From Jiella avicenniae (GTDB taxonomy: Bacteria > Pseudomonadota > Alphaproteobacteria > Rhizobiales > Rhizobiaceae): a stretch of 64,000 nucleotides of DNA. The position numbers and the translations under genes were made by a program. This document shows, in pieces, positions 1-64,000 of the stretch. Within the stretch, counting starts at the first letter, position 1. Every line of letters starts with the position of its first letter. The stretch lies in the NCBI RefSeq assembly GCF_021390325.1, contig NZ_JAJUWU010000017.1, positions 62,001-126,000 of the forward strand. Reading direction: 5' to 3'. The notes beneath the pieces were generated by a model. That model searched no databases and was not told the origin of the DNA. It saw only the letters and a list, made by a program, of their open reading frames with translations.

Positions 1-291
1 CGGGTCGATTTCGAACAGGACTTCACCCGCCTCGACGTCGCCGCCTTCGGTGAAGGTGCGGGCGAGGACGATGCCGGATACGCGCGCCCGCACCTCGGCG
101 AGGCGGACGGGCGAGAGACGTCCGGGATATTCCTGCTGGAGCGGCACGTCCTGCGGCTCGACCGTCACGGTGCGAACGGCGGTCGGCGGCGGTGCCGAAG
201 CTTGCTGCTGCTCGTCGCCGGATTCCGTGCAGGCGGACACCAGAACGGGAATGCTCAACAGCCAAAGGAAAAATGCGATTTTGCGGGGCAT
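1..291 (-). CDS. RND efflux pump periplasmic adaptor, N-terminal part
   Basis: Membrane-fusion (adaptor) subunit of an AcrA/MexA-type multidrug efflux pump, linking an inner-membrane RND pump to an outer-membrane channel. Only the first 97 residues are present; the gene runs off the left edge. A basic start and hydrophobic stretch (about residues 4-18) end in VSAC, a lipobox predicting lipidation at Cys21. A Gln/Pro-rich linker and the first adaptor strands follow (VRARVSGIV, then GGDVEAGEVLFEIDP, the beginning of the lipoyl half-motif). The ATG at 289-291 lies about 85 bases downstream of a SoxR-type promoter, so redox-cycling drugs are the likely inducer. Family call is firm; substrate range cannot be seen. 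Confidence 0.85.
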   Translation of the reverse strand, partial: MPRKIAFFLWLLSIPVLVSACTESGDEQQQASAPPPTAVRTVTVEPQDVPLQQEYPGRLSPVRLAEVRARVSGIVLARTFTEGGDVEAGEVLFEIDP

Positions 292-376
292 TCGGCGGTC
301 CGGATACGAGGTGATCGATCGAGGACGAGGGCGCAGCGGCCCCGTCTCTCGGGCCCGTTCGATGGACCCGGACGTT

Positions 377-407
377 CTGATAGGACCTCAACCTATCTTG
401 AGGTCAA
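377..407 (-). promoter_or_regulatory. SoxR-type promoter/operator for the efflux adaptor
   Basis: On the minus strand a -35 TTGACC (402-407) and a -10-like TATCAG (377-382) are separated by 19 bases, the long spacing typical of MerR-family promoters. The spacer holds a perfect inverted repeat, GACCTCAA (384-391) and TTGAGGTC (398-405), containing CCTCAA-N6-TTGAGG, the known SoxR box. No soxR gene is in the window. The -10 hexamer is weak, as expected for a promoter that needs SoxR to fire. The rest of 292-575 shows no gene. Confidence 0.75.
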
Positions 408-575
408 GTGGCGCGGACGAGATTTTTTGCGTTACGGAAGAATCGCCCGGTCGTCCCATTCCGACTCTCGGGAAACTGCGCGTGAAGTCGCGCCTCGATC
501 CCGAAGCGTTCGCAAGGAGGGGATCCGGCCATTCGCATCGCGTCGGACCCTGAATGCCGCACGCATCCTGCGAAA

Positions 576-1637
576 TCAGCGGACTTCCAGGGGCTCCTGC
601 TGGAGCGTGACGGCAAAGGCTTCCCGGACGGCGGACTTGACCGTCCGGGCGAGGCCCTCGACGTCGTGGGCGGTGGCGTTGCCGTGGTTGACGATGACCA
701 GAGCGTGGTTTTCGAAGACGCCCGCATCGCCCACCCGGTAACCCTTGAGACCGCATCGCTCGATGAGCCATCCGGCCGAGAGTTTTACCGTTCCGTCGGG
801 CTGGGGATATCGCGGCGCGCCGTCGATGCTTTGCGCGAGCTCTGCGGAAACCACCGGATTGTGAAAGAACGAACCGGCATTGCCGAGTATCCGCCAGTCG
901 GGAAGCTTGCTGCCGCGAAGGGCGAGGACGCGCGCCATGACGGTGGCGGGATCTGCCGTCTTGCTCAGGCTGTCGAGGCCGGCATAACCGAGAACCGGCT
1001 GCCAGTCGGCCGGGAGCCAGAGCCTCACCTCGGTGATGACGAAGCGGCCCGGCTCGTCTTTGAAGACGCTTTGGCGATAGCGGAACCGGCAGTCGCTGCG
1101 TTCGAAGTCGACAAACCGCCCCTCCACGCGGTCGTAGGCGGTGAGGCTGTGAAAACGGTCGGCGAGTTCGACGCCGTAGGCGCCGATGTTCTGGACCGGC
1201 GCCGCCCCCACCGTCCCCGGAATTCCGGCGAGGTTCTCGAGCCCGCCGAAGCCTTGGCCGACCGTCCATTGCACGAAGTCCGGCCAGTCCTCTCCGGCCT
1301 GCGCCGTGACGAGGGCGCTCCCGTCGGCCTGCCGGACGACCGAACGCCCCTTCGTCGCCAGGACGGCGACGACCGCCTCGATCCGCGGATAGAGGACGAC
1401 GTTGCTGCCCCCGCCGATGACGACGAAGGGAAGACCTTCCCGGCGGGCGAAGCCGTCGAGCGCCGCGATCTGGCCGGCATCGCTCACGAAGGCGCCGTAC
1501 CGGGCCGTCGCCGGGAGCTTGAGCGTGTTGCGCGCACTCAGATCGAAGTCGGGCCTTGCCGGACGCGATGCATCGTCAATCCGGGTCGTCGCTCGGCCGT
1601 CCTCCGGCATCGTCTCGGGCATTTCCTCGTCCATGGC
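576..1637 (-). CDS. murB: UDP-N-acetylenolpyruvoylglucosamine reductase, type I
   Basis: MurB reduces UDP-GlcNAc-enolpyruvate to UDP-MurNAc with NADPH and FAD in the cytoplasm, the second committed step of peptidoglycan synthesis. The FAD-binding PP-loop is seen in VIGGGSNVV and ENLAGIPGTVGAAPVQNIGAYG. The type I (E. coli) active-site signature YRQSVFK, GNAGSFFHNPV with the proton-donating Ser, and a C-terminal EPLEVR glutamate are present. It ends right after LEVR, slightly shorter than E. coli MurB. The ATG at 1635-1637 overlaps the globin gene by 62 bases; ATGs at 1623-1625 and 1611-1613 are alternatives, none with a strong ribosome site. Last gene of a regulator-globin-murB operon, an unusual place for murB. 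Confidence 0.9.
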   Translation of the reverse strand, partial: AMDEEMPETMPEDGRATTRIDDASRPARPDFDLSARNTLKLPATARYGAFVSDAGQIAALDGFARREGLPFVVIGGGSNVVLYPRIEAVVAVLATKGRSVVRQADGSALVTAQAGEDWPDFVQWTVGQGFGGLENLAGIPGTVGAAPVQNIGAYGVELADRFHSLTAYDRVEGRFVDFERSDCRFRYRQSVFKDEPGRFVITEVRLWLPADWQPVLGYAGLDSLSKTADPATVMARVLALRGSKLPDWRILGNAGSFFHNPVVSAELAQSIDGAPRYPQPDGTVKLSAGWLIERCGLKGYRVGDAGVFENHALVIVNHGNATAHDVEGLARTVKSAVREAFAVTLQQEPLEVR

Positions 1638-2118
1638 CGTGTTCGTCGGGCTCTTCCCGCTCCAGGGGTTCGAGATGCAGGATATCCTCACCGCGCCGCA
1701 TCTTGATGTTGATGCGGAAGGAATTGGCAATCCGCTCCGAGCGCTCGATGAAGGCGCTCGCGACGGTGGGCGGACACGTCTCTTCGACCGTCAGGCGGAA
1801 AAGCGCAAGCCAGCGCCGGAAATGCGCGTCGTCCAGCTCCGGGATCGCCAGATGCTTCGGCATCGGACGCCCACCGTAGCGCCGGGTGCCGAGAAAGGAC
1901 GAGCTCCAGAAATCGGCGATGGTATCGAGATGGTTCTGCCAGTGCTCGTCCGGGACGACGCGGCGGAAGATCGGGCCGATCAGATCGTCCTCGCGCGCCG
2001 CCGCATAGAAGCGGGCGACGACCCGGCGGATCAGCGCCTCGTCGAGACCGGGAAGCGAGCGGGGCGCGATCGCGCGCTCCGCCCGCGCGGCATCGGCTCG
2101 TGAGATCGGCATGGTCAT
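1576..2118 (-). CDS. Group III truncated hemoglobin
   Basis: Small heme protein of the group III (P) truncated globin family, thought to bind O2 or NO at low oxygen. The 180-residue product shows the group III pattern: a basic N-terminus, DFWSSSFLGT, the proximal-histidine region MPKHLAIP, and HFRRWLALF before the last helix. The C-terminal 25 or so residues after ILHLEP are charged and look like a tail. ATG at 2116-2118 overlaps the stop of the upstream regulator (ATGA), so the two are translationally coupled. A second ATG lies two codons in. The pairing with an Fe-S-type regulator suggests control by iron, NO or redox state. Confidence 0.88.
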   Translation of the reverse strand: MTMPISRADAARAERAIAPRSLPGLDEALIRRVVARFYAAAREDDLIGPIFRRVVPDEHWQNHLDTIADFWSSSFLGTRRYGGRPMPKHLAIPELDDAHFRRWLALFRLTVEETCPPTVASAFIERSERIANSFRINIKMRRGEDILHLEPLEREEPDEHGHGRGNARDDAGGRPSDDPD

Positions 2119-2774
2119 GTCTCTCGAATGACGTAGGTGCAGCGGCGCCCGCCGCCGACGATGTGATCGGTGCGATCGACCGCGACGGACGGCCCGAGAA
2201 GCGACCTGAAGATCTGCAGTTCGGCGCGGCAAAAGCCCTGGCAAGAGGCGGCGGCCGCGCAGATCGGGCAGTGGTTCTCGATCAGAAGCAGCGAGCCGTC
2301 CTCCCGTTCCTCCCATTCCGCCATGTAGCCCTCGGCCGTGCGCATCGAAGCGAGCGCCGCGACGCGATCGCTCAGGCGGGAACGGTCGGCCATCGCCGTT
2401 TCATAGATGCGGCGCGTCTCGGCCTCCCGCCTGGCGATGACGAGATTGAGCGCGTCCTCGCCCAGCGTGGAGCGGATACTGTCGAGCAGTTCCACCGTCA
2501 GCGCCGCGTGGGTGTCGGGAAATCGGCTCTGCGCGGCTTCGGTCAGTTCCCAGTTCTGGGTCGGACGTCCGCGGCCGGCGGGCGCGCTGCTGGCGACCAC
2601 GAGGCCTTCCTCGCCGAGCCGGACGAGTTGCTGGCGGGCCGCTTCGGCGGTGGTGCCGAGCTTCTTCCCCATGCCGGCCGCCGTCATCGCGCCGTGCATC
2701 TTGAGGGCCATCAACACCCGCTCCGACGGCTTCCGATCGACCCATTCCGTTTTTTCCAAGCGATTGCTTGACAT
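2115..2774 (-). CDS. Winged-helix regulator with SufR-type Fe-S cysteine motif
   Basis: 219-residue DNA-binding regulator. Residues ~15-80 form a winged helix (ERVLMALKMHGAMTA, then TTAEAARQQLVRLGEEGLV and the wing GRGRPTQNWELTE). The C-terminal half resembles the cluster domain of SufR, the [4Fe-4S] repressor of suf genes: NHCPIC, SCQGFC, the helix RAELQIFRSLLG and GGGRRCTYVI give Cys169, 172, 178, 182 and 212 as candidate ligands. No suf genes are nearby; its neighbours are a globin, murB and, divergently, sodB, so an oxidative or nitrosative stress switch is likely. ATG at 2772-2774 is preceded by AAGGA. Cluster binding is inferred from cysteines. Confidence 0.8.
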   Translation of the reverse strand: MSSNRLEKTEWVDRKPSERVLMALKMHGAMTAAGMGKKLGTTAEAARQQLVRLGEEGLVVASSAPAGRGRPTQNWELTEAAQSRFPDTHAALTVELLDSIRSTLGEDALNLVIARREAETRRIYETAMADRSRLSDRVAALASMRTAEGYMAEWEEREDGSLLLIENHCPICAAAASCQGFCRAELQIFRSLLGPSVAVDRTDHIVGGGRRCTYVIRET

Positions 2775-2786
2775 ATTCCTTGCAAT
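2763..2786. promoter_or_regulatory. Possible operator in the regulator/sodB divergent region
   Basis: ATTGC (2763-2767) and GCAAT (2782-2786) form an imperfect inverted repeat, ATTGC-N14-GCAAT, spanning the start codon of the minus-strand regulator inside the 93-base gap to sodB. A TTGACA (2768-2773) sits between the arms but has no convincing -10 toward sodB. Placement fits autoregulation by the Fe-S-type regulator; the motif is short and unproven. Confidence 0.3.
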
Positions 2787-2867
2787 GTTTTTCAAAGCCG
2801 TTACTTGGAAAATAGCCGCGCTCGGCCCCCGACGCAAGCGCGACAGGCGAAAACAAGGAGATTTCCC

Positions 2868-3470
2868 ATGGCCTTCGTCCTTCCCGATCTGCCTTATGCC
2901 CATTCGGCGCTCGCCGATCGCGGCATGAGCCAGGAGACCCTCGAACTCCACCACGACAAGCATCACCAGGCCTATGTGACCGCGCTGAACGGCTTCGTCG
3001 ACAAGCACGACGATCTGAAGGGCAAGTCGCTCGAAGAGATCATCGCGCTGGTGAAGGACGACGCCGATCGCGCCCCGGTCTTCAACAATGCCGGCCAGCA
3101 CTGGAACCACATCCATTTCTGGAATGCCCTGTCGCCGGAAGGCGGCCGTCTGCCGGGCCGGCTGGAGACGAAGATCGTCGAGGACTTCGGTTCGGTGGGC
3201 GCGTTCAAGGACGCCTTCAAGGCGGCCGCCGTCGGCCAGTTCGGCTCCGGCTGGGCCTGGCTCGTCCTCGGACCGGACGGCAAGCTGAAGGCGACCAAGT
3301 CGCCGAACGGCTCGAACCCGATCGCCACCGGCGAGGGCAAGCCGCTGCTCGGGCTCGACGTCTGGGAACACAGCTATTACGTCGATTTCCGCAACCGGCG
3401 CCCGGACTACGTGACGAACTTCCTCGACAATCTGGCCAATTACGAATTCGCCGAAGCCAATCTCGGCTGA
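2868..3470 (+). CDS. sodB: Superoxide dismutase, Fe type
   Basis: Dismutates superoxide to O2 and H2O2; no signal peptide, so cytoplasmic. The 200 residues carry the usual ligands: His28 in LELHHDKHHQAY, a His in QHWNHIHFWN, and the Asp and His in DVWEHSYYVDFRNRRPDY. Gln in NNAGQHWNH, at the position of E. coli SodB Gln69, points to iron (or cambialistic) rather than manganese. ATG 2868 follows AAGGAG at 2855-2860; upstream in-frame starts have none. Divergent from the Fe-S-type regulator, which may control it. A hairpin terminator follows. Confidence 0.96.
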   Translation: MAFVLPDLPYAHSALADRGMSQETLELHHDKHHQAYVTALNGFVDKHDDLKGKSLEEIIALVKDDADRAPVFNNAGQHWNHIHFWNALSPEGGRLPGRLETKIVEDFGSVGAFKDAFKAAAVGQFGSGWAWLVLGPDGKLKATKSPNGSNPIATGEGKPLLGLDVWEHSYYVDFRNRRPDYVTNFLDNLANYEFAEANLG

Positions 3471-3491
3471 GACGTTTCTCGCCTCGATGTG

Positions 3492-3533
3492 CCGCCCGCG
3501 CCGATGGACCGGCCGGGCGGTGCTTCGCTTTTT
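3492..3533 (+). terminator. Rho-independent terminator after sodB
   Basis: CCGCCCG (3492-3498) pairs with CGGGCGG (3514-3520), followed by TGCTTCGC and a run of five T at 3529-3533. It lies about 20 bases after the sodB stop codon. Confidence 0.6.
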
Positions 3534-3653
3534 CCGGCCACCTTCGAGGGCGGCGCGTCGACCCGACGTCGCCGGCCGGCAACGGCCCGGCCTCGAACAA
3601 ATCCCTGGAAAGCGCGCAGATCGAACGCGGCGCGCGCGAGCCGGAAGGTCCTC

Positions 3654-4199
3654 GTGAGACGAATGCAAGACCTTGACGACCATTTCGATACGTTGCGCAC
3701 GACGTCTTCCCGGCGCCCGGCGGTCGACCGCCGGAGCTATCGCGACGCCATGGCTTCGATCGGTGCGACGGTCGGGCTCGCGACGGCCCGGCTGGGTGAC
3801 GAGCGGATCGGCCGGACGGTCACGTCCTACTTTTCCCTGTCGTTGGAGCCGCCTGCGATCCTGGTCTCGATCGATCGGGAGAGCCGACTTGCCGAATGTA
3901 TCGCGGCAACGGCGGGCTTTTCCTTCGCGATGTTGGCGGACGGCCAGCAGCCCGTGGCCGATGCCTTCGCCGGGGCTGCCGACCCGGCCGAGCGGTTCCG
4001 TCACGGCCGGTGGACGGCCTGGAAGTCTGGCCACCCACGGCTCGAGGACACGCTCGTGACGATGGATTGCGAGGTGATCGGCGTGATCGAGACCGCGACC
4101 CACCGGCTGGTGGCGGGGTGTGTCGTCGACATCGAGACGTCGGGCGATCGCGCACCGCTGATTTGGCATCGCCGGCGATATCACGGCCTCGAGGCCTGA
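3654..4199 (+). CDS. Flavin reductase-like, FMN-binding split-barrel protein
   Basis: Small (about 180 residues) member of the flavin reductase/HpaC-like family, which supplies reduced flavin to partner monooxygenases or acts as an NAD(P)H:flavin oxidoreductase. The core TSYFSLSLEPPAILVSIDR is the FMN-binding barrel signature, followed by FSFAMLADGQQPVADAFA, LVTMDCEVIGVIE and the closing LIWHRRRYHGL. The GTG at 3654 is chosen because GGAAGG (3643-3648) lies 5 bases upstream; an ATG at 3663 is the alternative. No flavin monooxygenase partner is adjacent. Stands alone between the sodB terminator and a DoxX-like gene. Confidence 0.82.
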   Translation: MRRMQDLDDHFDTLRTTSSRRPAVDRRSYRDAMASIGATVGLATARLGDERIGRTVTSYFSLSLEPPAILVSIDRESRLAECIAATAGFSFAMLADGQQPVADAFAGAADPAERFRHGRWTAWKSGHPRLEDTLVTMDCEVIGVIETATHRLVAGCVVDIETSGDRAPLIWHRRRYHGLEA

Positions 4200-4321
4200 G
4201 AGCGCAGGTCGGGGCTTCCTCTCGGAAGTTCGTAGGCGGGAGCGGCGCCTGGAAGGTCCGCTCCCGCGTGCAACGCTCGTCGCCGCTCTTGCGACGCGGC
4301 AATTCAATCGAGGCGAATCTC

Positions 4322-4669
4322 ATGACGCGACCGGGCTGGCGAAACCTCTATGCATGGGCACTCTCGGCGTTCTTCGTCGTCGGCGGTTCGGTCAATCTTT
4401 TTCCGCCCGAAGCGGTGATCGCCGATTATCGCCGGTGGGGCTATCCGGACGGCTTTCACGTCGTGACCGGTCTGCTGGAACTGACCGCCGCCCTCCTGAT
4501 CGCATTCCCCGGGACGCGTCTTGCCGGCAGCGCGCTCGCAGCCGTGCTGATGGTGGCGGCAGCGGGGACGGTGAGCCTCCACGGCGAATATTCCCACGCC
4601 GTCATCCCGCTCGCGGTCCTCGCCCTGGTTGGCCTCAATGCCTGGTTGTCGGGTTTGCGCGCGACCTGA
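4322..4669 (+). CDS. DoxX-like small integral membrane protein
   Basis: 115-residue inner-membrane protein with four hydrophobic segments (about residues 8-24, 45-63, 68-86 and 93-110), the topology of the DoxX/DoxX-like family. Motifs are weak: GGSVNLFPPEAV after helix 1 and GLLELTAALLIAFP in helix 2. Some family members bind quinone or assist thiosulfate oxidation; nothing here reveals which. The ATG follows a GAGGCGA stretch. Isolated gene with an IS-like remnant downstream. Confidence 0.65.
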   Translation: MTRPGWRNLYAWALSAFFVVGGSVNLFPPEAVIADYRRWGYPDGFHVVTGLLELTAALLIAFPGTRLAGSALAAVLMVAAAGTVSLHGEYSHAVIPLAVLALVGLNAWLSGLRAT

Positions 4670-4725
4670 TCGTTGAAGTTCCCCGGTTCGCGGAGACGAT
4701 CCGACGTTCAAGGGAGAGTGTCCGA

Positions 4726-4905
4726 ATGCCGAGAAGGAGAGAACCTCATTCGGAAGAGTTCCGGGAGCAGGGGGTGGCGCTGGGATCCCCTGGCAGAACC
4801 CTGAGGCTTTGGCGGAGGAGAGGCGGGACGTCATTCAGGTCTTCCCGCTCCTGACCGCGAACCAGGCCCCTTTTCCGGTCCGGACGACGTGCGAGATGGA
4901 TGGAT
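4726..4905 (+). mobile_element. Probable decayed IS3-family transposase remnant
   Basis: The reading frame from the ATG at 4726 starts MPRRREPHSEEFREQGVAL, like the N-terminus of IS3-type OrfA (a DEF-xxAV-like helix), then degenerates. Another frame at about 4826-4905 gives FPLLTANQAPFPVRTTC, like the start of IS3 OrfB (PV-x-C before a VSRSGYY motif). Both come in the right order but compressed into about 180 bases with no catalytic DDE part. No terminal repeats found. The surrounding 4670-4978 has no other gene. Confidence 0.35.
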
Positions 4906-4978
4906 GACGGGTGGGGAACGACGCTCATCGCCCTGCGCGCCACCGGCTGCCCGAACGCGTCGGGTCTGCATCAGCGCT

Positions 4979-5680
4979 TCAGGCGTCAGCGCACGAGGGG
5001 TGAAGGTCGCCGAGAGCGTCGGTCGTCAGCACGTAGCGCAGCACGATCTCGGCGCATTCGCTGCCGAGCCTCACCTGTTCCGTCTCCGTCCACAGCGCAT
5101 CGCCGAAGATGAGGCCGAAGGTGTGGCGATTGGAGACGTTGAAATAGCTGATCGCACTGATCAGCCAGTGGAGGGTGAGCGGCGTGATCTCGTGGCGGAA
5201 GACGCCGGCCTTCTTGCCGCGATCGAGGAGGGCGGCGACCCGGCCGATCGCCGGGCGGTTGACGTCCCCGATGCTGGTGGACTGGCTGAGAAACGCGCCG
5301 CTGTGGATGTTCTCGATCATCACCATGCGGATGAAGCTCTCGCTTCGCCGGTGATGCTCGAAGGTGAAGGCGGCGAGCTGCCTGAGCGCCTCGATCGGTT
5401 CGAGATCGTCGAGATGAAGTTCGGCCTCCTCCAGGCGGACCTTGCGATAGGCCTCCTCGAGCACGGCGCGGTAGAGCCCGTTCTTGTCGCCGAAATAGTA
5501 GTAGATCATCCGCTTGGAGGTGCGGGTCTTCGCCGCGATCTCGTCGATCCGGCCGCCGGATAGGCCGTTTTTCGCGAATTCGGCTTCCGCGACGGCCATG
5601 ATATCCGCGCGCACGGCCTCGGGGTCGCGCTTACGCGTTCCCGGTACGTCGCCTCGCGTGCCGTCCTTGCCGCCGTCCAT
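4979..5680 (-). CDS. TetR-family regulator of the quinate/shikimate cluster
   Basis: 233-residue repressor of the TetR family. The helix-turn-helix is near residues 35-65 (GLSGGRIDEIAAKTRTSKRMIYYYFGDKNGLY); the C-terminal ligand domain is helical. Divergently transcribed from the quinate/shikimate dehydrogenase gene with a 137-base gap containing two ACCGGT repeats, so it very likely controls the dehydrogenase-TRAP-quiC operon, with the substrate or a product as inducer. Start at the ATG 5678-5680, which has GGGAG seven bases upstream; an upstream ATG at 5713 lacks one. Confidence 0.88.
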   Translation of the reverse strand: MDGGKDGTRGDVPGTRKRDPEAVRADIMAVAEAEFAKNGLSGGRIDEIAAKTRTSKRMIYYYFGDKNGLYRAVLEEAYRKVRLEEAELHLDDLEPIEALRQLAAFTFEHHRRSESFIRMVMIENIHSGAFLSQSTSIGDVNRPAIGRVAALLDRGKKAGVFRHEITPLTLHWLISAISYFNVSNRHTFGLIFGDALWTETEQVRLGSECAEIVLRYVLTTDALGDLHPSCADA

Positions 5681-5722
5681 TCGAATCTCCCGTGGTCCTC
5701 CCCGGTCGACCATAGCAAATGA

Positions 5723-5771
5723 ACGAATTCGTACAAACCGGTTGACGGCAGAATGAACTAACCGGTACAAA
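5723..5771. promoter_or_regulatory. Candidate TetR operators between regulator and dehydrogenase
   Basis: Two copies of the palindrome ACCGGT occur at 5737-5742 and 5761-5766, exactly 24 bases apart, both next to ACAAA. AACCGGTT is palindromic at 5736-5743, and a 10-base palindrome ACGAATTCGT lies at 5723-5732. Tandem palindromes in a divergent gap are what a TetR repressor would use; the assignment rests on position only. Confidence 0.5.
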
Positions 5772-5817
5772 CATTGGATAAGGCGGTTGGAGGATCGCCG
5801 CTGTAGGGAGGCCTGGC

Positions 5818-6759
5818 ATGACGGCAGGTGCCGCCGCATCCTTTGCGATGGGCGATAAGAGCGATGTTGAGGCGAGCGGCGGCCGCGACGCGCACGGCGC
5901 AGGAGCGCGGCGCAGGTCCATCGTCGCCGGCCTGATCGGGCGCGGCATTCAGCTTTCGCGCACGCCCGCCATGCAGGAATCCGCCGGTGCGAGCCGCGGC
6001 CTGCGCCTCGTCTACCAATTGCTCGACGCCGACATGATGGGCGAGCCGGCTCCCGATCTTCCGACGATCCTTCACGCAGCCGAACTCTGCGGCTTTGCCG
6101 GCGTCAACGTGACCTATCCCTACAAGCGCGAGATCGTGCCGTTGCTCGACGGGCTGTCCGACGCGGCGAGCCGTGTGGGCGCGGTGAACACCGTCGTCTT
6201 TCGCGACGGCAAGCGCTTCGGCCACAACACCGATTGCTGGGGCTTCGCCGAGAGTTTCCGGCAGGGCATGGGCGGCGTGAAATCCGGGACGGTTCTCCTC
6301 GTCGGAGCGGGCGGGGCGGGCGGCGCGGTGGCCCATGCGCTCCTCGACTGCGGCGTCGAGCGCATTCTGGTCCGTGATATCGATGGTCAAGCGGCGGATA
6401 TCCTGATCGCAAGCCTCGAAGCGCGCCCGGACGGAGCCGGGCGGGCCGAGCGAGCCGATGATCTTTCCGCAGCGGCGAAACAGGCCGACGGCATCGTCAA
6501 CGCCTCGCCCGTCGGCATGGCGAAATTGCCGGGCCTGCCTGTCCCGGCCGAAATGATCGAGCCGCGTCATTGGGCGGCCGACGTCGTCTATTTCCCGCTC
6601 GAAACCGAATTTCTCGCCACTGCCCGAAAGCGGGGATGTCGGGTCCTCGCCGGCTCCGGGATGGCCCTGTTTCAGGCGGTGCGTGCCTTCGAACTCTTTA
6701 CCGGCGAAACGCCAGACGTCGCGGCCATGAAGGAGACGTTCGACAGTTTCGCGAGCTGA
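5818..6759 (+). CDS. Catabolic quinate/shikimate dehydrogenase (AroE/QsuD-like)
   Basis: NAD(P)-dependent dehydrogenase of the AroE family. The N-terminal substrate site reads LIGRGIQLSRTPAMQE; the SRTPAM form is that of catabolic quinate/shikimate dehydrogenases rather than biosynthetic AroE, which usually has SxSP. Catalytic Lys is in NVTYPYKREIV and Asp in GHNTDCWGF; the nucleotide site is LLVGAGGAGGAV. About 30 extra residues precede the family start; ATG 5818 has GGGAGG just upstream, while no inner start is better. First gene of a run with TRAP transporter and quiC, so the expected role is oxidation of shikimate (or quinate) to 3-dehydroshikimate (or 3-dehydroquinate). Confidence 0.88.
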   Translation: MTAGAAASFAMGDKSDVEASGGRDAHGAGARRRSIVAGLIGRGIQLSRTPAMQESAGASRGLRLVYQLLDADMMGEPAPDLPTILHAAELCGFAGVNVTYPYKREIVPLLDGLSDAASRVGAVNTVVFRDGKRFGHNTDCWGFAESFRQGMGGVKSGTVLLVGAGGAGGAVAHALLDCGVERILVRDIDGQAADILIASLEARPDGAGRAERADDLSAAAKQADGIVNASPVGMAKLPGLPVPAEMIEPRHWAADVVYFPLETEFLATARKRGCRVLAGSGMALFQAVRAFELFTGETPDVAAMKETFDSFAS

Positions 6760-6921
6760 GACCGCTCGCCGTCCCGTCTTCGGCCGATGGGCGGCCCGAT
6801 GGACGGGTAGCAACAGATTCCGGCGGTGCCGCGAGCGGCGCCGCCCTCGCCGGCGGACGTTCCGCCGATCGATCTCCCCGCCACGAGCGGGGTTCATGAC
6901 GCCAGCCAAGGGAGGAACCTC

Positions 6922-7941
6922 ATGCGTCACATGCTCATGCACTCCATTTTTGGAGCCATCACGGCGATCGGTCTGACGGCGGCCGGTGCCGCCAACGCGC
7001 AGACCATTCGTTTCGCGCACGTCGATCCGGCCGAGTGGCAGACCTCGAAGAAGGGCGCGGCCGCGCAGATCTTCAAGAACATCGTCGAGGGCCAGTCCGA
7101 CATGACGGTCGAAGTCTTTCCGGCTTCGTCGCTGGGTGGAGAGACCGAACTCGTTCAGCAGGCCCAGGACGGGACGACCCAGGTCGTGATGGTCTCCGGC
7201 GCCATGCAGCAGATCTGCCCGGCGGCGGCCGTCCTCGACATTCCGTACACCTTCTCCTCCGCGCCGATCGCCTGGGACGTTCTCGACGGCTCCTTCGGCG
7301 ACGAACTCGCCCAGCATTGCCTCGACGAGACCGGCCTTCGCACGCTGGCCTATGGCGAGACGGGCTTTCGCAACTTCACGAACTCCAAGCGCGAGATCAA
7401 GACGCCTGCCGACATGGAGGGCCTGAAGTTCCGGGTTCAGGACATTCCGCTCTATGTGGAGATGGTCAATGCGCTCGGCGGCGAGCCGACCCCGATCGCA
7501 TGGGCCGAACTGCCGAATGCCTTGTCGACGGGTGTCGTCGACGGCCAGGAAAACCCGGTCGGGGTGATCTACAACAACAATCTGCACACGATGCAGAAGT
7601 ACATGATCCTCGACGGCCACGTCTACGCGACGGACTTCCTGCTCATCAACGATGCCTTCTTCCAAGGGCTGACGCCGCAGCAGCAGGAAGTCGTCAGCCG
7701 GGCCGCCAAGGTCGCCGGCATGATGGGCCGTTCGATCCAGCAGTTCACCACCGCCGAAGGCATCAAGAAGGTGCAGGAGGCAGGCATGCAGGTCTATTCG
7801 CCGAGCGCCGAAGACCTCGCCAAGTTCCGCGAGGCCGCCCAGCCTCCGGTCATCGCCTTCCTGAAGGACGATCTGGGCGACGATGCCGTCTGGATCGACA
7901 AGTTGCAGCAGGCCGTCTCCGAGGCGACGCCCAGCAACTGA
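6922..7941 (+). CDS. dctP: TRAP transporter solute-binding protein, quinate/shikimate cluster
   Basis: Periplasmic DctP-type binding protein, 339 residues with a Sec signal peptide cleaved near ANA-QT (about residue 24). TRAP features include IRFAHVDP at the mature start, FPASSLGGETELVQQAQDGTTQ, GFRNFTNSKREIKTPADMEG with the Arg in LKFRVQDIPLY that binds the substrate carboxylate, and the helix-hinge segment STGVVDGQENPVGVIY. GGGAGG precedes ATG 6922. Context predicts quinate, shikimate or a related cyclic carboxylate as ligand. A hairpin lies between it and dctQ. Confidence 0.93.
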   Translation: MRHMLMHSIFGAITAIGLTAAGAANAQTIRFAHVDPAEWQTSKKGAAAQIFKNIVEGQSDMTVEVFPASSLGGETELVQQAQDGTTQVVMVSGAMQQICPAAAVLDIPYTFSSAPIAWDVLDGSFGDELAQHCLDETGLRTLAYGETGFRNFTNSKREIKTPADMEGLKFRVQDIPLYVEMVNALGGEPTPIAWAELPNALSTGVVDGQENPVGVIYNNNLHTMQKYMILDGHVYATDFLLINDAFFQGLTPQQQEVVSRAAKVAGMMGRSIQQFTTAEGIKKVQEAGMQVYSPSAEDLAKFREAAQPPVIAFLKDDLGDDAVWIDKLQQAVSEATPSN

Positions 7942-7995
7942 TGCGAGGGAGCCGGCGGCGGCCCGACACGTGTCATGCCGTCGGCATCCCGGACC

Positions 7996-8024
7996 GCGAC
8001 GCCCGAATGAAGCGCGTCGCTTTT
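7996..8024 (+). terminator. Leaky terminator or stem-loop between dctP and dctQ
   Basis: GCGACGC (7996-8002) pairs perfectly with GCGTCGC (8014-8020) and is followed by TTTT. Placed in the 156-base gap inside the operon, it would let only part of transcription reach the membrane subunits. Two further palindromes, GACACGTGTC (7965-7974) and ATGCCG-T-CGGCAT (7975-7987), lie just upstream. Confidence 0.55.
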
Positions 8025-8097
8025 CCCTGAACATGCGCGGGGCCAAAGGTCCGGCGCTTCGTCTCTTTTCCGTGCCCCAGGTGGCTTCGAGGTGGCA

Positions 8098-8676
8098 ATG
8101 CCGCGCTTTCTGAAGACAGTGACACGAGGCTTCGTCGTCGTTCTCGCCTTTGCGTCCGGGCTGTCGATGGCGCTCGTATTCGCGATCATCCTCGCGAACT
8201 CGCTGATGCGCTACACCACCGGCGCCTCGCTCCAGTGGGGCGAGAAGCTGCCGATCTATCTGACCATCTACGGCGTCATGTTCGGCACGGCTCTGGCCTA
8301 TCTTCTCGATCGGCATGTGCGGTTCACGATCATCATCGACACGGTGAACGCACGCCTGCGCCATGTCTTCCTGCTTGTCGTCGACGTGGTGATGGTCGTC
8401 TCCGGCGGGCTTCTCGCCTATGCCGGATGGCAATTCGCCGAACGCGGGGGAAATCTCAGCGCCTCGTCGATCCGCACGACGGCGCGCACCCTCGCCGAGA
8501 CGACCGGGGTGGATGGCCTCGAAATCTTCGGCAAGCTCTATCCCTATCAGCTCGCCATGGCCGTCGGCGGGGTGCTGGTCGCGCTCGCCGCCTTCCTGAA
8601 ACTCGTCGAGCGCGCGGCGACCGATCCCGATGCCGAACCGGCGACGACGGCGGAAATGAGCGAGACCCAGCTATGA
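8098..8676 (+). CDS. dctQ: TRAP transporter small permease, quinate/shikimate cluster
   Basis: DctQ-type four-helix inner-membrane subunit, 192 residues, with hydrophobic segments at about 12-33, 48-68, 88-108 and 150-170. SLQWGEKLPIYLTIYGVMFGTALAYLLDRHVRF matches the conserved W-E-L and G-HVR region of the family. GAGG five bases before ATG 8098 decides the start over the in-frame GTG at 8092. Its stop overlaps the dctM start (ATGA). Confidence 0.88.
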   Translation: MPRFLKTVTRGFVVVLAFASGLSMALVFAIILANSLMRYTTGASLQWGEKLPIYLTIYGVMFGTALAYLLDRHVRFTIIIDTVNARLRHVFLLVVDVVMVVSGGLLAYAGWQFAERGGNLSASSIRTTARTLAETTGVDGLEIFGKLYPYQLAMAVGGVLVALAAFLKLVERAATDPDAEPATTAEMSETQL

Positions 8677-9956
8677 TCGTCGTCATTCTCGTCGCCGCGC
8701 TCGCCATCGGCGTTCCCGTCGCGTTTTCGATCGTCGCCGCGCTCCTCTATTTCATGGCCGTGGGGGAGATGCCGTACATGCTGCGCCTCGTGCCGACGCA
8801 GATGTTTTCCGGCCTCGATTCCTTTCCGCTTCTGGCCATTCCCCTCTTCGTCCTCGCCGGTGAGGTGATGAACGCCTCCGGCATCACGACGCGCATCATC
8901 GCCTTCGCCATGGTGCTGGTCGGCTGGTGCCGGGCCGGTCTCGCGCTGGTCAATATCTGGGCCTCGGTGATCTTCGCCGGCCTGTCGGGCTCGGCGGTCG
9001 CCGATACGTCGGCGATCGGCCGGGTATTCATTCCGCAGATGAACGCACGGGGCTATCCGCTCGACTTCGCGGCGGCGCTGACGGCCGCCTCATCCGTGAT
9101 CGGGCCGATCATTCCGCCCTCGATCCCCGTGATCATCTACGCGCTGATCGCCAGCGGCGTCTCGGTGCCGGCGCTCTTTCTGGCGGGCGTCGTTCCCGGC
9201 GTGCTGCTCGCCGTCTTCCTGTCCGTCTATGTGATGATCTTCGCCGGTCGCTACGAGGCGGACGCCGCCCCCGAAGTGGCCGAGGAACCGAGGAAATCAC
9301 GCCTCTGGACGGTTCTGGACGGCATCCTGCCGGTGTTGATGCCGATCTTCGTGGTGGGCACGATCCTTCTCGGCGTCGTCACCCCGACGGAGGCCGCCGC
9401 TTTCGCGGTCGCCTATGCGCTGATACTCGGCATGATCGTCTATCGGGAACTCCCGGTGACGTCGCTGCCCGCGATCTTTTCGCGATCGATGGTCGATTCC
9501 TCGATCATCCTGATCATCATCGCCGCCGTCGCCGCCGGCAACTGGCTGATGACCTACAACCGCATTCCCAACCTGATCACCGATTTCACCCTCGCCTTCG
9601 TGGACAGCCAGTGGACCTTCCTCCTGGCCGTGATCGTCCTGCTTCTGATCGTCGGGCTTTTCCTGGAGGGAATCGCGGCGATGCTGGTGCTCGTGCCGAT
9701 CCTTCACCCGATCGCCGTCAGCCTCGGCATCGATCCGGTCCACTTCGGCATCGTGGTCATCTTCAACCTGATGATCGGCCTCATCACGCCGCCGATGGGA
9801 CTATGTCTTTTCGTTGCGGACTCCATTGCCAATGTCGGAATCGGAAAGCTGTCGCGGGCCGTTTTGCCCTTCTTCCTGGTCCAGGTGGTGGTTCTTTTGA
9901 TCCTCGCCTTCGTGCCCGACACGGTGACGCTCCTGCCACGACTGTTCGGCTTCTGA
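8673..9956 (+). CDS. dctM: TRAP transporter large permease, quinate/shikimate cluster
   Basis: DctM-type sodium-coupled transport subunit, 427 residues with about 12 hydrophobic segments. Family motifs visible are FPLLAIPLFVLAGEVMNASGI, FAGLSGSAVADTSAIG, AASSVIGPIIPPSIPVIIYA and the second-repeat HFGIVVIFNLMIGLITPPMG. Starts at an ATG overlapping the dctQ stop. Together with the DctP and DctQ neighbours forms a complete transporter feeding the dehydrogenase and QuiC. Confidence 0.93.
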   Translation: MIVVILVAALAIGVPVAFSIVAALLYFMAVGEMPYMLRLVPTQMFSGLDSFPLLAIPLFVLAGEVMNASGITTRIIAFAMVLVGWCRAGLALVNIWASVIFAGLSGSAVADTSAIGRVFIPQMNARGYPLDFAAALTAASSVIGPIIPPSIPVIIYALIASGVSVPALFLAGVVPGVLLAVFLSVYVMIFAGRYEADAAPEVAEEPRKSRLWTVLDGILPVLMPIFVVGTILLGVVTPTEAAAFAVAYALILGMIVYRELPVTSLPAIFSRSMVDSSIILIIIAAVAAGNWLMTYNRIPNLITDFTLAFVDSQWTFLLAVIVLLLIVGLFLEGIAAMLVLVPILHPIAVSLGIDPVHFGIVVIFNLMIGLITPPMGLCLFVADSIANVGIGKLSRAVLPFFLVQVVVLLILAFVPDTVTLLPRLFGF

Positions 9957-10007
9957 TCGATCCACGGAGATTGCATTAGGCCCAATCCGAGACGCGAGGA
10001 CGACTTC

Positions 10008-11939
10008 ATGAAAACGGCAATCGCAACGGTCTCCATCTCCGGCGATTTGAAGGAAAAGCTCGCGGCGATCGCCGCCGCCGGCTTTTCCGGCGTCGAGATC
10101 TTCGAAAACGATTTCCTGGCCTTCGATGGTGGTCCGCGCGAGGTCGGGCAGATGGTGCGCGATCACGGGCTGGAAATCTCGCTCTACCAGCCCTTCCGCG
10201 ATTTCGAGGGCATGCCCGAGCCACAGCGCGGGCGCACATTCGACCGCGTCGAGCGCAAGTTCGACGTGATGCAGGAGCTGGGCACCGAGCTCATGCTCGT
10301 CTGCTCCAACGTTTCGCCGATCAGCCTCGGCGGCATCGACCGCGCGGCCACCGACTTTCGCGAGTTGGGCGAGCGGGCGGCGAAGAGGGGTCTGAAGGTC
10401 GGTTACGAGGCGCTGGCCTGGGGCCGGCACGTGAGCGATCACCGCGACGCCTGGGAGGTGGTGCGCCGGGCCGACCACGCGGCCGTCGGCGTCATCCTCG
10501 ACAGTTTCCATACGCTGGCGCGGGGCATCGATCCCGACACGATCCGCTCGATCCCCGGCGACAGGATCGCCTTCATCCAGTTGGCCGATGCGCCGAAGAT
10601 CGACATGGATCTCCTGTATTGGAGCCGGCACTTCCGCAACATGCCCGGCGAAGGCGATCTCGACGTGCCCTCCTTCATGCGGGCCGTCATGGCGACGGGC
10701 TACAAAGGCGTGATTTCGCTCGAAATCTTCAACGATCAGTTCCGCGGCGGATCGCCGAAATCCATCGCCGTCGACGGTTATCGCTCGCTGGTCAATCTCA
10801 TGGACGGGGTACGCCGCAGCGAGCCGGGGATCGATCTCACGCTGCCGGCGATGCCGGACCGGATCGCGGCGAGCGGCATCGAATTCGTCGAGTTCACGGC
10901 GAACGAGGAAGAGGCCGAGGAACTCGGGACGCTGTTTGCCGGAATGGGCTTCCGGAAGGCCGGTCGCCATGTCTCGAAGGACGTCACGCTCTGGCGCCAG
11001 GGCGACATCAATCTCGTGGTCAACATGGAGCGGGAGGGTTTCGCCCACGCCGCCTATCTCGTCCACGGCACGAGCGTCTGCGACATCGGGCTCAAGGTGG
11101 AGGATGCCACGGCGACGTTGGAGCGGGCGCGGGCGCTGAAGGCGCAGCCGTTCGAGCAGCCGATCGGTCCCGGCGAACTGAAGATTCCGGCGATCCGGGG
11201 CGTCGGCGCGGGCTTGATACATTTCCTCGACGAACGAAGCGAACTCGGAAACGTCTGGAGCATCGAGTTCCGACCGGCCGAGGAGCGTGACGAGACCGCT
11301 TTCGAAGCGGGATTGACCCGCATCGACCACATCGCCCAGACGATGAACTACGAGGAGATGCTGACCTGGACGCTGTTCTATACGTCGATCTTCGCCACCC
11401 GGCGCACGCCCATGGTGGATATCGTCGACCCGGGCGGCCTGGTGCGAAGCCAGGCGATCGAGAACGCCGACGGTTCGCTTCGGGTGACCCTCAACGGCGC
11501 GGAGAATCGCAAGACGCTCGCCGGTCATTTCATCGCCGAAAGCTTCGGCTCGTCCGTCCAGCATCTGGCCTTTTCGACCGGGGATATCTTCAAGACCGCC
11601 GAGCGATTGCGGGCCCGTGGGTTCAAGCCCCTGGAGATCAGCCAGAACTACTACGACGATCTCGAGGCCCGGTTCGGGCTCGAACCCGACTTCACCGATC
11701 GGCTGAAGGCTGAAAACATCCTCTACGATCGGGATGGCGAAGGCGGCGAATATTTCCAGCTCTACAGCCCGAACTACGGAGAAGGCTTCTTCTTCGAGAT
11801 CGTCGAGCGACGCGGCGGCTACGACGGTTACGGCGCCTCCAACGCGCAATTCAGGATCGCTGCGCAGAAGCGAAGCCTCCGGCCCGCCGGGCTGCCGAAA
11901 CTCGGCCCGACGAGCGCGAAGGCACCCGGAAACCCGTAG
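10008..11939 (+). CDS. quiC: 3-dehydroshikimate dehydratase fused to HPPD-like domain
   Basis: 643-residue QuiC1-type protein. The N-terminal TIM barrel (about 1-280) converts 3-dehydroshikimate to protocatechuate; its metal ligands Glu134 (VGYEALAWG), Asp165 (GVILDSFH), Gln191 (FIQLADAP) and Glu239 (VISLEIFND) fall at the same positions as in characterised Pseudomonas QuiC1. The C-terminal part (about 290-620) is a vicinal-oxygen-chelate fold like 4-hydroxyphenylpyruvate dioxygenase, with RIDHIAQTMN, SVQHLAFSTGDIF and EGFFFEIVERRGGYDGYG keeping the His/His/Glu metal pattern; its reaction is unknown. Sits 50 bases after dctM. Protocatechuate ring-cleavage genes are not in the window. Confidence 0.93.
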   Translation: MKTAIATVSISGDLKEKLAAIAAAGFSGVEIFENDFLAFDGGPREVGQMVRDHGLEISLYQPFRDFEGMPEPQRGRTFDRVERKFDVMQELGTELMLVCSNVSPISLGGIDRAATDFRELGERAAKRGLKVGYEALAWGRHVSDHRDAWEVVRRADHAAVGVILDSFHTLARGIDPDTIRSIPGDRIAFIQLADAPKIDMDLLYWSRHFRNMPGEGDLDVPSFMRAVMATGYKGVISLEIFNDQFRGGSPKSIAVDGYRSLVNLMDGVRRSEPGIDLTLPAMPDRIAASGIEFVEFTANEEEAEELGTLFAGMGFRKAGRHVSKDVTLWRQGDINLVVNMEREGFAHAAYLVHGTSVCDIGLKVEDATATLERARALKAQPFEQPIGPGELKIPAIRGVGAGLIHFLDERSELGNVWSIEFRPAEERDETAFEAGLTRIDHIAQTMNYEEMLTWTLFYTSIFATRRTPMVDIVDPGGLVRSQAIENADGSLRVTLNGAENRKTLAGHFIAESFGSSVQHLAFSTGDIFKTAERLRARGFKPLEISQNYYDDLEARFGLEPDFTDRLKAENILYDRDGEGGEYFQLYSPNYGEGFFFEIVERRGGYDGYGASNAQFRIAAQKRSLRPAGLPKLGPTSAKAPGNP

Positions 11940-12307
11940 CGCAGGGCATGGACTTGCCCCGGGAAAGCCTTGGCGGGCAGGTATCGTTCAAAGGCTTCAA
12001 GGCCTTTCGGCCTCGGAATTTCTACTGGGACGCTTTTCGGAGGCGCTAGACTAGAAGGCGCCGATATTGACCGCCGCGGCGAGGTTCGGCGCGTCGGCCG
12101 CCGCCCTCATCACCCGAAGCTGTAGCGGCGGGACCAGGGCGAAGCTGGCGACCCCCCGGAGGAAGATCAGGATCGCACTCGCGGAGAGGGGACGATCACG
12201 CCTCTTTTTGTTCACCCATCGCGCGCGGCCGTTCCGGCGACCGTCGAGGAACCGTCGAACACCGGCCCTCGCGCTTGCTCGAAATCGAGCGTCTCGGCGT
12301 GAAGACG
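11940..12307. other. Intergenic region after quiC, no gene seen
   Basis: No credible coding sequence: open frames here lack family resemblance and ribosome sites. Two weak hairpins could end quiC transcription: AAAGGC/GCCTTT (11990-12007) and AGAGG/CCTCT with a T run (12185-12209). Confidence 0.5.
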
Positions 12308-13012
12308 TCAGTCCGACAGGCGATAGCGCGTCAAGGCTTCGAGCTTGTGCATGAGGTGCTCGCGCATCAGTTCGCCGAGTCGCTTGCCGTCGCGCGCTGC
12401 GAGCGCGGCCTGGATCGCCTCGTGCTCTTCCGTCGCCGTACGCCAGCGCTCCGTCGAGAGATTGGCCTGGTAGCGGGCGCGGTACACGCGGTTGGCGAGC
12501 GTGGCGTGATGACGGACGATCGTCGGGTTGCCGGCCGCTTCGAGAATGCCGGCGTGAATCTGCTGGTTGATCGTGAAATAGGTCGGCCGGTCGGCGGACT
12601 CGTAAGCCTCGCGCAGCGCGATGCACTGGGCTCCGAGCGCCGCGATTGCCTTGTCGCTGGCGTGCCTGGCCGCCAGTTCACCGGCCGCGCCCTCGAGCGC
12701 GGCGATGACGGGAAACAGTTCGCGCAGTTCGTCCGCCGTGTGCCGCGCGACGATCGCCCCGCGATTCTGGACGAGGACGACGAAACCTTCGTGTGCGAGG
12801 ATCTTGACGGCCTCCCGCACGGGCGTCCGCGAAACGCCGAAGCGCTCCGTCAGCGCCTTTTCGGGCACCTTTTCGCCCGGCTTCAGCTCGCCTTCCATGA
12901 TCATCTGCCGCATCCGATCGCTGATCTCGGCGGAGAGGGCGGGCCGAACGAGAGGGTTCTTGAGATCCAGTAAGCTCATGGGGTGGTTCTGGTGTTTCTC
13001 ATTGACTTGCAT
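12308..13012 (-). CDS. GntR-family regulator, FCD type
   Basis: About 234 residues. The N-terminal winged helix (ISDRMRQMIMEGELKPGEKVPEKALTERFGVSRTPVREAVKILAHEGFV, about 28-77) is typical GntR; the C-terminal helical FCD domain binds a metal and organic-acid effector, with likely ligand residues in INQQIHAGI and TEEHEAI. Located just downstream of, and codirectional with, the FAD/Fe-S oxidase, so it probably regulates that gene and the divergent aminotransferase-TRAP operon. The start is uncertain: ATG 13012 gives the longest frame and ATG 12979 is an alternative; neither has a good ribosome site. Confidence 0.87.
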   Translation of the reverse strand: MQVNEKHQNHPMSLLDLKNPLVRPALSAEISDRMRQMIMEGELKPGEKVPEKALTERFGVSRTPVREAVKILAHEGFVVLVQNRGAIVARHTADELRELFPVIAALEGAAGELAARHASDKAIAALGAQCIALREAYESADRPTYFTINQQIHAGILEAAGNPTIVRHHATLANRVYRARYQANLSTERWRTATEEHEAIQAALAARDGKRLGELMREHLMHKLEALTRYRLSD

Positions 13013-13124
13013 GGGCCGTTAAATTCGAAAAAACCACGAGGAACACAACTCCGGCCGACGGTCCCTCCTTTCCGAGGCTGCGCCGAGCGGTTTCCACGAC
13101 ACCGAACCCGATCTGAAAACCGGA

Positions 13125-16100
13125 TCACGAAGCCAGAGCATGCGCAAGCGCTTCGGCGACGTGTATGGCCGTCCGGCCCGCGCCATCATGGATCTGGTGG
13201 CGGCAGGACGTGCCATCCGCGACGATGAGCGCATCTTCCGGCGCTTCGCGAACCGCCGGCAGCAGCGACAATTCGCCCATCGCCAGGGAGACGTCGATGG
13301 TCTCGGCATCGTAGCCGAAGGCACCGGCCATGCCGCAGCAGGAACTTTCGATGGTCACGAGGTCGATCTCGGGGATGAGCCGCAGTGCCGCCTCGACCGC
13401 GCCCATCGCGCCGAATGCCTTCTGATGGCAGTGGCCGTGGAGATAGGCCTTCCGGCCGAGCGGCTTCAGCGGCAGAGAGAGGCGCTTCGCCTTGATTTCG
13501 CGCGCGAGAAACTCCTCGAAGAGAAGAGCCGCCGAGGCAAGCTCCGTCGCCGCCTCGCCGGGCACGAGCGCCGGAAATTCGTCGCGCAGGGTGAGAAGGC
13601 AGGAGGGCTCCAGCCCGACGACCAGCTTGCCGGCCCGCACATGCGGGATCAAAGAGGCGATCGTGCGCTCGGCCTCCTGCTTCGCCCGATCGGCCATACC
13701 GCTCGCGATGTAGGTTCGGCCGCAGCAGAGCGGCTGCTTGCCGGAGGAGGGGCGGGCGGTCTCGACGGAATATCCGGCCGCGTGGAGGACCTTCACGGCG
13801 GCGCGGAGCGTCTGCGGATCGAACCAGCGTCCGAACGTGTCGGCGAAGAGCACGACGCCGGGCTTGCTCGAAGCGGTGTCCTTACCGTTTTCAGTCGCTC
13901 CCGCCGAATCCGTGTGCTCGACGCCGCGCGCGCTGGGCGCATCGGCTGGCGACCCGGTCGTGGTATCGGCGCCGGCTCCTTCCGGATTGAGTGGAATGCC
14001 GGCATCGGCTTGGTTGGCAGGCGTTGCCGCGAGTTTTGCGGCAGATGTGGTCTGGCCGGTTCGTTGGCCGGTATCCATCCCACCGCCGATGTCCCCCTCG
14101 TCGTCCCGGAAGAAGTCCCGCCGAAACACCGGAAGCGTTCGCCGCGACGAAAATCCCAGAAGCTTCTCCGAGAGCGCGGCCAACGGCGAAAGCCGGTCGC
14201 GCAGGCCGAGGAGACCGGCCATTCTCGCCGCGTAAGGGGCCATGCGCGGCAGGTCGGCGATCAGCCTGTCCTTGCGGGAAAACCCGTTCCGCTTGCCGCG
14301 CTGGTAGAGCACTTCCGCCTTCATCTTGGCCATGTCGACGCCGGTCGGGCATTCGCGGCGGCAGGCCTTGCAGGACACGCACAGCTTCAGCGTTTCCGCC
14401 ATCTCGTCGGAGTGCATCGCGTCCGGGCCGAGCTGGCCGGAGATGGCGAGCCGCAGCGAGTTCGCCCGTCCGCGCGTCACGTCCCGCTCGTTGCGGGTGA
14501 CGCGGTAGCTCGGGCACATCACGGCTCCGGCCGATTTGCGGCACGCGCCGTTGTTGTTGCACATCTCGACGGCGCCCTGGAAGCCGCCCGAGGCGCCGGG
14601 CCAGGCCGACCAGTCGAAAGCGGTCTCGAACTCCTCCCCGGAATAGCCAGGCGGATAGCGCATCAGGCTGCGGTCATCCATTTTCGGCGCATCGACGATC
14701 TTGCCGGGATTGAGCAGGCTCGTCGGATCGAAGGCCGTCTTGACCTCCTTGAAGGCGCCAACGATTCGCGAACCGAACATGGCTTCGTGAAATTCCGAGC
14801 GCACGATGCCGTCGCCGTGCTCGCCCGAATGGGAGCCCTTGTATTCGCGCACCATGGCGAAGGCCTCTTCGGCGATCGCCCGCATGGTCCGAACGTCCTT
14901 TTCGAGCTTGACGTTGAGAACCGGCCGCACGTGCAGGCAGCCTTCCGAGGCGTGTGCGTACCAGGTGCCGCGCGTGCCGTGCTTGTCGAAGACGGCGGTG
15001 AGCCGGTCGGTATAGTCGGCGAGATGTTCGAGCGGCACGGCGCAGTCCTCGACGAAGGAAACCGGCTTTCCCGCCTCCTTCATCGACATCATGATGTTGA
15101 GGCCGGCGGCGCGCAGCTCGGCGATCGCGCCCTGCAACTTGGGATCCGACACGGTGACGACACCGCCCTCATGGGCGCCGCCCCGGCCGAAGCCGTATCC
15201 GAGATCGCTCATCACAGCTTCGAGCCTGGCGATGCTCTCGGCGTTCTCGTCCGGCTCGTCGGCGAATTCGGTGAGGAGGAGGGCGGCGGGCTTGCCTTCG
15301 ACGAAGGCTTCGAGGGTCGGTTGGAACATCGGGATGTCGCGGGCGAGCGCGATCATCGTATCGTCGACGAGTTCGACCGATGTCGGCCGAAGCGCGACGA
15401 TGTGCTGGGCGGCCTCCATCGCCGATCGGAAGGTCGGGAAATGGCAGACGCCGAGAAGCTTATTCGCCTTCGGCAGGGGCGACAGCTCGATCTCGATCGC
15501 CGTCGAGATGCCGAGCGTTCCCTCCGATCCGACGAGAAGATGCGCGAGATTGACCGGCGCGTCTCCCTGGACGAGGGCGTCGAGATTGTAGCCTCCGACA
15601 CGGCGTTGCACGTTCGGAAACCGCGCCGCGATCTCGCCTGCCTCGCGCCGCCCGAGCGCCAGCATGGCGGCGACGAGGTCACGTGGCGGCTCGTTGGACG
15701 CATCCTGATCGAGGCCGGCGAAGCGGCCCTTCGTTCCGTCCGCGAGGATGGCGTCGATGGCGATGACGTTGTCGCGCATGGTGCCATAGCGCAGCGAGCG
15801 CGAGCCGCAGGAATTGTTGCCGGCCATGCCACCGATCGTCGCCCTGGAAGCGGTCGAGACGTCGACGGGAAACCACAGGCCGTGGGGCTTCAGCAGGCGG
15901 TTGAGGTCGTCGAGCACGATCCCCGGTTCGACCAATGCGCGTCGTCCCTCGACGTCCAGTTCGATCAGCTTGTTCATGTGCTTGGACGTATCGACGATCA
16001 GGCCGGAATTGACCGTCTGGCCGCATTGCGAGGTGCCGCCGCCGCGCATCGTCAACGGAACGCCTTCCTCGCGCGCCGCATCGAGCGCGGCGGCAACGTC

Positions 16101-16256
16101 GTCGGCGCCTTTCGCGACGACGACCCCGACCGGGGTCATCTGGTAGATCGAAGCATCCGTCGCGTAGCGACCGCGCGAAAATCGGTCGAACAGGACCTCG
16201 CCGGCAATTTCCCGCGAAAGCCGCCGTGACAGGCCCGGGCGGATCGTTTCGGACAT
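13125..16256 (-). CDS. Fused FAD-linked oxidase / Fe-S (CCG-domain) 2-hydroxyacid dehydrogenase
   Basis: 1043-residue membrane-peripheral flavoprotein of the D-lactate/D-2-hydroxyglutarate/glycolate dehydrogenase type, combining GlcD- and GlcF-like parts. FAD domain at about 1-230 (RGGGTSQCGQTVNSGLIVD, AGNNSCGSRSLRYGT, LLVGSEGTLGI), substrate domain with SGEHGDGIVR to about 540, then a ferredoxin-like pair (CNNNGACRKS...MCPSYRVT and LCVSCKACRRECPTG), and two C-terminal cysteine-rich domains (CCGRTYIASG, HGHCHQKA, SSCCGMAG). A low-complexity linker rich in T, G and A separates them at about 735-800. Expected role: oxidise a D-2-hydroxyacid to a 2-oxoacid, electrons to quinone. ATG 16256 chosen; GTG 16274 is possible. 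Confidence 0.88.
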   Translation of the reverse strand: MSETIRPGLSRRLSREIAGEVLFDRFSRGRYATDASIYQMTPVGVVVAKGADDVAAALDAAREEGVPLTMRGGGTSQCGQTVNSGLIVDTSKHMNKLIELDVEGRRALVEPGIVLDDLNRLLKPHGLWFPVDVSTASRATIGGMAGNNSCGSRSLRYGTMRDNVIAIDAILADGTKGRFAGLDQDASNEPPRDLVAAMLALGRREAGEIAARFPNVQRRVGGYNLDALVQGDAPVNLAHLLVGSEGTLGISTAIEIELSPLPKANKLLGVCHFPTFRSAMEAAQHIVALRPTSVELVDDTMIALARDIPMFQPTLEAFVEGKPAALLLTEFADEPDENAESIARLEAVMSDLGYGFGRGGAHEGGVVTVSDPKLQGAIAELRAAGLNIMMSMKEAGKPVSFVEDCAVPLEHLADYTDRLTAVFDKHGTRGTWYAHASEGCLHVRPVLNVKLEKDVRTMRAIAEEAFAMVREYKGSHSGEHGDGIVRSEFHEAMFGSRIVGAFKEVKTAFDPTSLLNPGKIVDAPKMDDRSLMRYPPGYSGEEFETAFDWSAWPGASGGFQGAVEMCNNNGACRKSAGAVMCPSYRVTRNERDVTRGRANSLRLAISGQLGPDAMHSDEMAETLKLCVSCKACRRECPTGVDMAKMKAEVLYQRGKRNGFSRKDRLIADLPRMAPYAARMAGLLGLRDRLSPLAALSEKLLGFSSRRTLPVFRRDFFRDDEGDIGGGMDTGQRTGQTTSAAKLAATPANQADAGIPLNPEGAGADTTTGSPADAPSARGVEHTDSAGATENGKDTASSKPGVVLFADTFGRWFDPQTLRAAVKVLHAAGYSVETARPSSGKQPLCCGRTYIASGMADRAKQEAERTIASLIPHVRAGKLVVGLEPSCLLTLRDEFPALVPGEAATELASAALLFEEFLAREIKAKRLSLPLKPLGRKAYLHGHCHQKAFGAMGAVEAALRLIPEIDLVTIESSCCGMAGAFGYDAETIDVSLAMGELSLLPAVREAPEDALIVADGTSCRHQIHDGAGRTAIHVAEALAHALAS

Positions 16257-16307
16257 CGGTTCACGCTCTCCCACGCGCAGATTTTGTTCTTGCTGCTTGA
16301 CTGAATA

Positions 16308-16317
16308 ATGAATTCAT
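16308..16317. promoter_or_regulatory. Palindrome in the oxidase/aminotransferase divergent promoter
   Basis: ATGAATTCAT is a perfect 10-base palindrome within an AT-rich island (16281-16330), otherwise rare here, between the divergent oxidase and aminotransferase genes. A TTGACT (16297-16302) lies beside it on the plus strand. A likely site for the adjacent GntR regulator. Confidence 0.4.
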
Positions 16318-16414
16318 AATCCAATTGGAGCCGAAATCCAGCGCGCCGACAAGAGCGCGTGACGACCAGCGGGCGTTCGGGAGGGCGCTTCGCGGTAAAC
16401 GGGAGACGCCTCAC

Positions 16415-17611
16415 GTGACCTATCATGCCGGCCGCCACTTTCTGCAGATCCCCGGGCCCACCAACGTGCCGGACCGCGTCCTGCGGGCCATGGACATGCC
16501 GACGATGGATCATCGCGGCCCGGAATTTCAGGCCATGGCAAAGCGGGTCCTCTCCGGTATACGGACGATCTTTCAAACGAAGAACCCGGTCGTCATCTAT
16601 CCCGCCTCCGGCACCGGCGCGTGGGAAGCCGCGCTCGTCAACACGCTCTCGCCGGGCGATCTCTGCCTGATGTACGAGACCGGCCATTTCGCGAGCCTGT
16701 GGAAGAAACTCGCCGAGAAGCTGGGGCTCAGGACGGAATTCATTGCCGGCGACTGGCGCCACGGCGCCGATGCGGCGGCGATCGGCGAAAGGCTGAAGAA
16801 GGACGCGGGCCACGAGATCAAGGCGGTCTGCGTCGTCCACAACGAGACCTCGACCGGATGCGTGTCGCCGATCAGCGACGTGCGCAAGGCGATCGACGCG
16901 GCCGGGCACCCGGCGCTTCTGCTGGTCGACACGATCTCGTCGCTCGGCTCGATCGACTATCGGCATGACGAATGGGGCGTCGACGTTACGGTGGGTGGTT
17001 CGCAGAAGGGTCTGATGTTGCCGCCGGGCCTGTCGTTCAACGCGATTTCCGACAAGGCGATCGCCGCGTCGAAGACGGCATCCCTCCCCAGGTCCTATTG
17101 GGCCTGGGACGAGATGCTGACGATGAACGAGAGCGGTTTCTTCCCCTTCACGCCGGCTACCAATCTTCTTTACGGGCTCGATGCGGCGATCGAGATGCTG
17201 CACGAGGAAGGCCTGGCCAACGTCTTCGCCCGCCACCAGCGCCACGGCGCGGCGACGCGCGCAGCCGTCGAGGCCTGGGGGCTGGAGGTTCTCTGCGACG
17301 AGCCGGCCCATCATTCGGGCTCGCTGACCGCCGTGATGATGCCGGGCGGCCAGGGCGCCGACGCGCTGCGGAAGGCGATCCTCACGCGGTTCGACATGTC
17401 GCTCGGCGCGGGCCTCTCGAAGCTCGCCGACAAGATCTTCCGCATCGGGCATCTCGGCGATTTCAACGATCTGACCCTGATCGGCACGCTGGGGGGCGTG
17501 GAGATGGGGCTGGAAGCCGGCGGCGTGCCGTATCGCAAGGGCGGTGTGGATGCGGCGATGGCCGTGCTTGCGGCCGCGAATGCCGGGGAAGCCCGGCAGG
17601 CCGCCGAATGA
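16415..17611 (+). CDS. Alanine/serine--glyoxylate aminotransferase (class V, PLP)
   Basis: 398-residue PLP enzyme of the AGXT/SGAT family: transfers an amino group from alanine or serine to glyoxylate, giving glycine. LQIPGPTNVPDRVL, TMDHRGPEF, YPASGTGAWEA and HNETSTGCVSPI are family motifs; LLLVDTISSLGS holds the PLP-ring Asp and GGSQKGLMLPPGL the Schiff-base Lys198. GTG 16415 is chosen because GGGAGA lies eight bases upstream; the in-frame ATG 16325 would add residues without family similarity. Divergent from the 2-hydroxyacid oxidase, whose glyoxylate-type product it could use; followed by a TRAP transporter on the same strand. Confidence 0.9.
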   Translation: MTYHAGRHFLQIPGPTNVPDRVLRAMDMPTMDHRGPEFQAMAKRVLSGIRTIFQTKNPVVIYPASGTGAWEAALVNTLSPGDLCLMYETGHFASLWKKLAEKLGLRTEFIAGDWRHGADAAAIGERLKKDAGHEIKAVCVVHNETSTGCVSPISDVRKAIDAAGHPALLLVDTISSLGSIDYRHDEWGVDVTVGGSQKGLMLPPGLSFNAISDKAIAASKTASLPRSYWAWDEMLTMNESGFFPFTPATNLLYGLDAAIEMLHEEGLANVFARHQRHGAATRAAVEAWGLEVLCDEPAHHSGSLTAVMMPGGQGADALRKAILTRFDMSLGAGLSKLADKIFRIGHLGDFNDLTLIGTLGGVEMGLEAGGVPYRKGGVDAAMAVLAAANAGEARQAAE

Positions 17612-17680
17612 GGGCCTGATCGCAAGGCCCGGGCGGAAGAGGAGCCGCTCCATGAGAAACGACAACCTGGGAGGAATGGA

Positions 17681-18655
17681 ATGAACGTTCGCACGATGAT
17701 GCTGGGCGCCGCCGTGGTGGCCCTGACCGCTTCCGCCGCACAGGCCGAAGGTCCCACACTCAAGCTCGGTCATGTCGGCGATCCCGGCTCGCTCTACGAG
17801 GCGACCGCCGGCAAGTTCGCCGAATGCGTCAACGCCACCGGCAAGGCGACGGTCGAGAATTACGGCTCCTCGCAGCTCGGCTCCGACGAGGAGATGCTGC
17901 AGAAGCTGAAGCTCGGCCAGATCTCCTTCTCGATCCCGTCCTCGATCATGAGTTCGGTCTCGCCGACCTTCGGCGTCTTCGAGATGCCCTATCTGATCAA
18001 AAGCCGCGATCACATGAAGAAGGTCCGCGACGACATGCGCTCGACCTTCGTCGACGCCGCCGACGCCAAGGGCTACCATATCCTCGGCTTCTGGGAGAAC
18101 GGCTTCCGCAACATCACCAACAATGTCCGGCCGATCACCGTGCCGGCCGATCTCGACGGCATCAAGCTCAGGACGCCGAAGGGCACTTGGCGCGTGAAGA
18201 TGTTCCAGAGCTATGGCGCCAACCCGACGCCGATGTCGTTCTCGGAGGTCTTCACGGCGCTGAAGACCGGCGTCATCGACGGCCAGGAAAACCCGCTCGC
18301 CCAGATCTATTCGGGCAAGTTCCAGGAGGTGCAGAAATACCTCTCGATGACCGGCCACGTCTATTCGCCAGCCTATCTCGCGACTTCGACGCGCAATTGG
18401 GAAAGCTGGGACGAAGAGGTTCAGACGGCGGTACAGGACTGCGCCACGCAGGCCAGCGACTTCGCCTATGAGACGTCCGCCCAGATGGACGACGATCTGA
18501 TCGAAAAGATCAAGGAAGCCGGCGTCGAGGTGAACGAAGCCGACAAGGACGCCTTCATCCAGGCGTCGAAGTCGATCTACGAACAGTTCGGCCAGGAGGT
18601 CGAGGGCGGCCAGAAGCTGATCGACGACATTCAGGCGCTCGCCAAGGGTTCCTGA
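17681..18655 (+). CDS. dctP: TRAP transporter solute-binding protein (second system)
   Basis: 324-residue periplasmic DctP family protein; signal peptide ends at AQA-EG (about residue 22). LKLGHVGDPGSLYEATAGKFAE, YGSSQLGSDEEMLQKLKLGQI, WENGFRNITNNVRPI, the carboxylate-binding Arg in DGIKLRTPKG and LKTGVIDGQENPLAQIY are all present. Strong GGGAGG before ATG. Follows the aminotransferase gene by 69 bases. Ligand not readable; likely the hydroxy- or oxo-acid handled by the neighbouring enzymes. Confidence 0.92.
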   Translation: MNVRTMMLGAAVVALTASAAQAEGPTLKLGHVGDPGSLYEATAGKFAECVNATGKATVENYGSSQLGSDEEMLQKLKLGQISFSIPSSIMSSVSPTFGVFEMPYLIKSRDHMKKVRDDMRSTFVDAADAKGYHILGFWENGFRNITNNVRPITVPADLDGIKLRTPKGTWRVKMFQSYGANPTPMSFSEVFTALKTGVIDGQENPLAQIYSGKFQEVQKYLSMTGHVYSPAYLATSTRNWESWDEEVQTAVQDCATQASDFAYETSAQMDDDLIEKIKEAGVEVNEADKDAFIQASKSIYEQFGQEVEGGQKLIDDIQALAKGS

Positions 18656-18714
18656 GACACATCGGACGCCGGGCCGTCGTTTGGGAGGCGCTGCCCGGCT
18701 CTCGTCAGACATTT

Positions 18715-18752
18715 GCGGCCGGGTAAGCCGGATGACGGCCTGGCCCGGCCGC
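18715..18752 (+). promoter_or_regulatory. Strong stem-loop between dctP and dctQ
   Basis: GCGGCCGGG (18715-18723) pairs perfectly with CCCGGCCGC (18744-18752); a second hairpin GCCGGGC/GCCCGGC lies at 18668-18699. No T run follows, so it probably protects the dctP transcript from 3' decay or pauses polymerase rather than terminating cleanly. Confidence 0.5.
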
Positions 18753-18810
18753 AGATGAAAATGATCGACGACGGCAACCGCCTCCAGCGTCGGGGCGTGG
18801 GGAGGGACGG

Positions 18811-19356
18811 GTGCGCCAAGCGGCGAAGATTTTGGGAGAACTCCTCACCTGGATGGTGATCGGTCTGATGGTCGTTCTCACGACGATCGTCATCGTCGCG
18901 GTCATATACCGAAAGGCGGGGGCGTCGCTCTCCTGGTACGACGAGGTTGCCTCGGTCCTTCTTGCCTGGATCACCTATTATGGTTCGGCGTTGGCGGCCT
19001 TGAAACGCGGCCATATCGGCTTCGACGACGTCCTTCTCGCGCTGCCGATTCCCGTCCGTAAAGTCGCGGTCGTCGCTGCGGAGGTGCTCGTCCTCTTCTT
19101 CTTCGCCCTGCTCGCCTGGGCGGGCTACACGGTCCTGACGATCCTTCAGGGCGAGACGCTCGTCAGCCTGACCTGGGTGCCGGTTTCCTTGACGCAATCG
19201 GTCATTCCCATCGGCGCCGCGTTGTTCATCGTCTGCGAACTTCTCAGCCTGCCGGACTACTGGCGCATGGTGATGGCCGGTCACTCCACCGAGCATGCCG
19301 TCATGGCTCACGATGCGACGCCAGAGAACACCACGCGCGGCGGGGGACACGCCTGA
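18811..19356 (+). CDS. dctQ: TRAP transporter small permease (second system)
   Basis: DctQ-type protein, 181 residues, four hydrophobic segments (about 12-34, 48-66, 86-106, 125-145). ASLSWYDEVASVLLAWITYYGSALAALKRGHIGFD is the conserved family region. GTG start at 18811 preceded by GGAGGG. Stop shares one base with the dctM start (TGATG). Confidence 0.88.
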   Translation: MRQAAKILGELLTWMVIGLMVVLTTIVIVAVIYRKAGASLSWYDEVASVLLAWITYYGSALAALKRGHIGFDDVLLALPIPVRKVAVVAAEVLVLFFFALLAWAGYTVLTILQGETLVSLTWVPVSLTQSVIPIGAALFIVCELLSLPDYWRMVMAGHSTEHAVMAHDATPENTTRGGGHA

Positions 19357-20633
19357 TGCTTCTCACGATCTTCCTCGCCCTCGTCGCGATGGTCTGCATC
19401 AACGTGCCGATCGCCATCGCGCTGGCGCTCTCGGCGGTGCTCGCCATCGCGCTCACCGACGGCACCGGCGCGCTCGTCACCATCGCGCTCGACATGTATG
19501 CTGGCGCGAAAAGCTTCTCGCTGATCGCGATCCCGATGTTCGTCTTTGCCGGCGCGATCATGAACGCCACCGGCATCACCCGGCGGCTCATCGCCTTCGT
19601 CTCTGCGATCGTGGGGTTCGTCCGGGGCGGCCTGTCGATGGTCAATATCGGCGTTTCGCTGTTCTTCGCCGAAATCTCCGGCTCGGCGGTCGCCGACGTC
19701 GCGGCGATCGGCTCGATCCTCATTCCCGAGATGAAGAAGCGCGGCTATCCTTCGCCCTTCGCCGCGGCGGTCACCTCGTCCGCGGCATCGCTCGCCATCA
19801 TCATCCCCCCGTCGATCCCGATGATCCTCTACGGCGTCGCCTCCGGCGCCTCGATCGAACAGCTCTTCGTCGCCGGCGTCGTGCCGGGGCTCATCGGCGC
19901 AGCCGGGCTCATGGGCACGGCCTATTATTTCGCGAGGCGCTACAACTTCCCGACAGAAGCGGCCTTCAATCTCGCGAAGCTTCGAACGTCCTTCGTCGAG
20001 GCGTTGCCCTGCTTCGCCCTGCCGGTGATCATACTCGGCGGTATTTTCGGCGGCGTCGTCACCGCCACGGAAGGCGCCGGGCTCGCCGTCGTCGCCGCGA
20101 TCCTCGTCGGGCTCTGGTACCGTGAGATCGACTGGGGCCAGCTCAAGGAAGCGACCCTCGAAGGCGGCATCCAGACGGCGGTCGTCATGCTGCTCGTCGC
20201 CTCGTCGATCCTGATGGGCTCCTATCTCACGACGGCACGGGTGCCCCAGGAGCTTGCCGCCGCGATCCTCGATCTGACGACGAACCAGTATCTCATCCTC
20301 CTGATCCTCAACGTCTTCTTCCTGATCATCGGCTTCTTCCTGCATTCCTCGGCGGCGATCATTCTCGTCGTTCCGATCATCGTGCCGCTGATCAATCAGG
20401 CCGGGATCGACCCGGTGCATTTCGGCCTCGTCGTGACGCTGAACCTCGCCATCGGTCAGCAGACGCCGCCGGTCGCATCGGTGCTGATCACCGCCTGCTC
20501 GATCGCGAAAGCGAACATCTGGGAGGTATCGAAGTGGAACCTGCCCTTCGTCGGCGTTCTTCTCTTCGTCCTCTTCCTCTGCACCTATGTCCCGGCGATC
20601 CCGATGTTCCTCGTCGAATATTTCTACAGGTAA
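19356..20633 (+). CDS. dctM: TRAP transporter large permease (second system)
   Basis: DctM family, 425 residues, about 12 membrane segments. FSLIAIPMFVFAGAIMNATGI, FAEISGSAVADVAAIGS, SSAASLAIIIPPSIPMILYG and HFGLVVTLNLAIGQQTPPV mark the two inverted repeats. Coupled to dctQ; the crotonase-like gene begins three bases after its stop, so transport and CoA chemistry are expressed together. Confidence 0.93.
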   Translation: MLLTIFLALVAMVCINVPIAIALALSAVLAIALTDGTGALVTIALDMYAGAKSFSLIAIPMFVFAGAIMNATGITRRLIAFVSAIVGFVRGGLSMVNIGVSLFFAEISGSAVADVAAIGSILIPEMKKRGYPSPFAAAVTSSAASLAIIIPPSIPMILYGVASGASIEQLFVAGVVPGLIGAAGLMGTAYYFARRYNFPTEAAFNLAKLRTSFVEALPCFALPVIILGGIFGGVVTATEGAGLAVVAAILVGLWYREIDWGQLKEATLEGGIQTAVVMLLVASSILMGSYLTTARVPQELAAAILDLTTNQYLILLILNVFFLIIGFFLHSSAAIILVVPIIVPLINQAGIDPVHFGLVVTLNLAIGQQTPPVASVLITACSIAKANIWEVSKWNLPFVGVLLFVLFLCTYVPAIPMFLVEYFYR

Positions 20634-20636
20634 GCC

Positions 20637-21419
20637 ATGTCCGACAGCGAACTTCTCTACGAAATCAAGGACGGCGTTGGCTGGATCACGCTCAACCGGC
20701 CGCAGGCCCGCAACGCCCTGACCTTCGCGATGTATGAGGGGCTCGCGGAAATCTGCCGCACGGTCCCCCGCGACGGCTCCGTCAAGTGCCTCGTCGTCAC
20801 CGGGGCGGGCGAGAAGGCCTTTGCCGCCGGCACCGATATGACGCAGTTCCGCGGCTTCTCGACCGACAAGGACGCGCTCGATTACGAGCACAGGATCGAC
20901 ACCGTGCTCGGAGCGGTCGAAGCCTGTCCGATCCCGATCATCGCGGCGATCTCGGGGGCCTGCACCGGCGGCGGCGCGGGGATCGCGGCTGCCTGCGACA
21001 TCCGCATCGCGACCGCCGATCTCAAGTTCGGTTTCCCGATCGCCCGCACCCTCGGCAACTGCCTGTCGATCGCCAACCTCTCGCGCCTCGCCGGCCTGAT
21101 GGGGACCGGCCGCACCAAGGAGGTGATCTTCACCGCAAGGCTGGTCGGAGCCGAGGAGGCCAAGGCCGTCGGCCTGATTTCCGAGATCGTGCCGGACCAC
21201 GCGGCCCTTCTGGCGCGCGCGGAAGCCCTTGCCGAAACGCTTGGCGGCCACGCGCCGATCACGCTGCGCACGACCAAGGAGGCGCTGCGGCGCCTGCGCA
21301 TGCAGGGCGCGGACGCGGACGACCGCGATCTCATCGTCGAGGCCTATATGAGCGAGGACTTCAAGGAGGGCATGGAGGCCTTTCTCGGCAAGCGCAAACC
21401 GCAATGGAAGGGGCGCTGA
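20637..21419 (+). CDS. Crotonase-fold protein lacking the hydratase glutamates
   Basis: 260-residue enoyl-CoA hydratase/isomerase superfamily protein. The fold is clear: VGWITLNRPQARNAL, the first oxyanion-hole segment EKAFAAGTDMTQF and the second SGACTGGGAGIAAACDIRIA. In true hydratases the two catalytic Glu follow GGGC and QP in these regions; here the positions are Gly115 (GGGAGI) and Ile135 (GFPIART). It is thus unlikely to hydrate a 2-enoyl-CoA by the classical mechanism and may be a decarboxylase, dehalogenase, hydrolase or isomerase of the superfamily. Sandwiched between dctM (3-base gap) and a CaiB CoA-transferase (1-base gap), so it acts on a CoA thioester of the imported acid. Confidence 0.85.
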   Translation: MSDSELLYEIKDGVGWITLNRPQARNALTFAMYEGLAEICRTVPRDGSVKCLVVTGAGEKAFAAGTDMTQFRGFSTDKDALDYEHRIDTVLGAVEACPIPIIAAISGACTGGGAGIAAACDIRIATADLKFGFPIARTLGNCLSIANLSRLAGLMGTGRTKEVIFTARLVGAEEAKAVGLISEIVPDHAALLARAEALAETLGGHAPITLRTTKEALRRLRMQGADADDRDLIVEAYMSEDFKEGMEAFLGKRKPQWKGR

Positions 21420-21420
21420 G

Positions 21421-22644
21421 ATGACCAGCGGAAAGGGACCGCTCGCGGGCATGAAGGTGGTCGAGCTGGCGCATATCATGGCCGGGCCGGTCTGTGGCCT
21501 GATGCTCGCCGACATGGGGGCCGACGTGATCAAGGTGGAGAAGCCGGAGGGCGACGACACCCGCCGCTTCCTGCCGCCGGACATCAACGGCGAATCCGCC
21601 GCCTATCTGATGATGAACCGCAACAAGCGCGGCATCGTGCTCGACCTGAAGAACGAGGAGGGCAAGGCGGCGCTGAAGCGTCTCCTCGAAACGGCGGACG
21701 TCGTCATCGAGAACTACCGCATGGGGACGATGGAAAAGCTCGGCCTCGGCTATGACGAGCTGAAGAAGACCAATCCGGGCCTGATCTATTGCGAGATTTC
21801 CGGCTTCGGGCGCACGGGTCCCTACGCGACGCGCGGCGGCTTCGACCTGATCGCGCAAGGCATGAGCGGGTTGATGTCGATCACCGGCGAGGGGCCCGGC
21901 CGTCCGCCGGTCAAGTCCGGCGCGCCGGTTTCCGACATCACGGCAGGCATTCTCGGCGCGCTCGGCTGCGCGGCCGCCTATGCGCGAAAGCTGCAGACGG
22001 GGGAGGGGCAGAAGGTCGATACCTCGCTCTTCGAGGCCGGCATCACGCTCACCTACTGGCAGTCGGCGATCGCCTTCGCGACCGGCGTCTCGCCGGGGCC
22101 GCTGGGTTCGGCGCATCCGTTGAACGCGCCGTATCAGGCCTTCCGGACGAGCGACGGCTGGATCAATCTCGGTGCGGCCAACCAGAAGAACTGGGAGCGC
22201 ATGCTCTCCGTCATCGGCGCCGAAGAGCTCGCTTCCGATCCGCGCTTTACGACCAATCGCGGCCGCATGGAAAATCTCGACGCGCTGGCCGAAATCCTCG
22301 ACGGTCATTTCGTGACCGACACCTCGGCGGTCTGGCTGGAGCGCCTGGAAAAGGCCGGCGTTCCGGCCGGTCCGGTGCTGGACATCTGCGAGATGCACGA
22401 GGATCCGCAAGCGCTTGCCCGCGACATGGTGGTCGAGACCGAGCATCCGGTGGCCGGCCGGGTCAAGGCGATCGGCCTGCCGGTGAAGTTCTCCGGGACG
22501 CCCGGCGGGGTCGCCCGCCCCGCGCCGCTGCTCGGCGAACACAGCCGCGAAATCCTCGCCGAGAACGGATTTTCCGAGGAGCAGATCGCGCAGATGGTTT
22601 CAAGCGGAGCCGTCCGCGCGCCCTCCGATCGATCCGCCCCGTGA
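21421..22644 (+). CDS. CaiB/BaiF family (class III) CoA-transferase
   Basis: 407 residues; moves CoA between carboxylic acids through a covalent aspartyl-CoA anhydride. LAGMKVVELAHIMAGPVCGLMLADMGADVIKVE is the CoA-binding N-terminal Rossmann part; Asp172 in GAPVSDITAGILGAL is the catalytic residue. The C-terminal part (LPVKFSGTPG, PLLGEHSREILAENGFS) is normal. One base after the crotonase-like gene; last gene of the aminotransferase-TRAP-CoA run. Substrates are unknown but the cluster implies activation of the TRAP-imported acid. Confidence 0.92.
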   Translation: MTSGKGPLAGMKVVELAHIMAGPVCGLMLADMGADVIKVEKPEGDDTRRFLPPDINGESAAYLMMNRNKRGIVLDLKNEEGKAALKRLLETADVVIENYRMGTMEKLGLGYDELKKTNPGLIYCEISGFGRTGPYATRGGFDLIAQGMSGLMSITGEGPGRPPVKSGAPVSDITAGILGALGCAAAYARKLQTGEGQKVDTSLFEAGITLTYWQSAIAFATGVSPGPLGSAHPLNAPYQAFRTSDGWINLGAANQKNWERMLSVIGAEELASDPRFTTNRGRMENLDALAEILDGHFVTDTSAVWLERLEKAGVPAGPVLDICEMHEDPQALARDMVVETEHPVAGRVKAIGLPVKFSGTPGGVARPAPLLGEHSREILAENGFSEEQIAQMVSSGAVRAPSDRSAP

Positions 22645-22952
22645 CGCGGATGGACCTCTTCGGCGACCTCGGCTGGCTGGAGCCGGGGACCTGGAGGCGG
22701 CATCGGCCGAGCGCGCCGCCGCTCATGACCGCGCGCTGCCCGACGATCGCGTGATCCTCGGCACCGTTGCAAAAATCCGCCCTTACGCAGCGGATGCACC
22801 AGGGCGGCGGCCGGTAGGAGGCCGGTCGCGGACCAAATCCATCGCCGAAGTCCGGTTGGAATGAGTTGCTGCCGTGCGGTCGTCCCGCAACCTCGCCCTC
22901 GGCTCGCTCCGCCGCTCGGCCGCCCCGGGTTCCCGGAGACGGATTGGTTTGC

Positions 22953-23015
22953 GTCCTGCGCAGCGATCGGCATGGCATCGAGCTTTGCGTCGCAGGCGGC
23001 TTCCGCCTCGGCGGG
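22953..23015 (+). repeat. Copy A of a dispersed 63-base repeat
   Basis: Starts GTCCTGCGCAGCGATCGGCA. It matches 38848-38910 at 50 of 64 aligned columns by hand alignment with two one-base gaps; the first 24 bases have one mismatch. Read on the minus strand both copies encode LDAMPIAAQD. Both lie in degraded intergenic DNA near an SMP-30 gene or pseudogene, so they could be the end of a decayed gene or a small mobile or RNA element. Confidence 0.45.
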
Positions 23016-23232
23016 CAAATGGAAACGCGAACGCCAGCATAGCCGAAATCGACGATCAAAAACTGCCGCGAGATGGGCCATGGCCGACCAGGGCTGCTTC
23101 AGGAATCTTGTCGCTCTTTGCGGATTCCTGACGTCATACTGGCATGAGAGAGAATTCATGCAGGCGCGTAGAGATAAACCAAATCTGTTTTTATGATAAA
23201 GAATTCGACATTTGGATTAGAGGCGCTGAACT

Positions 23233-23238
23233 TATAAT
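23233..23238 (+). promoter_or_regulatory. Probable -10 box of the third TRAP operon
   Basis: Consensus TATAAT 66 bases before the dctP start codon, in an AT-rich island. The -35 is less clear; TTTGGA at 23211-23216 gives a 16-base spacer. Confidence 0.45.
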
Positions 23239-23303
23239 CTCTTCCCATGTGACCGTGCACCGGTGAATCGGAGCAGGCGGTCGTTTCGGGAGGAGACAAT
23301 TCG

Positions 23304-24287
23304 ATGACACAGCTCCGCATTCTGGCGGCGGCGACGACGTTTGCCACGGCTTTCACCCTTCAGTCCGCAACCGCCGACGAATGGACCGGCTATACCTATT
23401 CCGCGGTCTCGACCACGGCGGCCGTCAAGGGCATGAACCGGATCGTCGAACGCGCGAAGGACGAGACGGACGGCGAACTCGCGATCGACCTGCATCTCGG
23501 CAAGACGCTGCAGATCGCATCGAGCGACATCACCCAGGCCGTCGGCGACAACATCGTCCAGTTCGCGGCCGACCTGTTCTTCGCGGGCAACGTGCCCGTC
23601 GGGCGGGTTCTCTCGCTGCCCCTCCTGATCGAGAACGACGAGGAGTGGGACAAGGCCTATGCCGCGATGAAGCCCTTTCTGGAGGAAGGCTTCTCCGGTC
23701 AGGGCGTCGCCCATCTCGGTGGCTATCGCTATCCGGTCCAGACGATCTTCGCCACCTTCGAGATCGATTCCCTCGACGATCTCAAGGGACGCAAGATCCG
23801 CATCGTCTCGCCCGAGCAGGGTGCCTTCGTCGAGGAGTTCGGCGGCTCGCCCATCACCCTGTCGGGCTCGGAAGTGCCGACGGCCCTCGAGCGCGGCGTG
23901 ATCGACGGGGTTCTCACCGCGAGCGCCGGCGGGGCGAAGAACTGGCACGAATTCCTGCCCTACAACTACCGCTTCCCGGTCGGTTATGTCGGCAGCCAGA
24001 TGATCGCCAATGCCGATGCCTATGGCGCTCTCGACGAGGAGACGCAGAAGACTTTTGCGAATATCGTCGCCGAGGAGGGGCCGAAGATCACGGCCGAATT
24101 CATCGAGGACGAGGAAGTGCAGAAGAAATCCCAGGCCGACGGCGGCATGACGATCACCGAGGCGAGTGCCGAGGACGTCGCGGCGGCGACGGAGAAGTTC
24201 TCACCCTTCTGGGAAAAGTGGGCCGAAGAGGCCGGGCCGGATCATGTCGAGGCGCTGAAGGCCGTCCGCGCGGCGCTCGGCAAGTAA
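23304..24287 (+). CDS. dctP: TRAP transporter solute-binding protein (third system)
   Basis: 327-residue periplasmic DctP-like protein with signal peptide ending near ATA-DE (about residue 25). It is a more divergent branch: WTGYTYSAVSTTAAVKGMNRI, LGKTLQIASSDITQAVGD, GYRYPVQTIFATFEIDSLDDLKGRKIRIVSP with the substrate-binding Arg, and ALERGVIDGVLTASAGG. GGGAGGAG precedes the ATG. Followed by DctQ, DctM and an SMP-30 lactonase, so a sugar acid or lactone-derived acid is a reasonable ligand guess. Confidence 0.9.
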   Translation: MTQLRILAAATTFATAFTLQSATADEWTGYTYSAVSTTAAVKGMNRIVERAKDETDGELAIDLHLGKTLQIASSDITQAVGDNIVQFAADLFFAGNVPVGRVLSLPLLIENDEEWDKAYAAMKPFLEEGFSGQGVAHLGGYRYPVQTIFATFEIDSLDDLKGRKIRIVSPEQGAFVEEFGGSPITLSGSEVPTALERGVIDGVLTASAGGAKNWHEFLPYNYRFPVGYVGSQMIANADAYGALDEETQKTFANIVAEEGPKITAEFIEDEEVQKKSQADGGMTITEASAEDVAAATEKFSPFWEKWAEEAGPDHVEALKAVRAALGK

Positions 24288-24324
24288 GGTCCCGCAGGCC
24301 GCGTTCACGGCCTTGAGTTTCCGG

Positions 24325-24370
24325 GTCCGGATGGTCGCCGAGCCTTGCGATCGGTCGTGACCTTCCGGAC
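24325..24370 (+). promoter_or_regulatory. Long stem-loop between dctP and dctQ
   Basis: Bases 24325-24336 (GTCCGGATGGTC) pair with 24359-24370 (GACCTTCCGGAC): a 12-base stem with one mismatch and a 22-base loop, inside the 155-base dctP-dctQ spacer. No T tract, so more likely a transcript-stabilising or pausing element than a terminator. Confidence 0.5.
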
Positions 24371-24442
24371 GTGCCCGGCGGGCGGACAGGCCCATCTCGT
24401 CCGCGACCGCCGTCTCCGCATTCTCTCCGATCGGTTCGTTTC

Positions 24443-24964
24443 ATGACAACCTCCCAAGACGATGGCGTCCGGTCGGCGGGATCGGCCGGACGCGTCTTCG
24501 ATCTCGTCGCGACACTCGTTCGCGTCCTTGCCGGCGGCGGCCTCGTCGCGCTCGCCTGTCTCGTCCTCGCCGAGGTCGTCTCGCGCGCCTTCGGCCGTTC
24601 GCTCAACGTGGTCGAGGAACTCGCCGGCTACGTCGTCGTCGCGGTGACGTTCCTGGGCGCCGCGCTCGCCTTTCGCGATCAGGTGATGTTTCGCGTCGGC
24701 TTCGTCTTCGATGCGCTGCCCGGTGTGGCGCGGCGCGCGCTGACATTCGTCTATCTCGCACTCTCGCTGGGCGTTTCGGGTGTCCTGATCTGGCAGACCA
24801 TCCGCCTCGTCCAGAGTTCCTATTCGCGCGGCAAGTTCGCGCCGACCGAGCTGATGACGCCGCTCTATATTCCGCAGCTTCTCCTCCCCGTCGGCCTCTC
24901 GGTCATCGCCCTCTTCCTTCTCGAACGCGCGATCATCGAGTTTCGCGGAAAGGCCGGCGACTGA
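24443..24964 (+). CDS. dctQ: TRAP transporter small permease (third system)
   Basis: 173 residues, four hydrophobic segments (about 20-47, 55-75, 95-115, 135-155); LNVVEELAGYVVVAVTFLGAALAFRDQVMFRVGF is the DctQ signature region. ATG 24443 chosen because family similarity begins shortly after; upstream in-frame GTG has no similarity. Stop overlaps the dctM ATG by one base. Confidence 0.86.
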   Translation: MTTSQDDGVRSAGSAGRVFDLVATLVRVLAGGGLVALACLVLAEVVSRAFGRSLNVVEELAGYVVVAVTFLGAALAFRDQVMFRVGFVFDALPGVARRALTFVYLALSLGVSGVLIWQTIRLVQSSYSRGKFAPTELMTPLYIPQLLLPVGLSVIALFLLERAIIEFRGKAGD

Positions 24965-26259
24965 TGGACGCGATCCTCGCCTTCGGCACCCTGATCCTCC
25001 TCATCGTCGGCGGGCTCTGGGTCCAGTTCGCGGTCGGCGCCGCCGCGCTCCTCTATCTCTGGCTGATGCGGGGCACCTCCGCCTGGAACGCCATCGGCCT
25101 CGTCAGCTGGGGTTCGGCCGACAGCTTCACGCTCGCGGCGATCCCGCTCTTCATCCTGATGGCGGAGATCCTGCTCGCGAGCGGGCTCAGCGAGCGGCTC
25201 TACAACGGCGTCGCGCCCTTCATGAAGCGGCTGCCCGGCGGCCTCCTCCATACCAATATCGTCGGCAGCGCGGTCTTTTCGGCGGTGGCCGGCGGCAGTG
25301 CGCCGACGGCGGCCGCGATGTCCACGGTCGCGCTGCCCTCGCTCGCCGCGCGAGGGTACGACAAGCGCATCGTCGCCGGCTCCCTCGCCGCCGGCGGCAC
25401 GCTCGGCATCCTGATCCCGCCCTCGATCACGATGATCATCTATGCGACCTTCACCGAGACCTCGATCGCTCAGCTCTTTGCGGCCGGTCTCGTGCCGGGC
25501 ATCCTGCTCGCGGCCTGCTACAGCCTGCTGATCGCCGTGCGCTCGGTTCTCGATCCGAAACTCGCCCCGCGCGACACCTCGGCGAGCACGGTTCACGACT
25601 ATCTGCGCGCGGCCTCCGACGTCGTGCCCTTCATGCTGCTGATGGTCATCGTCCTCGGCAGCATCTATGCCGGACTCGCGACCCCGACGGAGGCCGGCGC
25701 GGTCGGCGTCTTCGGCGCGGCGCTGATCGCGGCGATCTATCGCCGGCTGAACCTTTCGATGTTCTGGCAGGCGGTCTCGCGGGCGCTGGTGATGAGCGGC
25801 AACGTCCTCTTCATCGTCTTCATCTCGCTGATCTTCGCCTATGCGACGGCGCTCTCGGGGGTCGGCGAAAAGCTGGTCGCGCTCGTCGCCGATCTCGGCC
25901 TGTCACGCACGGAGTTCCTCCTCGTCCTGATGGTCGCCTTCGCGATCCTCGGCTGCTTCATGGAGGGCCTCGGCATGATCGCGATCATCGTGCCGATCAT
26001 CTTTCCGACGCTCATGGCCATGGATGTCGATCCGGTCTGGTTCGGCGTCTTCGTCGTCATCCTGGTCGAGCTCGGTCAGCTCACCCCGCCGCTCGGCGTC
26101 ATCCTCTTCGTCGTCGCGAGTTCCTCGCGCGAGGTGAGGGTGGAAGACGTGGTGATGGGCGTGTTGCCGTTCTTCGGGGCGATCCTCGCCTTCCTGCTCC
26201 TGATCATCATCTTTCCCGAGATCGCCCTGTGGTTTCCGGCGCTGGCCTTCGGAGGTTGA
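24964..26259 (+). CDS. dctM: TRAP transporter large permease (third system)
   Basis: 431 residues, about 12 membrane segments. FTLAAIPLFILMAEILLASGL, SAVAGGSAPTAAAMSTVALP, AAGGTLGILIPPSITMIIYA and FGVFVVILVELGQLTPPLGV are the DctM repeats. Starts on the dctQ stop; the lactonase gene starts two bases after its stop. Confidence 0.92.
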   Translation: MDAILAFGTLILLIVGGLWVQFAVGAAALLYLWLMRGTSAWNAIGLVSWGSADSFTLAAIPLFILMAEILLASGLSERLYNGVAPFMKRLPGGLLHTNIVGSAVFSAVAGGSAPTAAAMSTVALPSLAARGYDKRIVAGSLAAGGTLGILIPPSITMIIYATFTETSIAQLFAAGLVPGILLAACYSLLIAVRSVLDPKLAPRDTSASTVHDYLRAASDVVPFMLLMVIVLGSIYAGLATPTEAGAVGVFGAALIAAIYRRLNLSMFWQAVSRALVMSGNVLFIVFISLIFAYATALSGVGEKLVALVADLGLSRTEFLLVLMVAFAILGCFMEGLGMIAIIVPIIFPTLMAMDVDPVWFGVFVVILVELGQLTPPLGVILFVVASSSREVRVEDVVMGVLPFFGAILAFLLLIIIFPEIALWFPALAFGG

Positions 26260-26261
26260 GA

Positions 26262-27206
26262 ATGGGCTTTCCGTTTCCCGATCCGGTCCTGATCGAGGCC
26301 GAGGTTTTCACCGAACTGCCGAAGGCATATCGACGGACGGGCGAAAGGTCCGTCTGGGCGGACAAGAACCGTCGCGGCGCGCCGACTGACAGCTTTCTCG
26401 AAGGCCCGTCCTTTGACCTTGAGGGCAATCTCTGGTTCGTCGATATCCCCTTCGGCCGCATCTTCAGGGCATCGCCCGATGGCGCGGTCGACCTCGTCGC
26501 CGAATATGACGGCTGGCCGAACGGGCTGAAGATCGATGCGAACGGTCGGATCTTCATCGCCGATTTCAGGAAGGGGATCATGCGGCTGGACCCGGCGACG
26601 GGGGCAGTGGAGACGGTGCTCGGCGATGCCGACACCGAGAGCTTCAAGGGTTGCAACGATCTTCACTTCGGGGCCGATGGCAGGCTTTATTTCACCGATC
26701 AGGGCCAGACCGGCCTGCAAGATCCTTCGGGCCGCGTCTGGCGATTCGACGAAGCGAGCGGGCGGCTCGACTGTCTGATCGACAAGGTACCAAGCCCCAA
26801 CGGCCTCGTCCTCGACACGGCCGGCCATACCCTCTTCCTCGCCGTCACGCGCGCGAATGCCGTCTGGCGGCTGCCGCTTTCCCAAAGCGAGCGCGTGGTG
26901 AAGGCGGGGCTCTTCCTGCAATTCTCCGGCGGCCGGGCGGGGCCGGACGGGCTCGCGCTGACGGCAAACAACGGCGTCACCGTCTGCCAGACCGGCATGG
27001 GCCTCGTCTGGGTGCATGATGCCCTGGGCATGCCGATCGCGGTCGTGCGCTCGCCGCGCGGCCTCGGCACCACCAATTGCGCTTTCGGCGGGCCGGACGG
27101 GCGCACGCTGTTCGTCACCGAATCCGATACCGGCACGATCCTGAAGGCGGACCTTCCCGTCGCCGGCCATCCGATGGCTTCAGGCTGGGGCGCCGGCTGG
27201 ACCTGA
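26262..27206 (+). CDS. SMP-30/gluconolactonase family sugar lactone hydrolase
   Basis: 314-residue six-bladed beta-propeller of the SMP-30/Gnl family, which opens sugar lactones with a divalent metal. Metal and substrate residues fall in FLEGPSFDLEGNLWFVD (Glu), WPNGLKID (Asn), CNDLHFGADGRLYFTD (Asn, Asp) and SPNGLVLD/GGRAGPDGLAL (Asp). No signal peptide is obvious, so it should be cytoplasmic. GGAGG overlaps the end of dctM. Its last 27 bases overlap the convergent LysR gene. A decayed paralogue lies at about 39.0-39.5 kb. Confidence 0.9.
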   Translation: MGFPFPDPVLIEAEVFTELPKAYRRTGERSVWADKNRRGAPTDSFLEGPSFDLEGNLWFVDIPFGRIFRASPDGAVDLVAEYDGWPNGLKIDANGRIFIADFRKGIMRLDPATGAVETVLGDADTESFKGCNDLHFGADGRLYFTDQGQTGLQDPSGRVWRFDEASGRLDCLIDKVPSPNGLVLDTAGHTLFLAVTRANAVWRLPLSQSERVVKAGLFLQFSGGRAGPDGLALTANNGVTVCQTGMGLVWVHDALGMPIAVVRSPRGLGTTNCAFGGPDGRTLFVTESDTGTILKADLPVAGHPMASGWGAGWT

Positions 27207-28112
27207 TGCGCTCTTATCGGATCGAGGACGCGCCGTCGGCACACCATAGGGGCCGGCAAGGTTCATCAGGCGCGTATGGACGTCGTCGAAGAAGGCCGCC
27301 TTCGGCGAGACGCCCGGCCTGACGATGCCGATCTGGCGATAGATCTGCGGATCGCCGAAGGGAACGACCTTCAGCGGGGTCGACAGCCCCCTCAGCGCGA
27401 TGTCGGGCACGATGCCGGCACCGAGACCGGCGGCGACGCATTCGACGATGGTGGTGATGGTGTCGATCTCGGCCGTGTCCTGCGTGACGATGCCGAGGCG
27501 GGCGAGCTCGGTGTCGATCATGTTGGCGAGTGGCACCAGACTGCGGAAGCGCACGAAGGGCACGTTTTCGAGGATCGCGCGGGCGTCCTCATGGGGCGTG
27601 TCCTTCGGTGCGATCACGACCAGCGGCTCGCGGATGAAAGGCTCCCATGTCAGCGAGCGCGGCACGCCGACATGCTCGGCGACGATCGCCATGTCCAGCC
27701 GGTCGGCGAGGACGTCGGCGATGAGCGCCGCCGAAAGCCCCACCTTCAGGCTGATCTTCAGTTCCGGATAGGCCTTGCGCAGAGAGACGATGGCGAGCGG
27801 CAACAGCCCGATCGCGCTCGTCCGCACCGAACCGATCGAAAAGCTCCCGATCGTCCGTCCTTCCGTAATCACCGCCCTCGTGTCCTGGATCTGTCTCAGG
27901 ATGCTGCGCGCGGTCTCGAGCAGCTGCATGCCCTGGAGGTTCAGCGTCGGCGGCCGGGTTTCGCGGTTGAAGAGCGGCACGCCGATCTCGTTCTCGAGCG
28001 CGAGGATCTGCTGGCTGACCGCCGAGGGCGTGATGTGGACGACTTCGGCCGCGCGGGCGAAGGTGCCGTGGTCCGCGATCGCGATCAGGGTCTGCAACTG
28101 CCTCATATCCAT
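27180..28112 (-). CDS. LysR-family transcriptional regulator
   Basis: 310 residues. N-terminal helix-turn-helix MRQLQTLIAIADHGTFARAAEVVHITPSAVSQQILALENEIG; C-terminal effector domain with the usual VADRLDMAIV, PFIREPLVVIAP, VAAGLGAGIVP motifs. Divergent from the D-2-hydroxyacid dehydrogenase operon and convergent with the lactonase. ATG 28112 gives the canonical MDMRQLQ start; a longer start at 28148 is possible. Likely activator of the two operons with matching promoters at 28155 and 30061. Confidence 0.92.
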   Translation of the reverse strand: MDMRQLQTLIAIADHGTFARAAEVVHITPSAVSQQILALENEIGVPLFNRETRPPTLNLQGMQLLETARSILRQIQDTRAVITEGRTIGSFSIGSVRTSAIGLLPLAIVSLRKAYPELKISLKVGLSAALIADVLADRLDMAIVAEHVGVPRSLTWEPFIREPLVVIAPKDTPHEDARAILENVPFVRFRSLVPLANMIDTELARLGIVTQDTAEIDTITTIVECVAAGLGAGIVPDIALRGLSTPLKVVPFGDPQIYRQIGIVRPGVSPKAAFFDDVHTRLMNLAGPYGVPTARPRSDKSASGPAGAPA

Positions 28113-28154
28113 GGCAGATACAGTACAACTTAATTTCTGGTTCAGCAATATTCG

Positions 28155-28183
28155 CTTTCATGAAGTCATTCTTTCTCTATGCT
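28155..28183 (+). promoter_or_regulatory. Promoter of the hydroxyacid dehydrogenase operon
   Basis: Candidate -35 CTTTCA (28155-28160), 17-base spacer, -10 TATGCT (28178-28183), within ATTCGCTTT...TCTTTCTCTATGCTG. The same arrangement occurs before the TctC gene (30061-30089), with matching bases upstream and in the spacer. The poor -35 suits an activator-dependent (LysR) promoter. Confidence 0.5.
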
Positions 28184-28249
28184 GATCGAAACAGCCCGAA
28201 CGGGCGACTGGCTCGAACATGGATCGGGCCGGGGAAGAGGGAGGACGGC

Positions 28250-29272
28250 GTGTCGGGATCGCACAACATCCTGGTGACGGGGGCGGATATTCATCCCGCG
28301 GCCACGGTGCTTGCCGAGGAGGCGGGCTACACGCTCGTCCATACGCCGCCCTATCCGAGCGCCGAGGTTCTGATCGACTTCATCGCCAGGTACGAGCCGG
28401 TCGGCGCCGTCTCGCGCATGGGCCGGTTCGGGGCCGAGCCGATGGCCGCCTCGCGCTCGCTGCGGGTGATTTCCAAGCATGGCGCGGGCGTCGACAACAT
28501 CGATGTCGAGGCCGCGACGGCGCATTCGATTCAAGTGGTCCGCGCGACCGGGGCCAACGCGCTGTCGGTCGCCGAGCACGCGGTGACCCTCGCCGTCACC
28601 GCGATCAAGCGCCTCATTCCGCTCGATCGCACGCTTCGCGGCGGACAATGGGAAAAGCCGCATTTCGTCGGTCGTGAAATGGCCGGCATGCGCGTCGGCC
28701 TCGTCGGCGCGGGTGCGATCGCGCGCGCCGCGGCAAGGCTGTTCCGCGGTCTCGGTTTCGAGGTCTCCGCCTACGATCCCTATGCGGGTGACGACGCCTT
28801 CGCGGCGATGGGCGCGGCGCGTCATGCCGCATTTGCCGAGATGCTCGTTTCTGTCGACGTCGTCAGCCTGCACTGCCCGCTGACGGACGCGACGCATCAC
28901 CTGATGAACGAGGAGACGCTGAGGCTGATGCCGAAGGGCGGCTATGTCGTCAACACCGCTCGCGGCGGGCTGATCGACGAGATGGCGCTCCTCAGGGCGC
29001 TCGACAGCGGGCAGCTTGCCGGCGCCGGGCTCGACACCTTCGAGACCGAGCCGCTTCCCGCCGGCTCCCGCCTCGTCGCCGCCGGCAATCTCATCGTCAC
29101 ACCCCATGTGGGCGGTTCGACGGAAGAGGCCATGAAGCGGGTCGCGGTCGATGCGGTGCAGGCCATCATCGACATTGCGGAGGGCCGGAGCGTCGCCGCC
29201 GACCGGCTGGTGAACCGGGTGCTTCCGCCGCCGGCGCAGGACCAGCCGCACGCACGCCGGCAAGCCCGATAA
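28250..29272 (+). CDS. D-isomer-specific 2-hydroxyacid dehydrogenase
   Basis: 340-residue NAD(P)-dependent dehydrogenase of the SerA/hydroxypyruvate reductase family, interconverting a 2-oxoacid and D-2-hydroxyacid in the cytoplasm. Dinucleotide motif RVGLVGAGAIARAAARLF, catalytic Arg238 (NTARGGLID), Glu267 (DTFETEP) and His286 (VTPHVGGST) are all present. GTG 28250 is favoured by GGGAGG five bases upstream; the open frame begins 30 codons earlier without similarity. First gene of an operon with the RraA-like gene; substrate probably a hydroxy-dicarboxylate. Confidence 0.9.
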   Translation: MSGSHNILVTGADIHPAATVLAEEAGYTLVHTPPYPSAEVLIDFIARYEPVGAVSRMGRFGAEPMAASRSLRVISKHGAGVDNIDVEAATAHSIQVVRATGANALSVAEHAVTLAVTAIKRLIPLDRTLRGGQWEKPHFVGREMAGMRVGLVGAGAIARAAARLFRGLGFEVSAYDPYAGDDAFAAMGAARHAAFAEMLVSVDVVSLHCPLTDATHHLMNEETLRLMPKGGYVVNTARGGLIDEMALLRALDSGQLAGAGLDTFETEPLPAGSRLVAAGNLIVTPHVGGSTEEAMKRVAVDAVQAIIDIAEGRSVAADRLVNRVLPPPAQDQPHARRQAR

Positions 29273-29291
29273 TCTTTCAGGAGACGTGACA

Positions 29292-29969
29292 ATGACGGTC
29301 GGCAATCGCATCCTCAAGGCCGCGCGCAAGGCGAGCCCCGAAATGATCGAGGCGTTCCGCGTCCTGCCCGTCGCCAATGTCAGCGACTGCATGGCCCGCG
29401 TCTTCGCGGCCGGGCCGACGCTGCGGCCGATGCATACGAAGGGCGTCCTTGCCGGCCCCGCGATCACCGTGCGCAGTCGCCCGGGCGACAATCTGATGCT
29501 GCACAAGGCGATCGACATGGCCGAGCCAGGCGACGTCGTCGTCGTCGATGCCGGCGGCGATCTTTCCAATGCGCTGATGGGCGAACTGATGCTCGCCCAT
29601 GCCGTCAATCGCGGCGTCGCGGGCTTCGTCCTCAACGGTGCGATCCGCGATCTCGACGCCTTCAGGGAGGTCAACCTGCCGACCTTCGCCGCCGGCGTCA
29701 CCCATCGCGGCCCCTACAAGCACGGGCCGGGCGAGATCAACGTGACCATCGCCCTCGACGGCATGACGATCCAGCCGGGCGACCTGATCCTCGGCGACAG
29801 CGACGGCGTCCTTGCGGTCGCGGTCGAGGATCTCGAAACCGTGCTTGCCGAAGCGCACAAGAAGCAGGCCGCCGAAGAGAAACAGATGCGCGCGATCCGC
29901 GAACGGACCAACGACCGATCCTGGGTCGACAGGGCACTCGAGGAGAGCGGCTGCGCGATCGCAGGCTGA
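29292..29969 (+). CDS. RraA-like / 4-hydroxy-4-methyl-2-oxoglutarate aldolase family
   Basis: 225-residue protein of the RraA/HMG-CHA aldolase fold, metal-dependent pyruvate aldolases that cleave or decarboxylate 2-oxo-4-hydroxy acids; some members inhibit RNase E instead. VANVSDCMARVF, GDVVVVDAGGDLSNALMGEL, VLNGAIRDLDAF (the Arg-Asp pair used for pyruvate and metal binding) and PGDLILGDSDGVLAV are the motifs. The catabolic setting favours an aldolase. ATG 29292 has GGAG eight bases upstream; 19-base gap from the dehydrogenase. Confidence 0.86.
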   Translation: MTVGNRILKAARKASPEMIEAFRVLPVANVSDCMARVFAAGPTLRPMHTKGVLAGPAITVRSRPGDNLMLHKAIDMAEPGDVVVVDAGGDLSNALMGELMLAHAVNRGVAGFVLNGAIRDLDAFREVNLPTFAAGVTHRGPYKHGPGEINVTIALDGMTIQPGDLILGDSDGVLAVAVEDLETVLAEAHKKQAAEEKQMRAIRERTNDRSWVDRALEESGCAIAG

Positions 29970-30060
29970 ACGCGGGACGCCGTCACGGGCCGGAGGAGGA
30001 GTCGGCTCGCCCCATGACATGAAGTGCAGCCGAGCTTCATCAATCCACGAAGAGAATTCG

Positions 30061-30089
30061 CTTTTGTCCATCTCTCTTTTTCTTAGGCT
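30061..30089 (+). promoter_or_regulatory. Promoter of the tct transporter operon
   Basis: -35-like CTTTTG (30061-30066), 17-base spacer, -10 TAGGCT (30084-30089), preceded by GAATTCG. Matches the promoter at 28155-28183 in spacing and in ATTCGCTTT, the pyrimidine-rich spacer end and GCTG, so both operons are probably controlled together. Confidence 0.45.
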
Positions 30090-30113
30090 GGAATGGATCA
30101 CCGGGAGGAACTC

Positions 30114-31064
30114 ATGAAACTGACCACAGTCAAGGCCGGCCTTGCGGCCCTCGTCCTGTCCACAGCGCCCGCTTTCGCGGAATATCCCCAACGCGACATC
30201 GACCTCGTCGTCGGCTTCGCCGCCGGCGGCGGCACCGACGTCATGGCCCGCACGGTCGAGACCTATCTCGAAAAGCATCTCGGCAACGGCGCCAATATCG
30301 TCGTCAAGAACGTGCCGGGCGCGAGCGGCCAGATCGGCATCACCGAAGTCGCGGCCGCCGCGCCCGACGGCTACACGATCGGCACCTACAACCTGCCGGG
30401 CATGATGGCCCGCACGCTCGACCGCGAGCCGGAATACAGCGCCGACAGCTTCACCTTCCTCGCCAATGTCGTCGACGATCCGAACGTCATCGTCACCTCG
30501 AAGGCGAGCGGCCTCGAAAGTCTCGACGCCTTGATCGAGAAGGCGAAGTCGGAGACCGGCGCGGTCACCGTCTCGATGTCGAGCCTCGGCGGCGACGACC
30601 ATCTCTTCCTGATGAAGCTTGGCGAGAAGATCGGCGCCGAATTCACCATCGTGCCCTTCAAGGGCTCGGCGCCGGCCCGCACGGCGCTGATCGGCGGCCA
30701 TGTCGACATGGCGATCGTCAACGTTTCCGAGGTCGCCAACTTCGCGGACGAGCTCAACATCATCGCCGTCGCCTCTGAGGAAGAGTCCGAATATGCGCCG
30801 GGAACGCCGACGCTGAAGTCGCTCGGCGTCGATATCGTCAACGGCGCCCGGCGCGGCTTCGTCGCCCCGGCAGGTCTTCCCGAAGAGGTCGAGACCAAGC
30901 TTCTCGAAGCCTTCCGCCAGCTCGAGAACGACGAGGAGTTTCAGGCCGCGATGAAGGAGACCGCCAATCCGGTCGATCTCACCGTCGGCAAGGATTTCCG
31001 GACCCTGAACGACCAGCAGCTGGAGCTCGCGAAGGAAGTCTGGGAAGTCTCTCCCTGGAAGTGA
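30114..31064 (+). CDS. tctC: Tripartite tricarboxylate transporter binding protein
   Basis: 316-residue periplasmic receptor of the TctC/Bug family; signal peptide ends at AFA-EY (about residue 21). Bug motifs: YPQRDIDLVVGFAAGGGTDVMAR, VKNVPGASGQIGITEVA, PDGYTIGTYN, MSSLGGDDHL, VPFKGSAPARTALIGGHVDMAI and GFVAPAGLPEEV. GGGAGG before ATG. Followed after a strong hairpin by tctB and tctA. Likely binds a tricarboxylate- or dicarboxylate-like acid. Confidence 0.93.
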   Translation: MKLTTVKAGLAALVLSTAPAFAEYPQRDIDLVVGFAAGGGTDVMARTVETYLEKHLGNGANIVVKNVPGASGQIGITEVAAAAPDGYTIGTYNLPGMMARTLDREPEYSADSFTFLANVVDDPNVIVTSKASGLESLDALIEKAKSETGAVTVSMSSLGGDDHLFLMKLGEKIGAEFTIVPFKGSAPARTALIGGHVDMAIVNVSEVANFADELNIIAVASEEESEYAPGTPTLKSLGVDIVNGARRGFVAPAGLPEEVETKLLEAFRQLENDEEFQAAMKETANPVDLTVGKDFRTLNDQQLELAKEVWEVSPWK

Positions 31065-31071
31065 TCCCGAG

Positions 31072-31101
31072 GCCCGCGCCGTCTTCATCGACGGCGCGGG
31101 C
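31072..31101 (+). promoter_or_regulatory. Perfect 12-base stem-loop between tctC and tctB
   Basis: GCCCGCGCCGTC (31072-31083) pairs with GACGGCGCGGGC (31090-31101) around a 6-base loop, starting seven bases after the tctC stop. No T tract. Expected to stabilise the tctC message or attenuate the membrane genes. Confidence 0.6.
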
Positions 31102-31168
31102 GTTCCGGCGCCTCGCGCGCCGCATTCCTCGATCCTTTTCCGTTCCGTTTTCTTCTTGGAGCTGACCC

Positions 31169-31621
31169 ATGGCACCTTCGGGTCTGAGCCCCCGGCTGCT
31201 CGCCGAGGTGCTGTTTGCCGCCTTCCTGATCCTTGCGAGCGCGGCCCTCCTGTTCGTCGCGACCGATCTTCCCGCGATGTCGGCGCTCCTGCCGGTCGCG
31301 ATGCTGGTCGCCCTGATCGTTCTCTGCGCCGTCCTCATCGTCGCCCAGACCATCCGGCGCGACAGCCTCAAGACCCTTCCCGTCGAGAAGGTCGGCCGCG
31401 TCATCGGCGGCTTCGCGGCGATCTTCGTCTACGCGATCGCGGTCGACGTCGTCGGCTTCTACACCGCGACGCTCATCGGACTGCCGGTCACGGCCTGGAT
31501 CTTCGGCTTTCGCAAGCCCATCGGCCTTCTCGCCGGCACCGCGATCTTCGTCGGCGCGATCTACGTCATCTTCTCGCTCGGGATGAGCCAGCGCTTTCCC
31601 GCCGAGATCTGGTTCAACTGA
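31169..31621 (+). CDS. tctB: Tripartite tricarboxylate transporter small permease
   Basis: 150-residue TctB-type four-helix inner-membrane protein: hydrophobic segments at about 8-30, 38-60, 78-97 and 105-140. LPVEKVGRVIGGFAAIFVYAIAVDVVGFYTAT is the typical TctB centre. Lies between tctC and tctA (11 bases upstream of tctA), completing the transporter. Confidence 0.88.
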   Translation: MAPSGLSPRLLAEVLFAAFLILASAALLFVATDLPAMSALLPVAMLVALIVLCAVLIVAQTIRRDSLKTLPVEKVGRVIGGFAAIFVYAIAVDVVGFYTATLIGLPVTAWIFGFRKPIGLLAGTAIFVGAIYVIFSLGMSQRFPAEIWFN

Positions 31622-31632
31622 GGACAGGCGCG

Positions 31633-33138
31633 ATGTATGGTTCCCTGATCGATGCGCTGCCCGAGGTTCTGGGCCTCTCCAACTTTCTCGCCGTCATCGT
31701 CGGCGTCCTCGCCGGCATCGTGGTCGGCGCGCTTCCGGGCCTCAGCGCCACCATGGCGATCTCGGTGCTGATCCCCTTCACCTTCGCCTTCGAGCCGCTG
31801 GTCGCGCTCGGCCTGATGGCCGGCATCTACAATGGCGCGATGTATGGCGGCGCGATCCCGGCCGTGCTCCTGCGCATTCCGGGCACGCCGGCGGCCGTCT
31901 GCACCAGCTTCGACGGCTATCCGATGGCCCAGAAGGGCGAAGGCGGCTACGCGCTTCAGATCGCGGTGGTCTCCTCGGCGATCGGCGGCATCGCCAGCGC
32001 GCTGGCGCTCATGCTGCTCGCCCCGCCGCTCGCGCGCGTCACGCTGCTCTTCGGCCCGTCGGAGGTCTTCTGGGTCGCCGTCTTCGGTCTCTCCAGCATC
32101 GTCTTCCTGCTCGGCGGCAATCCGATCAAGGGCCTGATCGCGGCGGCCTTCGGCGTCTTCGTCTCGCTCGTCGGCTCCGACACGATCACCGGCTACGATC
32201 GCTTCACCTTCGGGCGGCTCGAAATCCTCGACGGCATCAACATCGTCGTTCTCCTCGTCGGCCTCTACGCGCTGCCGCCGGTGATCGACCTTCTGGAACA
32301 TCCCGAAAGCCCGGACGCCTCGAACACCCGTAAGCTCGCCACCACCAGCATCTGGTCGCGCCTGCCGGACATGATGGGCTTCTGGACGACCTGGCTGCGC
32401 GGTTCGATCATCGGCATCCTCGTCGGCATCCTGCCGGGAGCCGGCGGCTCCATGGCGGCCTTCCTCAGCTATAACGAGGCGCGCCGCGCCTCGAAAAACC
32501 CCGAGAACTGGGGCAAGGGCGAGCCGGAAGGCGTCGCGGCCTCCGAGACCGCCAACAATGCCGACACGGCCTCCGCCCTCATCCCGGCGCTGACCCTCGG
32601 CATTCCGGGCACGGCGGTCGCGGCCGTCATGCTGGGTGGCCTCCTCATCCACGGCCTGCAGCCGGGCCCGATGCTCTTCCGCGACAATCCGGGCATCGTC
32701 TTCGGCTTCATGTGGCAGTTCCTCTTCGGCGCGATCCTCCTGATCTTCCTCGGCGGATCGCTGGCGACCAACTCCTTCGCCAAGGTGCTGCTGCTGCCGC
32801 GCCCGCTGCTCGCCGCCTTCATCATCGTTCTCATGCTGATCGGCACCTACGCGATCCACGGGCGGATGTTCGACGTCTATCTGATGCTCGGCTTCGGCGT
32901 GATCGGCTACGGCATGGACAAGCTCGATTATCCGCTTCCGCCGGTCGTCCTCGGCGTCATTCTCGGCGGGTTCGCCGAAGAGAACCTGCGCCTCGCGCTC
33001 CGCATCGGTCGCGGCGACTGGTCGGTCCTCTGGGCGAACACGACGAGCCAGATCCTCATCGCGGTCACCATCGCCATCGTCGTCGGGCCGCTGGTGACGC
33101 GCTTCCTGCGCAAGCGGAAGTCGGCGCGCCATGCGTGA
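31633..33138 (+). CDS. tctA: Tripartite tricarboxylate transporter large permease
   Basis: 501-residue TctA with about 12 membrane segments. The signature motifs GALPGLSATMAISVLIPFTF, GIYNGAMYGGAIPAVLLRIPGTPAA, GILPGAGGSMAAFLSY and EGVAASETANNADTASALIPALTLGIPGTA are complete. Starts 11 bases after tctB; its stop overlaps the amidohydrolase gene by eight bases. Confidence 0.95.
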   Translation: MYGSLIDALPEVLGLSNFLAVIVGVLAGIVVGALPGLSATMAISVLIPFTFAFEPLVALGLMAGIYNGAMYGGAIPAVLLRIPGTPAAVCTSFDGYPMAQKGEGGYALQIAVVSSAIGGIASALALMLLAPPLARVTLLFGPSEVFWVAVFGLSSIVFLLGGNPIKGLIAAAFGVFVSLVGSDTITGYDRFTFGRLEILDGINIVVLLVGLYALPPVIDLLEHPESPDASNTRKLATTSIWSRLPDMMGFWTTWLRGSIIGILVGILPGAGGSMAAFLSYNEARRASKNPENWGKGEPEGVAASETANNADTASALIPALTLGIPGTAVAAVMLGGLLIHGLQPGPMLFRDNPGIVFGFMWQFLFGAILLIFLGGSLATNSFAKVLLLPRPLLAAFIIVLMLIGTYAIHGRMFDVYLMLGFGVIGYGMDKLDYPLPPVVLGVILGGFAEENLRLALRIGRGDWSVLWANTTSQILIAVTIAIVVGPLVTRFLRKRKSARHA

Positions 33139-34225
33139 GGAGGCGGGAAAGACGGACCGGACGGACCGCCTGCCGCCCTGGCGCCGCCGCCCGGCAGCCG
33201 CGACGCCGAACCCCCTTCCGCGGCCCGACTGGCTGGCCGAGGTCGTGGAGCCGGCGCTCGAACCCAACCTACCGATCGTCGATGCCCATCACCATCTCTG
33301 GGACCGGCAGGGCTTCCGCTATCTCCTCGAGGAGTTCGCGGAGGATATCGGCGAGAGCGGGCACAACGTCCTCGCCTCTGTCTTCGTCCAGTGCCGCGCG
33401 ATGCTCCGAGCCGACGGGCCCGAGGACCTGCGCCCCGTCGGCGAGGTCGAATTCGTGCGCGGGCTCGCGGCGCAGGCGAACAGCGGCTTCTACGGCCCCA
33501 ATCGCATCGCCGCGATCGTCGGCGGTGCCGATCTGACCCTCGGCGGCGACGTGGCGCGCGTCCTCGACGCGATGAGCGTGGCCGGTGGCCGGCTGTTTCG
33601 GGGCGTGCGCACGCCGGTCGCCGCCCATCCCGACCCGGTCGTCCGGTCCAATCCGGTTCCCGCGCCGGAGGGCCTGATCGTGACCGAAGCCTTCCAGGCC
33701 GGTGCGCGCGCCCTCGCAAGGCGCGGCCTGACGCTCGACCTCTGGGTTTATCAGACGCAGCTCGGCGAGGTGGCGCAGATCGCGCGAGCGATCCCCGACC
33801 TGACGATCGTCCTCGACCATGCCGGCGGCCCGCTCGGCGTCGGGCCCTATGCTTCAAGGAGCGCCGAGGATCGCAAGGCCTGGCGCGACGGCCTCGCCGC
33901 CGTCGCCACCGCGCCGAACGCCTTCGTCAAGATCGGCGGCTTCGCGATGCCGGTCATGGGCTTCGGCTTTCACGAACGCGCGCGCCCGCCCTCGTCGGTC
34001 GAGTTCGCCGAGGCCGTCGCGCCGGAAGTCTCCACCTGCCTCGACCTCTTCGGCCCCGAACGCGCGATGTTCGAGAGCAATTTCCCCGTCGACAAAGGCG
34101 GCTATTCCTACGGCATCTACTGGAACGCGATGAAGCGGCTGACCGCCGATCTCGATGCTCCGAAACGGGCTCGCCTCTTCGCCGGGACGGCCTGCGAGGC
34201 CTACGGGTTCACGCTCGACATCTGA
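33131..34225 (+). CDS. Amidohydrolase 2 family hydrolase/lactonase (COG3618-like)
   Basis: 364-residue TIM-barrel metal hydrolase. LPIVDAHHHLWD carries the HxH metal ligands, TIVLDHAGGPLG a third His, and MFESNFPVDKGG the closing Asp region. Relatives include 2-pyrone-4,6-dicarboxylate lactonase (LigI), fuconolactonase and predicted metal-dependent hydrolases. The N-terminus (first ~35 residues) is basic and disordered. Overlaps tctA, so it acts on the transported acid; with the RraA/HMG-aldolase-like protein nearby it suggests lactone opening followed by aldol cleavage, by analogy to the LigI-LigK pair. Confidence 0.85.
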   Translation: MREEAGKTDRTDRLPPWRRRPAAATPNPLPRPDWLAEVVEPALEPNLPIVDAHHHLWDRQGFRYLLEEFAEDIGESGHNVLASVFVQCRAMLRADGPEDLRPVGEVEFVRGLAAQANSGFYGPNRIAAIVGGADLTLGGDVARVLDAMSVAGGRLFRGVRTPVAAHPDPVVRSNPVPAPEGLIVTEAFQAGARALARRGLTLDLWVYQTQLGEVAQIARAIPDLTIVLDHAGGPLGVGPYASRSAEDRKAWRDGLAAVATAPNAFVKIGGFAMPVMGFGFHERARPPSSVEFAEAVAPEVSTCLDLFGPERAMFESNFPVDKGGYSYGIYWNAMKRLTADLDAPKRARLFAGTACEAYGFTLDI

Positions 34226-34249
34226 CGACAAGACCAACGGGAGGATATC

Positions 34250-35203
34250 ATGAGAAGATTTCTTGCAACCCTCGGCGCCGCCGCCGTGCTCGCCGGCATC
34301 GCGGCCCCGGTCGCGGCACAGGACTATCCGACCCGCCCGATCGAGGTCGTCGTCGGCTATTCGGCGGGCGGCGGTTCGGACGTGATGGCGCGGACGGTGG
34401 CGAGCTATCTGGAGCCCGCGCTGGGCGGCGCGAGCGTCGTCGTGCGCAACCTGCCCGGCGCCGGCGGCCAGATCGGCTTCACCGAGGTCGCTACGGCCGA
34501 GGCGGACGGCTATACGCTCGGCGTCATGAACCTGCCCGCCGCCGTCGCGCTGACCTACGACCGCGACGCCGACTACACGGTCGACAGCTTCACCTGGCTC
34601 GGCAATTTCGTCTACGATCCGAACACGCTGGTCGTGCCGGCGAGTTCCGGCATCGAGAGCCTTGAGGATCTCGTCGCGAAGGCCAAGGAGAATCCAGGCG
34701 CGATCACGGCCGGTCTCACCTCGCTCGGCGGCAACGATCACTTCGCGGCGATCCAGTTCGCGAATGCCGCCGGCATCGAGCTGACGCAGGTGCCCTTCAA
34801 GGGCGCGTCGATGGCGAGAGCCGCGATGCTCGGCGGCCATGTCGCCATGGGCACGATGGCCTACAGCCAGACGGTCGGCTTCGAGGACGAGCTGAAGGTG
34901 CTCGCGGTCCTCTCCGACGAACGCCTGCCCTATGCCCCCGACGTTCCGACCGCCAGGGAACTCGGCTTCGACATCACCATGGGCTCCTATCGCGGCATCG
35001 TCGGCCCGGCGAACCTTCCCGACGACGTCCGCCAGAAGCTGATCGACGCCCTCGGCGCGGTCGCCAAGGACCCGAAATTCACCGCCGCGATGGAAGAACA
35101 GGGCAGCCCGGTCGAGTTCTCGGAAGGCGAAGCCTATGAAGCGCTCGCCAAGGAGCAGAACGAGGCGGCCGCCGAGATCTGGAAGACGACGCCCTGGAAG
35201 TGA
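34250..35203 (+). CDS. tctC: Second TctC/Bug-type binding protein
   Basis: 317 residues; signal peptide ends at VAA-QD (about residue 24). Shows the same Bug pattern as the TctC at 30114 (VVVGYSAGGGSDVMARTVASYLEP, VRNLPGAGGQIGFTEVATAE, TSLGGNDHFAAIQF, VPFKGASMARAAMLGGH and the same ending TPWK/SPWK), so it is a paralogue from duplication. GGGAGG before ATG. It has no permease genes of its own and may share TctBA, widening the ligand range. Confidence 0.92.
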   Translation: MRRFLATLGAAAVLAGIAAPVAAQDYPTRPIEVVVGYSAGGGSDVMARTVASYLEPALGGASVVVRNLPGAGGQIGFTEVATAEADGYTLGVMNLPAAVALTYDRDADYTVDSFTWLGNFVYDPNTLVVPASSGIESLEDLVAKAKENPGAITAGLTSLGGNDHFAAIQFANAAGIELTQVPFKGASMARAAMLGGHVAMGTMAYSQTVGFEDELKVLAVLSDERLPYAPDVPTARELGFDITMGSYRGIVGPANLPDDVRQKLIDALGAVAKDPKFTAAMEEQGSPVEFSEGEAYEALAKEQNEAAAEIWKTTPWK

Positions 35204-35379
35204 GAGAGTCCCGATCAACGGCGGGCGATCCTCGGGCCGGCGGAGCGGACACGCTTCGTCGCGCCATGCGCGCCTTCCGGCCGGCGATCTCGGCAGCAAG
35301 CGGCGGCAGGGGCGGTCGTGCCATGGCAGGCTCGCATTGCAGCGGACCGCAGACGAGGCGTCCGTCGTTCGCCCGCCGT

Positions 35380-36735
35380 CTACTCGCGAAAGGCGCGGGC
35401 GAAACTGTCTGTGATCGGTTGCGTCAGGTAGTCGAAGAAGCTGCGCTCGCCGGTGAAGATATAGGCCTCGACCGGCATGCCCGGAGTGATCGATTCCGCC
35501 GAAAGCCCCGGCGGCAGCGGTTCGTCCAGTTTCAGTCGGGCGGTGTAGTAGCTCTCGCGGTTCTGCCGATCGACCAGCCGGTCGGCCGAAACGTAGGAGA
35601 CGGTCGCCTCGGCCGTCGGGGTCGTGCGGGCATTGAGCGAGGTGAAGCGCAGCCTGGCCCCCTGGCCGGGCCGGATGGAATCGATGTTGTTCGGCGACAG
35701 CCGCACCTCGACGATCAGATCGGCCGCGCTCGGCAGGATCTCGATCAGCGTCTCGCCCGGTTTGACGACGGAGCCGATCGTATTGATCGACTTGGCGACG
35801 ATGACGCCGTCGGCGGGAGAGCGGATCACCGATCGTGACAGCACGCTCTCGGATGCCCGCAACTGCTCCGTCATGTCCGACAGCGAGGCCCTGACGTCGT
35901 TGAGCTGGCTGACGGCCGTCTCGACGCGCTGCGCCTCCAGCCGCGCCGCTTCCTGCTCGGCCTGGGTGATCTGGGTGTTGGAGGCCAGTATGGTCGAGAC
36001 TACCTGTCCGAGCTGGCCGACGAGGTCCGCCTCGGCCCGCACCAGGGCGGTATATTCGGACCGGTTGGTGAGGCCCTTGCCGAGCAGATCGCCTTTTCGG
36101 GCCTCCTCCTCGCGCACCACCTGGATCTGACGTTCGAGCGCCGTCTTCTGGGCGGTCATGCCCTCAGCCTGTTCCTGCAGGGCCTTGATCTGCTGGACCA
36201 TGATCTCCTGCTCCTGGCGGTGGCGCGCCAGACGGGCGGCGAATTCCCGGTGCTGCTCGTCGAGGAGATCGACGACGGCCGACGTCCGAGCCCTTTGCAC
36301 GAGCTCCGCGTCGAAGACGAGTTCTCCGGCCCCGTCGCGCTCGGCCGACAGGCGCGCCGCCCGCGCCTCCAGCCCGATGAGCTGGTTCTTCAGGCGGTCG
36401 CGCTCGGCGGTCGCGACGGTCGGATCGAGTTCGACCAACGGCTGGCCTTCGCTGACGCGCTCTCCTTCGGCAACTGCGATCGCCTGGACGATACCCCCCT
36501 CCAGATGCTGGATCGACAGGTTCTGGCCCGCGGCCGCGACGACGCCGGGAGCGACGGCGGCGCCGGCGATCGGGGCGAGGCTCGCCCAGGCGGCGAAACT
36601 GCCGAGAAAGGCCACTCCGAGAAACAGCCCGGTGAAAGTATGGAGCCGCGTGCCGCTCGGAACCTCCGATGTCCAGCTCGCTCTCGGTTTTTTGCCGTCG
36701 CCGAGCGTCGCCACCCCGCCCGTGTCCTTCGCCAT
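35380..36735 (-). CDS. Type I secretion adaptor, HlyD/PrtE family
   Basis: 451-residue periplasmic adaptor of a type I secretion system. One N-terminal membrane helix (about 33-53, FTGLFLGVAFLGSFAAWASLAPI), a beta half NLSIQHLEGGIVQAIAVAEGERV, a long coiled-coil hairpin (about 100-320, many Q, E, A and L), the second lipoyl half IRSPADGVIVAKSINTIGSVV and a C-terminal beta domain ending in DYLTQPITDSFARAFRE. ATG 36735 has GAGGTGG just upstream; a start at 36840 would overlap the ABC gene. Downstream partner of the ABC protein; no TolC or toxin gene is adjacent. Confidence 0.92.
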   Translation of the reverse strand: MAKDTGGVATLGDGKKPRASWTSEVPSGTRLHTFTGLFLGVAFLGSFAAWASLAPIAGAAVAPGVVAAAGQNLSIQHLEGGIVQAIAVAEGERVSEGQPLVELDPTVATAERDRLKNQLIGLEARAARLSAERDGAGELVFDAELVQRARTSAVVDLLDEQHREFAARLARHRQEQEIMVQQIKALQEQAEGMTAQKTALERQIQVVREEEARKGDLLGKGLTNRSEYTALVRAEADLVGQLGQVVSTILASNTQITQAEQEAARLEAQRVETAVSQLNDVRASLSDMTEQLRASESVLSRSVIRSPADGVIVAKSINTIGSVVKPGETLIEILPSAADLIVEVRLSPNNIDSIRPGQGARLRFTSLNARTTPTAEATVSYVSADRLVDRQNRESYYTARLKLDEPLPPGLSAESITPGMPVEAYIFTGERSFFDYLTQPITDSFARAFRE

Positions 36736-36808
36736 GTCCGCCACCTCTTTGCCGGAAGCCGGTCGGCTTCGCGGGTGCGTCGTCGTCTGCCCCACCGGCG
36801 CTTTCGTC

Positions 36809-38671
36809 TCAACCGCCCGGCCGGGCCGGCTTGCCGCCATCGGTTACGATGGCCGGAAACCGCGCGCGCATCGGCGCGGTGACCCGTCCGGTCGCCTGCC
36901 CCATCGGCTGCGCCATCGCGGCTGCCGGTGCCGGGGCGGCATTGGCGCCGAAGGCGGCTTGTGCCGCGACGACCTGGCCGCCGGACTCTTTCGTCTGCTG
37001 GCGCGCTGCTTCTCTGGCGGCCTGGACCTTGTTCGCCTGGCGCCCGAGAACCTCGTCACGCGATCCGAAGTCGTCGATGGCACCATCGCGCAGGACGAGG
37101 ATCCAGTCGGCCTGCTCGGCCACCTGCCGGCGCTGGGTGACGAGGATCACCGTGACGCCGCTTTCCCGGGCGTGACGCAGCGCCCGGTCGAGGGCGAGAT
37201 CACCTTCCGCATCGAGGCTGGCATTGGGCTCGTCGAGGACGAGGATCTTCGGCCGGCCGTAGAAGGCCCGGGCGAGCCCGACGCGCTGGCGCTGGCCGCC
37301 GGACAGCTTCATCCCCATCGGCCCGAGGACCGTGTCGTAGCCTTGCGGCAGCTTCAGGACGAGTTCGTGCACCTCGGCCATCTTCGCGGCGGCGATCACC
37401 GCTTCGTCGGCGGCGTCGGGGTCGAACCGGGCGATGTTCTGGGCCACGGTTCCGGGCAGGATCTCGACCTCCTGTGCGAGATAGCCCACATGGCGGCCGA
37501 GCGCCTCGCCGTCCCAGTTGCGGATGTCGGCGCCGTCGATCCGCACCGCGCCGGAGCGTGTCTCGACCCCGCCGACGAGAGCCCGCATCAGCGTCGACTT
37601 GCCGGCGCCGGAGGGACCGATCACCACGCAGCACTCTCCCGGCGGTACCTTGAACGATATGCGCTTCAGGATCGGATCGGCGCCGCTGCCCTGGGGCATG
37701 ACGACGACCTGATCGAAGCGCACCTCGCCGCGTGGCTCCGGCAAGGCGGTCTTGCCGGACCGGTCCGAGCGGACGGTGTCGAGGCCCTTCGACAGGCGCG
37801 ACATCGCCTTGCGCATGTCGACGAAGCCTTTCCAGCCGCCGATCACCTGATCGATCGGCTGCAGCGCCCGGCCCGAGATCAGCGAGGCGGCGAAGATCAT
37901 GCCCGCCGTCATCTCCCCGGCGATGACCAGATAGCCGCCATAGCCGAGGATGGCGATCTGAAGCCCCATGCGCAGGAACCGCGACAGGCCGGCGAAGAAG
38001 GCGTTGCGACCGTTCAGCCGATCGAGCGCCCGCAGCGACCTGGCTTGGCTCCGCCCCCAGAAGTCCACCGCATTGCCGATCATGCCCATGGCAAAGAGGC
38101 TTTCGCTCGATCGCACGAAGGCCTGGGCCGAGAGCGTCGCGTTCATCGAGGCTTCGCCGGCCTCGCCGGCGAGCTTCGTCGTGGCGCGCTGATTGGCGAG
38201 CGCGACGAAGGCGAGGACCACCGCACCGCCGAGGGTCAGCCAGAACAGGTCGGGGTGGATGAGATAGAGCATGCCGATGAACAGAGGCATGAAGGGCAGA
38301 TCGAGATAGGCGAGCATGGCCCGGCCGCCGACGAAGCCGCGCACCGTCGCAAGGTCGCGCAGCGGCTGCACGTCGCCGAGGCTGGCGCGGGGCGAGCGCA
38401 GGGAGGCGATCAGCGCGTCGCCGCCATTGTCGGTCTCCAGCCGCGCGGCGAGACGCCCGGCGATCATCGAGCGCAACGCGTCGAAGGCGCCGAGGAGCAA
38501 GAGCGCGCCGGCGGCGATCAGCGAGATGTAGACCAGCGTGTCGAAGGAGGCCGAGACCAGGACGCGATCGTAGATCTGCAGCATGTAGATCGGCTGCACG
38601 AGCAGAAGGACGTTTATGACCATGGTGAAGCAAAACAGCACGGTCAGCATGCCAGCCGTCTTAGCAAACAT
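36809..38671 (-). CDS. Type I secretion ABC permease/ATPase, PrtD family
   Basis: 620-residue inner-membrane exporter half-transporter. N-terminal membrane domain (about 1-285) with the family start FCFTMVINVLLLVQPIYMLQIYDRVL; ATPase domain with Walker A GPSGAGKST, signature LSGGQRQRVGLARA, Walker B ILVLDEPNASLD and the H-loop replaced by Gln in LVTQRR. A 60-residue Ala/Gln-rich tail follows. GGAGC-like site before ATG 38671. Substrates are typically RTX or heme-binding proteins with C-terminal signals; none is visible here. Confidence 0.93.
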   Translation of the reverse strand: MFAKTAGMLTVLFCFTMVINVLLLVQPIYMLQIYDRVLVSASFDTLVYISLIAAGALLLLGAFDALRSMIAGRLAARLETDNGGDALIASLRSPRASLGDVQPLRDLATVRGFVGGRAMLAYLDLPFMPLFIGMLYLIHPDLFWLTLGGAVVLAFVALANQRATTKLAGEAGEASMNATLSAQAFVRSSESLFAMGMIGNAVDFWGRSQARSLRALDRLNGRNAFFAGLSRFLRMGLQIAILGYGGYLVIAGEMTAGMIFAASLISGRALQPIDQVIGGWKGFVDMRKAMSRLSKGLDTVRSDRSGKTALPEPRGEVRFDQVVVMPQGSGADPILKRISFKVPPGECCVVIGPSGAGKSTLMRALVGGVETRSGAVRIDGADIRNWDGEALGRHVGYLAQEVEILPGTVAQNIARFDPDAADEAVIAAAKMAEVHELVLKLPQGYDTVLGPMGMKLSGGQRQRVGLARAFYGRPKILVLDEPNASLDAEGDLALDRALRHARESGVTVILVTQRRQVAEQADWILVLRDGAIDDFGSRDEVLGRQANKVQAAREAARQQTKESGGQVVAAQAAFGANAAPAPAAAMAQPMGQATGRVTAPMRARFPAIVTDGGKPARPGG

Positions 38672-38847
38672 GCGGAAAGCTCCTCTTCCATCTGTCGTGG
38701 GAGGCGGCTGAAGGGAACTTTCGTACGATGATCGTCATAGTCATCCGCTGAGAGGTATTTTCAAGAAAATGTATTGAGAAATCCACCATATGGACTGCGT
38801 CGAATTTCGTTGAACGGCACCGGCTTCGCGAAGGCTATTTGCGATTA

Positions 38848-38910
38848 GTCCTGCGCTGCGATCGGCATGGCGTCAAGTCCGCCGTCGTGGCGGCCTTCCG
38901 TTTCGGCGGA
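38848..38910 (+). repeat. Copy B of a dispersed 63-base repeat
   Basis: Second copy of the element at 22953-23015 (50 of 64 aligned columns identical). It lies in the degenerate stretch 38672-39458 between the ABC exporter and the CaiB gene, about 130 bases before the SMP-30 pseudogene. On the minus strand the LDAMPIAAQD peptide is followed at once by a stop codon. Confidence 0.45.
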
Positions 38911-39043
38911 CGAACGGCCTCCGGCCAGCCGTTCTTGGATCGGTCGTGCCCTTTGAAGGAGGTGCGTTCGGCGGCTCGGAGGATCACCATGGCGAACGCC
39001 TTCCGGAACGTCCCACGCTTCGTCTGCTCCGGAAGGAGAGACG

Positions 39044-39450
39044 AGCATCGAAGTTTTCGTCGGCGATGCGGAAGACCGCTACGACGGCCACGTCGACGCA
39101 AGGAAGCCGGGGTTTTAGCCGACTATGAGGGCGAGCCGAACGAACTGACGGTGCTGCCCGATGGCCGTGTTCTCGTCCCCGATTTCCGGCTTGGCGTCAT
39201 GGAATTCGGTCTCGATACGGGCAAAACGCCGCGTCGTCGTCGATCGACACCGGTCAGAGCGCTTCAAGAGCGCCGACCATCCGACCTTCGGGCGCACCGG
39301 CACGATCTGTTTCACCGACCAGGGTTCGACCGGCTTGCAGGATGCGACGGCAGTCCGCAAACGAGGCCCAAACTTGTCGTGCGGTCGGCAGGCGAGGCCG
39401 GAAAGCGGCCCGCGTCGGTGCTCATGAACGGCATTGCCGGGAACGGTATT
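39044..39450 (+). pseudogene. Decayed SMP-30/gluconolactonase paralogue
   Basis: Fragments of the lactonase at 26262 appear in order but in different frames. VLADYEGEPNELTVLPDGRV and VPDFRLGVMEFGLDTG at about 39112-39230 match VAEYDGWPNGLKIDANGRI and IADFRKGIMRLDPATG. After a frameshift, CFTDQGSTGLQDA at about 39306-39345 matches YFTDQGQTGLQDP. The N-terminal propeller blades are missing and the C-terminal end is unrecognisable, running into the 3' end of the convergent CaiB gene. Clearly non-functional. Confidence 0.75.
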
Positions 39451-39458
39451 GCCGGGTT

Positions 39459-40691
39459 CTACGTCCCCGTGGATCGATCGGACTCTCGCACGGCAGCCCA
39501 AAGGGGCCCGTCCCGGCGGGCCGTATGCGCTGCGCCGGAGGCAAGCAGTTCGCGGATCTCGCGGTCTTCGTAGTTCAGTGATCGCAATATCGCTTCGGTG
39601 TCCTCGCCGAGGAGAGGCGGGGCGTCGTCCAGGCCATCTTTCCGGATCATCGAGGACAGAGGCAGGTCCGGCGACTGAAAGTCGTAGCCCTCGAAGGCGA
39701 ATTCGGAATATTTTCCCGGCGCCCGGGCCTGGGGCGATTGAAGAACTCTGTCGGTGGAGAGAATCTCGGTGTGTCCGACACCTTCGGTCGACAGAACCTT
39801 CGCGAGCGCGTCGTATGTCATGCCCGCCACTGCCTCGCGCACCAGCGCCTCGACTTTCGGGCGATTGCCACGGCGAGCCCGCAAGGTGGCGAGTGCCGGG
39901 TCCCGGGGAATCCCCGCTGCCGAGCAGAAGCGCCGCCAGTGGTCGTCGGTCAGCATGACGAGATAGATCCATCGCCCGTCGGACGTCTCGTAGGCGCCAT
40001 AGCCGGGAATGCTGAATTCTGCCGAGGGCTCGGTTTCAGGTCGGCCGAGAAGCTGGGACTTGAGCTGCACGCCGAGGAGGTCGCGGGCGGCAATATGAAG
40101 GCCCGTCTCGTAGAGGCCGAGTTCGATGTTGCGTTCCCCCTCTTCGCCGGCGAGAAGACTCGACAGGATCGAGATCACCGCGTAGCAGCCGGCAAACTGG
40201 TCGTGATAAGACGGACCGAGGCGCGTCGGGCGCCCGTCCGTGCGATTGGAGTACATCACGCCGGTCGCCGCCTCCGCGATCGGGTTCGAGGCGACTTCGT
40301 CGGCGAGCGGGCCTTCGCCATACCCCTTGATGTGACAGAAGACGATGCGCGGATTGATGGCGTTGCAGGCCTCGAAGGTCACGCCCAGCTTGCGCGCCGC
40401 AGACGGCGAAAGATTGTGCACGACGATGTCGGCGCGCTCGATCAGCCTGGCAAAGATCTCCTTGCCGGCTTCGGTCTGGAGATTCAGGCAGAGGCTCTGC
40501 TTCCCGCGATTGAAGGCGAGATAGCTGCCGCTCGGACCGCCCCGCACGAGCTTGCGCGTGGTTTCGCCCGCCTCGGGCTCGATCTTGATGACATCGGCGC
40601 CGAGCTGCTGGAGGATGTGTGTCGCGAAAGGTGCCGCGATCATACTTCCGAGCTCGACGACGGTCTTTTGAGCCAGAACGGCTGTTCTCAT
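39459..40691 (-). CDS. CaiB/BaiF family CoA-transferase, divergent from the ABC operon
   Basis: 410 residues. TVVELGSMIAAPFATHILQQLGADVIKIE is the CoA-binding start; Asp164 in GPSYHDQFAGCYAV is the predicted covalent nucleophile. The last 20 residues (after REIRELLASG) are extra and overlap the decayed DNA, as if the original stop had been lost. ATG 40691 has GGGAG six bases upstream. Divergent from the branched-chain-type ABC operon across a 282-base gap that carries two ATGCA-type operators, so it probably belongs to the same regulon and activates the imported acid. Confidence 0.88.
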   Translation of the reverse strand: MRTAVLAQKTVVELGSMIAAPFATHILQQLGADVIKIEPEAGETTRKLVRGGPSGSYLAFNRGKQSLCLNLQTEAGKEIFARLIERADIVVHNLSPSAARKLGVTFEACNAINPRIVFCHIKGYGEGPLADEVASNPIAEAATGVMYSNRTDGRPTRLGPSYHDQFAGCYAVISILSSLLAGEEGERNIELGLYETGLHIAARDLLGVQLKSQLLGRPETEPSAEFSIPGYGAYETSDGRWIYLVMLTDDHWRRFCSAAGIPRDPALATLRARRGNRPKVEALVREAVAGMTYDALAKVLSTEGVGHTEILSTDRVLQSPQARAPGKYSEFAFEGYDFQSPDLPLSSMIRKDGLDDAPPLLGEDTEAILRSLNYEDREIRELLASGAAHTARRDGPLWAAVRESDRSTGT

Positions 40692-40763
40692 GACCCACTC
40701 CCTGGTTCGACCGTGCCGCGATTGTGGCGCAAAATCGGCCTCATGAGTGTCCGAAGTCAGGGG

Positions 40764-40785
40764 ACAATGCAAGAATAAAATGCAC
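40764..40785. promoter_or_regulatory. GntR-type operator, CaiB side
   Basis: ACAATGCA (40764-40771) and AAATGCAC (40778-40785), 6 bases apart. The same two words occur 2 bases apart at 49505-49522 upstream of the dehydratase operon. It sits 73 bases before the minus-strand CaiB start. Confidence 0.45.
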
Positions 40786-40893
40786 AATCCTGCCTGCCTA
40801 ACACGGGGAGCTGCGCTGTTTGGCGCTCAAAATTCGCAGAAAATCGATTTTTTGGCGATAATTGGTCACTGCTGAAATGGCCTTCGCACTTTC

Positions 40894-40936
40894 AAATGCA
40901 TTTTATATTGACGTCGGAGATTCCGTCTCATACTCT
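40894..40936 (+). promoter_or_regulatory. Promoter and operator of the branched-chain-type ABC operon
   Basis: A perfect palindrome AAATGCATTT (40894-40903) lies immediately upstream of -35 TTGACG (40908-40913), a 17-base spacer and -10 TACTCT (40931-40936), 38 bases before the start codon. The palindrome is repeated upstream of 49731, and the FCD-GntR gene at 48205 is the natural candidate for its regulator. Confidence 0.6.
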
Positions 40937-40973
40937 GCCCCCAGCCAGTGAGACATGCATGGGAGGAGTGCAG

Positions 40974-42182
40974 ATGATCTCGGGATTGAAGGGCGCGGTC
41001 GCCGTCGGTGCGATGTTGGCCGCAATGGTCTTTGCCACGTCCGCGCAGGCCGCCGATGATGGCATAGACGAAGAGAACAAGACCGTCACGATCGGAGCCT
41101 TTACCCCCGTCACGGGGCCGGTGCCGTTCTACGCGATCCTGACCCACGCCGCGGAAGCCTACTACCGGCACCTGAACGAGAACGGCGGCATCGACGGCTG
41201 GACCATCAACTATGTGACCAAGGACGACGGTTACGATCCGGCCCGCTCCGTCGCGGTCACCCGCCAGATGGTCGAGGACGACGGCATCTTCGCCTTGTCC
41301 GCCCCGATCGGCACGGCGACCAACGTCGCCGTCCTGCCCTATGCCCGCGAAGTCGGCCTTCCCATGGTGGGGCCGATCGGCGGCGCCAGCGCCTTTTTCG
41401 TCGAACCCAACGTCTTCCCGCTGCTGCCCGACTACGGGTGGTCGGCGGCGTCCAATCTCGACTATGCGGTGAACGGGCTCGGTCTGAAGAAGGTGGCTCT
41501 GCTTTGGGAGAATGACGAACTCGGCAAGTCGGCCAAGCGCGGTTTCGACGCCTATATGACGAAACTCGGACTCGAAGCCGCGGCATCCGTCTCGTTCGAC
41601 GTCAAGACGACCAGTTTCAGCCCGCAGATCCGACAGGTGGCCAACTCCGGAGCGGAGGCCGTGATCCTGTTCGGTTCCAACGCCAATCTGGCGGCGGCCT
41701 TGAAGGCGGCCGATCTGCAGGGCCTCGACGTCAAGTGGTTCGCTCCCTTCTTCACGGCCGATCCTTCGACGCTGAAGCTCGCGGGCGATCTGCTTGACGG
41801 CGTCTACTTTTCGTCCTGGCTGCTGCCGGTCTCGAGCGAAGCGCCCGATGTCGCCGCCTACAGGGAATCGATCGCCGAATACTATCCGGGCGATCCGGTC
41901 GGCGTGTTCGGCCTCAACGGCTGGAGCAATGCGGCGATCTTTCACAAGGGGTTCAAGGCACTCCTCGACTCCGGCAAGGATCTGACGCGGGAAAATCTCA
42001 TCGCCGCCCTGGAGACCGTCAAGGACGCCTCGATCGGCGGTGCACGGGGCGTGACCTTCGAGCCCGGCGATCATCGGGGCACGCGACAGGAAGGCATCAT
42101 CCAGCTGAAGGGCGACGACTTCGAGCTGGTTCAGGACTTCCGTCCCTATCCCGACGTCTTATTCGAGGCGAAACCGGAATAA
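40974..42182 (+). CDS. Branched-chain amino-acid-type ABC substrate-binding protein
   Basis: 402-residue LivJ/LivK-like periplasmic protein with signal peptide ending near AQA-AD (about residue 27). TVTIGAFTPVTGPVPFYA, AYYRHLNENGGIDGW, MVEDDGIFALSAPIGT, LPMVGPIGGASAF, VALLWENDELGKSAKRGFDAY and GLNGWSNAAIFHKGF are the type I binding-fold motifs. ATG 40974 has GGAGG 7-10 bases upstream. These proteins often bind aromatic or aliphatic acids rather than amino acids, which suits the CoA-linked enzymes here. A strong hairpin separates it from the rest of the operon. Confidence 0.9.
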   Translation: MISGLKGAVAVGAMLAAMVFATSAQAADDGIDEENKTVTIGAFTPVTGPVPFYAILTHAAEAYYRHLNENGGIDGWTINYVTKDDGYDPARSVAVTRQMVEDDGIFALSAPIGTATNVAVLPYAREVGLPMVGPIGGASAFFVEPNVFPLLPDYGWSAASNLDYAVNGLGLKKVALLWENDELGKSAKRGFDAYMTKLGLEAAASVSFDVKTTSFSPQIRQVANSGAEAVILFGSNANLAAALKAADLQGLDVKWFAPFFTADPSTLKLAGDLLDGVYFSSWLLPVSSEAPDVAAYRESIAEYYPGDPVGVFGLNGWSNAAIFHKGFKALLDSGKDLTRENLIAALETVKDASIGGARGVTFEPGDHRGTRQEGIIQLKGDDFELVQDFRPYPDVLFEAKPE

Positions 42183-42191
42183 CGTCGGCGT

Positions 42192-42220
42192 CGCGGCACC
42201 TGCATGAGCCAGGTGCCGCG
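42192..42220 (+). terminator. Attenuator-like hairpin after the ABC binding protein
   Basis: CGCGGCACCTG (42192-42202) pairs perfectly with CAGGTGCCGCG (42210-42220), 7-base loop, followed by CCAGATATTTTC, a weak T-rich tail. Ten bases after the stop codon and inside the operon, so partial termination or message protection is likely. Confidence 0.6.
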
Positions 42221-42256
42221 CCAGATATTTTCAATCAGGCAGAGCAGGAGACGGGT

Positions 42257-43006
42257 ATGGCCCTCATACCGGTGAGTGCCCCTGCGCGCATGGACGGGCG
42301 GATCGCCCTCGTGACCGGCGCGGCGGGCGGTATAGGGCGGGCGACGACGCTCACTCTGGCGGAGGCGGGCGCGACGGTGGTCGCGACCGACATCGCCGAG
42401 GCCGCCGATTTCGGGGATCGGCGGGTGTCATACCGCCGCTATGACGTGACCTCGCGCGAGGCGACCGATGCCCTGGTCACCGAGATCAAGGCCGAGCACG
42501 GCCGCATCGACGCGCTGGTCCTTTGTGCGGGGACGATCTCCCACAGGCCGCTGACCGAATCCACCGACGAGGAATGGCGGTCCATCCTGGACGTGAACCT
42601 GATGGGCGTGGTCAATCCCGTGCGGGCGGTCTACCCCATCATGGCCGAGCAGGGCATGGGCAAGATGGTCGCGCTCGGCTCGATCGCCGCGAAGATCGGC
42701 GGCGTGGCTTCGGGACCGTCCTATGTCGCCGCCAAGTCGGCCGTCCACGGCCTGATGAAATGGGTGGCCAAGAACGGCGCTTCGAAAGGCGTCTATGCCA
42801 GCGTCATCGCGCCCGGCCCGGTCGAGACGCCCATGTGGGAGACCGTGACCCAGCGCGCCGCCCCGTCGGCGAACGGCAACGTCCCGCTCGGCCGGTTCGG
42901 CCAGCCCGAGGACATAGCGCAGGCGATCCTGTTTCTCTGCTCGCCCGCTTCCAACTGGATTACCGGCACCGTTCTCGACGTGAACGGCGGCATGTTGATG
43001 GACTGA
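42257..43006 (+). CDS. SDR-family oxidoreductase
   Basis: 249-residue classical short-chain dehydrogenase. Cofactor motif VTGAAGGIGRAT, structural CAGTISH, catalytic Ser in ALGSIAAKIG, Tyr and Lys in SYVAAKSAV, and PGPVETPMWE; Asp in ATDIAEA after strand 2 predicts NAD(H) preference. First enzyme of the ABC operon, four bases before the next dehydrogenase. It should oxidise or reduce a hydroxyl/keto group of the pathway substrate or its CoA ester. Confidence 0.9.
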   Translation: MALIPVSAPARMDGRIALVTGAAGGIGRATTLTLAEAGATVVATDIAEAADFGDRRVSYRRYDVTSREATDALVTEIKAEHGRIDALVLCAGTISHRPLTESTDEEWRSILDVNLMGVVNPVRAVYPIMAEQGMGKMVALGSIAAKIGGVASGPSYVAAKSAVHGLMKWVAKNGASKGVYASVIAPGPVETPMWETVTQRAAPSANGNVPLGRFGQPEDIAQAILFLCSPASNWITGTVLDVNGGMLMD

Positions 43007-43010
43007 TATC

Positions 43011-43922
43011 GTGAGCGACAACACTACGATCGGATTCGTCGGCCTCGGCGTCATGGGAGGCCCCATGTGCTGCAACATGGCGAGGAAGGCTTCCGGCCGG
43101 GTTCTCGCCTTCGACCTTTCCGACGATGCCCTCGAGGTGGTCGAAGAGGCGGGCGCAACGCGGGTTCCCTCCGTCGAGGCGCTGGCAGAAGAGGCGGACG
43201 TGATTTTCCTGTCGCTGCCGGGCGGGCCTCAGGTGGAGGCGGTTGTCGGCGCGATCGCCGCGGCGGGCGGCCGCTGCCGGGCGGTGGTCGATCTCTCGAC
43301 GACACCGGTGGAACTCGCCCGCAAAGTGGCTGGAGTGCTGAAGGCCAAGGGGATCGACTTTGCCGACGCGCCGGTGGCGCGGACCCGGGAGGCGGCACAG
43401 AAGGGCACGCTCGCCATCATGGTGGGCGCGTCCGCAACCCTGTTTGCTGAAATCGAGCCGATGCTGGCGTTGATCGCCACCGACATCACCCATGGCGGCG
43501 ACGTCGGGGCAGGCCAGGTCCTGAAACTCGTCAACAACATGCTGGTCTTTGCCAACACCGCGGCCCTGGCCGAGATGATGGTCCTGGGCGAAAAAGCCGG
43601 CGTCGCCCCGGACGTGCTCCTGGACGCGGTGTCGAAAGGGTCGGGAGACAGCTTCGTCCTTCGCAATCATGGCCGCAAGGCGATGCTTCCGAGGGATTTC
43701 CCGGGCAAGGCGTTTTCCCCGGAATACGCTCTCAAGGACATATCCTATGTCTTCGAACTCGCCGACCAGACCGGAGTGCCGCTTCCGGCGGCCGCCGCGG
43801 TGCGCAGCTACTACGACGCCGCGGTCGAGAACGGCTATTCGGGGCGCTACTTCCCGGTGGTGATCGAGCTGGTGGAGGCGGGCGTGATGGGCCGGTCCGG
43901 CACCAAGGATCGGTCGTCATGA
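43011..43922 (+). CDS. Beta-hydroxyacid dehydrogenase (3-hydroxyisobutyrate/tartronate family)
   Basis: 303 residues. Rossmann motif IGFVGLGVMGGPMCCNMA, substrate motif VDLSTTPVELARKV, DAPVARTREAAQKGTL and catalytic Lys in GAGQVLKLVNNMLVFA are those of 3-hydroxyisobutyrate, tartronate semialdehyde and related dehydrogenases. GTG start 43011 four bases after the SDR stop; stop overlaps livH (ATGA). Substrate probably a 3-hydroxy or semialdehyde acid; the family is broad. Confidence 0.9.
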   Translation: MSDNTTIGFVGLGVMGGPMCCNMARKASGRVLAFDLSDDALEVVEEAGATRVPSVEALAEEADVIFLSLPGGPQVEAVVGAIAAAGGRCRAVVDLSTTPVELARKVAGVLKAKGIDFADAPVARTREAAQKGTLAIMVGASATLFAEIEPMLALIATDITHGGDVGAGQVLKLVNNMLVFANTAALAEMMVLGEKAGVAPDVLLDAVSKGSGDSFVLRNHGRKAMLPRDFPGKAFSPEYALKDISYVFELADQTGVPLPAAAAVRSYYDAAVENGYSGRYFPVVIELVEAGVMGRSGTKDRSS

Positions 43923-44821
43923 GCGACGGCCTTGGCAATATCCTGCTCGACCTCTTCCCGCTGATGTGGTCCGGCATGATCACCGGCTGCCTCTACGCGC
44001 TCGGGGCGCTGGGATTGGTGATGATTTTCAAGTCGTCGCAGGTCGTGAACTTCTCGCACGGCAACGTCGCGGGTTTCGCCGCCTTCCTGATCTATGGATT
44101 TTCCAGCGGCGTTCTGCTGAATCTCAGCTGGGGCGTCGCGGTGTTGCTGGCGATGATCGCGGTCGTCGCGATCGCCTTCCTGATCTACGCCGTCATCTCG
44201 CCGCTCGTCTTCGAATCCGAGCTGACCGCGACGATCTCCACCTTGGGTTTCGGTCTCATCGCCCAGGGCGCGACGCTTCTGATCTTCGGCGCCGACATCG
44301 TCAATCTGGATCTGCCGATCCCGCGTTTCAGCATGTCGTTTCTCGGGCTCTTCATCACCGGATACGATCTGACCGTGCTGGCGGTTGCCGTCGTCACCAT
44401 CGGGACGCTCTTCTTCGTCGTCGACTACACCAAGCTCGGCATCGCGTTCCGGGCCATTTCGGAGAACCCGTTCGCCGCGGAGGTCTGTGGGCTCAATCTG
44501 CGCTCGATCCATCTGTTTTCCTGGATCGTCGCGGCCATTCTCGGCGTCGTCGGGGCGCTCCTGATCGTTCCGACGACGTTCCTCAGCGTGACCACTGTCG
44601 CGGCCTTCATGCTGCAGGCCTTCGCGGCGGCGGTGATCGGAGGGTTCGCCAGCTTGCCGGGCAGCCTCGTCGGCGGCATCCTCATCGGTATCCTCATGAA
44701 CCTTTTCACCTTCTACGTCTCTGCGGAGTTCACCAGCACCTTCCTGCTCGTCCTGATCCTCCTTGCTTTGAACGTTTTCCCGAACGGCATCCTGGCGCGC
44801 GCCGGGGGCAGCCGTGTCTAA
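43919..44821 (+). CDS. livH: Branched-chain-type ABC permease LivH
   Basis: 300-residue inner-membrane permease with about eight hydrophobic segments. GMITGCLYALGALGLVMIFKSSQVVNFSHGNVAGFAAF is the typical LivH start; AISENPFAAEVCGLNL is the loop contacting the ATPase and AAVIGGFASLPGSLVGGILIGI the C-terminal motif. ATGA overlap with the upstream dehydrogenase and overlap with livM show tight coupling. Confidence 0.92.
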   Translation: MSDGLGNILLDLFPLMWSGMITGCLYALGALGLVMIFKSSQVVNFSHGNVAGFAAFLIYGFSSGVLLNLSWGVAVLLAMIAVVAIAFLIYAVISPLVFESELTATISTLGFGLIAQGATLLIFGADIVNLDLPIPRFSMSFLGLFITGYDLTVLAVAVVTIGTLFFVVDYTKLGIAFRAISENPFAAEVCGLNLRSIHLFSWIVAAILGVVGALLIVPTTFLSVTTVAAFMLQAFAAAVIGGFASLPGSLVGGILIGILMNLFTFYVSAEFTSTFLLVLILLALNVFPNGILARAGGSRV

Positions 44822-45806
44822 GTCGTCCGCTTCGATCGAAACGATGCCCGGGTCCGCGTCCGGGAACCACGCACGCGGCTGGCTCGCGGCCAGCGGAGCC
44901 GACTATCTCCTCGCCGCGGTCCTCTTCGCCCTGCCGTTCCTCATCGGCGGTTCGTGGACCTTCGCGCTCGGTATCTGCTTTGCCAACAGCATCGGTGTCC
45001 TGGCCGTCAGCGTCCTGGTCCGGTACGGCGGCGAGGTTTCCATCGGGCACAGCTTCTTTGCCGCCGTCGGCGCCTACGCCGTCGCCATTCTCGACACGCG
45101 ATACGGTCTCTCGCTGGTCGCGAGCCTGCCTCTGGCGCTCGTGCTGGGCACCGTTTGCGGCGTCGCCTTCGCTTGGCCGTCCCGCAAGCTCTCCGGCATC
45201 TATCTCGCCGTTTCCACCATGGCGCTGGCTTTGGCCGTTCCGGAGCTCATCAACAATGCCGACTGGCTCACGGGCGGTTATGAAGGGCTCTACGTCTCGC
45301 AGTCGGTCATCCCGGGCGTCGAGGCGAGCCTGCAACGCTACTATGCCGGACTTCTCGCGCTGATCGCAGTCGTCTATGGCCTGAGGCGTCTGCGGCATTC
45401 GCGGCAGGGCCTCACGCTTCTCCTCGCCAAGCAGCATCCGGCCGCGGCCGACGCCTTCGGCACCCGCCAGGTCTGGGCCCGCATCGCCGTCATGGGCATC
45501 AGCGGCGGAATCGGCGGCGTTTGCGGCGCGATCCTCGCCTTTGCGGGTTCGACCGTGTCGCCGAGCAGCTTCACCTTCTGGACGTCGATATTCCTCCTGG
45601 TGGGGTCCGTGGTCAGCTTCTACGGCCTCAGTCTGACGAGAGCGCTCGTCGGCGGCGCCTTCCTCACCCTCGTGCCGCAGTTCCTGTCGGCGTCCGGTGC
45701 GTGGATCCCGGTCCTTTACGGTCTGGCGCTGCTCGGCATGATCCTCATCGGGCATTATCTGCCGCGCATCCGCTCGTTTCTCTTCGCAAGCAAGGGAGGC
45801 GCTTGA
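44814..45806 (+). CDS. livM: Branched-chain-type ABC permease LivM
   Basis: 330-residue second permease, about nine membrane segments. VSVLVRYGGEVSIGHSFFAAVGAYAVA, SGIYLAVSTMALALAVPEL, HPAAADAFGTRQVWARIAVMGISGGIGGVCGAI follow the LivM pattern, although the loop sequence AFGTRQVW differs from the usual AxGINx. GTG start overlapping livH; stop shares a base with livG. Confidence 0.9.
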   Translation: MSKSSASIETMPGSASGNHARGWLAASGADYLLAAVLFALPFLIGGSWTFALGICFANSIGVLAVSVLVRYGGEVSIGHSFFAAVGAYAVAILDTRYGLSLVASLPLALVLGTVCGVAFAWPSRKLSGIYLAVSTMALALAVPELINNADWLTGGYEGLYVSQSVIPGVEASLQRYYAGLLALIAVVYGLRRLRHSRQGLTLLLAKQHPAAADAFGTRQVWARIAVMGISGGIGGVCGAILAFAGSTVSPSSFTFWTSIFLLVGSVVSFYGLSLTRALVGGAFLTLVPQFLSASGAWIPVLYGLALLGMILIGHYLPRIRSFLFASKGGA

Positions 45807-46582
45807 TGGACGGAACGGCGAATGCCCTGACAGGTCGGGGCTTGGCGCTGTCCTTCGGCGGGATCGAGGTTCTGAAAGGCCTCGACGTCGAGTTCAGGGC
45901 GGGGGAGATCACCGGTCTGATCGGCCCGAATGGCGCGGGCAAGACCAGCCTGTTCAACTGTCTGACGGGAGCCTATCGCCCGCAGAAGGGGGCGATCACC
46001 TATCTCGGGCACGCCCTGGACGGGCTGTCTCCCGCCGCGCGCGCCGGCAAGGGGATCGTGCGCAGCTTCCAGCATGTCGCTCTGAGCCCCGACCTCAGCG
46101 TGCTCGAAAACGTCATGATCGGCGTCGCGCGGAACTATCACGCCGGCTGGCTGCACGCCTTCCTTCCGACCCGGCGGGGCACGGACGAGATGGCGGCCAT
46201 GCGCGCGGCGGCCGAAGGCGCCCTGTCCGAACTGGGGCTCGCGGGTCTCGAGCACAAGCTGCCCTCCGAACTCCCGCCCGGCATGTTGCGTCTGGTCGAG
46301 ATCGCGCGCGCCATCGTCGGACAGCCGGCGGTGCTGCTGCTCGACGAGCCGGCGGCAGGTCTCAACAATTCCGAAACCCGCGATCTCATGCGCACCCTGC
46401 GCAAGCTCGCGACGTCCGACCTCGTGATGGTGGTCGTCGAACACGACATGGATCTCGTCATGTCGATCTGCGACCGGATCTACGTCCTGAATTTCGGCGC
46501 CATCGTCGCCTGCGGCTCGCCGCAGGAAGTGCGCGCCAATCAGGAGGTCGTGCGCATCTATCTGGGAGACGACGATGACTGA
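45806..46582 (+). CDS. livG: Branched-chain-type ABC ATPase LivG
   Basis: 258-residue ATP-binding subunit. Walker A GPNGAGKTS, Q-loop region IVRSFQHVALSPDLSVLENV, Walker B VLLLDEPAAGLNNSE and H-loop VVEHDMDLVM are intact. The ABC signature reads LPPGMLRLVEIARAI instead of the usual (L)SYGQQR, a notable departure in the ATP-contacting loop, although the partner LivF has LSGGEQQ. Starts on the livM stop; overlaps livF by eight bases. Confidence 0.92.
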   Translation: MDGTANALTGRGLALSFGGIEVLKGLDVEFRAGEITGLIGPNGAGKTSLFNCLTGAYRPQKGAITYLGHALDGLSPAARAGKGIVRSFQHVALSPDLSVLENVMIGVARNYHAGWLHAFLPTRRGTDEMAAMRAAAEGALSELGLAGLEHKLPSELPPGMLRLVEIARAIVGQPAVLLLDEPAAGLNNSETRDLMRTLRKLATSDLVMVVVEHDMDLVMSICDRIYVLNFGAIVACGSPQEVRANQEVVRIYLGDDDD

Positions 46583-47309
46583 GGTCCTGTCGGTCTCCGG
46601 CCTGTCGGTCTTCTACGGAACCTCGGCCCAGGCGGTCGAGAACGTCTCCTTTGCCGTCGGCGACGGCCAGGTGGTCACGCTTCTCGGTGCGAATGGCGCC
46701 GGCAAGACCTCGATCATGAAGGCGATTGCCGGGCTGATCCCTTCGCGCGGCGAGATCCTTTTCGGCGGGGAGCCGATCTCGGCGCTCCCGGCGCGCGAGC
46801 GGGTGAAGCGTGGCATCATCTACGTCCCCGAGGGTCGCGAGATCGTCGCCAATATGAGCGTGCGCGAGAACCTCGTCCTTGGGGGCTACCATCTCGCCGC
46901 CAGGGATCGCCGGACGCGCACGGAGATGGTGCTGGACCTGTTTCCAGAGATCGCCAACAAGGCGGATCGCGCGGCCTGGCGTCTGAGCGGCGGGGAGCAG
47001 CAGATGCTGGCGATCGGCAGGGGCCTGATGGCCGCGCCCAAGCTCCTGCTTCTCGACGAGCCGTCCCTCGGCCTCGCGCCCATGCTGGTGCGGCGGGTCT
47101 TCGACCGGCTCGCGGCGATCCGGCGCGAATCCGATCTCGCCATCGTGCTGGTCGAGCAGAATCTCGCGATGTCGATGCGCATCTGCGACGAACTGCATTT
47201 CCTGCGGGGCGGGCGGATCATCGGTCATCGCACGGCGGCGGACCTGAAAGACAACGCGGCGCGCCAGGAGGCCATCGACGCCTATCTCGGCGCCGCCTCG
47301 GCAGCGTGA
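46575..47309 (+). CDS. livF: Branched-chain-type ABC ATPase LivF
   Basis: 244 residues. Walker A GANGAGKTS, signature RLSGGEQQMLAIGRGLM, Walker B LLLLDEPSLGLAP, H-loop LVEQNLAMSM (Gln in place of His, normal for LivF) and IIYVPEGREI are present. Completes the five-subunit transporter with the binding protein at 40974, LivH, LivM and LivG. Confidence 0.93.
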   Translation: MTEVLSVSGLSVFYGTSAQAVENVSFAVGDGQVVTLLGANGAGKTSIMKAIAGLIPSRGEILFGGEPISALPARERVKRGIIYVPEGREIVANMSVRENLVLGGYHLAARDRRTRTEMVLDLFPEIANKADRAAWRLSGGEQQMLAIGRGLMAAPKLLLLDEPSLGLAPMLVRRVFDRLAAIRRESDLAIVLVEQNLAMSMRICDELHFLRGGRIIGHRTAADLKDNAARQEAIDAYLGAASAA

Positions 47310-47319
47310 GGATTTCGCG

Positions 47320-48138
47320 ATGACGACCAAAGGACAGATCTGGCGCATCTACGGCATCCGTCATGCCGTCAACGAAAGCCGCACCCGCGGCAACAACTTC
47401 ATCCTCGAAGCCGATCCCACCGCGCCGCTCACCCTCGACTTTTATTCCTGGGTGCTGATCGGCGACGGGCGCGCCATCGTCGTCGATACCGGCATGGACC
47501 CTGCCAAGGCTGCCAAGCATGGACACACGCACCTCCTGAGCCCGGTGGAGGGCCTGGCCGCCCTCGGCGTCGATGCCGCAACGGCCGACACGGTGATCCT
47601 CACGCACGCCCATTACGACCATCTCGGTTTTCTCGACGCCTTTCCCGCTGCGCATTTTCACATGCAGGCCGAGGAGATGGCCTATGTGACCGGCCCCTGG
47701 ATGGAAAAGCCCTGGTTCCGCCGGGCCTACGAGCCGGACGAGATCGTTCGCCTGGTTCACCTGCTTCATGATGGACGGCTGACGCTGCACGGGCGCGAGG
47801 CCGAGATCGCCGATGGCGTGAGCGTCCACTGGGTGGGCGGACATTGCGCAGGCCAGGAGATCGTGCGCGTCAGGACCGAACGCGGCTTTGTCGTTCTCGC
47901 CTCCGATGCCCTGCACTACTATGAGGAGTACGAGCGCGGCGTGCCATTCGCCGTCCTGTTCAACGCCTCGGAGATGATCGCGGCCCACGACGTCATCCGG
48001 TCGCTCGCCGACGGCGACGACCATGTCCTGCCCGCCCACGACCCGCGGATCGCCGAACTCTACCCCTTGGCAGAAGGGCTCGGCATGAAGCATATCCTGC
48101 GGCTTGACGTTGCGCCCGAAAGAGGAGGCGCTTCGTGA
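47320..48138 (+). CDS. Metallo-beta-lactamase-fold hydrolase (AHL lactonase-like)
   Basis: 272-residue cytoplasmic MBL-fold protein. The binuclear zinc motif is THAHYDHLG (His96, His98, Asp100, His101), with further ligands in GGHCAGQE, VLASDALHYY and VLPAHDP. Sequence style (long N-terminus, FYSWVLIGDGRAIVVDTGMD) is that of the N-acyl-homoserine lactonase-like branch, but position in a catabolic operon 10 bases after livF favours hydrolysis of a pathway lactone or thioester over quorum quenching. Just before the GntR gene. Confidence 0.88.
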   Translation: MTTKGQIWRIYGIRHAVNESRTRGNNFILEADPTAPLTLDFYSWVLIGDGRAIVVDTGMDPAKAAKHGHTHLLSPVEGLAALGVDAATADTVILTHAHYDHLGFLDAFPAAHFHMQAEEMAYVTGPWMEKPWFRRAYEPDEIVRLVHLLHDGRLTLHGREAEIADGVSVHWVGGHCAGQEIVRVRTERGFVVLASDALHYYEEYERGVPFAVLFNASEMIAAHDVIRSLADGDDHVLPAHDPRIAELYPLAEGLGMKHILRLDVAPERGGAS

Positions 48139-48204
48139 TATTTTGCACTATTTCGCTCCGACGGCGGTGTAGAACCGACGCATGGTGGACGGAAGGCCGG
48201 GACG

Positions 48205-48840
48205 TTGAAGCATCAGACCAAGGAAGAGCGGGTCGCGGACTATCTGAGAGAAGGCATTATTTCGGGCAAGTTTCCGCGCGGCTCGAAGCTGAAGCAGGCG
48301 CAGATCGCGGAGATGATCGGAACCAGCATCACGCCGGTTCGCGAAGCGCTGAAGCTTCTGGAGGCCGAGGGGTTCATCCTCGGCACCTCGCACCGGGGGG
48401 CGACCGTCGCGCCGTTCGACATCAACGCGACCGAGGAAATCGTCGATCTGCGCGTGACGCTGGAATGCAAGCTGGCCTTGAGGGCCATGGAGCGGTTGAA
48501 CGCGGAGCAGATGCAGGAGCTGCGCGATCTGCAGGATCAGCTCGAAACGGCCGCCGCCAAAGGCGACCGGGATGCGGTTCGCAGCATCAACTACCGCTTT
48601 CACGAGGTCCTGTACCTCACCGCCGATCTGCCGCAGACGCTGCGCTTCGTGCGCGCGCTCTGGGCCCGATATCCCTTCGACCTGATCAACAAGCTGGAGA
48701 ACCGGATCGACCGGGCCTCGAAAGAGCACCGCGACATGCTCAGCGCCATTCTGTCCCGGGACGAAGGCGCGATCCTGACGGCGCTGAGATCTCACATCCG
48801 GGCCGGTTGGGACGAATTCAAGGCAAGTTACACCGAATAG
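48205..48840 (+). CDS. GntR-family regulator, FCD type, of the 40-60 kb regulon
   Basis: 211 residues: winged helix (VADYLREGIISGKFPRGSKLKQAQIAEMIGTSITPVREALKLLEAEGFI, about 10-58) and helical FCD domain with metal/effector residues in NYRFHEVLY and ASKEHRDMLSA (His). TTG start at 48205, in reach of GGAAGG; no in-frame ATG upstream. A TGCA core in an AT-rich setting (TGATATTTTGCACTATTT, 48136-48153) just before the gene resembles the ATGCA operators at 40.8, 40.9, 49.5 and 49.6 kb, suggesting autoregulation and control of both flanking operons with an acid or CoA-related effector. Confidence 0.9.
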   Translation: MKHQTKEERVADYLREGIISGKFPRGSKLKQAQIAEMIGTSITPVREALKLLEAEGFILGTSHRGATVAPFDINATEEIVDLRVTLECKLALRAMERLNAEQMQELRDLQDQLETAAAKGDRDAVRSINYRFHEVLYLTADLPQTLRFVRALWARYPFDLINKLENRIDRASKEHRDMLSAILSRDEGAILTALRSHIRAGWDEFKASYTE

Positions 48841-48911
48841 GGCAGGCGTTCCTCGTTGCTCGATCCGGCGGACCTGCCTCCGCAAACGGATAGTGCAGCA
48901 AGGAGAAGAAC

Positions 48912-49490
48912 ATGGCTTCCGATAGCATCCTGCTCGTCATGGACATGCTGAACGACCTCGTCCATCCCGATGGAATGGGCGGCAAATCCTACGTTCCGCT
49001 CTGCCGCGAACGCGGCGTCTACGACAACACGAAGCTCGCCATCCGCCGCGCCCGCGAGGCCGGCATGATGGTCGGCTATGTGCGGGTCGGGTTCTCGCCC
49101 GACTACGCCGAATGCCCGCCGGGCTCCCCCGTCTTCTCGAAGGCACGCGACAACAAGATCTTCACCCTCGGCAGCTGGGGAACCGAAGTCTATTCGGATT
49201 TCGCGCCGCAGAAGGGCGACCCCGACATCGTCAAGCATCGGGTCAGCCCGTTCTATGGCACCAAGCTCGAGCCCCTGTTGCGGGCCCAGGGCATTCGCCG
49301 CCTGATCCTCACCGGCGTCTCCACCAACGGCGTCGTGTCCGCGGCGGTGCGCGAGGGGCACGACCGCGACTATCAGTGCGTCGTCCTCGAAGACTGCTGC
49401 GCCGGCGCCACCACCGAAGAGCATGACTTTGCTCTCGCCGGCCTGAAACGATACGCGACCATCACCAAGGCCGCAGACGCGCAGTTCTAA
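48912..49490 (+). CDS. Isochorismatase-like protein without catalytic cysteine
   Basis: 192-residue protein of the isochorismatase/cysteine hydrolase superfamily. Asp11 (LLVMDMLND) and Lys108 (DIVKHRVSPFYGT) of the usual triad are present, and LILTGVSTNGVV is the loop before the third residue. Where amidases and nicotinamidases have Cys (TNxCV), this protein has Val141. As in isochorismatase EntB, which also lacks the Cys, a thioester mechanism is excluded; water-based hydrolysis of an ether or ester, or a non-enzymatic role, is possible. Strong GGAGAA site before ATG. Follows GntR by 71 bases. Confidence 0.85.
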   Translation: MASDSILLVMDMLNDLVHPDGMGGKSYVPLCRERGVYDNTKLAIRRAREAGMMVGYVRVGFSPDYAECPPGSPVFSKARDNKIFTLGSWGTEVYSDFAPQKGDPDIVKHRVSPFYGTKLEPLLRAQGIRRLILTGVSTNGVVSAAVREGHDRDYQCVVLEDCCAGATTEEHDFALAGLKRYATITKAADAQF

Positions 49491-49504
49491 CGCCGACCTC
49501 TCAA

Positions 49505-49522
49505 ACAATGCATTAAATGCAC
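49505..49522. promoter_or_regulatory. GntR-type operator, distal site of the dehydratase operon
   Basis: ACAATGCA (49505-49512) then AAATGCAC (49515-49522), containing the palindrome AATGCATT (49507-49514). It uses the same pair of words as 40764-40785. About 110 bases upstream of the operon promoter. Confidence 0.5.
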
Positions 49523-49614
49523 CCAAAAGCGGGATCGCTTCGCGCTCTTGTGGGGATTTGCGGTGCTTATTGCGTGAATCAGCCGAGAAATCGCGTTTTC
49601 TTGCAATGATCGTG

Positions 49615-49645
49615 TTGACCTGAGAAAATAAAATGCATTAAATTA
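49615..49645 (+). promoter_or_regulatory. Promoter and overlapping operator of the dehydratase-CoA operon
   Basis: -35 TTGACC (49615-49620), 17-base spacer, -10 TTAAAT (49638-49643). The palindrome AATGCATT (49632-49639) in TAAAATGCATTAAATTA overlaps the -10, as expected for a repressor. Start codon about 88 bases downstream. Confidence 0.6.
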
Positions 49646-49730
49646 TCGATGACGCGCTGGGTTGACCCGGCATTGCCCAGGGGCGCGGACCACCGTGCCG
49701 GGCACGAACCCGAGAGAGAAGGGACCACCC

Positions 49731-50951
49731 GTGAGCATGGCTGACACGAAGGAAGCGACCAAGGAGAGCATGGGCGGCGCCCCGGCGGAGGGGAAGATCA
49801 CCGACGAGGCGGTCGCCGCCGCCCGCGACATGATCGGCCTGCATCTGCGCCCCGAAGGCCCTTATCTGCAGGATGCGACCACCGACACGCTGCGCAACTG
49901 GTGCAATGGCATCGGCGACCTCAACCCGCTCTACCGCGAGCAGGAATACGGTCGTAATTCCCGCTATGGCGGCCAGCTCGCCCATCCGATGTTTCCGATG
50001 GCCTTCGGCTGGGTCGGCCGGACGCGCTGGGGCCTGCCGGGGGTTCACGGATTCTACGCCGGAAACGACTGGGAGCTTTACCGCCATATCCGCCCCGGCG
50101 ACCGGATCAGCGCGATCGAGCGCGTCGTCGGCGTCCAGGAGAAGGAGAGCAAGTTCTCCGGGCGGCTGGTCCTGCAATATGTCGAGGCGACCTATTCCAA
50201 CCAGCGCGGCGAGATCGTCGCCCGCGCGCTCGGCACCTGCACGCGCCACGAACGCAAGGCAGCCCGCGACACGGGCAAGTACAAGGACATCAAGCCCTAC
50301 GAATACACCGCGCAAGAATACGAGGCCTTGGACGAGGCGATCATCCGCGAGGTGGAGCTCATCCGTGGCGGCAAGGTCCGCTACTGGGACGACGTCACCG
50401 AGGGCGAGACGCTCGATCCGATCGTGCGCGGGCCGCTGTCCTTGATGGATACGATGGGCTTTCTCGTCGGTTGCGGCCGCGGTCACACGCACGGCGTCGT
50501 CTTCCAGGCGGCCGTCAAGCATCCGGGCCACTTCTTCCGCAATCCGGAAGCCGGCGGCGGCATCGAATATACCGGCATCGGCCACCACCGCGAGAGCACG
50601 GCCAAGGAGGTCGGCGTTCCCGGCGTCTACGACTACGGCCCGCAGCGCTCGTCCTGGATGGCCTCGCTGGTCACCAACTGGATGGGCGATGCCGGCTTCC
50701 TGAAGCGTGTGCGCACCGAAATGCGGCGCTTCAACACCATGGGCGATTCCACCTGGTGCAAGGGCAAGGTGAGCCGCAAATACGTGAAGGACGGTCACGC
50801 TCTCGTGGATATCGAGATCTGGGGCGAGAACCAGCGCGGGGAGATCACCACGCCGGGCGTCGCCACCGTCATCCTTCCCAGCCGCGATCCCAACCTGAAG
50901 GTCTCCTTCGATGGCAGCGCCCTCGATCTGGAACTTCCGGTCGTGCGGTGA
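49731..50951 (+). CDS. MaoC/FAS1-like double-hotdog acyl-CoA dehydratase
   Basis: 406-residue protein with an N-terminal FAS1-like dehydratase hotdog (about 25-185) and a C-terminal MaoC-like hotdog (about 215-400). WCNGIGDLNPLYREQEYG holds the hydratase-2-type motif GDxNPL with Asp63, but Tyr68 where the classical motif has catalytic His; the FAS1-like branch often differs there. PMFPMAFGWV and YAGNDWELYRHIRPGDRI follow. Conserved Trp/His-rich stretch RGHTHGVVFQAAVKHPGHFF lies in the second half. GTG 49731 has AAGGG seven bases upstream; ATG 49737 is the alternative. First gene of the CoA operon; likely hydrates or dehydrates a branched acyl-CoA. Confidence 0.82.
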   Translation: MSMADTKEATKESMGGAPAEGKITDEAVAAARDMIGLHLRPEGPYLQDATTDTLRNWCNGIGDLNPLYREQEYGRNSRYGGQLAHPMFPMAFGWVGRTRWGLPGVHGFYAGNDWELYRHIRPGDRISAIERVVGVQEKESKFSGRLVLQYVEATYSNQRGEIVARALGTCTRHERKAARDTGKYKDIKPYEYTAQEYEALDEAIIREVELIRGGKVRYWDDVTEGETLDPIVRGPLSLMDTMGFLVGCGRGHTHGVVFQAAVKHPGHFFRNPEAGGGIEYTGIGHHRESTAKEVGVPGVYDYGPQRSSWMASLVTNWMGDAGFLKRVRTEMRRFNTMGDSTWCKGKVSRKYVKDGHALVDIEIWGENQRGEITTPGVATVILPSRDPNLKVSFDGSALDLELPVVR

Positions 50952-51085
50952 TCGCACGGGCATGATGCCGGTCGGGCGCAAGTCTTTCCGGGCGCGATCA
51001 TGCGCAAGAACAAGACGTTGGAGCGGGATTCTAGGTCCGTGTGGCCACCCGCTCCTGCGCGGACCGACGAGGGAGGCGTCTGGTG

Positions 51086-52252
51086 ATGCAGCATGACAAA
51101 CCACTTGCCGGTATCCGGGTCGTCGAGCACGCGGCCGGTGTGGCCGGAGCCTGGGCCGGGCGCCTGCTTTCTGCGATGGGCGCCGACGTCGTCATGGTCG
51201 AACCGCCCTCGCTCTGCCCGCTGCGCAACGAGGCGCCCTTGTTCCGGCAGGGCGGCAGCGCGCTCTTCGCCTATCTCGCGGCGGACAAGCGCAGCGTCAT
51301 CTGCGACCTCGAGACCGAAACCGATCGCGCGGCGCTGGACGCGCTTCTTTCCAGTTCGCACATTCTCATCGACGACACGCCGTTGGCAGATCGGGAGGGT
51401 CTCGGTCTGGACGAGGCGGCGATTGCGTCGCGCCATCCCGATCTCGTCCATCTCTCCGTGCTGCCCTTCGGCGCATCCGGCCCGAAGGCGGACTGGAAGG
51501 GAGCGGAAATAAACCTCGTTCATGCGGGCGGGGAGGGCTATCTCCTGCCGAACGGTCTGTCCGTCGACCTCTTTCCCGACCGCCCGCCGCTGAAGATCGG
51601 CGGCCATTTCGCCGAAATGCAGGGGGGTGCGGCGGCCGCCCTTGCGGCCTTGGCGGCGCTCTGGTCCGGCCAGGGCCAGTATGTCGATGCGTCGATCCAG
51701 GATGCCAATGTCGCGGTGGGGGCCTTCGCGTTGCAGCGCCATGGCGACGGCTCGGTCGAGCATCGCCATACCCGCTCGTTCCGCTTCGGCGGGGTGATCG
51801 AATGCCGCGACGGCTATGTCGAGCTTCTCACCCTGGAAGAGCGGCAATGGAAAGCCCTCGTCGAGCTGATGGGCTCGCCCGAATGGGCGTTGGACGAAGC
51901 GCTCGACGACGCGACCGAACGCAGTGCGCGCGGCCAGGACATCAATCGGCATATCCGGGAATGGGCTCGTCATCACGACGTGGAAGAGTTGGTCGCCCGA
52001 GCCCAGAAACTCGGCGTCCCCATGGCACGCTACAACACGCCGGAGCAGATCCTGGAAGGCGCCCACGAAAACGCTCGCGGGATTTTCCAGACGCTCGCAA
52101 TGCCTGGCGTCGGCGACGTGAAGGTTCAGACCGCGCCCTTCCGCTTCGGCGACGAGCCCTTGAGATTGGGCGCCGCAGCGCCGAAGCCCGGGGCCGATCA
52201 GGCCCTGCTCGACGCCCGGTTTGCGGCGACGAAGAGAGAGGCCACGGCATGA
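51086..52252 (+). CDS. CaiB/BaiF CoA-transferase subunit with Glu in place of Asp
   Basis: 388 residues. LAGIRVVEHAAGVAGAWAGRLLSAMGADVVMVEPP is the family start. At the catalytic position the usual GDxxxG reads FAEMQGG: Glu177 replaces Asp. Its stop overlaps the next CaiB gene (ATGA). Paired, overlapping CaiB genes are known for two-subunit enzymes such as Chloroflexus succinyl-CoA:malate CoA-transferase (SmtAB), so this could be the non-catalytic or modified subunit. ATG 51086 (GGGAGG nine bases upstream) or GTG 51083. Confidence 0.88.
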   Translation: MQHDKPLAGIRVVEHAAGVAGAWAGRLLSAMGADVVMVEPPSLCPLRNEAPLFRQGGSALFAYLAADKRSVICDLETETDRAALDALLSSSHILIDDTPLADREGLGLDEAAIASRHPDLVHLSVLPFGASGPKADWKGAEINLVHAGGEGYLLPNGLSVDLFPDRPPLKIGGHFAEMQGGAAAALAALAALWSGQGQYVDASIQDANVAVGAFALQRHGDGSVEHRHTRSFRFGGVIECRDGYVELLTLEERQWKALVELMGSPEWALDEALDDATERSARGQDINRHIREWARHHDVEELVARAQKLGVPMARYNTPEQILEGAHENARGIFQTLAMPGVGDVKVQTAPFRFGDEPLRLGAAAPKPGADQALLDARFAATKREATA

Positions 52253-53442
52253 AACCGCTCGCCGGCATCCGCATCGCCGACTTCACCGTCCACGCTGCAG
52301 GACCTTTCTGCACCCACATGCTCTCGCAACTCGGCGCGGAATGCATCAAGATCGAAAGCGCTCACCGACCGGATATCTTCCGCAAGCCCCACACGGTCTA
52401 TGGGCGGGCGGGGCCCGCGACCTTCGATCAGGTGGCTTCCAACAAACTCTCCGTTCGCCTGAACCTCAAGCATCCCGAGGGCGTCGCCTTGGCCAAGCGC
52501 CTGGTCGGGATCGCGGACGTTGCGGCCGAAAGCTTCCGCGCCGGCGTGATGAAGAGGCTCGGGCTCGGCTATGAGGCGTTGCGCGCCGTGAAGCGTGACA
52601 TCGTCATGGTCTCGGTGTCCTCCTCCGGCCAGACCGGACCCGACAGCCATTATGCGGGCTATGCGCCGCTCTTCGGCGCATGGGGCGGGCTGGGGCATCT
52701 GACGGGCTACGAGGATGGCCCGCCGGTCGAGATGCGCCACGTCATGGATCATTCCGTCGGCATGAATGCCGCGCTCGCCACCGTCGCCGCCCTTCACAAA
52801 CGTCGGCGCAGCGGCGAGGGAAGCCATGTCGACGTGGCCGCGCGTGAAGTGGCCTCTTCGCTCGTCGGCGAGGCCCTGACGGCGAGTTCGACCGGCATCG
52901 CCATGCGCCGGGCGGGCAATATCGACCCACAGCGGGCGCCGCATGGCCTCTACGCGAGCCGAGAAGGCGATTGCTGGCTCAGCATCGCCGTTTCCACCGA
53001 CGCCGAATGGCGGGCCCTGGCCGAAGCCATGGGAGAGCCGCAGCTCGCGCGTGATCCGCGCTATGGGACCGCAGAAGCCCGGATCGCCGTACGCGGCGAG
53101 CTGGACGAGATGGTCGAAGCCTGGACACGGCAGATCGACGCCGAGGACGCGGCACGTCGTCTCCAGAAAGCGGGCGTGCCGGCGCACGTCTCCTGGCGGG
53201 CGGCCGACATCGCCGAGGACCCTCACATGCGGGCGCGCGGTGCCGTCGTGCCGGTTCGGGAGACGGATGGCCGCGAGCGCATGGCGGTCGGCTTCCCAGC
53301 CCGCTTTTCGGGGAGTGACGCCCCCGGGATCGAGCGGGGCACGCCGGGGCTCGGGGAGCATGAGGATTACGTTTATGGCGAGCTTCTCGGCATGGGGCGG
53401 GCCGAGCGCGAACGGCTGATCGAGACAGAGGTCATCTACTGA
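52249..53442 (+). CDS. CaiB/BaiF CoA-transferase subunit with catalytic Asp
   Basis: 397 residues. LAGIRIADFTVHAAGPFCTHMLSQLGAECIKIES start; Asp167 in MRHVMDHSVGMNAAL is the predicted nucleophile. Normal C-terminal closing region (VGFPARFSGSDAPG, PGLGEHEDYVYGELLGM). Translationally coupled to the Glu-variant partner upstream, and followed by a mesaconyl-CoA hydratase-like gene. The two together should load CoA on a di- or hydroxy-acid. Confidence 0.9.
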   Translation: MKPLAGIRIADFTVHAAGPFCTHMLSQLGAECIKIESAHRPDIFRKPHTVYGRAGPATFDQVASNKLSVRLNLKHPEGVALAKRLVGIADVAAESFRAGVMKRLGLGYEALRAVKRDIVMVSVSSSGQTGPDSHYAGYAPLFGAWGGLGHLTGYEDGPPVEMRHVMDHSVGMNAALATVAALHKRRRSGEGSHVDVAAREVASSLVGEALTASSTGIAMRRAGNIDPQRAPHGLYASREGDCWLSIAVSTDAEWRALAEAMGEPQLARDPRYGTAEARIAVRGELDEMVEAWTRQIDAEDAARRLQKAGVPAHVSWRAADIAEDPHMRARGAVVPVRETDGRERMAVGFPARFSGSDAPGIERGTPGLGEHEDYVYGELLGMGRAERERLIETEVIY

Positions 53443-53467
53443 CCGAAACGAAAGCGAGAAATCCGAG

Positions 53468-54334
53468 ATGAACACCCTGGCGGCCATGTCCGAAGACGAC
53501 GGCTCCGAGGCGATCGGCCGAACCGAGAGCCGCGTGGAAGCGATCCCGGCCGAGCGCGTCGCGGCTCTCGCCGCCACGCTCGACATCGCCAGTGCGCCCA
53601 TGGCCGGCGAGCCACTGCCGCCGGGATGGCACTGGCTGTTCTTCAATCCCTTCGTTCGGCGAAGCGAGATTGGCGTGGACGGGCATCCGAAGCGAGGCGG
53701 CTTTCTGCCCGATGTCGGCCTGCCGCGCCGGATGTGGGCCGGCGGACGGCTCACCTATCATGCCGAGTTGCCGGTGGGCGCGACGGCGGAAAAGGAAAGC
53801 ACGATCCTCGACGTCGTGCCGAAATCCGGACGGGGCGGACGGCTGGTCTTCGTGACCGTCCGCCATCGAATCTCAGCCGGCGGCACGCTCTGCGTCGAGG
53901 AAGAGCAGGACATCGTCTATCGCGAAGCCCCTGCAACCGACGCGCCGAAGCCCGTTCCGGCCGCGGCCCCCGAAGGAGCCGAATGGTCCGAAGAGGTCGT
54001 GCCCGACCCGGTCCTCCTGTTTCGCTATTCCGCTCTCACCTCGAACGGGCACCGCATCCATTACGACCAGCCCTATGCCACCGGCGAGGAAGGCTATCCC
54101 GGCCTCGTCGTGCATGGCCCTTTGATCGCCACCCTGTTGCAGGGCTTCGCGCAGCGCTGCCGGCCCGATGCGGCCTTGGCGCAGTTCTCGTTTCGCGGCA
54201 TGGCGCCGCTCTTCGTCGATCGGCCGTTTCACCTCGAAGCCTCCGCCGGCGACACACCCGAAACGCTCGCGCTGTGGGCGCGTGGCCCGGACGGCGAACT
54301 GGCGATGAAGGCCGACGCCACGTTCCGGACGTGA
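53468..54334 (+). CDS. Mesaconyl-C4-CoA hydratase-like (HTD2/Meh family) protein
   Basis: 288-residue double-hotdog hydratase. GWHWLFFNPFVRRSEIGVDGHPKRGGFLPDVGLPRRMWAGG is characteristic of the family of Chloroflexus mesaconyl-C4-CoA hydratase and of itaconyl-CoA hydratases; SNGHRIHYDQPYA and YPGLVVHGPL hold the active-site His/Asp region of the second hotdog. It would add water to mesaconyl- or itaconyl-type CoA to give (S)-citramalyl-CoA, the substrate of CitE-type lyases, and the next gene encodes one. GAGATG-poor ribosome site; start ATG 53468, with an internal ATG at residue 7. Confidence 0.85.
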   Translation: MNTLAAMSEDDGSEAIGRTESRVEAIPAERVAALAATLDIASAPMAGEPLPPGWHWLFFNPFVRRSEIGVDGHPKRGGFLPDVGLPRRMWAGGRLTYHAELPVGATAEKESTILDVVPKSGRGGRLVFVTVRHRISAGGTLCVEEEQDIVYREAPATDAPKPVPAAAPEGAEWSEEVVPDPVLLFRYSALTSNGHRIHYDQPYATGEEGYPGLVVHGPLIATLLQGFAQRCRPDAALAQFSFRGMAPLFVDRPFHLEASAGDTPETLALWARGPDGELAMKADATFRT

Positions 54335-54344
54335 GGGGCGGGCG

Positions 54345-55151
54345 ATGAGCGAGCCGCGCAGCTACCTCTTCGTTCCCGGTCAGCGGCCGGACAGATTCGC
54401 CAAGGCTGCGGGGTCCGGAGCGGACGCGGTGATCCTCGATCTGGAAGACGCCGTCGGCCCGGATGCGAAGGACGAGGCCCGCGCCCATGTCGTCGACTGG
54501 TTCCGCCAGGGTGGGCAGGGGATCGTGCGGATCAACGGTCGCGGCACGCCGTGGCATGCGGACGATCTCGCCGCGCTGGCCGATATCACCACCGCAGACA
54601 TCATGCTCCCGAAAGCGGAGCCGGAGGCACTGGCCCATCTGACCGGGCATCTGCCCGGCCGATCCGTGATCGCGCTGGTGGAGACGGTGGCGGGGCTCGC
54701 CACGCTGCGGAACTCCGTGACGATCTCCGGCGTCACGCGGCTGGCCTTCGGCAATCTCGACTTCGGGGCCGATGCCCGTATTCCGGAAAGTGGCGCCGAG
54801 CTCGATCCGGCCCGCTTCGAGATCGTCGTCGCCTCGCGTCTCGGGGGGCTCGCCCGCCCCATCGATGGTGTGACGACCGACTTTGCCGATAAACAAGCCA
54901 TCGAGAAGGACGTCTTGCGAGCCCGAGCCATGGGCTTCGGTGCCAAGCTGTGCATTCATCCGGCCCAGGTCGAAGCCGTCAATGCGGGTTTTTCTCCGAC
55001 ACCGGGCGAAGTGGAGTGGGCAAAGCGGGTCGTCGCGGCGCTGGAGGAAGCAGCCGGGTCGGTGGTTCAGGTGGACGGCAAGATGGTGGACCGTCCGCTG
55101 ATCGAGCGGGCGCGCCAGATCCTCGAAGGCGCCCGGCACACGACATCCTGA
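54345..55151 (+). CDS. CitE-like CoA-ester lyase (HpcH/HpaI family)
   Basis: 268-residue Mg-dependent TIM-barrel lyase. RSYLFVPGQRPDRFAKA, ADAVILDLEDAVGPDAKDEAR, RINGRGTPWHADDL, the metal Glu in VIALVETVAG and Asp in FGNLDFGAD, and KLCIHPAQVEAVN match malyl-, beta-methylmalyl- and citramalyl-CoA lyases. It should split a 3-hydroxyacyl-CoA into acetyl- or propionyl-CoA and pyruvate or glyoxylate. Eleven bases after the hydratase gene; last enzyme before the TAXI-TRAP transporter. Confidence 0.92.
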   Translation: MSEPRSYLFVPGQRPDRFAKAAGSGADAVILDLEDAVGPDAKDEARAHVVDWFRQGGQGIVRINGRGTPWHADDLAALADITTADIMLPKAEPEALAHLTGHLPGRSVIALVETVAGLATLRNSVTISGVTRLAFGNLDFGADARIPESGAELDPARFEIVVASRLGGLARPIDGVTTDFADKQAIEKDVLRARAMGFGAKLCIHPAQVEAVNAGFSPTPGEVEWAKRVVAALEEAAGSVVQVDGKMVDRPLIERARQILEGARHTTS

Positions 55152-55236
55152 CGCCTCGACCGGGCGTCGGAGGAGGAGCGACGGCTTGCCGGCTGCGCCG
55201 GCGGGAAACGACAAGAACCATATCAGGGAGGAAAAC

Positions 55237-56196
55237 ATGAAACGGATCATCGGCAGCACAATTGCCGCCTTGCTTCTGGCCTGCGGGACCGGCCATGCTG
55301 AGGATATCCTCTTCGGCTCCACATCGGCCTCGTCGAGCCATTACGGCTACATCGTCGCCGTCGGCAAGCTGATCAACGAGAGCGGTTCCGACATCAATGC
55401 GACGGTGGTCGAGACGGGCGCCGCGATGGACAACATCCGGCGCATGGAACGCGGCCAGATGGATCTCGGCATCATCACCACCAACGTTCTCCAGCATGCC
55501 GTCGCCGGCACGCAGGAATTCGATGGTCGCGCCCAGGATCTGGCGCTCCTGTGGGTCTATCTGCCGGCCCCGCAGAACGTGATCATGCGAGCCGATTCCG
55601 GCGTGGAGAGCCTGTCGGCGCTCGGCGGCGTCCGCCTCAATCCCGGCATCAAGGGATCGGCCACCGAGACGACCACCGAAGCGGTTTTCGAGGTTCTCGA
55701 CATCGAGCCGGACTATGTGCGCGGCTCGACCACGGACATCGTCGATTCGATCAAGGACAACCGGCTGGCGGGCTATGTGAAGTCCGGTTCGGCGAATACC
55801 CTCGACAGTTCGACGATCGATCTGGCCACCACGACGCCGATCCGGGTGCTCGGTCTCGACCAGAAGCAGGCCGACGCCATTCGCGAGAACATGCCGGACA
55901 TTTCCATCGTGGACGTCGCCGCGGGCGTCGCCGAGGGTGTGCCCGCCTACACGACGTGGAGCTTCGGCGTGGGCGTGGCCGCCACGTCCGAAATGTCCGA
56001 CGATACGGCCTACAAGATCGTCAAGGCGGTGATGGAGGACAAGTCCGTCCAGGGCAATGCGATGGCCGGCGTCAAGGGCGCGGATCTCGCGCGGTTGACG
56101 CTCGACTATGGCACTGTGCCGCTTCATCCGGGCGCCGTGCGATGGTTCGAGGAGAACGGGTATACCGTTCCCGACCGGTTGAAGCCGCAGCAGTAG
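55237..56196 (+). CDS. TAXI-family TRAP solute-binding protein
   Basis: 319 residues with signal peptide ending near GHA-ED (about 21). ILFGSTSASSSHYGYIVAVGKLINE, VVETGAAMDNIRRMERGQMDLGII, LRLNPG-like GGVRLNPGIKGSATETTTEAVF and TTWSFGVGVAATSEMSDDTAYKIVKAV are the TAXI pattern (no DctP-type Arg motif). GGGAGG precedes ATG 55237. The fused permease follows after only 10 bases, without the hairpin seen in the other transport operons of this window. Confidence 0.9.
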   Translation: MKRIIGSTIAALLLACGTGHAEDILFGSTSASSSHYGYIVAVGKLINESGSDINATVVETGAAMDNIRRMERGQMDLGIITTNVLQHAVAGTQEFDGRAQDLALLWVYLPAPQNVIMRADSGVESLSALGGVRLNPGIKGSATETTTEAVFEVLDIEPDYVRGSTTDIVDSIKDNRLAGYVKSGSANTLDSSTIDLATTTPIRVLGLDQKQADAIRENMPDISIVDVAAGVAEGVPAYTTWSFGVGVAATSEMSDDTAYKIVKAVMEDKSVQGNAMAGVKGADLARLTLDYGTVPLHPGAVRWFEENGYTVPDRLKPQQ

Positions 56197-56206
56197 TCGT
56201 GACGCC

Positions 56207-58069
56207 GTGCTCCATTTTCCGTCACCGGGAAAGGCGTTGGCGCTCCTGACGGGTGCCTTCGTCTTCTACACCGCGGCCTTCGGCGCGTTCGAAGGCCTCA
56301 TCCAGCGGGCGATTTTCCTCGCTTTGGTCATCTGCCTCGGCTTTGCGATCTATCCGCTGGGCCAGGGGCGGTCGTGGCGGTGGCTTGGACTGGTGGTCGA
56401 CCTCGCTCTGATGGCGATCAGCGTTGCGGCCTGCGTCTATGTCGTCGTCAATTACGATCGCATCATGACGGAGCTGCCCTGGGCGACGCCGCTCGACATG
56501 GTCCTGACGGCGGGGCTCGTCCTCGCTGTGCTGGAACTGGCGCGCCGGACCGTCGGGGTGATCTTTCCGCTCCTGGTGCTGGTGGGCCTCGCCTATGCCT
56601 ATTTCGGCGCATCGCTGCCCGGAGCGCTGCGGCATCGCGGCTTCGACGCCTATTACATTACCGAAACGGTCTTCCTCGGCGATCTGGGCATCTGGGGCAT
56701 GCTGACGGGCGTCGCCGCGACGGTGATCGCGGCCTTCGTCCTGTTCGGCGCGCTGCTTCTCCATACCGGCGGCGGTCAGGCCTTCATCGATCTCGCCATG
56801 CGGCTGGGTGGCAGGCAGGCGGGCGGTGCCGCCAAGATCGCGACCATCGCGTCGGGACTGTTCGGCATGATTTCCGGCTCGTCCGTCGCCAATGTCGCGA
56901 CGACCGGCAATTTCACCATCCCGATGATGATCCGGCTCGGCTATCCGCGTCCGTTCGCCGCTGCGGTGGAAGCGGTCGCCTCGACCGGCGGCCAGATCGC
57001 GCCGCCCATCATGGGCGCGGCGGCTTTCGTCATGGCGGAAATCGTCGGCGTCCCCTACACGGCGATCATCAGCGCAGCGCTTTTGCCGGCGATCCTCTTC
57101 TACGTTTCCGTCTTCGTGACCGTTCATCTCGTTTCCGTCCAGCGGGGCCTCGCGCTCGTGCCTGCACAGGAGTTGCCGCCATGGCGCCAGATCCTGGCGG
57201 CGCGGCGGATCGGGCCGGTCGTTGCCGCGCTCACCGGCCTCGGCATCGGCTTCTGGATGGGGCGCTCGGTCTCGACATCCGCCTTCTACGGCATCGTCGG
57301 CCTGCTCGCCGCCTTCGTGCTGTCGCAAGCCGGGCGGCTGTCACTGCGGGAGATGGGGCAGCGCGTGCTCACGGGATTCGAGGATGCCGGGCGGGGCCTC
57401 GTCATCATCGGCGTCCTCCTGGCGGGCGCGCAGATCCTGGTCTCGATGGTCAATCTGACCGGCGCGGGGGTGGCGCTTTCCACCGCGATCGTCGCCTGGG
57501 GCGGCAGTTCCATGGCGCTGGTGGCGCTGCTCGTCGGCGTCGTCTGTCTGGTGATGGGGATGGGCCTGCCGACGACGGCGGCCTATGTCCTGGTCGCGGC
57601 GGTCTTGGCGCCGGCCCTGACCGAGGTCGGCGTGCCGCTCCTCACGGCGCATCTCTTCGTCTTCTATTTCGCGACCATTTCGGTGATCACCCCGCCGGTC
57701 TGCGTCGCCGTCTTCGTCGGGGCGGGGATCGCCAACACCGGATGGATGGCCGCTGCCGGCGAGGCGGTGCGGCTGGGTGCCATGACCTACGTCGTGCCCT
57801 TCCTCCTGCTCATCTATCCGGGCATGGTGCTGGAGGGCGGCAACCTCGCCGTCGTCGACGCTCTTCTCGCGGGTGTCGTCCTCGTCTTCGCCATTCCGAC
57901 GCTGCTTTCGCGCGTGCCGCTGTCCGGCTGGCGGTGGTTGGACATCGTGCTTCTCAGTACCGCGATCGCCCTCGCCATCTGGCCGCATCCATCGACGCCC
58001 TTCATCGCTGCCGCGCTGCTCGCGTTCGGCTGGCTCATGGGTCGAAACCGCAGGCAGGTCGCGACATGA
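56207..58069 (+). CDS. TRAP transporter fused small and large permease (DctQM)
   Basis: 620-residue inner-membrane protein typical of TAXI-TRAP systems: the first four helices (about 15-120) correspond to DctQ, the remaining 12 or so to DctM. GMISGSSVANVATTGNFTIPMMIRLGYPRPFAAAVEAVASTGGQIAPPIMGAAAF and VMGMGLPTTAAYVLVAAVLAPAL are the large-subunit motifs. GTG start 56207 with a poor ribosome site, perhaps coupled to the receptor gene. Stop overlaps the AtuA-like gene (ATGA), showing that the transported compound feeds that protein's pathway. Confidence 0.92.
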   Translation: MLHFPSPGKALALLTGAFVFYTAAFGAFEGLIQRAIFLALVICLGFAIYPLGQGRSWRWLGLVVDLALMAISVAACVYVVVNYDRIMTELPWATPLDMVLTAGLVLAVLELARRTVGVIFPLLVLVGLAYAYFGASLPGALRHRGFDAYYITETVFLGDLGIWGMLTGVAATVIAAFVLFGALLLHTGGGQAFIDLAMRLGGRQAGGAAKIATIASGLFGMISGSSVANVATTGNFTIPMMIRLGYPRPFAAAVEAVASTGGQIAPPIMGAAAFVMAEIVGVPYTAIISAALLPAILFYVSVFVTVHLVSVQRGLALVPAQELPPWRQILAARRIGPVVAALTGLGIGFWMGRSVSTSAFYGIVGLLAAFVLSQAGRLSLREMGQRVLTGFEDAGRGLVIIGVLLAGAQILVSMVNLTGAGVALSTAIVAWGGSSMALVALLVGVVCLVMGMGLPTTAAYVLVAAVLAPALTEVGVPLLTAHLFVFYFATISVITPPVCVAVFVGAGIANTGWMAAAGEAVRLGAMTYVVPFLLLIYPGMVLEGGNLAVVDALLAGVVLVFAIPTLLSRVPLSGWRWLDIVLLSTAIALAIWPHPSTPFIAAALLAFGWLMGRNRRQVAT

Positions 58070-59394
58070 AAACGGTGCGCATCGGAGCGGGGGCGGGGTT
58101 TGGTGGCGACCGGATCGATCCGGCGGTGGCGCTCGCGCGGGATGGAGCGCTGGACTATCTCGTCTTCGAGTGCCTCGCCGAACGCACGATCGCCTTGGCG
58201 CAGCTTGCCCGGGTCGCCGATCCGTCAGAGGGCTACGACAAGCTCCTCGAACGGCGCATCCGCGCCGTTCTTCCCGACTGTCTGAGGAACGGCACGCGGA
58301 TCGTCACCAATATGGGCGCGGCCAATCCATGGGCGGCGGCCCAAAAGGTGGCCGAGACGGCCGCGGATATGGGGCTCACGGGCGTCAAGGTCGCCGCCGT
58401 CCTCGGAGACGACGTGCTCGGCCACGTCGCTCCTTATCCCCTCGACGACACCGGGATGCCGGCGGAAGCTTTGGGCACCCGCCTCGTCTCGGCCAACGCC
58501 TATATCGGAAGCGCGGGTATCGTCGACGCGCTCCAGGCCGGAGCCCAGGTCGTGATCTGCGGCCGAGCGGCCGATCCCGCCCTGTTTCTGGGGCCGCTCG
58601 CCCATGAATTCGGCTGGGCGTCCGATGACTGGGAGCGGCTCGGGCGGGGCACGCTGGTCGGCCATCTTCTCGAATGCGCGGCCCAGATCACCGGCGGTTA
58701 TTTCGCCGATCCCGGCCTCAAGGACGTGCCGGATCTCGCCAATGTCGGCTATCCCCTGGCGGAGGTGGGCGAAGACGGCAACGCCGTCATCACCAAATTG
58801 CCGGGTACCGGCGGTCAGGTCACCCTTGCCACCTGCACCGAGCAGCTTCTCTACGAAATCCACGATCCGGCCCGCTATCTGCAGCCCGACGTCGTCGCGG
58901 ATTTCTCGAATGTCGATTTCACCGAGATCGGGCCGGACCGCGTGGCGGTCAGCGGCGGGGCAGGGCATCCCAGACCCGAAACGCTCAAGGTTTCCGTCGG
59001 AAGTCGCGATGGCTGGATCGGCCAGGGAGAGATTTCCTATGCCGGTCCCGGCGCCGTGGCGCGCGGCCGTCTGGCCGCCGACATTTTGAAGGAGCGGCTT
59101 CTGCCCTTCCAGAACGCCATCGCCGCCTATCGGTCGGACCTGATCGGCGTCGATTCCATTCTTCCGGGAGACAGCGATGCCCCGCCGCCGCGCGAGGTTC
59201 GGCTGCGGTGCGCGGCGCGATGCGACAGCCGCGAGGTGGCGGAAACCGTCGCGGACGAAGTGGAGACGCTTTACCTCTGCGGCCCCGCCGGCGGCGGCGG
59301 CGTGACCCGCAGTCTCAGGGAAGTCATCGGTATCCGCTCGACCTTCATGCCGCGATCGGAGGTCGAGGTGTCCGTGCGCATCGTGGAGTCGTGA
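58066..59394 (+). CDS. AtuA-type acyclic terpene utilisation protein, N-terminal unit (DUF1446)
   Basis: 442-residue DUF1446 protein. Family motifs: RIGAGAGFGGDRIDPAVALA, LDYLVFECLAERTIALAQL, TRIVTNMGAANPWAAA, VVICGRAADPALFLGPL, GHLLECAAQITGGYFADPG, ELTEVGP-like FTEIGPDRVAVSGG. AtuA is needed for citronellol/geraniol catabolism in Pseudomonas but its reaction is not established. There the protein is one chain of about 590 residues; here the C-terminal ~100 residues are encoded by the next gene. Coupled to the TRAP permease. No geranyl-CoA carboxylase genes are present, so the substrate is probably different. Confidence 0.87.
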   Translation: MKTVRIGAGAGFGGDRIDPAVALARDGALDYLVFECLAERTIALAQLARVADPSEGYDKLLERRIRAVLPDCLRNGTRIVTNMGAANPWAAAQKVAETAADMGLTGVKVAAVLGDDVLGHVAPYPLDDTGMPAEALGTRLVSANAYIGSAGIVDALQAGAQVVICGRAADPALFLGPLAHEFGWASDDWERLGRGTLVGHLLECAAQITGGYFADPGLKDVPDLANVGYPLAEVGEDGNAVITKLPGTGGQVTLATCTEQLLYEIHDPARYLQPDVVADFSNVDFTEIGPDRVAVSGGAGHPRPETLKVSVGSRDGWIGQGEISYAGPGAVARGRLAADILKERLLPFQNAIAAYRSDLIGVDSILPGDSDAPPPREVRLRCAARCDSREVAETVADEVETLYLCGPAGGGGVTRSLREVIGIRSTFMPRSEVEVSVRIVES

Positions 59395-59395
59395 C

Positions 59396-59695
59396 ATGAA
59401 ACTGCATGAGATCGCCCATGGCCGCACCGGCGACAAAGGCACGACGTCCAATATCTCCGTCATCGCCTATCACGCGAAAGACTGGCCGCTGATCGAGGCC
59501 CATGTCACGGCCGAGCGCGTGGCCGCGATCTTCGACCGGCACGTCACCGTCACGCGCTACGTGCTGCCCAAACTCCATGCGTTGAATTTCGTGGTGGAGG
59601 GCGCACTGGAGGGCGGCGTAACCCGATCCGTGGCGCTGGACGCCCATGGCAAGTCCCTCGGCTTCGCGGTGCTGGAGATGGAACTCCCGGCCTGA
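59396..59695 (+). CDS. AtuA C-terminal unit as a separate small protein
   Basis: 99 residues matching the C-terminal domain of full-length AtuA-type proteins: MKLHEIAHGRTGDKGTTSNI start, VTRYVLPKLHALNFVVEGALEGGVTRS centre. The ATG lies one base after the stop of the N-terminal unit in a different frame, so the two are made together from one message and presumably associate. The arrangement is an open question between natural split and frameshift; the clean ATG and coupling favour a genuine split. Confidence 0.85.
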   Translation: MKLHEIAHGRTGDKGTTSNISVIAYHAKDWPLIEAHVTAERVAAIFDRHVTVTRYVLPKLHALNFVVEGALEGGVTRSVALDAHGKSLGFAVLEMELPA

Positions 59696-60242
59696 GCGAT
59701 TTCTCTTCGCCCATCTCTGCCGGCCTTCCGGAGCCCGGTTTCGATGGGGTTCGATCTCCCTTCCAAGCCTTGTGCGCGGTCCCGGTTGGCAACTTCCTCG
59801 GCGACCTTTTTCGGGGTTTGTCGAGGATCACCGCGGACGGATGAGGGACACGGCGCGAAGGATGGCGGCTTCGAAGCACTCGTCGGTCGGCGCGCCTGGC
59901 GATCCGCTCGAACTCCTGGAACTTGCAGAAGAAATTTCGATGAGATGAGGCCGCTTGCAGAGGGGGTCGTCGATCCGTAGCGGCGAGGTCCGCTTGGATG
60001 CTGGGCGATCGCCGCATGGGGCCGCGGCCGGCGAATTCCGGGTTTGGCGTAAGCCATTACCCCGGGCGGCTAATTATAATTGGAAGAATTCCAGGTTTGC
60101 AGCGCCATTCGTTTTCCTAGCTCTTCCCGAGAACTTGAAACGAGCGATCAGACAGAGTGGCGAACGAGCGCGCCTCGATCTCCCGAGTTCCGGGGCCAAA
60201 CGCCCCGGATGTGATCGCCCCGGCTAGCGGAGGATGGGGCTC
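59696..60242. other. Long intergenic region before the oxidoreductase operon
   Basis: 547 bases without a gene I can support; short frames on both strands resemble no family. A TATAAT-like -10 in AATTATAATT lies at 60075-60080. A hairpin CCGGGGC (60190-60196) / GCCCCGG (60202-60208) sits 34 bases before the start codon of the Fe-S subunit and could influence its translation or transcription; no riboswitch is recognised. Confidence 0.5.
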
Positions 60243-60917
60243 ATGGGCCATCACCGAGACGAAAGCGACGAGACCGGCGGCTTGAAGCGCGCCAAGATCA
60301 GCCCGGAGGTCACGCGGCGCGGGTTTCTGGGCGGAACCGCGACGGCGGGGGCGACGGCCCTCGCGGGCATCGCCGGAAGCGCGCAGGAAGCGCTCGCCCA
60401 GGAGATGGATGCGGCGGGCGGCGAGACCGTCGATGTCAGCCTCGTCATCAACGGCGTGTCCTACGAGCGAAGCCTCGATGCGCGCACGACGATCCTCGAC
60501 CTCTTGCGGGAGGAACTCGACCTGACCGGCACCAAGGTCGGCTGCAATCACGGCCAGTGCGGCGCCTGCACCGTGCTGATGAACGGCACGCGCATCAATT
60601 CCTGCCTGACGCTCGCCGCCATGGCTGACGGCGCCCGGATCACCACGATCGAGGGCCTCGCTGAGGGCAATGGCGATCTTCACCCGATGCAGGCCGCCTT
60701 CCTCGAACATGACGGCTTCCAGTGCGGCTACTGCACGCCGGGCCAGATCGTCTCGGCGATCGGCTGCGTGAAGGAAGGCCATGCCGACAGCGAGGCCGAG
60801 ATCCGCGAATACATGTCCGGCAATCTCTGTCGCTGCGGCGCCTACAAGGGCATCACCGAGGCGATCATCGAGGCCCGCGATGCCACGCGCTCCAGCGACG
60901 TCGGAGGTGCATCATGA
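60243..60917 (+). CDS. paoA: Periplasmic aldehyde oxidoreductase, 2Fe-2S subunit
   Basis: 224-residue PaoA/YagT-like subunit of a molybdenum hydroxylase. A Tat signal (TRRGFLGGTATAGATALAGIAG, about 24-46) exports the folded complex. Two 2Fe-2S clusters: plant-type CNHGQCGACTVLMNG with a later Cys in INSCLTLA, and CGYCTPGQ plus NLCRCGAY. ATG 60243 is chosen because GGAGG (60229-60233) is nine bases away; the ATG at 60234 directly abuts it. Stop overlaps the FAD subunit gene. Oxidises aldehydes, often aromatic, in the periplasm. Confidence 0.92.
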   Translation: MGHHRDESDETGGLKRAKISPEVTRRGFLGGTATAGATALAGIAGSAQEALAQEMDAAGGETVDVSLVINGVSYERSLDARTTILDLLREELDLTGTKVGCNHGQCGACTVLMNGTRINSCLTLAAMADGARITTIEGLAEGNGDLHPMQAAFLEHDGFQCGYCTPGQIVSAIGCVKEGHADSEAEIREYMSGNLCRCGAYKGITEAIIEARDATRSSDVGGAS

Positions 60918-61972
60918 AGCCCTTTCGCTATCAGGCACCCGGCTCGGTCGACGCCGCCGTGGAGGCGGTCGATCCCATGGGCATCGCCGGCCAAGGCGGG
61001 GCGTTCCTGGCGGGCGGCACCACGCTCATCGATCTGATGAAGCTGCATGTGGTGACGCCACCGAGCGTCACGGACGTGAAGAATCTCGGCCTCGATACGA
61101 TCGAGGAGAGCGGCGGCGAGGTGCGGATCGGCGCGCGCGTCACCATGGCGGAGGCTGCCGAGCATCCAATCTTCGTCGAACGAGCCCCGGCGCTGTCCGA
61201 TGCCCTCTGGAAGGCGGCGAGCCCACAGCTTCGCAATGTCGCGACGCTCGGTGGCAATGTGCTCCAGCGCACCCGCTGCCCGTATTTTCGCGACAATGTC
61301 AGCCCTTGCAACAAGCGCGATCCTGGCTCCGGTTGCGCGGCGATTGGCGGCATCAACCGGCTGCTGGCCGTTCTCGGCACCTCCGAAAACTGCATCGCCA
61401 CCTATGCCGGCGATTTCGCCAATGCGCTGATCCTGTTCGACGCGACGGTGGAAACCCAAAGGGCGGGCGAGGGACCACGTCAGATCCCCTTCGACGATCT
61501 CCACGTCCTGCCGGAAGATCATCCCGAGCGCGAGACCATGCTCGGCGACGACGAGCTGATCACCGGCTATCGCTTCGACCTGCCGGATTGGGCACGCCGC
61601 TCGGTCTATGTGAAGGCCCGCGACCGCGAGTCCTATGCCTTTGCGCTGGCTTCGGCCGCCGTGGCCCTCGATCTCGACGGCGACACGATCCGGGAGGCGC
61701 GCGTGGGACTCGGCGGTGTCGCGACCGTGCCCTGGCGAGCGCGCGAGGCGGAGGACTTCCTTCAAGGCAAGACGGTGAGCGAGGACACGGCGCTCGAAGC
61801 CGGGCGCATCGCCTTCGAAGGGGCCAAGGGCTACGAACACAACGCCTTCAAGATCCCGCTCGGGCGGCAGGTCGTCGCCAAGGCGATCCTCGACGCGGCG
61901 GGAATGGATATCTCCGGCGCGTCCGACAGCGGCGCCGGTGGGACATCCGCCACCAGTGAAGGAGCCAACTGA
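60914..61972 (+). CDS. paoB: Periplasmic aldehyde oxidoreductase, FAD subunit
   Basis: 352-residue PaoB/YagS-like flavoprotein. FLAGGTTLIDLMKL and LRNVATLGGNVLQRT bind FAD. An insertion with Cys122, Cys132 and Cys141 (RCPYFRDNVSPCNKRDPGSGC) and Cys160 matches the extra [4Fe-4S] cluster of E. coli PaoB. Carried by the Tat signal of the small subunit; it has none itself. Overlaps both neighbours by ATGA-type junctions. Confidence 0.92.
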   Translation: MKPFRYQAPGSVDAAVEAVDPMGIAGQGGAFLAGGTTLIDLMKLHVVTPPSVTDVKNLGLDTIEESGGEVRIGARVTMAEAAEHPIFVERAPALSDALWKAASPQLRNVATLGGNVLQRTRCPYFRDNVSPCNKRDPGSGCAAIGGINRLLAVLGTSENCIATYAGDFANALILFDATVETQRAGEGPRQIPFDDLHVLPEDHPERETMLGDDELITGYRFDLPDWARRSVYVKARDRESYAFALASAAVALDLDGDTIREARVGLGGVATVPWRAREAEDFLQGKTVSEDTALEAGRIAFEGAKGYEHNAFKIPLGRQVVAKAILDAAGMDISGASDSGAGGTSATSEGAN

Positions 61973-64000
61973 TGGCCGACGAAACCATGACATTCGACCA
62001 GACGCCGACCCAGGACGTCGAAACGCAGAACAAGGTGGCAAGCGCCGAACGCGCCGCGGAGAACGCCAATGTCGGCGCCGCGATCAGTCGCGTGGACGGG
62101 CCGCTGAAAGTGACCGGCCAGGCGCGTTATGCGGCGGATTTCTCCGTGCCGAACCCGCTTTATGCCCATCTCGTCATTTCGACCGTCGGCAAGGGGCGGA
62201 TCACCGGCATCGATGATGGTGCCGCGCGCCGGGTGAAGGGTCTGCGCGAAATCTACAGCCACGCCAACAAGCTCGACAACGGTTCGGCGCCCTTCTTCGC
62301 CGCCGGCGGTCAGGCGCAGCAGTCCTGGGAGCCTTTCGCCGAACCGGATGTGCGCTTTTACGGCGAGACGGTCGGTCTCGTCGTTGCCGAGACGATCCTC
62401 GGCGCGCGGGAAGCGGCGGCCGAACTCGTCTTCGAATACGAGTCGCAGGATCCTGCCGCCGTCTTCAGTGCATCGGGCGTCGAGCGCCAGGAGATGCCCG
62501 ACAAGTCCACGACCAAGGGCGATTTCGACAGCGCCTTCGAGGCCGCGCCCGTGAAGATCGACTCCGACTACGAGACGGCCCCGAACGTCCACAATGCCAT
62601 GGAGCTCTTCGCCACCACGGCTCACTGGGTCGGCGACAAGCTGACGGTCTACGTCCCGAGCCAGTGGGTGAAGGGTTTTCAGGTCGGGCTTGCCGAGGAG
62701 CTCGGCATCGACGAGGCCAATATCGAAGTCGTCTGCCCCTTCGTCGGCGGCGGCTTCGGCGGCAAGGGTTCGCTGTTCACCTGGGTTTCGCTGATCGCGG
62801 CCGCCTCGCGCGATCTCGGCCGTCCGGTGAAGCTCTACGTGACCCGCGAACAAGGCTTCACCACCGCCTCGTTCCGGGCCGAAACGCGGCAGAGCGTCCG
62901 CCTCGGCGCTGCGCAGGACGGCGTCTTCCAGGCACTCGAACATACCGGCGAGGAGCTGACCTCCAGGGCCGACAACTATTTCGTCAACGGCCAGGACGCG
63001 ACGATCCGCATGTATCAGGCGGATGCAATCCGCACGAAGCTGACGACCGTCCATGCCGATCGCCAGACGCCGGGCTTCATGCGAGCCCCGGCCGAAACGC
63101 CCTATTTCTTCGGGCTGGAATCGGCCGTGGACGAGATCGCCCGTGAGCTCGACATGGACCCGGTCGAACTCAGGATCAAGAACGACACCATGGTCGACCC
63201 CGTCGACGGCGTGCCCTACACCTCGCGGTCGCTGAAGGAGTGTTTCCGCCAGGGAGCCGAAGCCTTCGGCTGGTCGGACTACACGCCCGAGATCGGCTCG
63301 AAGAACGAGGGGGAATGGCTGATCGGCTGGGGTGTCGCGACGTCCACCTATCCGACGCAGATGTCGCCCTGCACGGTGCGGATCCATCTCGACGTGTCCG
63401 GCGAGGCGCGGCTGCAGGTGGCAAGCCACGATGTCGGGACGGGCGCCTATACGGTGCTCACCCAGGCGGTCGCCGACGAGCTCGGCATCCCGGTCGAAAA
63501 GGTGCGGGTCGAACTCGGCGACAGTCGTCTGCCACCCGGCACGATCGCCGGGGGCTCGATCTCGACCGCCTCCAACGTCTCGGCGATCATGATCGCCTGC
63601 GAGCGCATCCGCCAGCGCCTCGGCCTCGAGCGCGGCGGCGACAACGATCTGGCGGCGGCGTTCGAGAATTTCGGCCAGGGCGGGATCGAGGAGTATGCGG
63701 AGTGGAACCCGCCCGGTGCCAAGAAGAACGCGCCGAAAACGCTCTACAACGGCAAGGTCACGATCGTCGGCGGGCCGGAGGAAAGCTATACGGCCTTCGC
63801 CTTCGGCGCGATCTTTTCCGAGGTGAGGATCAACCGGTTCACCCATGAAATCCGCGTGCCGCGCATGACCGGGGCCTTCGCCGCCGGGCGGATCATGAAC
63901 GCCAAGACCGCCAAGAGCCAATATCTCGGCGGCATGGTCTGGGGCATCGGCCACGCGCTCCTCGAGGCGGCCGAGGTCGATCCGCGTACCGGCGCCTACA
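61972..64000 (+). CDS. paoC: Periplasmic aldehyde oxidoreductase, molybdenum subunit (partial)
   Basis: First 676 residues of a PaoC/YagR-like large subunit of about 730 residues; the C-terminus lies past the right edge. SRVDGPLKVTGQARYAAD is the xanthine oxidase family start; FVGGGFGGKG binds molybdopterin cytosine dinucleotide, and FMRAPAETPYFFGLESA and SHDVGTGAYTVLTQ are further cofactor contacts. The catalytic Glu near the end is not in view. No chaperone gene (paoD) is visible, though it may follow. Confidence 0.93.
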   Translation, partial: MADETMTFDQTPTQDVETQNKVASAERAAENANVGAAISRVDGPLKVTGQARYAADFSVPNPLYAHLVISTVGKGRITGIDDGAARRVKGLREIYSHANKLDNGSAPFFAAGGQAQQSWEPFAEPDVRFYGETVGLVVAETILGAREAAAELVFEYESQDPAAVFSASGVERQEMPDKSTTKGDFDSAFEAAPVKIDSDYETAPNVHNAMELFATTAHWVGDKLTVYVPSQWVKGFQVGLAEELGIDEANIEVVCPFVGGGFGGKGSLFTWVSLIAAASRDLGRPVKLYVTREQGFTTASFRAETRQSVRLGAAQDGVFQALEHTGEELTSRADNYFVNGQDATIRMYQADAIRTKLTTVHADRQTPGFMRAPAETPYFFGLESAVDEIARELDMDPVELRIKNDTMVDPVDGVPYTSRSLKECFRQGAEAFGWSDYTPEIGSKNEGEWLIGWGVATSTYPTQMSPCTVRIHLDVSGEARLQVASHDVGTGAYTVLTQAVADELGIPVEKVRVELGDSRLPPGTIAGGSISTASNVSAIMIACERIRQRLGLERGGDNDLAAAFENFGQGGIEEYAEWNPPGAKKNAPKTLYNGKVTIVGGPEESYTAFAFGAIFSEVRINRFTHEIRVPRMTGAFAAGRIMNAKTAKSQYLGGMVWGIGHALLEAAEVDPRTGAY

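Follow-up and report, generated by a model that had tools for sequence, protein, structure and literature searches.

We propose that two adjacent genes of Jiella avicenniae, encoding an AtuA-type core protein and a small partner protein, probably specify a CmlAB-like two-subunit lyase of the AtuA/CmlA superfamily that acts on an imported 3-hydroxy di- or tricarboxylate. The window analysed here is the whole stretch of 64,000 nt from contig NZ_JAJUWU010000017.1 (positions 62,001-126,000, forward strand), taken from a genome of 5.17 Mb whose assembly comprises 52 contigs and is 97.65% complete.

The two-gene unit and its neighbours

The relevant features of the window, all on the forward strand, are the following.

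49662..50951, +, MaoC/FAS1_DH-type dehydratase, head of the linked module (PF13452, E 8e-20)
51041..52252, +, CoA-transferase family III, first copy, linked module (PF02515, E 1.4e-70)
52243..53442, +, CoA-transferase family III, second copy, linked module (PF02515, E 7.1e-96)
53468..54334, +, MaoC/FAS1_DH-type hydratase (Meh-like), linked module (PF13452, E 4.1e-5, 24.2 bits, cut-off 22)
54345..55151, +, HpcH/HpaI CoA-ester lyase (CitE/RipC-like), linked module (PF03328, E 1.3e-27)
55186..56196, +, TAXI family TRAP solute-binding protein, TTG ORF (TIGR02122, 145 bits, cut-off 84.35)
56207..58069, +, TRAP transporter fused permease (TIGR02123, 508.6 bits, cut-off 320.65)
58066..59394, +, AtuA-type core subunit, 442 aa (PF07287, Pfam E 2.8e-157)
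59396..59695, +, small subunit, 99 aa (PF23544 AtuA_ferredoxin, Pfam E 3.5e-36)

The core covers profile positions 1-436 of 437 of PF07287 (524.4 bits, cut-off 22.8) and the small protein positions 1-112 of 113 of PF23544 (124.4 bits, cut-off 27), and the E-values given above exclude a chance match to either family. A profile search of the whole genome returned one match for each family, the PF07287 core having its PF23544 partner, as is the pairing in this superfamily, one base downstream. That single base (59395) leaves the two genes in different frames, and the small gene has its own ATG with a GGAG 7 bases upstream of it; on the other side, the end of the permease gene and the AtuA start overlap by 4 bases. 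A preliminary description had placed a 442-aa core and a 99-aa C-terminal unit behind a TAXI-TRAP permease, in two genes separated by one base; coordinates, lengths and spacing proved correct, and both TRAP models scored above their cut-offs. Judging from the translation, an internal ATG near 55237 is a likelier start of the TAXI receptor than the TTG. The product of 54345..55151 reaches 163.1 bits against NCBIfam RipC, below the cut-off of 375.

Relation to citramalate lyase

AlphaFold models of both proteins have a high mean pLDDT (core 93.5, small subunit 91.7) and lead to the same PDB entry. The best VIA match of the core model is 9evf_A, CmlA (Z 31.1, rmsd 3.6, 402/442 residues aligned; next entry Z 10.4), which Foldseek aligns with E 3.2e-25. 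Among the best 50 matches listed by Foldseek for the small model 9evf_B was not present and none reached E <= 0.001, the best row having E 0.11; it was a second look by VIA that ranked 9evf_B, CmlB, first (Z 11.2, rmsd 2.2, 95/99 aligned; next Z 7.6). Our statements on 9erq and 9evf are drawn only from the chain names and titles in the PDB: in both entries the chain called citramalate lyase subunit A is a protein of the AtuA family, and 9evf is entitled 'Citramalate lyase - ADP - pyruvate complex'. Among the papers listed for citramalate lyase (since 2016), DUF1446, AtuA and DUF4387 there was none that we could recognise as describing the CmlAB structure. Citramalate is cleaved to pyruvate and acetate, according to PMC4682846. 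The ADP in 9evf is left unexplained by a lyase reading.

A profile built from seven split cores matches CmlA in the PDB with E 7e-9. The small subunit found one unconvincing pilin match in a PDB sequence search (E 0.093) and its profile found none. With hhalign, 25 DUF4387 sequences against 28 of the 81 split PF23544 proteins gave 95.8% over 105 columns (E 6.8e-9, single comparison), and against 65 split and fused PF23544 sequences together 91.9%, while shuffling the columns of the 65-row set 12 times and reversing it once gave at most 0.9%; the 37 fused C-terminal domains alone matched weakly (43%). By these profile comparisons the PF23544 small gene is homologous to DUF4387, the family of CmlB. 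Seven polar residues of the core, R167, D170, E203, C204, Y263, E264 and K308, are each 100% conserved in 37 split, 37 fused and 25 CmlA-type rows, K308 being nearly invariant only (>= 90%) in a second alignment.

The window pair thus resembles CmlA-CmlB in having two chains with folds matching both proteins, in the shared invariant residues and in the separate small gene, which CmlA-type cores also have. It differs in that its small protein belongs to PF23544 and not to DUF4387, in its linkage to a transporter, and in that its core falls in another clade and is only 19% identical to CmlA over the structural alignment, so the reaction could differ from that of CmlA.

Distribution and phylogeny

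Separate core and small genes occur in all 80 named relatives, with 13 different junction spacings, which makes a frameshift artefact very unlikely. Frames lying one base apart could raise the suspicion of a single gene disrupted by a recent frameshift or by an error in sequencing; given that the same split, which the preliminary description had asked to be looked for in relatives, is found in 80/80 of them, and that the small gene is provided with a GGAG and a start codon of its own, we reject this explanation and give it practically no credence.

We also surveyed 299 genomes of the phylum to which the window belongs, in which 60 AtuA cores were found. Each of the 60 has one small partner, separate in 41 and fused in 19; CmlA-type cores have a separate small gene in 18/18 cases, and a separate PF07287-PF23544 gene pair is present in 22 of the 299 genomes, that of the window counted. 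The two-gene form is no oddity but a common arrangement, and of the earlier wording, a protein split in two, the two coupled genes stand, whereas the splitting of one protein is not supported.

In a tree that took in split, fused and 12 CmlA-type rows, and left out AtuA of P. aeruginosa PAO1, ThnQ and ThnS, split and fused proteins form largely distinct clades. The window core lies in the split clade (support 98/100), the fused clade (96/99) is mostly carboxylase-linked, and the CmlA-type rows occupy their own side of the tree (100/100), where the window core does not group. The hypothesis that the fused rows all arose once was not rejected (p-AU 0.148). As the two-gene state is the commoner one in the surveyed genomes and is also that of the CmlA-type outgroup, fusion is more likely the derived state. 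No residue distinguishing split from fused proteins passed our filter in the alignment that shows the seven invariant residues.

Genomic context and alternative readings

A carboxylate-transporter-type gene adjoins the pair in 73 of the 80 split relatives, the types being CitMHS (38 and 1 more), TAXI-TRAP (18) and TctC (16). The unit of transporter, AtuA and small gene, often with a LysR gene, is met in Alpha-, Beta- and Gammaproteobacteria and in a haloarchaeon, and in public records these relatives go under the names 'acyclic terpene utilization AtuA family protein' and, for the small gene, 'hypothetical protein'.

That record name is what would suggest a terpene-pathway AtuA, a 3-hydroxy-3-isohexenylglutaryl-CoA lyase, after loss of its partners. 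Terpene AtuA and the fused relatives do share with the window pair both Pfam families and their order, PF07287-PF23544. The fused relatives are, however, single proteins, in which about 39 residues separate the two domains (in L113), compared with two genes in different frames in the window, and they form a separate clade, with biotin-dependent acyl-CoA carboxylase genes near the fused copies in 11/14 loci. Searched by tblastn with the biotin carboxylase and carboxyltransferase of one fused-AtuA locus, the surroundings of the split relatives contain the two genes in 0/80 cases and the window contains neither. Genome-wide, where the carboxyltransferase served as the query, there was no close match, a single 32%-identical protein lying on another contig. 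The simpler setting lacking Atu carboxylase partners, as first described, is upheld, and we regard a terpene-pathway function, rejected by clade and gene context, as highly improbable.

A more serious alternative is a C-C lyase whose substrate is a CoA thioester formed by the family III CoA-transferases nearby. In the window, in Arenibacterium (L032) and in Salipiger (L207), the genes directly ahead of the pair and its transporter are two CoA-transferases, a hydratase and a CoA-ester lyase, and AtuA and ThnQS are reported, in PMC12016498 and PMC4847356, to act on CoA esters. In two haloarchaea the pair comes after a degradative HMG-CoA reductase gene, and by context the pair would there be an HMG-CoA lyase. 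This neighbourhood is seen in 1/6 plasmid loci with a degradative HMG-CoA reductase, or 2/7 counting L213, an annotated HMG-CoA lyase being nearby in one of the remaining plasmid loci, and tblastn with the haloarchaeal reductase gave no further match among the loci compared, nor in the window. Since two-gene copies also occur with CoA enzymes, the split alone does not mean a free-acid substrate, and a rule equating the two was not kept in view of the copies behind HMG-CoA reductase and of ThnQS on a CoA ester. Against the CoA-thioester reading, the six other loci with the CoA-transferase module combine it with TAXI-TRAP and the pair in 2 cases (L032, L207) and lack the pair in 4 (L208, L209, L210, L211), within the stretches examined, and most of the 80 relatives have an adjoining transporter-type gene without the module. 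The link to a CitE/Meh module is real in the window but optional; the pair as an essential step of a CoA-transferase/Meh/CitE pathway is not supported, and we hold a CoA-thioester lyase to be unlikely.

It could also be argued that the pair is no lyase at all but has kept the fold for binding, for regulation or for another kind of action, as identity to CmlA is low and an enzyme assay for the split clade was not found in the literature. The invariance of the seven polar residues across split, fused and CmlA-type rows and the two-component arrangement kept by every surveyed core speak against it, and we find it improbable.

Proposed function

The analysis establishes that there are two genes, that both subunits are homologous to the CmlAB complex, that the residues are conserved and that a transporter is linked to the pair. 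For the two-subunit lyase that we favour, we infer that the two proteins assemble, that they act as a lyase and that their substrate is a free acid. The core would carry the active site, including the seven invariant residues, and the CmlB-related subunit would complete the enzyme. A bond beside the tertiary alcohol of a 3-hydroxycarboxylate would be cut in a retro-aldol/retro-Claisen manner, giving a free carboxylate, for instance acetate, and an oxo acid, in the way that citramalate lyase cleaves citramalate. The co-encoded TAXI-TRAP transporter probably imports the substrate in free-acid form; citramalate or 3-hydroxy-3-methylglutarate would be our guess, no neighbouring gene fixing it. The module ahead of the pair in the window could end in similar products.

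The preliminary description held AtuA chemistry to be still unknown. This is not supported in view of the PDB names above and of a 2025 review that, citing unpublished results, attributes a ring cleavage in anaerobic naphthalene degradation to the 'AtuA-like lyases' ThnQ and ThnS (PMC12016498). By the review's account ThnQ-ThnS are likewise two adjacent AtuA-like lyase genes and cleave next to a tertiary alcohol, as we propose for the pair, but on a CoA-ester substrate. The same source has a 3-hydroxy-3-methylglutaryl-cleaving enzyme yielding acetyl-CoA and acetoacetate. We see in this an analogous reaction on the 3-hydroxy-3-methylglutaryl group, whereas in AtuA-type cleavage CoA is described as staying with the oxoacyl product. 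To our knowledge, the family of the acetyl-CoA- and acetoacetate-forming enzyme is unrelated to AtuA.

We consider it quite possible, if somewhat short of probable, that the transporter-AtuA-small gene unit is an unrecognised, widespread catabolic module, in which a CoA-independent two-subunit lyase cuts an imported tertiary hydroxy acid (e.g. 3-hydroxy-3-methylglutarate or citramalate) to free acetate and an oxo acid, the small protein called hypothetical in databases being the second subunit and a relative of CmlB. A pair recorded under a terpene utilization name and as a hypothetical protein is given a function to test, the solved CmlAB complex can serve as a template for it, and PF23544 and DUF4387 are linked into one small-subunit family. 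Should the substrate be identified, the metabolism of many proteobacteria would gain a stand-alone route for a tertiary hydroxy acid.

The gene pair and its likeness to citramalate lyase

The preliminary description placed two separate AtuA-type genes, one base apart, behind a TAXI-TRAP permease, and both the arrangement and its location are borne out by the ORFs of the window and by Pfam:

58066-59394, + strand: AtuA core, 442 aa, PF07287 across the full length (E 2.8e-157)
59396-59695, + strand: small gene, 99 aa, PF23544 'AtuA ferredoxin-like domain' (E 3.5e-36)

The genes lie in different frames and belong to two distinct Pfam families, for each of which the genome search gave one match; we take the name of PF23544 to mean a ferredoxin-like fold and not an iron-sulfur cluster. 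The upstream TRAP fused permease gene, itself preceded by a TAXI receptor gene, shares four bases with the core start. Genes for a PaoABC-like molybdenum aldehyde oxidoreductase (60234-63999), whose iron-sulfur subunit carries a Tat signal, begin 538 bases past the small gene and are probably a separate unit.

AlphaFold models built from 36 sequences for the core (mean pLDDT 93.5) and from 30 sequences for the small protein (mean pLDDT 91.7) match the folds of both chains of the citramalate lyase CmlA-CmlB, entered in the PDB as AtuA family protein/CmlA and DUF4387/CmlB. The core model aligned with 9evf_A over 402 of its 442 residues at Z 31.1, the runner-up entry (Z 10.4) covering residues 315-421 only, and the small model aligned with 9evf_B over 95 of 99 residues (Z 11.2; runner-up 7.6). 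The 9evf title reads 'Citramalate lyase - ADP - pyruvate complex', and ADP is bound in the solved structure; weak Foldseek rows for a ferredoxin-like stretch of the core (residues 313-423) include PII-like nucleotide-binding SbtB folds. A single core sequence found CmlA only at E 0.036, and a profile of seven split cores found it at E 7e-9. In hhalign, DUF4387 (25 sequences) matched 28 split PF23544 sequences at E 6.8e-9 (95.8%), 65 split and fused ones at E 7e-7 (91.9%) and the 37 fused domains alone at E 2.4e-4 (43%), while 12 column shuffles and one reversal of the 65-row set gave at most 0.9%. At seven core positions, R167, D170, E203, C204, Y263, E264 and K308, all of the 37 split, 37 fused and 25 CmlA-type rows have the same residue (100% each); in a second alignment K308 is nearly invariant. 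The invariants among 30 split small subunits include R10, G12, D13, K14, G15, R54, D82, H84, G85 and K86.

The chemistry of AtuA, previously presented as a blank, has structural and biochemical precedents in the family. Cleavage next to a tertiary alcohol, in which a free carboxylate leaves, is described for AtuA in a passage of PMC4847356 and likewise for ThnQS in a passage of PMC12016498, which cites unpublished results; for CmlAB the same kind of cleavage is indicated by PDB names alone. By analogy, the pair is quite probably a two-subunit lyase that would break the bond next to such an alcohol and release a free carboxylate. Whether the substrate is itself a free acid we would put at about even chances, and the two leading guesses for it, citramalate and HMG, are each tentative at best. 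As a section of PMC4682846 pointed out in 2015, the glutamate fermentation cluster of enterobacteria contains a DUF1446 gene, and it was not clear at the time what becomes of citramalate there; CmlAB may be that missing step.

Two genes or one

Among 80 named relatives, the best 80 of at least 579 confirmed stretches, all 80 keep core and small gene separate and none is fused, with gaps of -14 to 57 bases when small-gene starts are set at the nearest suitable start codons; the split that was to be looked for in relatives is therefore general there. Neighbours of every PF07287 place in 299 genomes of the window's phylum, taken as Pseudomonadota, were paired at up to 2500 bases, since partial matches displace gene ends, after second pieces of eight CmlA-type cores had been removed. 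All 42 strong cores had PF23544, as a separate gene in 23 cases and fused in 19, and all 18 weak, CmlA-type cores had a separate DUF4387 gene. One PF23544 gene was without an adjoining core (L182, 8274-8822, - strand); it overlaps an amidase ORF.

A tree of 80 cores, in which the window joins 53 genome-search loci, 14 from the set of 80 named split relatives and 12 of the 25 CmlA-type cores, puts the window in a clade of 30 two-gene rows (support 98/100) and 36 of 37 fused rows in one other clade (96/99); two-gene L162 and fused L150 stand outside both on long branches. Constraining all fused rows together was not rejected (p-AU 0.148). Because the CmlA-type outgroup is two-gene, fusion looks like the derived state in this tree, whose base is without resolution. 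The two-gene form is the usual and probably the older one, and the split can hardly serve as the central surprise it was taken for.

Genomic context of the pair

Split and fused relatives differ in their neighbours. With gene names taken from one representative per gene cluster, biotin carboxylase and carboxyltransferase genes both lie within ~2.5 kb of the fused gene at 11 of 14 fused loci from relatives belonging to one family with the window, the other three having enoyl-CoA hydratase only. As had been proposed for the window, neither carboxylase gene was detected there or at the 80 split loci (best 80 of at least 579 stretches; 10 of them shorter than 15 kb) by tblastn at E 1e-10 over at least half of the query.

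Going by tblastn and by the Pfam matches of a single representative of each gene, 73 of these 80 split loci carry a transporter gene beside the pair: CitMHS-type at 38 (with L086 as one more), TAXI-TRAP at 18 and a TctC receptor at 16. Among the remaining seven, L087 and L105 have ABC transporter genes instead and L090 ends at a contig edge. At L087 (8614-13067) amidase genes flank the pair on either side, a possible hint that the substrate is used in amide form. ORF clustering found a LysR-type regulator in 55 of the 80 stretches. In two betaproteobacterial MAGs, Glycosyltransferase-28-like genes stand immediately 5' of the pair (L051, 5132-6463; L062, 522-1868).

Haloarchaea have the pair as well. 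The Haladaptatus two-gene copy, preceded by a CitMHS-type gene, has its core within the split clade of a quick tree of 36 rows, and the Halalkalicoccus core falls outside the window's clade there. On plasmids of Halalkalicoccus sp. FCH27 (L213, 2342-6669) and Salinigranum marinum (L215, 4001-6964) a degradative HMG-CoA reductase gene overlaps the AtuA gene, which the small partner follows; the Halalkalicoccus reductase scores 434.6 bits with TIGR00532 (cut-off 259.95). Since the pair follows this reductase, the order suggests HMG-CoA as substrate in both, and mevalonate breakdown with an AtuA-type HMG-CoA lyase is possible on the two plasmids. In the Ruegeria pomeroyi megaplasmid (L219, 1-9269) a degradative HMG-CoA reductase gene has TAXI-TRAP genes on one side and DctP-type TRAP genes on the other, and the annotation of the 9.3 kb covered shows no AtuA gene.

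Ahead of the window's transporter stand two CoA-transferases, a Meh-like hydratase and a CitE/RipC-like lyase, whose NCBIfam RipC score is under the cut-off, within a larger cluster:

40896-55151: catabolic cluster, also at L207, L208, L209, L210 and L211

It holds a liv-type ABC transporter, an SDR, a 3-hydroxyisobutyrate-dehydrogenase-like protein, a metallo-beta-lactamase-fold protein, GntR, an isochorismatase-like hydrolase, MaoC, two CoA-transferases, MaoC and the CoA-ester lyase, and is conserved on plasmids, one of them a plant-tumour plasmid, and in other genomes. The frame 48205-48840, a GntR/FCD regulator, is likelier to be a gene than the overlapping ORF 48135-48893, because Pfam at E 0.001 gives nothing for the latter. 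TAXI-TRAP and the pair accompany the cluster in Salipiger abyssi pPABY7 and, over the part of the locus covered, in Arenibacterium; Agrobacterium larrymoorei, Qingshengfaniella and two genomes of the same order (L210, L211) have it without them over the stretches covered. The pair is an attachable unit, and it may have joined the module one time only, because the three cores found with it are mutually nearest in the 36-row tree. Should a citramalyl-CoA-like ester be what the module cleaves, pyruvate and an acetyl unit would be the products of either route.

The interest now lies in a widespread subfamily with transporter linkage, whose small subunit is 'hypothetical' in current records and which constitutes a candidate lyase with its substrate still to be assigned.
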